Part shown: positions 1 through 23,664 of the stretch, in pieces | How positions within the stretch are numbered: the stretch's first letter is position 1 | Layout of the letters: each line of letters begins with the position of its first letter | DNA from: a virus | DNA: 23,664 bases | IMG/VR virus record: IMGVR_UViG_3300008012_000200 | Span: 1-23,664 of that record | Direction: 5' to 3' (one strand) | Notes under the pieces: model-generated | Told to the model about the DNA's origin: nothing | The model's input: only the letters and a program-made list of their open reading frames with translations | Databases searched by the model: none | Program-made: the position numbers and the translations under genes

Positions 1-189
1 GAGGTTAAACACAATATTACTCTATCTGAAAAGTTTAAAGATATTGAAATTTACATTAAAAACACTAAATCTGATCCTGTAGCATGGAAAAGATTTATTA
101 AAATGACTAAAATTTTAGATAAAGATAGGAATCAAAACTTTGCCACTGTTTTCCCGGAGTTTTACAAGTTAATACAACACACAATATAA
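1..189 (+). CDS. 3' end of an unrecognised phage protein (partial)
   Basis: The window opens inside a reading frame of 62 codons that ends in TAA at 187-189; its start lies upstream. The visible tail is lysine- and aromatic-rich, with a run D-P-V-A-W-K-R-F followed by L-D-K-D-R-N-Q and an F-P-E-F-Y segment. From memory this is reminiscent of the C-termini of radical SAM 'twitch'-domain proteins carried by marine T4-like phages, but no iron-sulfur or SAM motif is in view, so that is only a weak suggestion. The frame is open throughout and is followed by a short spacer and a new gene, so a real coding end is likely. The function should be treated as unknown. Confidence 0.75.
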   Translation, partial: EVKHNITLSEKFKDIEIYIKNTKSDPVAWKRFIKMTKILDKDRNQNFATVFPEFYKLIQHTI

Positions 190-211
190 TTTTAAATAAA
201 TGGCAAAACGA

Positions 212-222
212 ACTAAATATAT
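212..222 (+). promoter_or_regulatory. T4-late-promoter-like box just upstream of the 198-aa gene
   Basis: The octamer ACTAAATA at 212-219 matches the T4 late promoter consensus TATAAATA in its last six bases and continues as TAT. It ends 8 nt before the ATG at 228. There is no Shine-Dalgarno sequence between the box and the start. The same TAAATA-(C/T)-AT string stands at almost the same distance before the genes at 1685 and 3294, which supports a shared signal. A second TAAATA string lies at 193-198. Confidence 0.5.
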
Positions 223-227
223 CTATT

Positions 228-824
228 ATGAGCACATTTACACAATATCTGACAGAATCTGCGAAACAATACGACTACAAGATTAAAGTAGCAGGTGAAC
301 TAGACAAAGATTTTGCGAACAAACTAGAAACTGCACTGGGCAAATTTGATGTTGCTAAATTATCAGCAGGAAAAAGTTATCCAATACAAGAAACTCCGTT
401 AGACTTTCCGCAATTTAAAAACACAAATGTAACAATATTTGATGCCACAACAAACTATCCAGCAAGTGTTTTCGAATTGACAGAATATCTTGCCAACTAT
501 CTAAACCTTGGAAGAAATCAAATCGTTGTTCGTAAACCAGGTGAGCCTACAGAACAATACCAAGCAGACGAAAAAGTAAAAAATGATTTTGCTTCTGTTC
601 TACAAGATGTTGAATACAAAGATGCTCCAAAAACAAAAGCAGATGAAGTGTATGGCGACAAAGCAAACCAAAGCCTACTAAAAGAATTATTGAAAGACAG
701 ACAAGAGAACAAGGACCATCCAAAGGGTGGTGAGACAGGAGTTCAGAGTCACATTGAAGAAAAAGGTACTCCTAGTCCTCTTTCAAAAGCAACCAACCCA
801 CACCCAGACCCAAAAAGGAAATAA
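228..824 (+). CDS. conserved marine phage protein, probably virion-associated
   Basis: This encodes a 198-aa soluble protein. The N-terminal two thirds look like a compact folded domain: a Y-D-Y-K-I-K-V-A-G-E-L strand near residue 15, a helix L-E-T-A-L-G-K-F around residues 33-40, and a D-F-P-Q-F segment near residue 60. The last 60 residues are hydrophilic, lysine- and proline-rich and probably disordered. I recall similar N-termini in cyanophage and pelagiphage virion or hypothetical proteins encoded near the terminase, but cannot name a function. The start at 228 is chosen because a late-promoter-like box lies directly upstream and the preceding gene ends at 189. The next gene begins 5 nt after its stop. 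No cysteines, signal peptide or membrane segment are visible. A capsid-associated role is inferred from position only. Confidence 0.8.
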   Translation: MSTFTQYLTESAKQYDYKIKVAGELDKDFANKLETALGKFDVAKLSAGKSYPIQETPLDFPQFKNTNVTIFDATTNYPASVFELTEYLANYLNLGRNQIVVRKPGEPTEQYQADEKVKNDFASVLQDVEYKDAPKTKADEVYGDKANQSLLKELLKDRQENKDHPKGGETGVQSHIEEKGTPSPLSKATNPHPDPKRK

Positions 825-829
825 GCACT

Positions 830-1645
830 ATGGAAATGATTGACGTACTACAAAGATTAAAAGAAATAGCAGAGAGCAAACCAGAATTGGTCAAAGACGC
901 TGTGGAGAACGTTGAGAGAACTAATCCGGTCAAAGAAGGTGGTGTTAAAAATTGGGTCATGGACATGGAACAGGATGCCACTGAAATGAGCAGAGAAGAA
1001 TGGATCAAAAAACACGGACAGTCTTACGTTCACATCTATGACAAGGTGCAAAAAGAAAAAGAATTTGAAAGCAAGGAAATGAAAAAAGAATCAGTGAACG
1101 AAGCAATTACTATCGCGACAGATTCACCCCAGGAAGCATCAATGATGATGCAAATATTGAAATTGGCAGGTGTACAACCAGTTGATCAGGCAATGATCAA
1201 CCAACCATCGGAACAAGAAGGTTGTGGCTGTGATGATAACTGCTCATGTGGCGGCAACTGCGGCGATGACTGTGACTGTGAGAACTGTGGCAAGCAAGAA
1301 GAAACATATGCGAACGAGCCTGACACAAAAACTCAATCAGTGGATGATTTAGTGAATGTACATTCGGGCGGGTTAAACAGACAGAAACAGACTTTTCCAA
1401 AAATAGCAGGTGGAGACAATCCAATGCAAAAGACCACAGAAGAGTTGGCGAACTCTTTGAGAGAACAATACAATTCGTTCAAAGAAAATTATGCCAAAGC
1501 GTTGGAAGAAGCGAAAGCAAAAAGTCCATATGCTATCGGAATGGCACAGGCAATGAAATCTACAGGTGACAAACCACCTCTAGAAAAGAGCACTATCAAA
1601 AAGGCTCATGACATTGCTAAGAGCATTAAAAAATCACAAAAGTAA
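830..1645 (+). CDS. acidic phage protein with an eight-cysteine cluster, possible scaffold or virion component
   Basis: This encodes a 271-aa highly charged protein that I do not recognise by name. Residues 1-95 are helical and Lys/Glu-rich. Around 91-118 it carries an A-I-T-I-A-T-D-S-P segment followed by M-M-Q-I-L-K-L-A-G-V, a short pattern that recurs in the 780-aa neighbour. Residues 132-153 contain eight cysteines (132, 134, 138, 140, 144, 148, 150, 153) interleaved with Gly and Asp, as in metallothionein-like or zinc/iron-binding knuckles. The C-terminal 70 residues are helical and basic. The sequence AAGGAAATAAG before the ATG at 830 includes a plausible ribosome binding site overlapping the previous stop. 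Its place between a virion-type gene and the terminase suggests late expression. It sits where a small terminase (gp16) might be expected, but nothing in it shows a DNA-binding small-terminase fold. Confidence 0.8.
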   Translation: MEMIDVLQRLKEIAESKPELVKDAVENVERTNPVKEGGVKNWVMDMEQDATEMSREEWIKKHGQSYVHIYDKVQKEKEFESKEMKKESVNEAITIATDSPQEASMMMQILKLAGVQPVDQAMINQPSEQEGCGCDDNCSCGGNCGDDCDCENCGKQEETYANEPDTKTQSVDDLVNVHSGGLNRQKQTFPKIAGGDNPMQKTTEELANSLREQYNSFKENYAKALEEAKAKSPYAIGMAQAMKSTGDKPPLEKSTIKKAHDIAKSIKKSQK

Positions 1646-1669
1646 TACTTTTTACACCTCTTTTTCTTT

Positions 1670-1680
1670 ATTAAATACAT
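1670..1680 (+). promoter_or_regulatory. T4-late-promoter-like box before the terminase gene
   Basis: ATTAAATA at 1670-1677 followed by CAT matches the core of the T4 late promoter TATAAATA. It ends 7 nt before the gp17 ATG at 1685, so a transcript starting at the usual distance would begin almost at the start codon. No purine-rich ribosome binding site is present in the short T-rich spacer that precedes it. Confidence 0.55.
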
Positions 1681-1684
1681 TGCT

Positions 1685-3280
1685 ATGGCATATGTAAGTT
1701 TAGATTCTGAGCAAATTAAAAAAGCCAATAAGAAACACAAATATACCAAAGAACAGGTATTGGAACTAGAGAAGTGTATGGATCCCAAAACAGGACCATT
1801 ATACTTCATGAAGAAATTTATCAAAATTCAGCACCCCACAAAAGGTTCAATGGCTTTCGAACCATATGCTTATCAAGAAAGGTTAATCGAAAGTTATAAT
1901 GATCATAGATTTTCGATAGCAATGTTGCCACGTCAGACAGGTAAAACTACTTGTGCTTCTGGCTACATCATTTGGTATGCGATGTTCAGACCGGATTCAC
2001 AAATATTGATCGCGGCACACAAATACGCAGGAGCATCGGACATTATGTCAAGGGTGCGTTACGCATACGAGATGTTACCTAGTTGGATTAAGGCAGGTGT
2101 TAATCAGTACAACAGGAACTCTATAGAGTTTGACAACGGATCCAAGATCATGGCAACTACTACAACTGAGAATACAGGACGAGGTATGTCCTTGACGATG
2201 ATCTACTGCGACGAATTTGCATTCGTTCAACCGCCTGAGAAGGCTGTGGAATTTTGGACTTCTCTGTCTCCAACACTGTCCACAGGAGGAAAATGCCTAA
2301 TCACTTCTACACCCAACTCGGATGAAGATCAGTTCGCATTGATTTGGAAAGAAGCACTCAAACGATATGATGAATTCGGCAATGACAACATTGTAGGCAC
2401 CAATGGTTTCTATGCCATGAAGGCACACTGGTCAGAACATCCTGACCGAGACGAGGTATGGGCCGCGGCTGAGAGATCCAGGATCGGTGAAGAGAGATTC
2501 CGTCGAGAGCACGAATGTGAATTCTTGATCTATGACGAGACTCTTGTAAATTCTGTGAGACTAATCGAGTTGGAAGGTAAGGATCCTATATGGGTTCAAG
2601 GCCAAGTACGTTGGTATTCCAAACCCAAACCTAAACACACATACATGGTCGCACTAGATCCTGCGATCGGTACAGGCGGAGACTATGCGGCTATACAGGT
2701 TATTGAGTTACCTACATTCAAACAGGTAGCCGAATGGCATCATAACATGACTCCAGCAAACCAACAAATTAGAATATTACAAAGTATCAATGAACACATC
2801 CACGACACAATAATAGAACAGGACTCGTCGGCCACTCCTCAGATATTCTATTCCATGGAAAACAACACACTGGGAGAAGCGGCATTAATGCGAGTGATGG
2901 ACGTGGGTGAAGAAAATATAAAAGGTATGTTCCTGTCCGAACCCATCAGAAAAGGACACAGACGTAAATTCCGAAGAGGGTTCAACACCACTGCCAAACA
3001 CAAGATCGATGCCGGTGCTAAATTTAAAGAATTAGTTGAAAATAATAAACTAGAACTGAATTCTAAGGCTCTCATATCAGAACTTAAAACATTTGTTGCA
3101 ACTGGTGTTAGTTATAAAGGAAAACCGGGGGAGCACGATGACCTTGTAAGTGCTATGCTGTTGGCCACTCGTATGATGAAAGTGTTAGCGGATTTTGATC
3201 CTAAAATCTTTGAACACTGGACCAATAGGACCGCAGAATACACAGCACCAATGCCTATTTTTGCTAACCTGGGTGTTTAA
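1685..3280 (+). CDS. gp17: terminase large subunit (gp17-like packaging ATPase/nuclease)
   Basis: This is the motor protein that pumps phage DNA into the prohead through the portal and cuts the concatemer. The 531-aa protein has the T4 gp17 layout. The N-terminal ATPase has a Walker A L-P-R-Q-T-G-K-T-T at 81-89 (the deviant packaging-type P-loop), a Walker B ending I-Y-C-D-E at 173-177, and a coupling motif T-S-T-P near 207-210. The C-terminal RNase H-like nuclease has D325 in V-A-L-D-P-A-I-G-T, a candidate acidic residue near E392, and the D-D pair at 485-486 in E-H-D-D-L-V-S-A. T4 gp17 is about 610 aa, so this is a somewhat shorter, marine-type version. The start at 1685 is the first Met after the stop of the previous gene and follows a late-promoter-like box. 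No inactivating change is seen. Confidence 0.97.
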   Translation: MAYVSLDSEQIKKANKKHKYTKEQVLELEKCMDPKTGPLYFMKKFIKIQHPTKGSMAFEPYAYQERLIESYNDHRFSIAMLPRQTGKTTCASGYIIWYAMFRPDSQILIAAHKYAGASDIMSRVRYAYEMLPSWIKAGVNQYNRNSIEFDNGSKIMATTTTENTGRGMSLTMIYCDEFAFVQPPEKAVEFWTSLSPTLSTGGKCLITSTPNSDEDQFALIWKEALKRYDEFGNDNIVGTNGFYAMKAHWSEHPDRDEVWAAAERSRIGEERFRREHECEFLIYDETLVNSVRLIELEGKDPIWVQGQVRWYSKPKPKHTYMVALDPAIGTGGDYAAIQVIELPTFKQVAEWHHNMTPANQQIRILQSINEHIHDTIIEQDSSATPQIFYSMENNTLGEAALMRVMDVGEENIKGMFLSEPIRKGHRRKFRRGFNTTAKHKIDAGAKFKELVENNKLELNSKALISELKTFVATGVSYKGKPGEHDDLVSAMLLATRMMKVLADFDPKIFEHWTNRTAEYTAPMPIFANLGV

Positions 3281-3290
3281 ATAAATACAT
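3280..3290 (+). promoter_or_regulatory. T4-late-promoter-like box before the 780-aa gene
   Basis: AATAAATA at 3280-3287 followed by CAT differs from the T4 late promoter TATAAATA at one base. It lies directly after the terminase stop codon and ends 6 nt before the ATG at 3294. There is no room for a ribosome binding site downstream of a transcription start placed at normal distance. Confidence 0.55.
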
Positions 3291-3293
3291 CAT

Positions 3294-5636
3294 ATGATAT
3301 CAGCACAAACGTCTCAGGACCTTTTTAACAAGATTAGAAGCAAGTTTTCTAACCTACAAATCGGAAATAGCCTCGGAGAAACTACTGCGAATCCTCAGGA
3401 AGCAACTTTTTTTGACTTTGAATTTACTGAGGATGCAGATACATTTGGCAGAATATCCATATCACTAGCCGACGGCGAAAATGTCAAAGTATACTATAAC
3501 AAGGGTCTAGTTGATAAAATTAACGAAGAGGACAAAAAGGGCTGGTATTCTTTCCTTAAAGAACTAAAGGACTTTGCCGTAACACATCAATTGGGGTTTG
3601 ATGTACGAGATATCACCAAATCCAACCTCACACAGCAGGACTATGAAAATCTTGCAGATACGAACAAAACGGTAAATACAGACGGTATGTCAGAAGAATT
3701 AAGCAGAATTACAAAATTAGCAGGATTGGCAGAAGGACTTACGGGTACTTCTAAAAGTTCATTTGAGAATTTAGATAAAACCAAACTAATTATACGTCAC
3801 TCTAAAGCGGTGGACGAGAACATACCAGGCGACAGAACAAGGAACATCAATTCATTGTACATTGAAAATCAAGAGGGTGAGAGATTCAAATATCCTGTGA
3901 TCCATTTGGCGGGTGCTAGAGCAATGGCAAGACACGTGGCCAATGGCGGTGCACCACACGACGACTTTGGAAAACATATCGTGGGAGTGAGCGAACAGAT
4001 TGCTCAACTGAATTCTTTCTCGAGATATGCGGCCAACAAAGATCAATTAAACGATTCAGCGGGTGACATTATTGAAAAAGCAAAACTAAAATTAGAAACA
4101 ATGAGAAAATATATCAAAGGACTTTCTAAACAAAAAAATTACGAAGCAGTGAAAGAGACTTTCCAACCTACTGAAACACCAGAATTAGACGACGAAGCAA
4201 GAGCATCGTTGAGAGAAAAGTTCACGCTCAAACACATGGACGACAGAGTTGAATCTGCTCTGCCTTTACTACATAGTATTATGCAAGAAGCGGACAAACC
4301 AGAAGACGAAATAGCAGATCCGGAAATGGACAAACCTTTATCAGACAAAGATGCAGAGATACCCGCACCAGTCGACGCGGCACCGATGGTTCAACAATTT
4401 CTTTCCGATCCAGAAAACAAACTGGTATTGAGACAGGATCCTGCCGCTGATCAAATGCTACAAAGAACAAAATTTACAAACAAGAACACAATGTTGTCAT
4501 CAATATTGAGTGACATAGCCTCAAGGATGTTGACCAAGACACCCGAACAAGATAGAGTGGCAAACTTTGCATCACACGTGGCAAATGAAATAGGCCAAGA
4601 AGGTGCACCTTTCTTTGAACCACACAAGAATTACATCAGAGATAAAAAAGTTGCATTCCAATTGGCAAAGAGATACATCGACGATTACAAAAAAATGAAA
4701 CAGGATCCAGAATATGCCTCACAAGTTAGAATGGATCCACAGGCATACGAACCCAAGAAAGATAGAAAAGGCCAAGCCAAAGAAGAACAGGCGTTCGAGG
4801 GTTGGGCAGACAACATCACAGAACAGAAACCATATGTTTCTATGTACAGAGGTGATGACGGTAAAATGGTATACGATGTGCTGGACAAAGACGGCGAGTC
4901 AGCATATGTTAGTTCAGAATATGATACTGCAACAGATTATCTAAAAAAGAATTTTGACAGACTGGCAGGCAGAGAGACTGTAAGCACAGATACTGCAAGT
5001 ACAGATAATCCGTTAAGGGGAACTTCCGGAGATATCGACTCCTTCAACGCAGAAGGACAGGATGATGTAAACGAAAATCCAGAAACAGATCAAGAAATGT
5101 CAATGGATTATGAATTCACAGGAGACGATGGTGAAATGGCATATGGCACATTGCACTACAAAGTGGTAAATGGCAAAGTGGATCCAAACTCATTGAGGGG
5201 TGAATCGGAATACGAAGGCAATGCCAAAGTGGACGACGAGTTTGCCACAGACATGGTCAAGCCGGGTGGTGCTGATCACGAAGAAGCACTTGCGGCCGCT
5301 CAGGATGATTACAATTATGAGGCACAGCGTATGCAAAGCAAGTTTGGTGAAGGCAACGAGTTCGCACTGGCAGTACAGAAAGCCAAAGCGGCCGGCATGA
5401 AAGCAGGCGATAAATTCAAAGTAGGCGATAAAGAATACACATTAAAAGATGCTGTTGAACTAGCAGGATTAAAACTAGAAGAATTTTTTAACGAAGAAGA
5501 ATTAGCAGAAGCAAAACCAGACTTCCTGGATCTGGACAAAGATGGCAATAAGACAGAGCCAATGAAATCCGCGGCCAAAGATGCCAAAAAAGAATCCACA
5601 GAACTAGACTCCATACGGAAATTAGCCGGTATCTAA
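3294..5636 (+). CDS. large conserved marine phage protein, probable virion or prohead component
   Basis: This encodes a 780-aa acidic protein. Residues 1-125 form a distinct N-terminal domain (F-F-D-F-E-F near 39-44, G-R-I-S-I-S-L near 52-58, W-Y-S-F-L-K-E-L near 84-91, F-D-V-R-D-I-T-K-S-N-L at 102-112). Residues 155-300 contain a second one, with L-I-I-R-H-S near 165-170, N-I-N-S-L-Y-I-E, and H-L-A-G-A-R-A-M-A-R-H-V at 204-215. I remember this two-domain arrangement from other marine T4-like phages, where it is annotated only as hypothetical or structural. The rest is a long hydrophilic, Asp/Glu/Lys-rich region with D-D-G-rich repeats. An EF-hand-like loop (D746, D748, D750, G751, E755) sits near the C-terminus. 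The patterns L-A-G-L at 142-145 and L-A-G-I at the very end echo the 271-aa protein. The enzymatic role is unknown; position and the late box suggest a capsid-maturation or virion protein. Confidence 0.85.
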   Translation: MISAQTSQDLFNKIRSKFSNLQIGNSLGETTANPQEATFFDFEFTEDADTFGRISISLADGENVKVYYNKGLVDKINEEDKKGWYSFLKELKDFAVTHQLGFDVRDITKSNLTQQDYENLADTNKTVNTDGMSEELSRITKLAGLAEGLTGTSKSSFENLDKTKLIIRHSKAVDENIPGDRTRNINSLYIENQEGERFKYPVIHLAGARAMARHVANGGAPHDDFGKHIVGVSEQIAQLNSFSRYAANKDQLNDSAGDIIEKAKLKLETMRKYIKGLSKQKNYEAVKETFQPTETPELDDEARASLREKFTLKHMDDRVESALPLLHSIMQEADKPEDEIADPEMDKPLSDKDAEIPAPVDAAPMVQQFLSDPENKLVLRQDPAADQMLQRTKFTNKNTMLSSILSDIASRMLTKTPEQDRVANFASHVANEIGQEGAPFFEPHKNYIRDKKVAFQLAKRYIDDYKKMKQDPEYASQVRMDPQAYEPKKDRKGQAKEEQAFEGWADNITEQKPYVSMYRGDDGKMVYDVLDKDGESAYVSSEYDTATDYLKKNFDRLAGRETVSTDTASTDNPLRGTSGDIDSFNAEGQDDVNENPETDQEMSMDYEFTGDDGEMAYGTLHYKVVNGKVDPNSLRGESEYEGNAKVDDEFATDMVKPGGADHEEALAAAQDDYNYEAQRMQSKFGEGNEFALAVQKAKAAGMKAGDKFKVGDKEYTLKDAVELAGLKLEEFFNEEELAEAKPDFLDLDKDGNKTEPMKSAAKDAKKESTELDSIRKLAGI

Positions 5637-5643
5637 TTACCAA

Positions 5644-5693
5644 AATAATATAATATTTCACTAGACACAAGATAAATAAGTGTGTATATTATT
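5644..5693 (+). promoter_or_regulatory. structured AT-rich leader of gp32, candidate autoregulatory operator
   Basis: A perfect 9-bp inverted repeat (5644-5652 with 5685-5693) encloses a nested CACA/TGTG pair (5666-5669 with 5681-5684) and a late-promoter-like box. Downstream the leader is A-rich and unstructured up to the ribosome binding site at 5744. T4 gp32 is known to repress its own translation through a folded element followed by an unstructured AU-rich tract in its leader. The layout here is similar, but equivalence is inference. If transcription starts at the box at 5671, the left arm would not be in the RNA, so the fold applies only to read-through or upstream transcripts. Confidence 0.35.
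5671..5678 (+). promoter_or_regulatory. late-promoter-like box in the gp32 leader
   Basis: GATAAATA differs from the T4 late promoter TATAAATA at the first base only. It lies 81 nt upstream of the gp32 ATG, so unlike the boxes at 212, 1670 and 3280 it would give a leader of about 75 nt that contains the ribosome binding site. Confidence 0.45.
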
Positions 5694-5743
5694 CATTATG
5701 TCTAATATACATTTAGGCAAAACAAAAACAAACATAGGCACAC

Positions 5744-5751
5744 AAAGGAGG
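5744..5751 (+). promoter_or_regulatory. strong ribosome binding site of gp32
   Basis: AAAGGAGG is near-perfectly complementary to the 16S rRNA 3' end and lies 8 nt before the ATG at 5760. It is by far the best Shine-Dalgarno sequence in the window, which fits the very high protein copy number gp32 needs. It also fixes the start codon. Confidence 0.85.
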
Positions 5752-5759
5752 CTTACATT

Positions 5760-6737
5760 ATGGCTACATTGGCTGAAATAAGAGCGAAGTTAAAATCTCA
5801 AGAAGTGAATCGCTCCACTTCTAACACAGGCGGCGACAACGCCATCTACCCACATTGGAACATACAGGAAGGACAGGAAGCGGTAGTACGTTTCTTACCG
5901 GACAAAGATCCAAACAACACTTTTTTCTGGACAGAGAGAGCAATGATCAAATTGCCTTTTGCTGGAATTAAAGGACAAGCAGATTCAAGACCAGTACAGG
6001 TACAGGTACCATGCATGGAGATGTATGGAAAGACTTGCCCGGTACTGACTGAAGTGAGACCGTGGTTCAAAGACAAATCAATGGAAGACATGGGAAGAAA
6101 ATATTGGAAAAAGAAATCTTACATTTTCCAAGGTTTTGTTCTGCAGAACCCATTAGCGGAAGAAACAACACCTGAGAATCCAATCAGAAGATTCATCATT
6201 GGACCTCAGATCTTCAACATCATCAGATCAGCGTTGATGGATCCAGAAATGGAAGAGTTACCAACTGATTCTGTGAGAGGTGTGGACTTCAGGATAACCA
6301 AAACTTCCAAAGGTGGTTATGCTGACTACTCCACTTCCAAATGGTCGAGAAGAGAAAGAGCATTGGATGAAGCAGAGAGATCTGCAATCGATAAGTTCGG
6401 GTTGCATAATCTATCTGACTTTAGACCAAAAGAACCTAGTGATGCAGAAGTTAAGATAATCAAAGAATTATTTGAACAATCTGTAAATGGTGAGGCTTAC
6501 GATCTAGAAAAATACGGACAGTATTATAGACCAGCAGGAGTAAGTGCACCTCAAAAGAGTTCTACTACTGATCAATCCTCTAATACAGAATCTGCACCAG
6601 CAGAATCTCCAAAGGAAGAAACAAAAGTAGAAACAACTAAAGTGGCTCAACCAGCACCAACATCAGCACCAGCAGGTGATAGTGCCAAGAGAGCAGAAGA
6701 CATCTTGAAACTTATTAGATCAAGACAAGCAAAATAA
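5760..6737 (+). CDS. gp32: single-stranded DNA binding protein gp32
   Basis: This coats single-stranded DNA during replication and recombination, and hands it to UvsX with the help of UvsY. The 325-aa protein is close in length to T4 gp32 (301 aa). An N-terminal basic/helical stretch (residues 1-20) fits the cooperative-binding domain. The central OB-fold core spans about 25-255, with the aromatic/basic segments W-F-K-D-K-S at 102-107, Y-W-K-K-K-S-Y at 115-121 and F-R-I-T-K near 177-181. T4 gp32 binds zinc through one His and three Cys; here only C85 and C93 are visible in that region, so the zinc site is reduced or absent. The tail is a Pro/Ala/Ser/Thr/Glu-rich linker (about 260-308) ending in a helix R-A-E-D-I-L-K-L-I-R with a basic end, unlike the acidic T4 tail. 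The gene lies directly before uvsX behind a strong ribosome binding site. Confidence 0.93.
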   Translation: MATLAEIRAKLKSQEVNRSTSNTGGDNAIYPHWNIQEGQEAVVRFLPDKDPNNTFFWTERAMIKLPFAGIKGQADSRPVQVQVPCMEMYGKTCPVLTEVRPWFKDKSMEDMGRKYWKKKSYIFQGFVLQNPLAEETTPENPIRRFIIGPQIFNIIRSALMDPEMEELPTDSVRGVDFRITKTSKGGYADYSTSKWSRRERALDEAERSAIDKFGLHNLSDFRPKEPSDAEVKIIKELFEQSVNGEAYDLEKYGQYYRPAGVSAPQKSSTTDQSSNTESAPAESPKEETKVETTKVAQPAPTSAPAGDSAKRAEDILKLIRSRQAK

Positions 6738-6749
6738 ACCCCTTAAATT

Positions 6750-6787
6750 ACCAAGTAGTCATTCTATTGACAGCATGGCTACTTGGT
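6750..6787 (+). other. long intergenic hairpin between gp32 and uvsX
   Basis: Bases 6750-6762 pair with 6775-6787 over 13 bp with a single G-U. One T/C mismatch and two more pairs (6764-6765 with 6772-6773) follow, closing a 6-nt loop. The stem ends 14 nt before the uvsX ATG. No T-run follows on the + strand, so it is not a canonical intrinsic terminator. A role in 3'-end protection of gp32 mRNA, RNase processing, or damping of uvsX translation is possible. Confidence 0.7.
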
Positions 6788-6801
6788 GCTAATATAAGAA
6801 T

Positions 6802-7875
6802 ATGACAAAACCATTTGATATAACAAAATTTAGAAAAAATATTACAAAATCAATACAAGGATTAGGTCTAGGATTTAATGATCCCACAGACTGGATCTCA
6901 ACAGGTAACTTCGCATTGAACTATCTCATATCGGGAGATTTCAATAAGGGTATTCCGTTAGGCAAAGTATCTGTGCTGGCAGGCGAATCAGGAGCGGGTA
7001 AATCCTACATCGCTTCAGGCAACATCATCAAGAACGCACAGGCACAGGGCATCTATGTGATACTGGTGGACACAGAGAATGCTCTAGATGAGAGTTGGCT
7101 ACAGGCATTAGGAGTGGACACATCAGAAGACAAATTATTAAAACTATCCATCTCCATGGTGGACGATGTGGCGAAGACCATTTCAGAATTCATGAAAGGC
7201 TACAAGGAAGAACACGCGGAGAACCGAGAAGGTGCTCCTAAGATACTTTTCGTGATCGACTCTCTGGGTATGTTGTTGACTCCCACAGATGTCAATCAGT
7301 TCGAAGCGGGAGAGATGAAAGGTGATCTGGGAAGAAAACCCAAGGCACTGACAGCACTGGTGCGTAACTGTGTGAATATGTTTGGATCCTATAACGTGGG
7401 ATTAATAGCAACCAATCACACATATGCTTCGCAGGATATGTTTGATCCTGATGACAAGATCTCGGGCGGACAGGGATTCATCTATGCTTCGAGTATAGTG
7501 ATAGCAATGAAGAAGTTAAAACTCAAAGAGGATGAGGCAGGCAATAAGGTATCCGAAGTAAGAGGTATACGAGCCGCTTGTAAAGTAATGAAAACTCGAT
7601 ATGCCAAACCCTTTGAAAGTGTACAGGTGAAAATTCCATATGACACAGGCATGGATCCATACTCTGGATTGGTAGATCTATTTGAGAAAAAGGGTCTATT
7701 GAAACAGACAGGAAATCGTTTAAAATATGTGGATTTCAAAGGTAAGGAAATGATAGAGTTCCGAAAAAACTGGACTGGTGATAAATTAGACATAGTTATG
7801 GCAGACTTCCATAACATCAAAGAACCAGAAACAGAACAGGAGAACAAGCAGGATGGAGAATCGAATGACGCATGA
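6802..7875 (+). CDS. uvsX: UvsX RecA-like recombinase
   Basis: This is the strand-exchange ATPase that forms filaments on single-stranded DNA and drives recombination-dependent replication and repair. The 357-aa protein compares with 391 aa in T4. The RecA core is clear: Walker A G-E-S-G-A-G-K-S at 61-68, an E-N-A-L-D-E segment at 92-97 corresponding to the RecA catalytic Glu region, Walker B I-L-F-V-I-D-S at 148-154, and a T-N-H-T segment at 204-207 followed by the DNA-binding loop region around G-G-Q-G at 222-225. The acidic, Gln/Glu-rich C-terminus (about 340-357) is typical. The start follows the hairpin at 6750-6787 without an obvious Shine-Dalgarno sequence. Its 3' end overlaps the next gene by 23 nt, so the two are translationally linked. 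Confidence 0.96.
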   Translation: MTKPFDITKFRKNITKSIQGLGLGFNDPTDWISTGNFALNYLISGDFNKGIPLGKVSVLAGESGAGKSYIASGNIIKNAQAQGIYVILVDTENALDESWLQALGVDTSEDKLLKLSISMVDDVAKTISEFMKGYKEEHAENREGAPKILFVIDSLGMLLTPTDVNQFEAGEMKGDLGRKPKALTALVRNCVNMFGSYNVGLIATNHTYASQDMFDPDDKISGGQGFIYASSIVIAMKKLKLKEDEAGNKVSEVRGIRAACKVMKTRYAKPFESVQVKIPYDTGMDPYSGLVDLFEKKGLLKQTGNRLKYVDFKGKEMIEFRKNWTGDKLDIVMADFHNIKEPETEQENKQDGESNDA

Positions 7876-8092
7876 TCAAATTGAAGAAATTTGGACATCT
7901 GTTGCAAACTATATTCCCGAACGAGTAAAACTAGACTGTGCAGTTGACTACGTAAAAACTTTATTAGATCAAGGAATTGAGACGAGAGTATTAAAGGCCG
8001 CCGGCGAGCACGACGATAGACTAGAACAAGCAATTAGTATTGTTTTAGAAGACTCGTACGAGGAAGAAGAAAGTTACTTTGAAGAAGAATGA
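7853..8092 (+). CDS. small acidic conserved phage protein between uvsX and uvsY
   Basis: This encodes 79 aa if translation begins at 7853, or 75 aa from the ATG at 7865. The stop overlaps the uvsY start as ATGA at 8089-8092, and the start lies inside the end of uvsX. The protein is predicted to be helical, with a Y-I-P-E-R-V-K-L-D-C-A-V-D-Y-V-K-T-L-L motif in the first half and a strongly acidic end (E-E-E-E-S-Y-F-E-E-E). Small proteins of this kind, with a conserved 'N-Y-I-P-(D/E)-(K/R)' segment, are common next to recombination genes in marine T4-like phages, as far as I recall. Their function is unknown. Sandwiched in a translationally coupled uvsX-uvsY series, it may be a recombination accessory factor, but that is inference from position. 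Confidence 0.8.
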   Translation: MENRMTHDQIEEIWTSVANYIPERVKLDCAVDYVKTLLDQGIETRVLKAAGEHDDRLEQAISIVLEDSYEEEESYFEEE

Positions 8093-8547
8093 GTTGGTAC
8101 TCGGACATAAGCAAGGATCTTAGTAAGATTCCAAGTTGTATCCAACATTATTATAATGAGTTAGAACAGGCTCGTAAGGAAGTGGGCATATATGGCAATC
8201 TTGAAAAGAACAGTGCCGCAATGCCAGGACAAGTCGAGCATCGTTTCAATCAATTACAGGAAATAGAAGCGATATTAGAATACCTCAATATTGAAAAAAG
8301 ACAATTGAGATCTAAGTATTTTAAAAAATATCTTGAAAACTATCAACGTGCTCTCACATCTAGAGATGTTGAGAAATATGTCGACGGTGAAGCAGATGTT
8401 GTAGATCTAGATAAAATTGTACTCGAGTTTGCCTTACTAAGGAACAAATGGTTGGGCATAATCAAAGGCTTAGATCAGAAACAATGGCAACTTACCAATA
8501 TCGTTAAATTACGAGTAGCGGGAATGGAAGATGCCTCGGTCAGATAG
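8089..8547 (+). CDS. uvsY: UvsY-like recombination mediator
   Basis: UvsY loads UvsX onto gp32-coated single-stranded DNA and forms a ring-shaped oligomer. This 152-aa protein (137 aa in T4) is all-helical and charged. It has a basic R-Q-L-R-S-K-Y-F-K-K-Y-L-E-N-Y segment near residues 77-91 and the run R-A-L-T-S-R-D-V-E-K-Y-V-D-G-E. Its C-terminal section includes E-F-A-L-L-R-N-K-W-L-G-I-I-K-G-L-D-Q-K-Q-W-Q-L, which I recognise from cyanophage UvsY proteins. It starts with an ATGA overlap from the preceding gene and ends 17 nt inside the HAD gene. The family call rests on this remembered similarity plus the uvsX neighbourhood. Confidence 0.85.
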   Translation: MSWYSDISKDLSKIPSCIQHYYNELEQARKEVGIYGNLEKNSAAMPGQVEHRFNQLQEIEAILEYLNIEKRQLRSKYFKKYLENYQRALTSRDVEKYVDGEADVVDLDKIVLEFALLRNKWLGIIKGLDQKQWQLTNIVKLRVAGMEDASVR

Positions 8548-9160
8548 AATCATACTCACAGACGTCGACGGGGTGCTGTTGGAATGGGAACACCATTTCA
8601 CAAAGTGGATGTTACAACGATCGTACTTTGACGAGAACGGCAGTAGATATTTTCCACACAAATTATTGCCAGACAAACAGAACACATACGAGATGGCAGA
8701 ACGTTTTGGTGTGACCAAAGATGAGATCAGGAAGCACATCAGGGAGTTCAACAGGAGTGCTTGGATGGGCACACAAAGACCCATGCTGGAGTCACAGACT
8801 TGGGTAAAATTACTTCATGCAGAAGGATGGACGTTCATACCTATTACCTCACAGACATCTGACATACCAGCACAGCAATTAAGAAAAAAAAGGCTTGGAG
8901 AGTTGTTCGGTGAAAACGTTTTCCAAAATTACCACATTCTGGGCACGGGTGCCGACAAAGACTCAGCATTAGCGGAGTTTCACAATACCGGGCTGTATTG
9001 GGTCGAGGACAAGCCAAACAACGCTGTAGCCGGGCTCAAATACGGTTTAAAGCCTATATTAATAGACCACCCATACAATCAAGACTTTAATCATCCTGAG
9101 ATCACCAGAGTAAATAATTGGAAAGAAATACACCAAATCCTTAACAAGAAAGTACAATGA
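8531..9160 (+). CDS. HAD-family phosphatase / 5'-nucleotidase-like hydrolase
   Basis: This 209-aa protein shows the HAD superfamily signatures: motif I D11-V-D13-G-V-L near the N-terminus (nucleophile and general acid/base), motif II I-T-S around 105-107, a Lys in A-D-K-D-S near 141-145 that could serve as motif III, and motif IV V-E-D at 158-160. The cap inserted between motifs I and II is helical (residues 20-90). It most resembles the deoxy-5'-nucleotidase or polynucleotide phosphatase-like branch found in phages. The substrate cannot be read from the sequence: a nucleotide, a sugar phosphate, or a polynucleotide end are all possible. It is coupled at its end by ATGA to a kinase-nucleotidyltransferase fusion, and this pairing makes a joint role in making an activated small molecule attractive. 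The 5' end overlaps uvsY. Confidence 0.88.
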   Translation: MPRSDRIILTDVDGVLLEWEHHFTKWMLQRSYFDENGSRYFPHKLLPDKQNTYEMAERFGVTKDEIRKHIREFNRSAWMGTQRPMLESQTWVKLLHAEGWTFIPITSQTSDIPAQQLRKKRLGELFGENVFQNYHILGTGADKDSALAEFHNTGLYWVEDKPNNAVAGLKYGLKPILIDHPYNQDFNHPEITRVNNWKEIHQILNKKVQ

Positions 9161-9930
9161 AAAAAATTTTAATAATGGGACTACCCGGGGCAGGAAAATC
9201 ATACCTGGCGGGTATACTAGCACCTATGATCAATGCCGTATGGCTAAATGCAGACAGAGTTAGACAAGAGGCCAATGACTGGGATTTTTCACCGGAGGGT
9301 CGTTCTCGACAGGCAGAACGAATGCGAAGATTGTCGCAAGAGGCTTTAGACAATGGTAAACACGTGATTGCGGATTTTGTGTGTCCTACTCCCAAGACCC
9401 GAGAAGACTTTGGAGCAGATTATACAATCTGGATAGATACAATCACAGAAGGCCGGTTTGAGGACACAAACAAAATGTTCGTACCACCGGAGGAATTTGA
9501 TTTCCGGGTACCTACACAGAATGCGGAGTTGTGGGCAATAAGAAGTGCCAACGACATACAGGAATATGTGTGGGACAATCGCAAACCCACAGCACAGATG
9601 TTGGGTAGATGGCAACCATGGCATGAAGGACATCAGGCGCTGTTCGAGGAGATCATAAAAAAGACTGGGCAGGTCAACATTCAAGTAAGAGATGTACAAG
9701 GTGTAGGCGACAATCCATTTGACTTTGACACAGTGAAGAAGAACATAGATTTGGCACTAGAGAAGGACTATCGAGGAAGATATAAAGTTACACTTGTACC
9801 TAATATCACCAACATATGTTATGGTCGAGGTGTTGGATATAAAATTGAAAATATAGTACTACCAGAAAACATACAAAAAATTTCTGCTACAGACATACGT
9901 AATAGTATGAGACAAAAAGGAGAATTGTAA
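9157..9930 (+). CDS. bifunctional P-loop kinase and nucleotidyltransferase fusion
   Basis: This 257-aa protein has two enzymatic halves. Residues 1-135 are a small P-loop kinase with Walker A G-L-P-G-A-G-K-S at 8-15, a N-A-D-R-V-R segment at 31-36 and a V-I-A-D-F-V strand at 70-75, like adenylylsulfate kinase (CysC) or a similar small-metabolite kinase. Residues about 145-257 are an HIGH-superfamily nucleotidyltransferase: G-R-W-Q-P-W-H-E-G-H at 150-159 contains the H-x-G-H signature, D-N-P-F near 185-188 recalls NMN adenylyltransferases (NadM/NadR/RibL type), and I-S-A-T-D-I-R at 242-248 matches their C-terminal motif. It could phosphorylate and then nucleotidylate one substrate, as bifunctional HldE does for ADP-heptose or NadR does in NAD salvage. 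Its position ahead of many glycosyltransferases favours a donor-activation role, but NAD salvage is a serious alternative. Its stop overlaps the next ATG by one base. Confidence 0.88.
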   Translation: MKKILIMGLPGAGKSYLAGILAPMINAVWLNADRVRQEANDWDFSPEGRSRQAERMRRLSQEALDNGKHVIADFVCPTPKTREDFGADYTIWIDTITEGRFEDTNKMFVPPEEFDFRVPTQNAELWAIRSANDIQEYVWDNRKPTAQMLGRWQPWHEGHQALFEEIIKKTGQVNIQVRDVQGVGDNPFDFDTVKKNIDLALEKDYRGRYKVTLVPNITNICYGRGVGYKIENIVLPENIQKISATDIRNSMRQKGEL

Positions 9931-10610
9931 TGAGTCTACCTGTTTATGTAGGATGGGATTCTCGAGAAGATATATCTTATCAGGTTTGCGAACACTCGAT
10001 TAAAAGAAGAGATCCGGGAGCAACCGTAACTCCATTAAAACAAAAAGACATGAGAGAAACCGGTCTTTATCGAAGAGATATTGATAAACTGGCCTCGACA
10101 GAATTTACATTTACACGTTTCTTCATTCCTTATCTACAAGATTATAAGGGATGGGCCGTGTTCTGTGACTGTGACTTTGTGTGGCAAGTGCCCACAACAG
10201 AACTGGAACAGTACTGCGATGATTCCAAGGCGGTGGTATGTGTGCAACACGATTATACTCCAAAAGAAGGAATCAAAATGGACGGGCAGGTGCAGACGGT
10301 ATATCCAAGAAAGAACTGGAGTTCGATGGTACTTTGGAACTGTGCTCATCCTAAAAATAAATTGTTAACACCAGAATTATTAAATCAAGAAACCGGAGCA
10401 TTTTTACATCGTTTCCAATGGTTAGACGATTCAGAGATAGGGTCGTTACCACACGTTTACAACTGGCTGGTAGGCTGGTACAAGGAACCCAAAGACGGTG
10501 CACCAAAGATACTACACTACACCGAGGGTGGACCTTGGTTTGATGGTTATAGAGATTGTGAGTACGCCGATGTTTGGAAGAAAGAAATTATAAATTTGTT
10601 TAGTAGTTAA
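9930..10610 (+). CDS. GT8-like glycosyltransferase
   Basis: This 226-aa GT-A-type enzyme is predicted to move a sugar from a nucleotide donor using a divalent metal. The DxD motif is D80-C-D82 in V-F-C-D-C-D-F-V-W. A late His in I-L-H-Y-T-E-G-G-P-W-F (H196) corresponds to the second metal-contact region of GT8 glycogenin/LgtC-like enzymes. An N-terminal Y-V-G-W-D-S-R-E strand (6-13) fits the nucleotide-binding start of a GT-A fold. Proteins of this compact type are common in marine T4-like phages. No membrane anchor is present, so it is predicted to be cytoplasmic. It joins both neighbours by one-base TAATG overlaps, indicating co-translation with the kinase-nucleotidyltransferase and the oxygenase. 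Donor and acceptor are unknown. Confidence 0.87.
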   Translation: MSLPVYVGWDSREDISYQVCEHSIKRRDPGATVTPLKQKDMRETGLYRRDIDKLASTEFTFTRFFIPYLQDYKGWAVFCDCDFVWQVPTTELEQYCDDSKAVVCVQHDYTPKEGIKMDGQVQTVYPRKNWSSMVLWNCAHPKNKLLTPELLNQETGAFLHRFQWLDDSEIGSLPHVYNWLVGWYKEPKDGAPKILHYTEGGPWFDGYRDCEYADVWKKEIINLFSS

Positions 10611-11374
10611 TGAACTTAGATATTTTACAAAATTTAAAAAGCAACGATATTCATCAAAAACCATATCCATATTTGTATATTGAAAATGCATTACCAATAG
10701 AGACATACGAAAAATTATACGAAAATTTTCCGGTTGAAGAAATAAAAAATAAAACTAAACTGATCGAAAACCATACACATAGATTATTTTCCGATGATGT
10801 ATTGAATAAAAACATAGCAAATATTCCAAGTATATGGAAGGATTTTTTTGAGTATCATACCAGCCAAGAGTTCTATAACAAAGTGCTTAATCTATTTCCA
10901 AACTCGTTCAATGATAAATTTAAAAACCAAAAGGTGAGAATTAGAGGAACGGCAGGAGCAGATGACGACAAGATAGTAACAGATACTCAATTTGTTATAC
11001 ACAGACCACACGAAACAACAACAAGAACAACGCACCTTGACAATCCATTAGAAATGTATGCAGGGTTATTTTATCTCAGGCAGAGAGGCGATAATGGTAA
11101 AGGTGGAGAATTTCAAATATATGAAACGGATGAAATCACTCAAGTATATTTTAAGTCCGGGAGAGAAATATTAGACAATCAGCCTAGAAAACTGATCAGG
11201 ACTATTCCTTATAAAGAAAATAGTTTTGTTATGTTTATTAATACAAACAAATCCACACACGGTGTCACTCCCAGAACAAAAACATTGTACGACAGACTCA
11301 GTATAAACATTATTGCCGAAATAGAACGTAGAAAAGATAAGCCGTTGTTTATGCTTGAGGAGATTGAAAGATAA
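10610..11374 (+). CDS. 2-oxoglutarate/Fe(II)-dependent oxygenase
   Basis: This 254-aa protein carries the double-stranded beta-helix signatures of the 2OG-Fe(II) oxygenases: the iron ligands H142-x-D144 in T-H-L-D-N-P, the distal H217 in S-T-H-G-V-T, and the 2OG-binding R229 in Y-D-R-L-S-I-N. The region between has the expected strands (A-G-L-F-Y-L near 151-156, G-G-E-F near 165-168, F-V-M-F near 206-209). Such enzymes hydroxylate proline, lysine, sugars or nucleobases. Within this island a hydroxylation that prepares an attachment site for sugar, or tailoring of the sugar itself, is plausible but unproven. The gene is AT-richer than the recombination genes. Its 3' end overlaps the oppositely oriented methyltransferase gene by 26 nt. 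Confidence 0.9.
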   Translation: MNLDILQNLKSNDIHQKPYPYLYIENALPIETYEKLYENFPVEEIKNKTKLIENHTHRLFSDDVLNKNIANIPSIWKDFFEYHTSQEFYNKVLNLFPNSFNDKFKNQKVRIRGTAGADDDKIVTDTQFVIHRPHETTTRTTHLDNPLEMYAGLFYLRQRGDNGKGGEFQIYETDEITQVYFKSGREILDNQPRKLIRTIPYKENSFVMFINTNKSTHGVTPRTKTLYDRLSINIIAEIERRKDKPLFMLEEIER

Positions 11375-12047
11375 GTTCGCTCATTGCTTTTTTACGAACA
11401 CGATTGATATATATTTTATAACCTCGATCGACAAAAGTTTTACACATATTTTCCATTTTTTGTAAACCTTCTTCCTGTGTATTACCTAAATTTAACTCTA
11501 TTTCGGTTATCCAATAATTAAATTTAATTTCATTATCTAGTAGTTCTTTTGAAAAATCCTCCCATACTCCCTCGATATCTGTTTTAATAATATCCGCAGA
11601 TTCCCAACCTACTTTTTTTAAACAAGATGTTAAACTCAGACACTGTACAGATATTTCATCTCTCTCGTGTTCTTCTAAATGATTGTTATGTAACGAATAA
11701 CTTGCTCCCCATTTGTCCTTTCTTACATAGAACTTCATTATAGAATCTTCTTTTGCATATGCTATAGGAAAAAAATTCATTTGTTTTTTATTTGTCCAGT
11801 CATGATTTTGCCAATGATCTATAGCAACAGGGGATGGATCAAAAAGTTTTATTTGTAAATTTTTATTATCATCGCATAACAAATTTTCAAATTTTGTATC
11901 ATTGTTTACTCCAAAACTTAAAACAGTTGACGAATTTGCAACCACATCCTGAGGCAAGTAATAATTCCTATATTGTTTCCACGAATGCCTAGAACAATAT
12001 GTGTCTTCTATTCTACGTAATTCACTTAATATTTGTTCTTTGTTCAT
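11349..12047 (-). CDS. FkbM-like SAM-dependent methyltransferase
   Basis: This 232-aa Rossmann-fold methyltransferase has a motif I strand V-L-S-F-G-V-N-N-D at 42-50, an acidic end of the next strand L-F-D-P-S-P at 68-73 (ribose contact), and the characteristic K-T-D-I-E-G at 155-160 that marks FkbM-type enzymes. The family typically O-methylates sugars or polyketide hydroxyls, which fits a sugar-tailoring role beside glycosyltransferases. It is the last gene of a three-gene minus-strand operon (starts at 13670, 12864 and 12047) and begins 26 nt inside its upstream neighbour. Its 3' end runs into the convergent oxygenase gene. Motif I has N-N-D where G-x-G is common, as is usual in the FkbM-like phage branch, so activity is likely but not certain. 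Confidence 0.85.
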   Translation of the reverse strand: MNKEQILSELRRIEDTYCSRHSWKQYRNYYLPQDVVANSSTVLSFGVNNDTKFENLLCDDNKNLQIKLFDPSPVAIDHWQNHDWTNKKQMNFFPIAYAKEDSIMKFYVRKDKWGASYSLHNNHLEEHERDEISVQCLSLTSCLKKVGWESADIIKTDIEGVWEDFSKELLDNEIKFNYWITEIELNLGNTQEEGLQKMENMCKTFVDRGYKIYINRVRKKAMSELIFQSPQA

Positions 12048-12864
12048 ATAAGCCTTTCCATGCGGTGCCGTTTTTCATTTCTTGTAAATTAAATGATCTA
12101 TTCGCTAACGAATAAAGCCACGGTTCTCTTTCCGTATATTTAGGTGTTTCTATTTTTGTGAAGTCATGTTCTGAAATTGGTGCTCCTGCACACGCTATCG
12201 GGTCTGTGAAGATTGGTACACCGTTCCTCACACTTTCCACAACAGTTGTACTATTAAAAGTGACTGTGGCAAAAATATTTTTCCAATCTACTGGTCCTTT
12301 GTGATTGGTTGGTTTGTCAATTTTAATTGTTGCTCCGTATTGGTCTTTTTTAATTTCGGGATTGTAAGGTTTTTCCCTAACTACAATTTTTCTATCGGTA
12401 TTTTGTTTTAATGTAGCCAATGTTTTTTCTAACCAGTCATGAGCATCAAAAAAATCCATAATGGCATTTGTGGGCGGAAGTACTAAAATGGTATCTCCGT
12501 TTTTTTTCCATGGCATTAATTCTTTGTAAAAAAATTTGTTATATCTATCCGGGCTGGTGTCGTGCCCAATGTTGTAATGCGTGTGAGCATTCCAAACCAG
12601 CCTGAACCAATGTGGTGGTTTATGACAGTTCGCAAAATAACTGTGATCCATGTAAATGAAATCGTGTTTTTGTTCCTGACACCATTTGAAAACATTTCCA
12701 GATCCTGCTAATATTCCATACATGATCAAAACTTCGTTGGGAAGTTTGTTTTCGTCCATTTTTTTGAAATCGTATATAGTTTTATTGCCCGGGGATCCAG
12801 AAACAATAGCATCTACATAAGGCTGTGTCCTGGGTTTTGTGGTGTCTATTCCGGCAACTATCAT
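12022..12864 (-). CDS. KpsS/Kdo-transferase-like glycosyltransferase, paralogue A
   Basis: This 280-aa protein, predicted GT-B-like, resembles capsule polysaccharide transferases of the KpsC/KpsS (Kdo transferase) group. Its C-terminal half has T-I-L-V-L-P-P near 125-131, the basic K-I-V-V-R-E-K-P motif, V-T-F-N-S-T-T-V-V-E-S with V-P-I-F-T-D-P, and a terminal block D-F-T-K-I-E-T-P-K-Y followed by E-P-W-L-Y-S-L-A. The same blocks occur in three other genes of the window (12861-13670, 14703-15716, 17298-18170), so these four form a diverged paralogous family. An N-terminal D-H-S-Y-F segment is also shared in style with paralogue B. There is no signal peptide or membrane segment. It overlaps the downstream methyltransferase by 26 nt and the upstream paralogue by 4 nt, indicating one operon. 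Donor and acceptor are unknown. Confidence 0.8.
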   Translation of the reverse strand: MIVAGIDTTKPRTQPYVDAIVSGSPGNKTIYDFKKMDENKLPNEVLIMYGILAGSGNVFKWCQEQKHDFIYMDHSYFANCHKPPHWFRLVWNAHTHYNIGHDTSPDRYNKFFYKELMPWKKNGDTILVLPPTNAIMDFFDAHDWLEKTLATLKQNTDRKIVVREKPYNPEIKKDQYGATIKIDKPTNHKGPVDWKNIFATVTFNSTTVVESVRNGVPIFTDPIACAGAPISEHDFTKIETPKYTEREPWLYSLANRSFNLQEMKNGTAWKGLYEQRTNIK

Positions 12865-13670
12865 AACAAGTTTAAATCCTTCAATATACTCACTGCCTTT
12901 CCGTTTTCATATTCCTCGGGTGTGAACTGTTGATAGCACAAAGCATAAAGCAGTTTTGCCGGATCTTTGTATTCAGGATCTTCAACTTTTGAAAGATCGG
13001 TGTTACATATAGAAGAAGCAAAACTTTTTTCATGACAAAAAACAGGCACCCTCGTCATTAAAGATTCTATTGCACTTATACTACAACTCGTCACACAACA
13101 ATAGGCATCTTTTAGATCTTCCGATAAAGGAACTTTTGCCTCACTTGGACCGGAGGTTCCTCTACCCCTAGGTTTGACTCTAATCTTGATAGGTCTGTCC
13201 GTGTATTTTTTGATCTCATTTATAGTATCATTCAACCATGTATTATTTTTTAGATATCTATGGATTCCTGCACTACTCGGACATATCAGTATGTGTGATC
13301 CTTTTTTGCCATTATCAACAAATTTTGCATCAAAGGAATTGAATCTATCAGGGGGACAACCTTCGATATATTTTGCATGGATGTTATTCTTACTGAACCT
13401 CCAATAATGGTTATTCGGTGTTAGGTTGGCGTTGTCAAATCTTCCAAAATAAGGTGTGTCCGTAAAAAAATAATCTTGTTTGTTTTTTTCCAACTGGTGT
13501 ATAATGTCTGTGTTGAGATTTACAAGTCCCCAAAATATTGCTGGACTATTGACTGTGATTTCAGCATTGTTTACGATCTGTGTGGGCTCATGCCATGTTT
13601 TTTGTATTCCATTGAACACAGACCAACATTTGCTATTTTGGTTTTCAATAGGAGCGTATATAGACAACAT
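12861..13670 (-). CDS. KpsS/Kdo-transferase-like glycosyltransferase, paralogue B
   Basis: This 269-aa member of the four-copy family is the first gene of the leftward operon. It shares with paralogue A the segments F-F-T-D-T-P-Y-F-G (compare Y-M-D-H-S-Y-F), I-L-I-C-P-S-S, the basic I-K-I-R-V-K-P motif, S-I-S-A-I-E-S with V-P-V-F, and the closing D-L-S-K-V-E-D-P-E-Y block. It is the most changed of the four at the acceptor-side motif: T-S-C-S replaces the F/H-N-S string of A and C. That could mean altered specificity. The divergent 25-nt spacer to the gene at 13696 holds two TATAAT hexamers on this strand. It is predicted to be cytoplasmic, with an ATGA overlap to paralogue A. Confidence 0.8.
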   Translation of the reverse strand: MLSIYAPIENQNSKCWSVFNGIQKTWHEPTQIVNNAEITVNSPAIFWGLVNLNTDIIHQLEKNKQDYFFTDTPYFGRFDNANLTPNNHYWRFSKNNIHAKYIEGCPPDRFNSFDAKFVDNGKKGSHILICPSSAGIHRYLKNNTWLNDTINEIKKYTDRPIKIRVKPRGRGTSGPSEAKVPLSEDLKDAYCCVTSCSISAIESLMTRVPVFCHEKSFASSICNTDLSKVEDPEYKDPAKLLYALCYQQFTPEEYENGKAVSILKDLNLL

Positions 13671-13695
13671 AAACTAATAATTATATTATTATACA
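13671..13695. promoter_or_regulatory. compact divergent promoter region
   Basis: Only 25 nt, nearly all A/T, separate two divergent start codons. On the minus strand two TATAAT hexamers occur at 13688-13693 and 13680-13685. On the plus strand TATTAT lies at 13684-13689, 6 nt before the ATG at 13696. The region is close to palindromic. Transcripts in both directions would have almost no leader. No -35 hexamer can exist outside the flanking coding sequences. Confidence 0.5.
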
Positions 13696-14754
13696 ATGCA
13701 AGTAAAAAACATTCAAGATATTAAATGGTTTGACGAACGGTTTGGAACCATAGATCCTGTATGGGAATATGACATTCCTGGTTATGGTTCGCATAAAACT
13801 TTACCAACTTTTGTCGCAGAATTCAAAGACTGTTTTGTTCATTCCAATCCGGCATTTGTTATTACTAAAGACAAAGAAATAATCACCTCTCATGTTGGCC
13901 CGTTAAATTGGAAAACAAAAAGAAAACCTAAACACGGATGCTGGATTAATTTTGAACAAAATAATATAAATTTAAACATTCCTCAGATCACAAAACAATT
14001 TAACGAGACAAACACATACGTATGGTTACCATTCGAAACTATCAGTGCTAACAATCCATGGCATGTATGGATGGATCTTGTAAGTAAGTTTAGATTATTA
14101 GAAAAAAAATTTAATCGACCTTTCACCGATTATATTTTTATTTTGTCTCAACCTAGTACCTATTTTGAAAAAGTGGCCAAAGAATTATTCCCGAATGTAA
14201 AATATATGATCATGCCGGAGAAAACATGTTGGAAATTTAAACACCTGATTTGTCCTAGTATGAGTAATTCTAAAGACGGAGTACTTGTTCCCACGGTACC
14301 GTCTTGGATACATCATAAATTTTCAACAAAATACGAAAACAATAATCGAAAAATTTACATCGACCGAAAATACTCGCCTAGTAGAAGATTAACAAATATT
14401 GACGAGTTAATGATAGCGTTAAAAGGATTTGAAATTGTCACTATGGAGGATCTCACAATCAAACAACAAATGAATATATTTGCATCAGCATCGGTTATTG
14501 TTTCGACCCACGGAGCAGGACTAGTTAATTTATTATGGTGTAAAAAAGGAACAAAAATAATCGAGATAACACACGAAGATAGTAATAAAAAAGTCTATCC
14601 CGGACTCAGTCTACACATGGGATTACAACACAAAGTATTAATAGGAGAAAAAATTCCTATACCTATGGAATCAAAAGAAAAAAAATTACACAGATTAAAC
14701 GATTACAACGATATCAAATTGGATTCTAAAATTTTATTTTTAAATCTCAAATAA
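13696..14754 (+). CDS. GT61-like glycosyltransferase
   Basis: This 352-aa protein matches the GT61 (DUF563) family by its C-terminal half: K-I-Y-I-D-R-K-Y-S-P-S-R-R-L-T-N around 219-234, F-E-I-V-T-M-E-D-L near 245-253, I-F-A-S-A-S-V-I-V-S-T-H-G-A-G-L-V-N from 261 to 278, and G-T-K-I-I-E-I at 285-291. GT61 enzymes include plant xylosyltransferases and EOGT, and the bacterial and phage members work on glycans of unknown structure. The N-terminal half has an H-V-W-M-D segment near 123-127. There is no signal peptide, unlike the eukaryotic secretory members, so it should be cytoplasmic. It is transcribed away from paralogue B, and its last 52 nt overlap the convergent paralogue C gene. Confidence 0.88.
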   Translation: MQVKNIQDIKWFDERFGTIDPVWEYDIPGYGSHKTLPTFVAEFKDCFVHSNPAFVITKDKEIITSHVGPLNWKTKRKPKHGCWINFEQNNINLNIPQITKQFNETNTYVWLPFETISANNPWHVWMDLVSKFRLLEKKFNRPFTDYIFILSQPSTYFEKVAKELFPNVKYMIMPEKTCWKFKHLICPSMSNSKDGVLVPTVPSWIHHKFSTKYENNNRKIYIDRKYSPSRRLTNIDELMIALKGFEIVTMEDLTIKQQMNIFASASVIVSTHGAGLVNLLWCKKGTKIIEITHEDSNKKVYPGLSLHMGLQHKVLIGEKIPIPMESKEKKLHRLNDYNDIKLDSKILFLNLK

Positions 14755-15716
14755 ACTTTTCCAGACCTGATTTCGTCAACAGTCCACATCATATAACCAA
14801 TGCTGTTTAACCAATTTGTCCTATCGGGAAACTCGGGATTCTCAATTTTTGTAAGATCTGTATTTGCTACCGGGTAACAAATTGACAAATCTGATGTAAC
14901 GAAGGTCGGTATACCTCTAACACAACTATCTGTGCTTGCCGTTGAGTTATGTGTGATAACAGCATGACAATTATCTAAAACTTTTTGAAAGTGAAATCTA
15001 TAATTCTTTTTTTGGTCTCCGACGAAATGCATTTGAGGCATATCTATTTCTACATCAGCAGGAAATCTATCTTTTGCGTTATGTATTGCCTCAGTATTAT
15101 TAGGATGGGGTCTCGCAATAAATTTTCTTTTTGTTAATGGTCTTATTTTTTTGTACACGTCTAAAAACCAATCAATCGGATTTAATTCATTCATTGACCA
15201 ATTATCTTGTGGCTGTAAAACAAATACTATCGGCGCATCTGGGTTTGATGTTTTTTGCCAATCATAATTTTTAATATCAAATATTTTTTGCATGTCGTTC
15301 CATCTATCACTAGGAACATTATCTGCAAAAAATTCACCGTTTCTCATCGGTGTCCATAAACTCACTCTGTATCTGTGTTGAGGATGTCCGGAAACATTAC
15401 CAAACGATGAACAGATTCCTCCATCAAATGTTATGACAACAGATCCGTTTTTCTTGGCATTTTTGACTAATGTATGTCTACGTCCTTTTGTGTGATGTAA
15501 TTGTTTATCACCACCATACCCAAACATTACACCTATGGGTGCCGTTATTTCCATTTCACCGGCAACAGTATCACCTGTAAGAGTCTCATTTACAATTTCG
15601 ACTTCGTCTCCGGCGGCCTTTACTCCTTCGGCAAAGTCATATAAGAGTTTATAAGAATCTCCTCGTCTTCGATCTTTTACCGTTCTACGAAAAATTTGTA
15701 CTTTTAATTTTGTCAT
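14703..15716 (-). CDS. KpsS/Kdo-transferase-like glycosyltransferase, paralogue C
   Basis: At 337 aa this is the longest of the four paralogues. It has a distinctive N-terminus (R-R-T-V-K-D-R-R-R-G-D-S-Y near residues 10-22, then G-V-M-F-G-Y-G-G-D near 62-70). The middle holds I-V-F-V-L-Q-P-Q-D-N-W and F-I-A-R-P-H-P-N-N-T. The C-terminal part has V-I-T-H-N-S-T-A-S-T-D-S, G-I-P-T-F-V, D-L-T-K-I-E-N-P-E-F-P-D-R, N-W-L-N-S-I-G-Y and W-T-V-D-E-I-R-S-G-K. The R-P-H-P and H-N-S motifs are those expected of the KpsC/KpsS Kdo-transferase-like fold. It stands alone on the minus strand between two plus-strand genes, overlapping one by 52 nt at its 3' end and separated from the other by 21 nt at its start. 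This suggests it was gained or inverted independently. Confidence 0.82.
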   Translation of the reverse strand: MTKLKVQIFRRTVKDRRRGDSYKLLYDFAEGVKAAGDEVEIVNETLTGDTVAGEMEITAPIGVMFGYGGDKQLHHTKGRRHTLVKNAKKNGSVVITFDGGICSSFGNVSGHPQHRYRVSLWTPMRNGEFFADNVPSDRWNDMQKIFDIKNYDWQKTSNPDAPIVFVLQPQDNWSMNELNPIDWFLDVYKKIRPLTKRKFIARPHPNNTEAIHNAKDRFPADVEIDMPQMHFVGDQKKNYRFHFQKVLDNCHAVITHNSTASTDSCVRGIPTFVTSDLSICYPVANTDLTKIENPEFPDRTNWLNSIGYMMWTVDEIRSGKVYLRFKNKILESNLISL

Positions 15717-15722
15717 TAAATA

Positions 15723-15731
15723 TGCTATACT
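15723..15731 (+). promoter_or_regulatory. extended -10 promoter for the gene at 15738
   Basis: TG-C-TATACT forms an extended -10 element (TGnTATAAT type) within the 21-nt divergent spacer. It ends 6 nt before the ATG at 15738, which places the predicted transcription start at or next to the start codon. No Shine-Dalgarno sequence is present. Confidence 0.55.
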
Positions 15732-15737
15732 TTAATT

Positions 15738-16658
15738 ATGAAATCATTATCAGTACTTACAACTTTTCCGCCAAACAGGTGGAATGCATATGCCAAACGA
15801 ATGATAGAAAGTTTTATTCAACATTGGCCTAACGACATTAAACTTCATGTCTACTACGAACAGGAAAAACCTACTCTGGAACACGAAAAAATAGTATACC
15901 ACGATTTAGAAAAAGTATGTCCGGAACTTGTATCTTTTAAAAACAAACATAAGGATGATCCGGTGGCCAACGGAGAACTAAACAAAATACCTAACGGTGT
16001 AAGAAGACCGGACGATGCAGGTGATAAGGACCGAGGAAAAGGATCATATCTATGGGACGCTGTGCGTTTTGCTCATAAAACTTTTGCTGTTGATCATGCA
16101 ATAAAAAATTGTAATACCAATTTCGTATTATGGTTAGATGCTGACACATATACATTCAGACCGATCAGCAAAGAATTTGTTTTGGAATTGCTACCTAACG
16201 ATAAGTTGGTAAATTTTTTAGGAAGAGGCGACAAGTATCCGGAATGTGGATATGTTACATACAATACTAAACATCCAAAAATTGAAAAATTTATGTCCAC
16301 ATGGACGCAGATGTATACCTCTGGCTCTATATTCAAAGAACTTGAATGGCACGACAGTTATCTATTTTGGCAAGTGGTCAAAAGAGTGGCACCTAGTGAC
16401 GGTGTTGATATAGGTAAAGGAGCCGGTGCAAAAGGACACCATGTGTTCATTAATAGTGTATTAGGACAATATATTGATCACATGAAGGGTAAAAGAAAAA
16501 TAAAAGGTAAGAGTTCTCGATCTGATTTAAGGTCTGCTCCGGATCTGGATTACTGGAAAAATGTGGAAGCCTACGATCCGTTTGGTGGTATACAGTTCGA
16601 CCCTAAACAGGCCGCGGATATAATTAAAAAAGTAGAGAAAGGTATTAAAGGAAATTAA
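15738..16658 (+). CDS. GT-A glycosyltransferase with DxD motif
   Basis: This 306-aa protein begins with S-V-L-T-T-F-P-P-N-R-W, a typical nucleotide-sugar-binding start. It has the metal-binding D134-A-D136 in V-L-W-L-D-A-D-T-Y (129-137). Downstream, a G-R-G-D-K-Y-P-E-C-G-Y segment, an E-W-H-D-S-Y-L-F-W helix and a G-H-H-V-F-I-N segment supply candidate acceptor and base residues. It belongs to the GT8/GT-A-like enzymes seen in marine phages but is diverged from the 226-aa enzyme at 9930. Residues 65-105 are an unusually charged insert (K-H-K-D-D-P, R-R-P-D-D-A-G-D-K-D-R-G-K-G). It is followed directly by the methyltransferase gene with a one-base TAATG overlap, so the two are co-translated. 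The enzyme should be soluble; the transferred sugar is unknown. Confidence 0.85.
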   Translation: MKSLSVLTTFPPNRWNAYAKRMIESFIQHWPNDIKLHVYYEQEKPTLEHEKIVYHDLEKVCPELVSFKNKHKDDPVANGELNKIPNGVRRPDDAGDKDRGKGSYLWDAVRFAHKTFAVDHAIKNCNTNFVLWLDADTYTFRPISKEFVLELLPNDKLVNFLGRGDKYPECGYVTYNTKHPKIEKFMSTWTQMYTSGSIFKELEWHDSYLFWQVVKRVAPSDGVDIGKGAGAKGHHVFINSVLGQYIDHMKGKRKIKGKSSRSDLRSAPDLDYWKNVEAYDPFGGIQFDPKQAADIIKKVEKGIKGN

Positions 16659-17335
16659 TGAAAATAAACATTACAGCATTTAACGAACTGCTAGATAAAA
16701 AATACAAAACACAGCCTACAAAAAATCAAAGACATCATGTTATCTATGAAATTATAAAAAGATTTAAACCTAAAACAATTATAGAAACCGGAGTATACAA
16801 AGGAAAGAATGCGGCCAGCATGATAGGTAATGCATCTATCGATACCGGTAGTGATGGTTCGGGAATAACTTATTGGGGATATGATATGTTTGAAGATATC
16901 GATATGCAAACAAGTGAGTATGAGTTTCATACTAAAGGACTTAGAAAACCACAACCCACCTATGATAATGTCAGAAAATTAATTTCAAACTCGTGCCCGA
17001 AAGCAGAAATTAATCTTGTTCGAGGAAATACAAAAGACACTCTCCCTTACACAGTAGCCGACCTTGCGTTCATTGATGGCGGACATAGTATTGATACAAT
17101 ACAACGAGATTATGAAAAATTAAAAGATTGCAAGGTAATAATATTTGACGATTATTATAGAAAAGGTGATACTGGAAAATCTCCCGACACAGAAAAATTT
17201 GGTGCAAATAAATTATTGGAAAAAATAAAACACTATTGCGTTGAAACTAACGACGGTGTCACGGGCGAAGGTAAAATAAATTTAGGAATTATCATTAATG
17301 AAGATAGCATTGTATCCTCAGTATTCGGCTCTTAA
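16658..17335 (+). CDS. class I SAM-dependent methyltransferase
   Basis: This 225-aa protein has a Rossmann methyltransferase core. Motif I is T-I-I-E-T-G-V-Y-K-G-K-N-A at 40-52, the acidic strand end is Y-D-M-F-E at 75-79, and A-F-I-D-G-G-H-S at 137-144 with I-I-F-D-D-Y-Y at 161-167 is the pattern of the Methyltransf_24/TylF-MycF-like sugar O-methyltransferases, in which Asp residues bind a divalent metal. That makes methylation of a sugar hydroxyl a reasonable guess. It is translationally coupled to the GT-A gene before it, and its last 38 nt encode the start of paralogue D in another frame. It differs clearly from the FkbM-like enzyme at 11349-12047, so the island holds two unrelated methyltransferases. 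Confidence 0.87.
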   Translation: MKINITAFNELLDKKYKTQPTKNQRHHVIYEIIKRFKPKTIIETGVYKGKNAASMIGNASIDTGSDGSGITYWGYDMFEDIDMQTSEYEFHTKGLRKPQPTYDNVRKLISNSCPKAEINLVRGNTKDTLPYTVADLAFIDGGHSIDTIQRDYEKLKDCKVIIFDDYYRKGDTGKSPDTEKFGANKLLEKIKHYCVETNDGVTGEGKINLGIIINEDSIVSSVFGS

Positions 17336-18170
17336 TGCCGCTCCGGTTTTTAAATCTTTCATAGAGCACTTAAAAGATAAAAAAGAAAATTTTGTGGTGG
17401 ACAGCAACGAGGAGGCCGATGTAGCAGTTATCTGGAGTGTTCTGTGGCGAGGAAGAATGGCCGATAACAAATTAATATGGGACAGGTATAGATCGCAAGG
17501 AAAGCCTGTTGTTGTGTTAGAAGTTGGCGGGATCAAAAGAAACGTCACATGGAAGATGGGAATCAACGGAATAAACAGAGATGCCGATTTTGCCAATCAA
17601 ACTTATGATAGTAAAAGATGGAAAAAATTTGGTATTGAATTAAAATCGTGGAAGCAGACGGGGAATGTCATTGTGATATGCGGACAACATAATACCAGCC
17701 AACAATGGCAAGGGTTACCAAACATGAAACAATGGTGCGAACAAAAAATAAAAGTTATTAGACAGTATTGCAATAAACCCATTATCATTCGTCCGCACCC
17801 CAGAAACACATTTGAATTTAATGAGAAAAAATATCCGCACGTAAGAGTCGATTTACCTAGGAGAGACTATTCAACTTACGATGACACTAATTTTAAAAAG
17901 ATTTTAGGATCCACTTGGGCAGTGGTCAACCATTCCAGCAATCCTGCCATGGAGGCAGTATTCAACGGTATACCTGTGTTCGTGTCGGAATCAAGCCTAT
18001 GCCACGACGTGGGCAACACCAATGTGTCTGATATCCTGCATCCGGCCATGCCAGCGAGGCAGAACTGGGCTAATCAACTTGCCTACACTGAATGGACTAC
18101 AGAAGAGATCAGAGAGGGACTTCCGTGGGCGAGAATACGAGAAAGATTATTGGAGAAATATATTAAATGA
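17298..18170 (+). CDS. KpsS/Kdo-transferase-like glycosyltransferase, paralogue D
   Basis: This 290-aa fourth family copy is on the plus strand. Shared blocks are V-I-V-I-C-G-Q-H-N, P-I-I-I-R-P-H-P-R-N-T, A-V-V-N-H-S-S-N-P-A-M-E-A, G-I-P-V-F-V-S-E-S, and the closing N-W-A-N-Q-L-A-Y-T-E-W-T-T-E-E-I-R-E-G. It is closest in motif detail to paralogue C (R-P-H-P, A-Y-x-x-W-T-x-x-E-I). The start at 17298 lies 38 nt inside the preceding methyltransferase gene and is the only early Met, so the overlap is probably genuine. The second half, from about 17900, looks visibly less AT-rich than the first, which could reflect recombination. Its end overlaps the next gene by ATGA. It is predicted to be soluble. 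Confidence 0.82.
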   Translation: MKIALYPQYSALNAAPVFKSFIEHLKDKKENFVVDSNEEADVAVIWSVLWRGRMADNKLIWDRYRSQGKPVVVLEVGGIKRNVTWKMGINGINRDADFANQTYDSKRWKKFGIELKSWKQTGNVIVICGQHNTSQQWQGLPNMKQWCEQKIKVIRQYCNKPIIIRPHPRNTFEFNEKKYPHVRVDLPRRDYSTYDDTNFKKILGSTWAVVNHSSNPAMEAVFNGIPVFVSESSLCHDVGNTNVSDILHPAMPARQNWANQLAYTEWTTEEIREGLPWARIRERLLEKYIK

Positions 18171-18916
18171 AGGTAATAAAAATAGGACGGGGTGAGGTGG
18201 AACCAATCGAGTGGTCACAATACAAAGGAGAAACTGTTATAGTACGAACAGTTATACGTAAGGGAGAAAAGATACAGGAAAAACAATTTTACGAAGATAA
18301 AGTCAAAGCAGTACCGATAGGCAATGCTTATTGTATTGGTAACGGTCCTTCGAGAAAAAATTTCGACCTTAGTAAATTAAAAGCATCGGGACAAACATAT
18401 GGATGCAATGCATTGTATAGAGACTTTATTCCGGATTACCTGGTCAGCGTAGATGCTAAAATGTCTGCGGAGATTTCGAAAGAAAAGGTATACGAAAAAT
18501 GTTGGTGTTACGCTCCTAGTCTCGAAGTCAACAGACACAAAGGCTTAACACTGATTCCTAATAATCCCCATCTGATTAGCGGAAACCAGGCGATCTGGAT
18601 AGCAACAGTTCACGGGCATAAAAACATCTATATGTTGGGTTTTGACTTTAGAGAGTACGGCAAGGACAAACTAAACAACATCTATCAGGGTACTGAGTGT
18701 TACGGCGAAAGAAACGGAGATGCTATCTTTGTAGAATGGTTGGGACAATTTAGAAGGATAATAAAACAAAGACCGTATTGTAAGTTTACAATAGTTACAG
18801 ATCAATCGGACGAATTTTTAAGTAACTTGCAGACAGGAACAGATCTTGGCAATACAAATGTTATGGACTACAAAACTTTTGAATCTACAGTTTTAACTTC
18901 AACTGTTCAAGTTTAG
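18167..18916 (+). CDS. GT42/DUF115-like protein, candidate sialyltransferase-type transferase
   Basis: This 249-aa protein has a core beginning C-I-G-N-G-P-S-R-K-N-F-D-L-S-K-L at 56-71 and G-C-N-A-L-Y-R-D at 79-86. It continues with S-G-N-Q-A-I-W-I-A-T at 138-147 and N-I-Y-M-L-G-F-D-F-R-E-Y-G at 153-165. This order (G-N-G-P-S, then a C-N element, then S-G-x-x-A, then a G-x-D-F) is that of GT42 bacterial sialyltransferases such as Campylobacter Cst-II, and of the related DUF115/MptE-like and Maf proteins that handle nonulosonic acids. I cannot place the catalytic His of Cst-II with confidence, so the donor and even activity are uncertain. About 50 extra residues precede the core. It is coupled by ATGA to paralogue D, and its 3' end overlaps the convergent SprT-like gene by 32 nt. 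Confidence 0.72.
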   Translation: MKVIKIGRGEVEPIEWSQYKGETVIVRTVIRKGEKIQEKQFYEDKVKAVPIGNAYCIGNGPSRKNFDLSKLKASGQTYGCNALYRDFIPDYLVSVDAKMSAEISKEKVYEKCWCYAPSLEVNRHKGLTLIPNNPHLISGNQAIWIATVHGHKNIYMLGFDFREYGKDKLNNIYQGTECYGERNGDAIFVEWLGQFRRIIKQRPYCKFTIVTDQSDEFLSNLQTGTDLGNTNVMDYKTFESTVLTSTVQV

Positions 18917-19352
18917 GTCGCCAACTATAAAAATTAGCATTGTGATTAGAATAAGGATCTTTCATTACAGTCATCTGCCACAGATGAACCATCTCGTGTA
19001 TTAATGTTTCAACAAAATATTTCCAGGTAGGAAATTTTTTCCTCAATTGGATGTAAAAATCTAAAGTGTGATTGTGGTATGGTATTATATCTTGTCTGCA
19101 GGTACCTTTTTTACTATACCTGTTATCCCAGGTTGCCACACACTGTCCCCAATAACCAGGGCAGGTTGTTATATAGATAGGAACACTTGGTAATTTACTA
19201 TCAAAAATAGATCTGTTGAAAATTCTAAACCAAGTTTCCGCAATAGCCTCTGATGGGTAAAAATCCTTAATTTTTTTTCTTTTTCTCAGTGCGTTTTCAA
19301 CTCGTAATTTAACTTTTTTTGAAAGACGCTTTGCTTGTATTTTTTTACTCAT
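18885..19352 (-). CDS. SprT-like zinc metalloprotease-type protein
   Basis: This 155-aa protein is very basic at its N-terminus. It carries the zincin motif H-E-M-V-H at 119-123 in E-T-L-I-H-E-M-V-H-L-W-Q, with H137 in S-N-H-N-A-N-F as probable third zinc ligand. The upstream I-A-E-T-W-F-R-I-F-N segment (37-46) and the W-G-Q-C-V-A segment (68-73) are typical of SprT-family proteins, which include human SPRTN, a DNA-protein crosslink protease. Phage copies are common in marine T4-like genomes, but their targets are not known. A role in clearing proteins from DNA would fit the neighbouring repair genes better than the sugar genes. It reads toward the sugar island, and its start abuts a promoter for the divergent 411-aa gene. 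Confidence 0.87.
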   Translation of the reverse strand: MSKKIQAKRLSKKVKLRVENALRKRKKIKDFYPSEAIAETWFRIFNRSIFDSKLPSVPIYITTCPGYWGQCVATWDNRYSKKGTCRQDIIPYHNHTLDFYIQLRKKFPTWKYFVETLIHEMVHLWQMTVMKDPYSNHNANFYSWRPKLEQLKLKL

Positions 19353-19379
19353 TGACAGTCCACAATATTATGTTATTAT
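19352..19379 (+). promoter_or_regulatory. sigma70-type promoter for the 411-aa gene
   Basis: A perfect -35 hexamer TTGACA (19352-19357) and a -10 hexamer TATTAT (19374-19379) are separated by 16 nt, and TG at 19371-19372 with one intervening base makes the -10 extended. It is the best host-type promoter in the window. The predicted start is near 19386, 24 nt before the ATG at 19410. The -35 overlaps the start codon of the divergent SprT-like gene by one base. Confidence 0.7.
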
Positions 19380-19380
19380 A

Positions 19381-19396
19381 TACTAGTATACTAGTA
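19381..19396. promoter_or_regulatory. perfect 16-bp palindrome, candidate operator
   Basis: TACTAGTATACTAGTA reads identically on both strands. It begins 2 nt after the -10 hexamer and covers the predicted transcription start of the 411-aa gene, a classic repressor position. It also creates a TATACT hexamer on each strand (19387-19392 plus, 19385-19390 minus), so it could instead provide a -10 for the divergent SprT-like gene. Confidence 0.6.
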
Positions 19397-19409
19397 ATTA
19401 TCCTAAATC

Positions 19410-20645
19410 ATGACAAATAAAACTATGCTGAAAACGGTCGAAGAAGCACTAGAAATAGTAGCATATAACGACAAACTATGTCCAGAATCTCTAAAATCAA
19501 AAGCATTATCGTTGGCATTACAGGAAAGTGCATGGACCGAAAAACAAGCAAAATTAGCCATGCATATTTTAAAATCTTCTTTGTCTTTTGTTGGGGAACA
19601 CCTAGGCATGGAGTTCGCCTTAGAACTTAATAATCTTTTGCAAGATCCTGTTTATAGAAATAAATTCAGAAAAATTGATTATAACAAAATATTAACTCTC
19701 GAAGAGAGGGGTGGCGTGACTGTCATTTATTTTAAGTTTCCATACAACGAAAGAATTGTTAAACAACTTAGATGCCTCAAGAAAAAATACGGCGATTTTT
19801 TAATGGCATTATTTAATGACGAAGAAAAAGCATGGATGTTTGATTACAGTGATGTAAATTTATATTGGTTAACACTATTGGCAATAAGACATGATTTTGA
19901 AATAAAAGATCAAAGAATTTTAGACTTGTTTGAAAAAATTAGAAATAAAAAAAGAAATTACAAAAAATCTATTATCGAAATAAAAGAAGATAATATTATT
20001 TTTAAAAACACATCCGATACGTTAAGAGATAATTTTAATTCAACGACCGCCGATATGAAATTTTTATGTAAAATTGATTTTTTAAAAAGATATCAACTTC
20101 CAATACAACATTCTCATAATTTAAAAACATTATCTGAGAAAATTGCATATTCGGAGAAAAATGATTTTTTTGTTTCAAAGAAAGATTATTCAAAAGTAGA
20201 ATTTCTTAATGCTATGCACGAATTAAATTTATTTCCTGCTGTATGTACAGGATACGGACTTGTACTCTCGAGCGACTTAACAGAAATTTACACCTGGTTA
20301 TTAGCATTTGAGAAAGCAAATATTACCAAAAATGAAATATGCTTGACTCCTAATTTTTTAACACACCGTTTGAGAGAGTACGATCATGACGAACAATCAG
20401 ATTTACTTGAAAAAATAAAACAGTTATCTTCAAAATATAATGCAGTACCAAATAAAAAAACAAAAATAGTCTTCATGGGTCAGTCTATTGCTACAAATAT
20501 TAGACCTATGTTTAATAAAATACAATGTTCTTTTAACTTTACCGATATAAGTTATTACATGTCTGGTTCAGATTTTGTTAATAGTGTGGTTGAAAATCTT
20601 CCAAAAAGATTGTATTATTCTAGTAAAGAACCACAAAATATATAA
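19410..20645 (+). CDS. unrecognised AT-rich 411-aa phage protein upstream of uvsW
   Basis: I do not recognise this 411-aa protein. Residues 1-85 are helical (S-L-K-S-K-A-L-S-L-A-L and A-K-L-A-M-H-I-L-K). Around 100-160 comes a mixed strand/helix block: V-T-V-I-Y-F-K-F-P-Y-N-E-R-I-V-K-Q-L, then W-M-F-D-Y and L-L-A-I-R-H-D-F-E-I. This faintly resembles the small HARP-type domain of annealing helicases, where a strand, an 'F-P-Y' turn and a later Trp are spaced alike; this is a weak comparison. The C-terminal half has V-C-T-G-Y-G-L-V-L near 284-292 and ends in a strand-rich stretch (K-T-K-I-V-F-M-G). No nucleotide-binding or catalytic motif is visible. The DNA is strikingly AT-rich with long A-runs. 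It has its own promoter and ends 8 nt before uvsW, so a link to that helicase is conceivable. Confidence 0.8.
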   Translation: MTNKTMLKTVEEALEIVAYNDKLCPESLKSKALSLALQESAWTEKQAKLAMHILKSSLSFVGEHLGMEFALELNNLLQDPVYRNKFRKIDYNKILTLEERGGVTVIYFKFPYNERIVKQLRCLKKKYGDFLMALFNDEEKAWMFDYSDVNLYWLTLLAIRHDFEIKDQRILDLFEKIRNKKRNYKKSIIEIKEDNIIFKNTSDTLRDNFNSTTADMKFLCKIDFLKRYQLPIQHSHNLKTLSEKIAYSEKNDFFVSKKDYSKVEFLNAMHELNLFPAVCTGYGLVLSSDLTEIYTWLLAFEKANITKNEICLTPNFLTHRLREYDHDEQSDLLEKIKQLSSKYNAVPNKKTKIVFMGQSIATNIRPMFNKIQCSFNFTDISYYMSGSDFVNSVVENLPKRLYYSSKEPQNI

Positions 20646-20646
20646 T
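20641..20646 (+). promoter_or_regulatory. TATAAT hexamer directly before uvsW
   Basis: A consensus TATAAT ends 7 nt before the uvsW ATG at 20654 and overlaps the stop codon of the preceding gene. No convincing -35 hexamer lies upstream and no Shine-Dalgarno sequence lies between. Chance occurrence in such AT-rich DNA is possible. Confidence 0.35.
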
Positions 20647-20653
20647 AATAAAA

Positions 20654-22123
20654 ATGAGTTCGTGTAAATTGGTAATCAAGGATGAGGTGAATGTGAAATT
20701 TGAAGACCTATCTCTTGAGCATAGAAAAAAACTTCATTCAAAATTTAAATTTGAAATACCGTATGCTCGTCACTTACCTGCTGTAAAGTTGGGAAGATGG
20801 GACGGGAAGATTAGTTTTTTTGGTCTGGGAGGCACCACTTATCTGGCGCTGGTCCCGGAAGTATTACCAATACTAGAAAATGCCGGTGTGTATGTTGAAC
20901 TACTTGATCAGCGAACACCACACAACTTTGAATTTAAATTAATAGATAAAAATTATCTATCAGATATTAAATGGCCGGAGGCGCATCCGATGGCCGGACA
21001 ATCTATAGAACTACGTGACTATCAGGTGCAGACCATCAACAAATTCCTAGAGCATCCTCAATGCATACAGGAGATCGCCACGGGAGCAGGAAAGACCATC
21101 ATCACGGCAACATTATGTAAACTGGTTGAAAACTATGGAAGGACATTGACAATTGTTCCAAACAAAAGTCTCGTCACGCAGACAGAGGACGATTTTATTA
21201 CGTGTAATCTCGACGTGGGAGTTTATTATGGTGACAGGAAAGAGTTGGGTCGACAGAACACGATCGCCACATGGCAGTCGTTGAATGTGTTAGAGAAAAA
21301 AAGCAAGGACGAGGATTCGGAGGCATTCGCAGAAGCGATAAAGAACATCAACACAGTGATTGTTGATGAGGTGCACATGGCCAAAGCCGACGTACTAAAA
21401 AGAATGTTGACCGGACCATTTGCCCACTGTGGCATACGTTGGGGACTGACGGGGACTGTGCCCAAAGCAAATTTTGAATTCTACGGATTGCGATGTTCCA
21501 TCGGGGAAGTGACCAACCGTATCGCCGCAAAAGAACTACAGGACAAAGGTGTACTGGCACAGTGTGATGTCAACATTCTGCAGACACAGGATCATCCAGC
21601 ATTTAAAAACTATCAAGAAGAATTAAAATGGTTGACCACAGACGAGACCAGAATGGAATGGATCGCAGGAACCATTAAAAGCATAGCAACATCAGGCAAC
21701 ACACTGATACTTGTGGATAGGATATCCGCTGGAGAGATTTTAGAAAAGAAACTAAAGGATTCAACATTCATTTCAGGATCAACCAAAAACACAGACCGAA
21801 AGGAGCACTACGATGAAGTATCTACTGCAACAAATAAGATTATTATTGCCACATATGGAGTGGCCTCTGTGGGCATTAATATTCCTCGTATTTTTAATCT
21901 TGTTCTCATAGAACCCGGCAAGTCATTTGTGCGAGTGATTCAATCTATAGGACGTGGTATTAGGAAGGCCGAGGATAAAGATAGCGTACAGATATGGGAC
22001 ATTACCAGCAGTTGCAAGTTTGCAAAAAGACACTTAACAGAAAGAAAAAAGTTTTACAAAGAGGCCAATTATCCGTATAATATAGAGAAGATAGAATATG
22101 AAAATCCTTACACTAGAAAATAG
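20654..22123 (+). CDS. uvsW: UvsW-like superfamily 2 helicase
   Basis: UvsW unwinds branched DNA and R-loops, and in T4 moves replication from origin-dependent to recombination-dependent initiation. The 489-aa protein (503 aa in T4) has an N-terminal substrate-recognition domain (about 1-110) with a K-L-G-R-W-D-G-K-I-S-F-F block at 45-56. The helicase core follows: Q motif region R-D-Y-Q at 121-124, Walker A T-G-A-G-K-T at 143-148, motif II D-E-V-H at 238-241, motif III L-T-G-T at 265-268, motif V around 400-410, and motif VI Q-S-I-G-R-G-I-R at 430-437. All catalytic residues are present. The first third is AT-richer than the helicase core. A TATAAT hexamer stands 7 nt upstream. Its last 26 nt overlap the following gene. 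Confidence 0.96.
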   Translation: MSSCKLVIKDEVNVKFEDLSLEHRKKLHSKFKFEIPYARHLPAVKLGRWDGKISFFGLGGTTYLALVPEVLPILENAGVYVELLDQRTPHNFEFKLIDKNYLSDIKWPEAHPMAGQSIELRDYQVQTINKFLEHPQCIQEIATGAGKTIITATLCKLVENYGRTLTIVPNKSLVTQTEDDFITCNLDVGVYYGDRKELGRQNTIATWQSLNVLEKKSKDEDSEAFAEAIKNINTVIVDEVHMAKADVLKRMLTGPFAHCGIRWGLTGTVPKANFEFYGLRCSIGEVTNRIAAKELQDKGVLAQCDVNILQTQDHPAFKNYQEELKWLTTDETRMEWIAGTIKSIATSGNTLILVDRISAGEILEKKLKDSTFISGSTKNTDRKEHYDEVSTATNKIIIATYGVASVGINIPRIFNLVLIEPGKSFVRVIQSIGRGIRKAEDKDSVQIWDITSSCKFAKRHLTERKKFYKEANYPYNIEKIEYENPYTRK

Positions 22124-22601
22124 AACTTATACATTAGAGAAGATCCCTGAATATGTCGATGACAATTTGCGTTTTGCAGTTCTAGATAATTCCAATCCTA
22201 CCGATCCAGATTATTTTTTCATACCATTGATATTCCTAGAATCTTTCAATGCACCAGCGGCAGTATTGCAAATTGGTCCATATAAACTCTCTATGCCTTT
22301 GGACTGGAAGATGGTTATAGGAGAAGCAGAACAGGGAGAGTTACACGTATTACCTATAACTAGTTTGAACGATCGAGGCTTTGAGGCATTCACATTTAAT
22401 CCGTTGCTTGGATCTAAACCCGAATTTTTCGAAGTCGACATCATAGACATATATCAAGAAGTCAAATGGTATTTTCCAAAGATCAAATCGGGGCAAATAC
22501 TTGCGATACCTTTACAAAATGGCAAGAACCCAAAGTGTGCTTACTTTGTTAAAGATATTTCAAAGCAATGCGAAAACTTGGATTATGGCTCAGTATGGTA
22601 A
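22098..22601 (+). CDS. conserved marine T4-like phage protein of unknown function
   Basis: This 167-aa protein appears strand-rich. It has N-terminal T-Y-T-L-E-K-I-P-E-Y-V-D-D-N-L-R-F-A-V-L-D-N, then a central F-F-I-P-L-I-F-L-E-S-F segment, and L-P-I-T-S-L-N-D-R-G-F-E-A-F-T-F-N-P-L. The C-terminus has E-V-K-W-Y-F-P-K-I and C-A-Y-F-V-K-D. I recall proteins with this same order of motifs directly after uvsW in cyanophages, annotated as hypothetical. The hydrophobic segment is too polar at its ends and too short to be a clear membrane helix. It overlaps uvsW by 26 nt and the next gene by several nucleotides, in a chain of small genes typical of the middle-expression replication block. No function is claimed. 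Confidence 0.85.
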   Translation: MKILTLENRTYTLEKIPEYVDDNLRFAVLDNSNPTDPDYFFIPLIFLESFNAPAAVLQIGPYKLSMPLDWKMVIGEAEQGELHVLPITSLNDRGFEAFTFNPLLGSKPEFFEVDIIDIYQEVKWYFPKIKSGQILAIPLQNGKNPKCAYFVKDISKQCENLDYGSVW

Positions 22602-22825
22602 GAAAAAATCAAATTAAGATTAAAAAACCTGTTATAAAAATAGGTAGAGATTCTATACTAATGGACCAACAGTGGCTAGAGCATACTAAACAACACCTCG
22701 ACGAAATACATTCACAGATGCCTATTAAAAATGTTCTAGACAAAAAAGATCATATTATAGTAGAATTTTTAAATGAAAAAACAGCAACAATGTTTAGATT
22801 GAAATATGGGCACCTCACAAAATAA
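22595..22825 (+). CDS. small conserved phage protein downstream of uvsW
   Basis: This is 76 aa from the ATG at 22595, which overlaps the stop of the previous gene. A longer form of 85 aa could start at 22568, but would cover 34 nt of the preceding gene. The first 25 residues are basic (V-R-K-N-Q-I-K-I-K-K-P-V-I-K-I-G-R). The remainder, D-Q-Q-W-L-E-H-T-K-Q-H-L followed by I-I-V-E-F-L-N and F-R-L-K-Y-G, looks like a small alpha/beta domain. I do not recognise a family. It overlaps the next gene by 20 nt, and the conserved-looking gene chain makes it very likely to be real. Confidence 0.72.
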   Translation: MVRKNQIKIKKPVIKIGRDSILMDQQWLEHTKQHLDEIHSQMPIKNVLDKKDHIIVEFLNEKTATMFRLKYGHLTK

Positions 22826-23258
22826 AAAATTTTTTGAACTTCGCAACGGAATGAAGGCTATCGATTTCCGCAATAAAGATTATTATGATAGGATCGATGA
22901 CAAGGAGAGAAGTTTATATTCTCCATATATGATCATGAGATATGCAAGTTCTGTATCCGGGGATCGTTTTTATCAAGAGCATTATGTAGAAATGGTTAAC
23001 GAGTGCGTGAACAAACATCTGTTTACTTTGTCCGGCAAACATAAAAAATTGTGTTGGATGCTGACTGCTATGTGCGGCTCACTTAAACAACAATTCCATC
23101 CATGGGTAAAACCAATGAAGAAGACCGCCAACAAAAGTATGCAACAACTATTAGATATCTTTCCGTCAATGAAGGAATCGGATGTTGAAACCCTCGATAA
23201 GATAATCACAGACGGAGAACTGGAAGAACTGTTAGAGGCACATGGACAACAATCTTAA
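22806..23258 (+). CDS. conserved marine T4-like phage protein, possibly clamp-loader related
   Basis: This 150-aa helical protein has the segments M-K-A-I-D-F-R-N-K-D-Y-Y-D-R-I (16-30), Y-S-P-Y-M-I-M-R-Y-A-S-S-V (38-50), N-K-H-L-F-T-L-S-G-K-H-K-K-L-C-W and F-H-P-W-V-K-P. It ends with F-P-S-M-K-E-S-D-V-E-T-L followed by E-A-H-G. I recall proteins with this pattern from many marine T4-like phages. The P-Y-M-x-x-R element and length recall the small clamp-loader subunit gp62, but no partner gp44 or gp45 is in view, and the match is not good enough to assign that role. It overlaps its upstream neighbour by 20 nt and its downstream neighbour by 17 nt. Confidence 0.8.
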   Translation: MGTSQNKKFFELRNGMKAIDFRNKDYYDRIDDKERSLYSPYMIMRYASSVSGDRFYQEHYVEMVNECVNKHLFTLSGKHKKLCWMLTAMCGSLKQQFHPWVKPMKKTANKSMQQLLDIFPSMKESDVETLDKIITDGELEELLEAHGQQS

Positions 23259-23664
23259 TACCTGTACCTATTGTGGCAAGAGTTTTCAGAAAGAAAGAAC
23301 TCTCCAGGTTCATGTGTGTGAACCAAAACGGCGTCATCTTCAAAAAAATGAAAAATGGGTGCAGAACGGTTTTATGGTATTCCAAAGATTTTACGAGATA
23401 CATCAGAACAATACAAAAACCAAAACATACGATCAATTTTGTCAAAGTTCGTACTACAACGCATTTGTCAAATTTGGTAGATATATGATGTATATAAATC
23501 CAATATATCCGGAAAAGTATATAGACTATGTGATATTATCAAAGATAAAACTAGACCATTGGGCTCGAGATGACCTTTACGAAATTTATCTCGTAGACAC
23601 TCTCAAAACGGAACCCGTTGAAGCGGCCTTGCGTAGAAGTATACAGACCATGATGGACTGGGCA
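23242..23664 (+). CDS. C2H2-like zinc-finger phage protein (partial, runs off the window)
   Basis: From the ATG at 23242 the frame stays open for 141 codons to the window end without a stop. The N-terminus is a short zinc knuckle: C8-x-x-C11, then H24-x-C26 within C-T-Y-C-G-K-S-F-Q-K-E-R-T-L-Q-V-H-V-C-E-P-K-R-R. The rest is a compact, aromatic-rich domain: F-C-Q-S-S-Y-Y-N-A-F-V-K-F-G-R-Y, N-P-I-Y-P-E-K-Y-I-D-Y-V, K-L-D-H-W-A-R-D-D-L-Y. I recognise this as a widespread marine T4-like phage protein of unknown function, usually near replication and transcription genes. A role in binding nucleic acid is inferred from the zinc knuckle only. It starts 17 nt inside the preceding gene. Confidence 0.85.
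   Translation, partial: MDNNLNTCTYCGKSFQKERTLQVHVCEPKRRHLQKNEKWVQNGFMVFQRFYEIHQNNTKTKTYDQFCQSSYYNAFVKFGRYMMYINPIYPEKYIDYVILSKIKLDHWARDDLYEIYLVDTLKTEPVEAALRRSIQTMMDWA

Follow-up and report, generated by a model that had tools for sequence, protein, structure and literature searches.

The interval between uvsY and uvsW in the analysed stretch of viral DNA (IMG/VR record IMGVR_UViG_3300008012_000200, positions 1 to 23,664; hereafter the window) holds 13 intact ORFs at 8531-18916, eight of which are glycosyltransferases and the others of which include tailoring enzymes (Table 1). This island is not a chance cluster, and since it occupies the same slot in dozens of related phages it represents a real, selected pathway. 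Phage glycan clusters are already known, and the island is a new variant of them. The reading we favour, tentatively and at slightly less than even chances, is that of a phage glycan assembly line with a virion protein as acceptor, which would receive a variably decorated oligosaccharide.

Table 1. Genes of the glycan island and its flanks in the window.
Feature	Position	Strand	Assignment and support
uvsY	8089..8547	+	Left slot boundary; PHROG 231, E 3e-16
HAD-family phosphatase, NT5C-like	8531..9160	+	Weak Pfam match; PHROG 420, E 1.5e-28
KinNT	9157..9930	+	P-loop APS-kinase-like kinase fused to NMNAT-type HIGH nucleotidyltransferase; optional gene
GTA226	9930..10610	+	Core gene, 226 aa; GT8-fold glycosyltransferase; DxD D80/D82 invariant
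2OG-Fe(II) oxygenase	10610..11374	+	PF13640; variable tailoring gene
FkbM methyltransferase	11349..12047	-	PF05050, slightly under cut-off; variable tailoring gene
Kps280	12022..12864	-	GT-B family paralogue, Kdo-transferase-like
Kps269	12861..13670	-	Same GT-B family; model pLDDT 91; top PDB matches KpsC/WbbB/KrkA
GT61 glycosyltransferase	13696..14754	+	PF04577, E 4.9e-24
Kps337	14703..15716	-	Same GT-B family
GTA306	15738..16658	+	Core gene, 306 aa; putative GT-A transferase, orphan; DAD motif
Methyltransf_24 methyltransferase	16658..17335	+	PF13578; variable tailoring gene
Kps290	17298..18170	+	Same GT-B family
GT42/DUF115-like transferase	18167..18916	+	GT42 sialyltransferase match, E 2.7e-4
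SprT-like metalloprotease	18885..19352	-	Right boundary; PF10263; not a glycan gene
uvsW helicase	20654..22123	+	Right flank; PHROG 16, E 4e-78

Enzymes of the uvsY-uvsW interval

The sequence-only reading had placed a glycan island between uvsY and uvsW, and all the ORFs that it named exist, with both flanks confirmed by PHROG; uvsY and the HAD gene overlap by 17 nt. Its right end, set at 19352, lies too far out, the last 468 bases being the SprT-like gene, which was found in 40/40 loci. The HAD, kinase-nucleotidyltransferase, 2OG oxygenase, GT61 and two methyltransferase assignments have Pfam or PHROG support, some of it weak, and the GT42/DUF115-like call is borne out by the sialyltransferase match. 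A hydrophobic stretch typical of membrane helices was seen in none of the island proteins, which fits the earlier view that all of these enzymes are cytoplasmic. Near-identical DNA was not found in phage records, the T4 late-promoter motif TATAAATA did not occur in the scan, promoter and terminator scans gave no excess over shuffles, and there were no Rfam matches and no tRNAs.

Profile comparison places the four Kps proteins in a single GT-B family as paralogues. They have no Pfam match, and PDB searches by sequence alone with the Kps profiles returned nothing credible and no Kdo transferase, so that a structure model was required. In a Foldseek search of the PDB with the Kps269 model, the best 26 matches were all retaining beta-Kdo transferases (KpsC, E 3.8e-8), a likeness that, at a TM of about 0.5, stands at domain level. 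The modelled fold thereby suggested for the four paralogues is that of KpsC/KpsS, WbbB and KrkA, to which they have no sequence-family match. The initial label of four KpsS-like proteins therefore stands as four glycosyltransferases and is revised to one paralogous family resembling retaining beta-Kdo transferases in its model. A CMP-sugar synthetase (PF02348) was clearly matched once among 36 records carrying island relatives; an own supply of CMP-Kdo is thus not generally encoded on these contigs. As for the two proteins first called GT-A, GTA226 is now refined to the GT8 fold through matches of both profiles and model to GT8 enzymes, and GTA306 stays a sequence orphan, a sequence-only PDB search with its profile having yielded nothing credible.

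Conservation of the block and a portable core

Among IMG/VR loci with uvsW 84-92% identical, counted only where the upstream sequence suffices, the slot contains the GT42-like gene in 32/32, Kps290 in 32/32, GTA306 in 26/26 and Kps337 in 24/24. Core gene order is constant across dozens of loci, and in more distant GTA226 loci (58-66% identity) Kps paralogues are adjacent in 26/26, mostly in the same slot. Median dN/dS values of 0.03-0.10 in ten island families indicate purifying selection. The island is absent from this slot in the nearest isolates, PA5oct and Phosso. Since the block is resident throughout a phage clade, the word "inserted", used of it at the outset, is misleading. The proposed comparison of uvsY-uvsW intervals shows genes that co-occur in order, with no scattering observed, and the idea of one coherent glycan pathway is upheld by this fixed order, by purifying selection and by the recurrence of the core in unrelated phages.

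Around the core, the cargo that differs between related loci consists of the 2OG oxygenase, FkbM and other methyltransferases, a sulfotransferase, an asparagine-synthase-type amidotransferase and an epimerase, the epimerase cluster comprising 14 ORFs in related loci. The 2OG, FkbM and Methyltransf_24 genes are the exchangeable part of the island, and its variable cargo is glycan-typical. The HAD gene is common but not universal (53/72 loci fetched by GTA226).

The GT8 and Kps core is a portable cassette that recurs in unrelated phages. Pelagibacter phage Mosig EXVC030M, whose host is HTCC1062, has a single run of genes with GTA226, a GTA306 homologue and a pair of Kps paralogues, together with a sulfotransferase and two methyltransferases; it belongs to another lineage and has the cassette near RNR and RuvC, whereas the window block lies between uvsY and uvsW, has more Kps copies and combines GT61 with the GT42-like gene. 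In the unrelated Caulobacter phage CcrSC (Bertelyvirus), which infects strain CB15, a row of just six genes (DUF115/GT42-like, two Kps, GTA226, a methyltransferase and a GT9-like gene) directly follows the tail genes, in the tail/lysis region. Unrelated morons accumulating in a tolerant slot would account for the varying cargo between core genes, for the use of both strands in the window and for the inversion of two genes relative to relatives, but given the constant core order and the joint movement of the core into unrelated phages this is the least probable of the explanations considered.

Several clustered glycosyltransferases are likewise found in the surface-glycan clusters of P-SSM2 and pelagimyophage type. 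The cyanophage P-SSM2-type LPS/capsule clusters also share with the window a HIGH nucleotidyltransferase, HAD, 2OG and methyltransferase genes, but have epimerases and PfkB kinases as their mainstay (PMC7824862), whereas a Pfam search found neither of these sugar-nucleotide synthesis enzymes in the window, where the kinase is of APS-kinase type.

The optional kinase-nucleotidyltransferase

KinNT has an APS_kinase/AAA_33 Pfam match and belongs to PHROG 10255 (E 1e-59). Its kinase half matches APS kinase by profile at E 3e-11, the single-sequence match being weak and far below the curated cut-off, and its C-terminal half matches NMN adenylyltransferases. Like PAPS synthetase it has an APS-kinase-like half, but an NMN adenylyltransferase-like half takes the place of the ATP sulfurylase domain. 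The gene first seemed a constant member of the island, a bias of loci fetched by KinNT itself; in the unbiased GTA226 fetch it occurs in 7/72 loci and is therefore optional.

Elsewhere, KinNT homologues directly follow sulfotransferase genes with 4-nt overlaps. From this context and the likeness to APS kinase, KinNT may activate sulfate rather than a sugar; the sugar-donor role first ascribed to it is no longer favoured, and the gene is not a constant part of the pathway. The window has no sulfotransferase, and in its own clade the two genes co-occur only loosely, which weakens the sulfate reading there. SAR11 genomes carry close homologues (66-74%), which adjoin epimerases, GT2 and surface-polysaccharide genes and, in five loci, a SIS isomerase. 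These isomerase neighbours leave HldE-like heptose activation as a minor alternative, although HldE-type enzymes have a PfkB-type kinase domain and KinNT a P-loop APS-kinase-like one.

Possible acceptors of the proposed glycan

In the favoured scheme, the conserved core of GTA226 and two to five paralogous Kps transferases, with GTA306, the GT61 enzyme and the GT42-like transferase working alongside, would assemble an oligosaccharide stepwise in the cytoplasm from nucleotide sugars supplied by the host or partly by the phage. Exchangeable genes, the optional KinNT included, would make the decoration differ among related phages, and the acceptor would be a virion protein (tail or adhesin). That the island products form one chain is something we infer, as is the choice of acceptor. 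Of the three targets initially envisaged, virion protein and host surface remain and DNA has become unlikely.

The position of the CcrSC cassette beside tail genes and the lack of membrane helices in the island proteins speak for a virion acceptor; the recombination and DNA-metabolism genes that surround the window block, in place of tail genes, and the SAR11 surface-polysaccharide neighbours of KinNT speak against it. At the inner membrane, LPS and capsule are likewise made by soluble transferases, with the help of host flippases, and the missing membrane proteins are therefore weak evidence.

Close behind virion-protein glycosylation ranks remodelling of the host LPS O-chain or capsule during infection, which would serve to exclude superinfecting phages or to ease the release of virions; we regard this as possible but the less probable of the two. 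Pelagimyophage transferases, which lie in the host recognition cluster and at other sites and for which Mosig is the isolate example, have been interpreted as O-chain modification (PMC7029224), and the literature takes a host-surface view of pelagimyophage and jumbo cyanophage clusters (PMC7029224, PMC7824862); it agrees with this that the fold relatives KpsC and WbbB produce capsule and LPS, and that KinNT is shared with SAR11, where its context is one of polysaccharide genes. However, the Kps and GTA226 families are nearly absent from 147 SAR11 genomes, CcrSC has its cassette in the tail/lysis region, and eight transferases greatly exceed the number in known serotype-converting cassettes. 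Serotype-conversion (gtr) cassettes, moreover, encode a membrane flippase and a membrane glucosyltransferase, whereas the block encodes neither a flippase nor an initiating transferase nor any other membrane protein; no flippase or initiating phosphoglycosyltransferase families were found in the two cassette-bearing isolate genomes and 11 lineage contigs.

T4 and other phages have transferases that glycosylate DNA bases, and the DNA-metabolism surroundings of the island would suit such a role. It is nonetheless very unlikely, as the thymidylate-synthase-type hydroxymethylase (PF00303) of T4-type DNA glucosylation was found neither in the records of Mosig and CcrSC nor in the 11 lineage contigs, which are fragments, no island protein has a Pfam or PHROG match to DNA glucosyltransferases, and the 2OG gene is a variable one matching PF13640. 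Equally improbable is a soluble secondary metabolite or glycoconjugate in place of polymer decoration. A secondary-metabolite role was proposed for a second cyanophage cluster (PMC7824862), and 2OG oxygenase, FkbM and AsnB-type enzymes are known from secondary metabolism too, but here the transferases form the conserved core, and it is the genes of metabolite type that vary.

A more specific version of virion glycosylation, in which paralogous Kdo-fold transferases would build a virion glycan of ulosonic-acid type, to which some phages would add sulfate via a compact, hitherto unnamed enzyme that joins an APS kinase to an NMNAT-like adenylyltransferase and is shared with SAR11, is speculative and rather unlikely. 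Taken together, a multi-enzyme glycan pathway is resident and under selection in the genomes of a large clade of uncultured marine phages; the recurrence of the core in phages of cultured hosts (Pelagibacter, Caulobacter) makes the acceptor accessible to mass spectrometry, and a compact enzyme widespread in SAR11 may provide the activated sulfate with which surfaces or virions are sulfated.

A constant island between uvsY and uvsW

No close DNA relatives of the window, a virus contig of 23.7 kb, were found among named phages by DNA search; its TerL and UvsW share 50-55% identity with their counterparts in jumbo phages that infect Pseudomonas (PA5oct group) and Rhizobiales (Phosso, Atu_ph07). 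The window runs from structural genes through TerL, gp32, UvsX, a 79-aa ORF and UvsY to the island, followed by a SprT-like protease, a 411-aa ORF (o411) and UvsW. All 13 island ORFs are intact and closely spaced, with 1-4-nt overlaps between several. The equivalent interval of Phosso, Atu_ph07 and PA5oct holds neither an island-profile match nor a transferase annotation.

The sequence-only reading had taken these genes for a coherent cluster, and synteny among related phages bears this out. Among the best 80 UvsW relatives from IMG/VR (84-92% identity), a sampling blind to island genes, all loci that extend far enough upstream carry them: SprT in 40/40, the GT42-like gene and Kps290 each in 32/32, GTA306 in 26/26 and Kps337 in 24/24 (Kps and GTA names give transferase lengths in aa). 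A single order is followed, uvsY-HAD-(KinNT)-GTA226-variable-Kps269-GT61-Kps280-Kps337-variable-GTA306-Kps290-GT42-SprT-o411-uvsW, relative to which Kps280 and Kps337 are inverted in the window. A second fetch, keyed on GTA226 and not selecting for other island genes, added 26 loci of lower identity (58-66%), each with Kps paralogues near GTA226 and most with uvsX/uvsY or uvsW within reach.

Median pairwise dN/dS (NG86) is 0.03-0.10 in ten island families, and 0.035-0.037 in uvsX and uvsW used for comparison; yet median identity among relatives is 41-64% for most island transferases and 80% for GTA226, against 86% for uvsW and 90% for uvsX. The coding sequences thus indicate selection on an island that evolves faster than the replication genes.

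Coordinates of island features and of loci in other genomes
Feature	Location	Remarks
Island	window, 8531-18916	13 ORFs
Kinase-nucleotidyltransferase (KinNT)	window, 9157..9930	
GT42-like transferase	window, 18167-18916	249 aa
SprT-like metalloprotease	window, 18885-19352 (-)	between GT42-like gene and o411; about 47% identical among loci
o411	window, 19410-20645	abuts uvsW upstream; no family match; only about 30% identity in relatives, against 86% for uvsW
Separate kinase and nucleotidyltransferase ORFs	SAR11 G059:C1:35881-36644	example of adjacent halves
Tandem KinNT matches	L113:9037-10834	first copy lacks nucleotidyltransferase half; tandem also in L261
GTA226 homologue cluster	S-SCSM2R, L252 9815-17074	also KdsA, KdsB, glycine amidinotransferase, two 2OG oxygenases
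SufB/D-core protein (iron-sulfur assembly)	L103:12901-14334	within a related phage's glycan island

Transferases and tailoring genes

Four proteins had been called KpsS-like from sequence. None has a Pfam match above chance; profile-profile comparison (E 7e-34, 5e-28, 7e-62) unites them in a single family, predicted to have a Kdo-transferase fold. The 26 PDB structures that best match the AlphaFold model of Kps269 (pLDDT 91) are all retaining beta-Kdo transferases (KpsC, WbbB, KrkA); TM-scores near 0.5 point to a common fold and domain arrangement, the activity being putative. The GTA226 model (pLDDT 76) matches the GT8-type enzymes WbbM, GlyE, LgtC and glycogenin, and its DxD is invariant. 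The GT61 assignment is clear; for the 249-aa protein the match is to GT42 sialyltransferases (E 2.7e-4) and, weakly, to DUF115/MptE; GTA306 is an orphan with a DAD motif. Tailoring genes differ between phages, including 2OG oxygenase, FkbM, other methyltransferases, epimerase, sulfotransferase, radical SAM, DUF6071 and an asparagine-synthase type (a cluster of 28 ORFs).

The kinase-nucleotidyltransferase and sulfotransferases

KinNT combines an N-terminal half similar to APS kinase (profile E 3e-11) with a C-terminal half similar to NMN adenylyltransferase (E 4e-7). Of the KinNT homologues in other phages, Bradyrhizobium and some SAR11 genomes, 36 have a sulfotransferase gene no more than 1.5 kb away. 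In 34 of 37 pairs the sulfotransferase is the upstream gene, with both on one strand, and 11 of these 34 show a 4-nt overlap; since many of the phage loci are related, the events are not independent. In half of 30 contigs from other phages that encode a KinNT homologue, a sulfotransferase scores above the family cut-off. Among 147 SAR11 genomes, counting fused and split versions, a sulfotransferase occurs in 55/78 with KinNT and 21/69 without (p 1e-6, genome completeness uncontrolled). Owing to this neighbourhood and co-occurrence, a role in sulfate activation is somewhat favoured in general. It is less probable for the window's own phage, since the window has no sulfotransferase and KinNT, present in only 7/72 GTA226-fetched loci of its clade, does not track sulfotransferases there. 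In any case KinNT is an optional part of the island.

Close SAR11 homologues are 66-74% identical; about 18 SAR11 genomes have the two halves fused, and dozens encode them as neighbouring ORFs. In Bradyrhizobium loci L212, L215, L216, L219, L233 and L236, two long sulfotransferase-domain ORFs in tandem (641-652 and 659 aa; one split in L212) directly precede the homologue. Surroundings in other phages (L111-L160) include RCC1-repeat proteins, T4 neck protein and UDP-galactopyranose mutase.

The core cassette and its proposed acceptor

Pelagibacter phage Mosig carries transferase-Kps-sulfotransferase-Kps-GTA226-GTA306-two methyltransferases in one run, with a GT42-like gene elsewhere; in Caulobacter phage CcrSC, tail genes and the endolysin directly flank DUF115-like-Kps-Kps-GTA226-methyltransferase-GT9-like. 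In cyanophage S-SCSM2R, GTA226 lies near KdsA, KdsB and two 2OG oxygenases (see table). Unlike KinNT, Kps and GTA226 are nearly absent from SAR11; the transferases are therefore not recent captures from that source.

GTA226 and the Kps paralogues would build a short chain, which GT61, GTA306 and the GT42-like enzyme may lengthen or cap and the variable genes decorate. A virion protein is modestly preferred as acceptor, because the whole chain would be made de novo by soluble enzymes without a flippase or initiating transferase, and because the CcrSC cassette is part of the tail region. The same enzymes could instead target host surface polysaccharide, as soluble transferases can act on host lipid-linked intermediates and the clusters of pelagimyophages and jumbo cyanophages have been interpreted as modifying O-chain or capsule (PMC7029224, PMC7824862). 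Phage DNA is disfavoured, since the base hydroxymethylase family is absent from the Mosig and CcrSC records and 11 lineage contigs.

Phage glycan clusters as such are already known; what is new is that the island occupies a constant uvsY-uvsW slot throughout an uncultured clade, that a paralogous family of Kdo-fold transferases is predicted to form its core, that this core recurs in cultured phages, and that the kinase-nucleotidyltransferase is linked to sulfotransferases.
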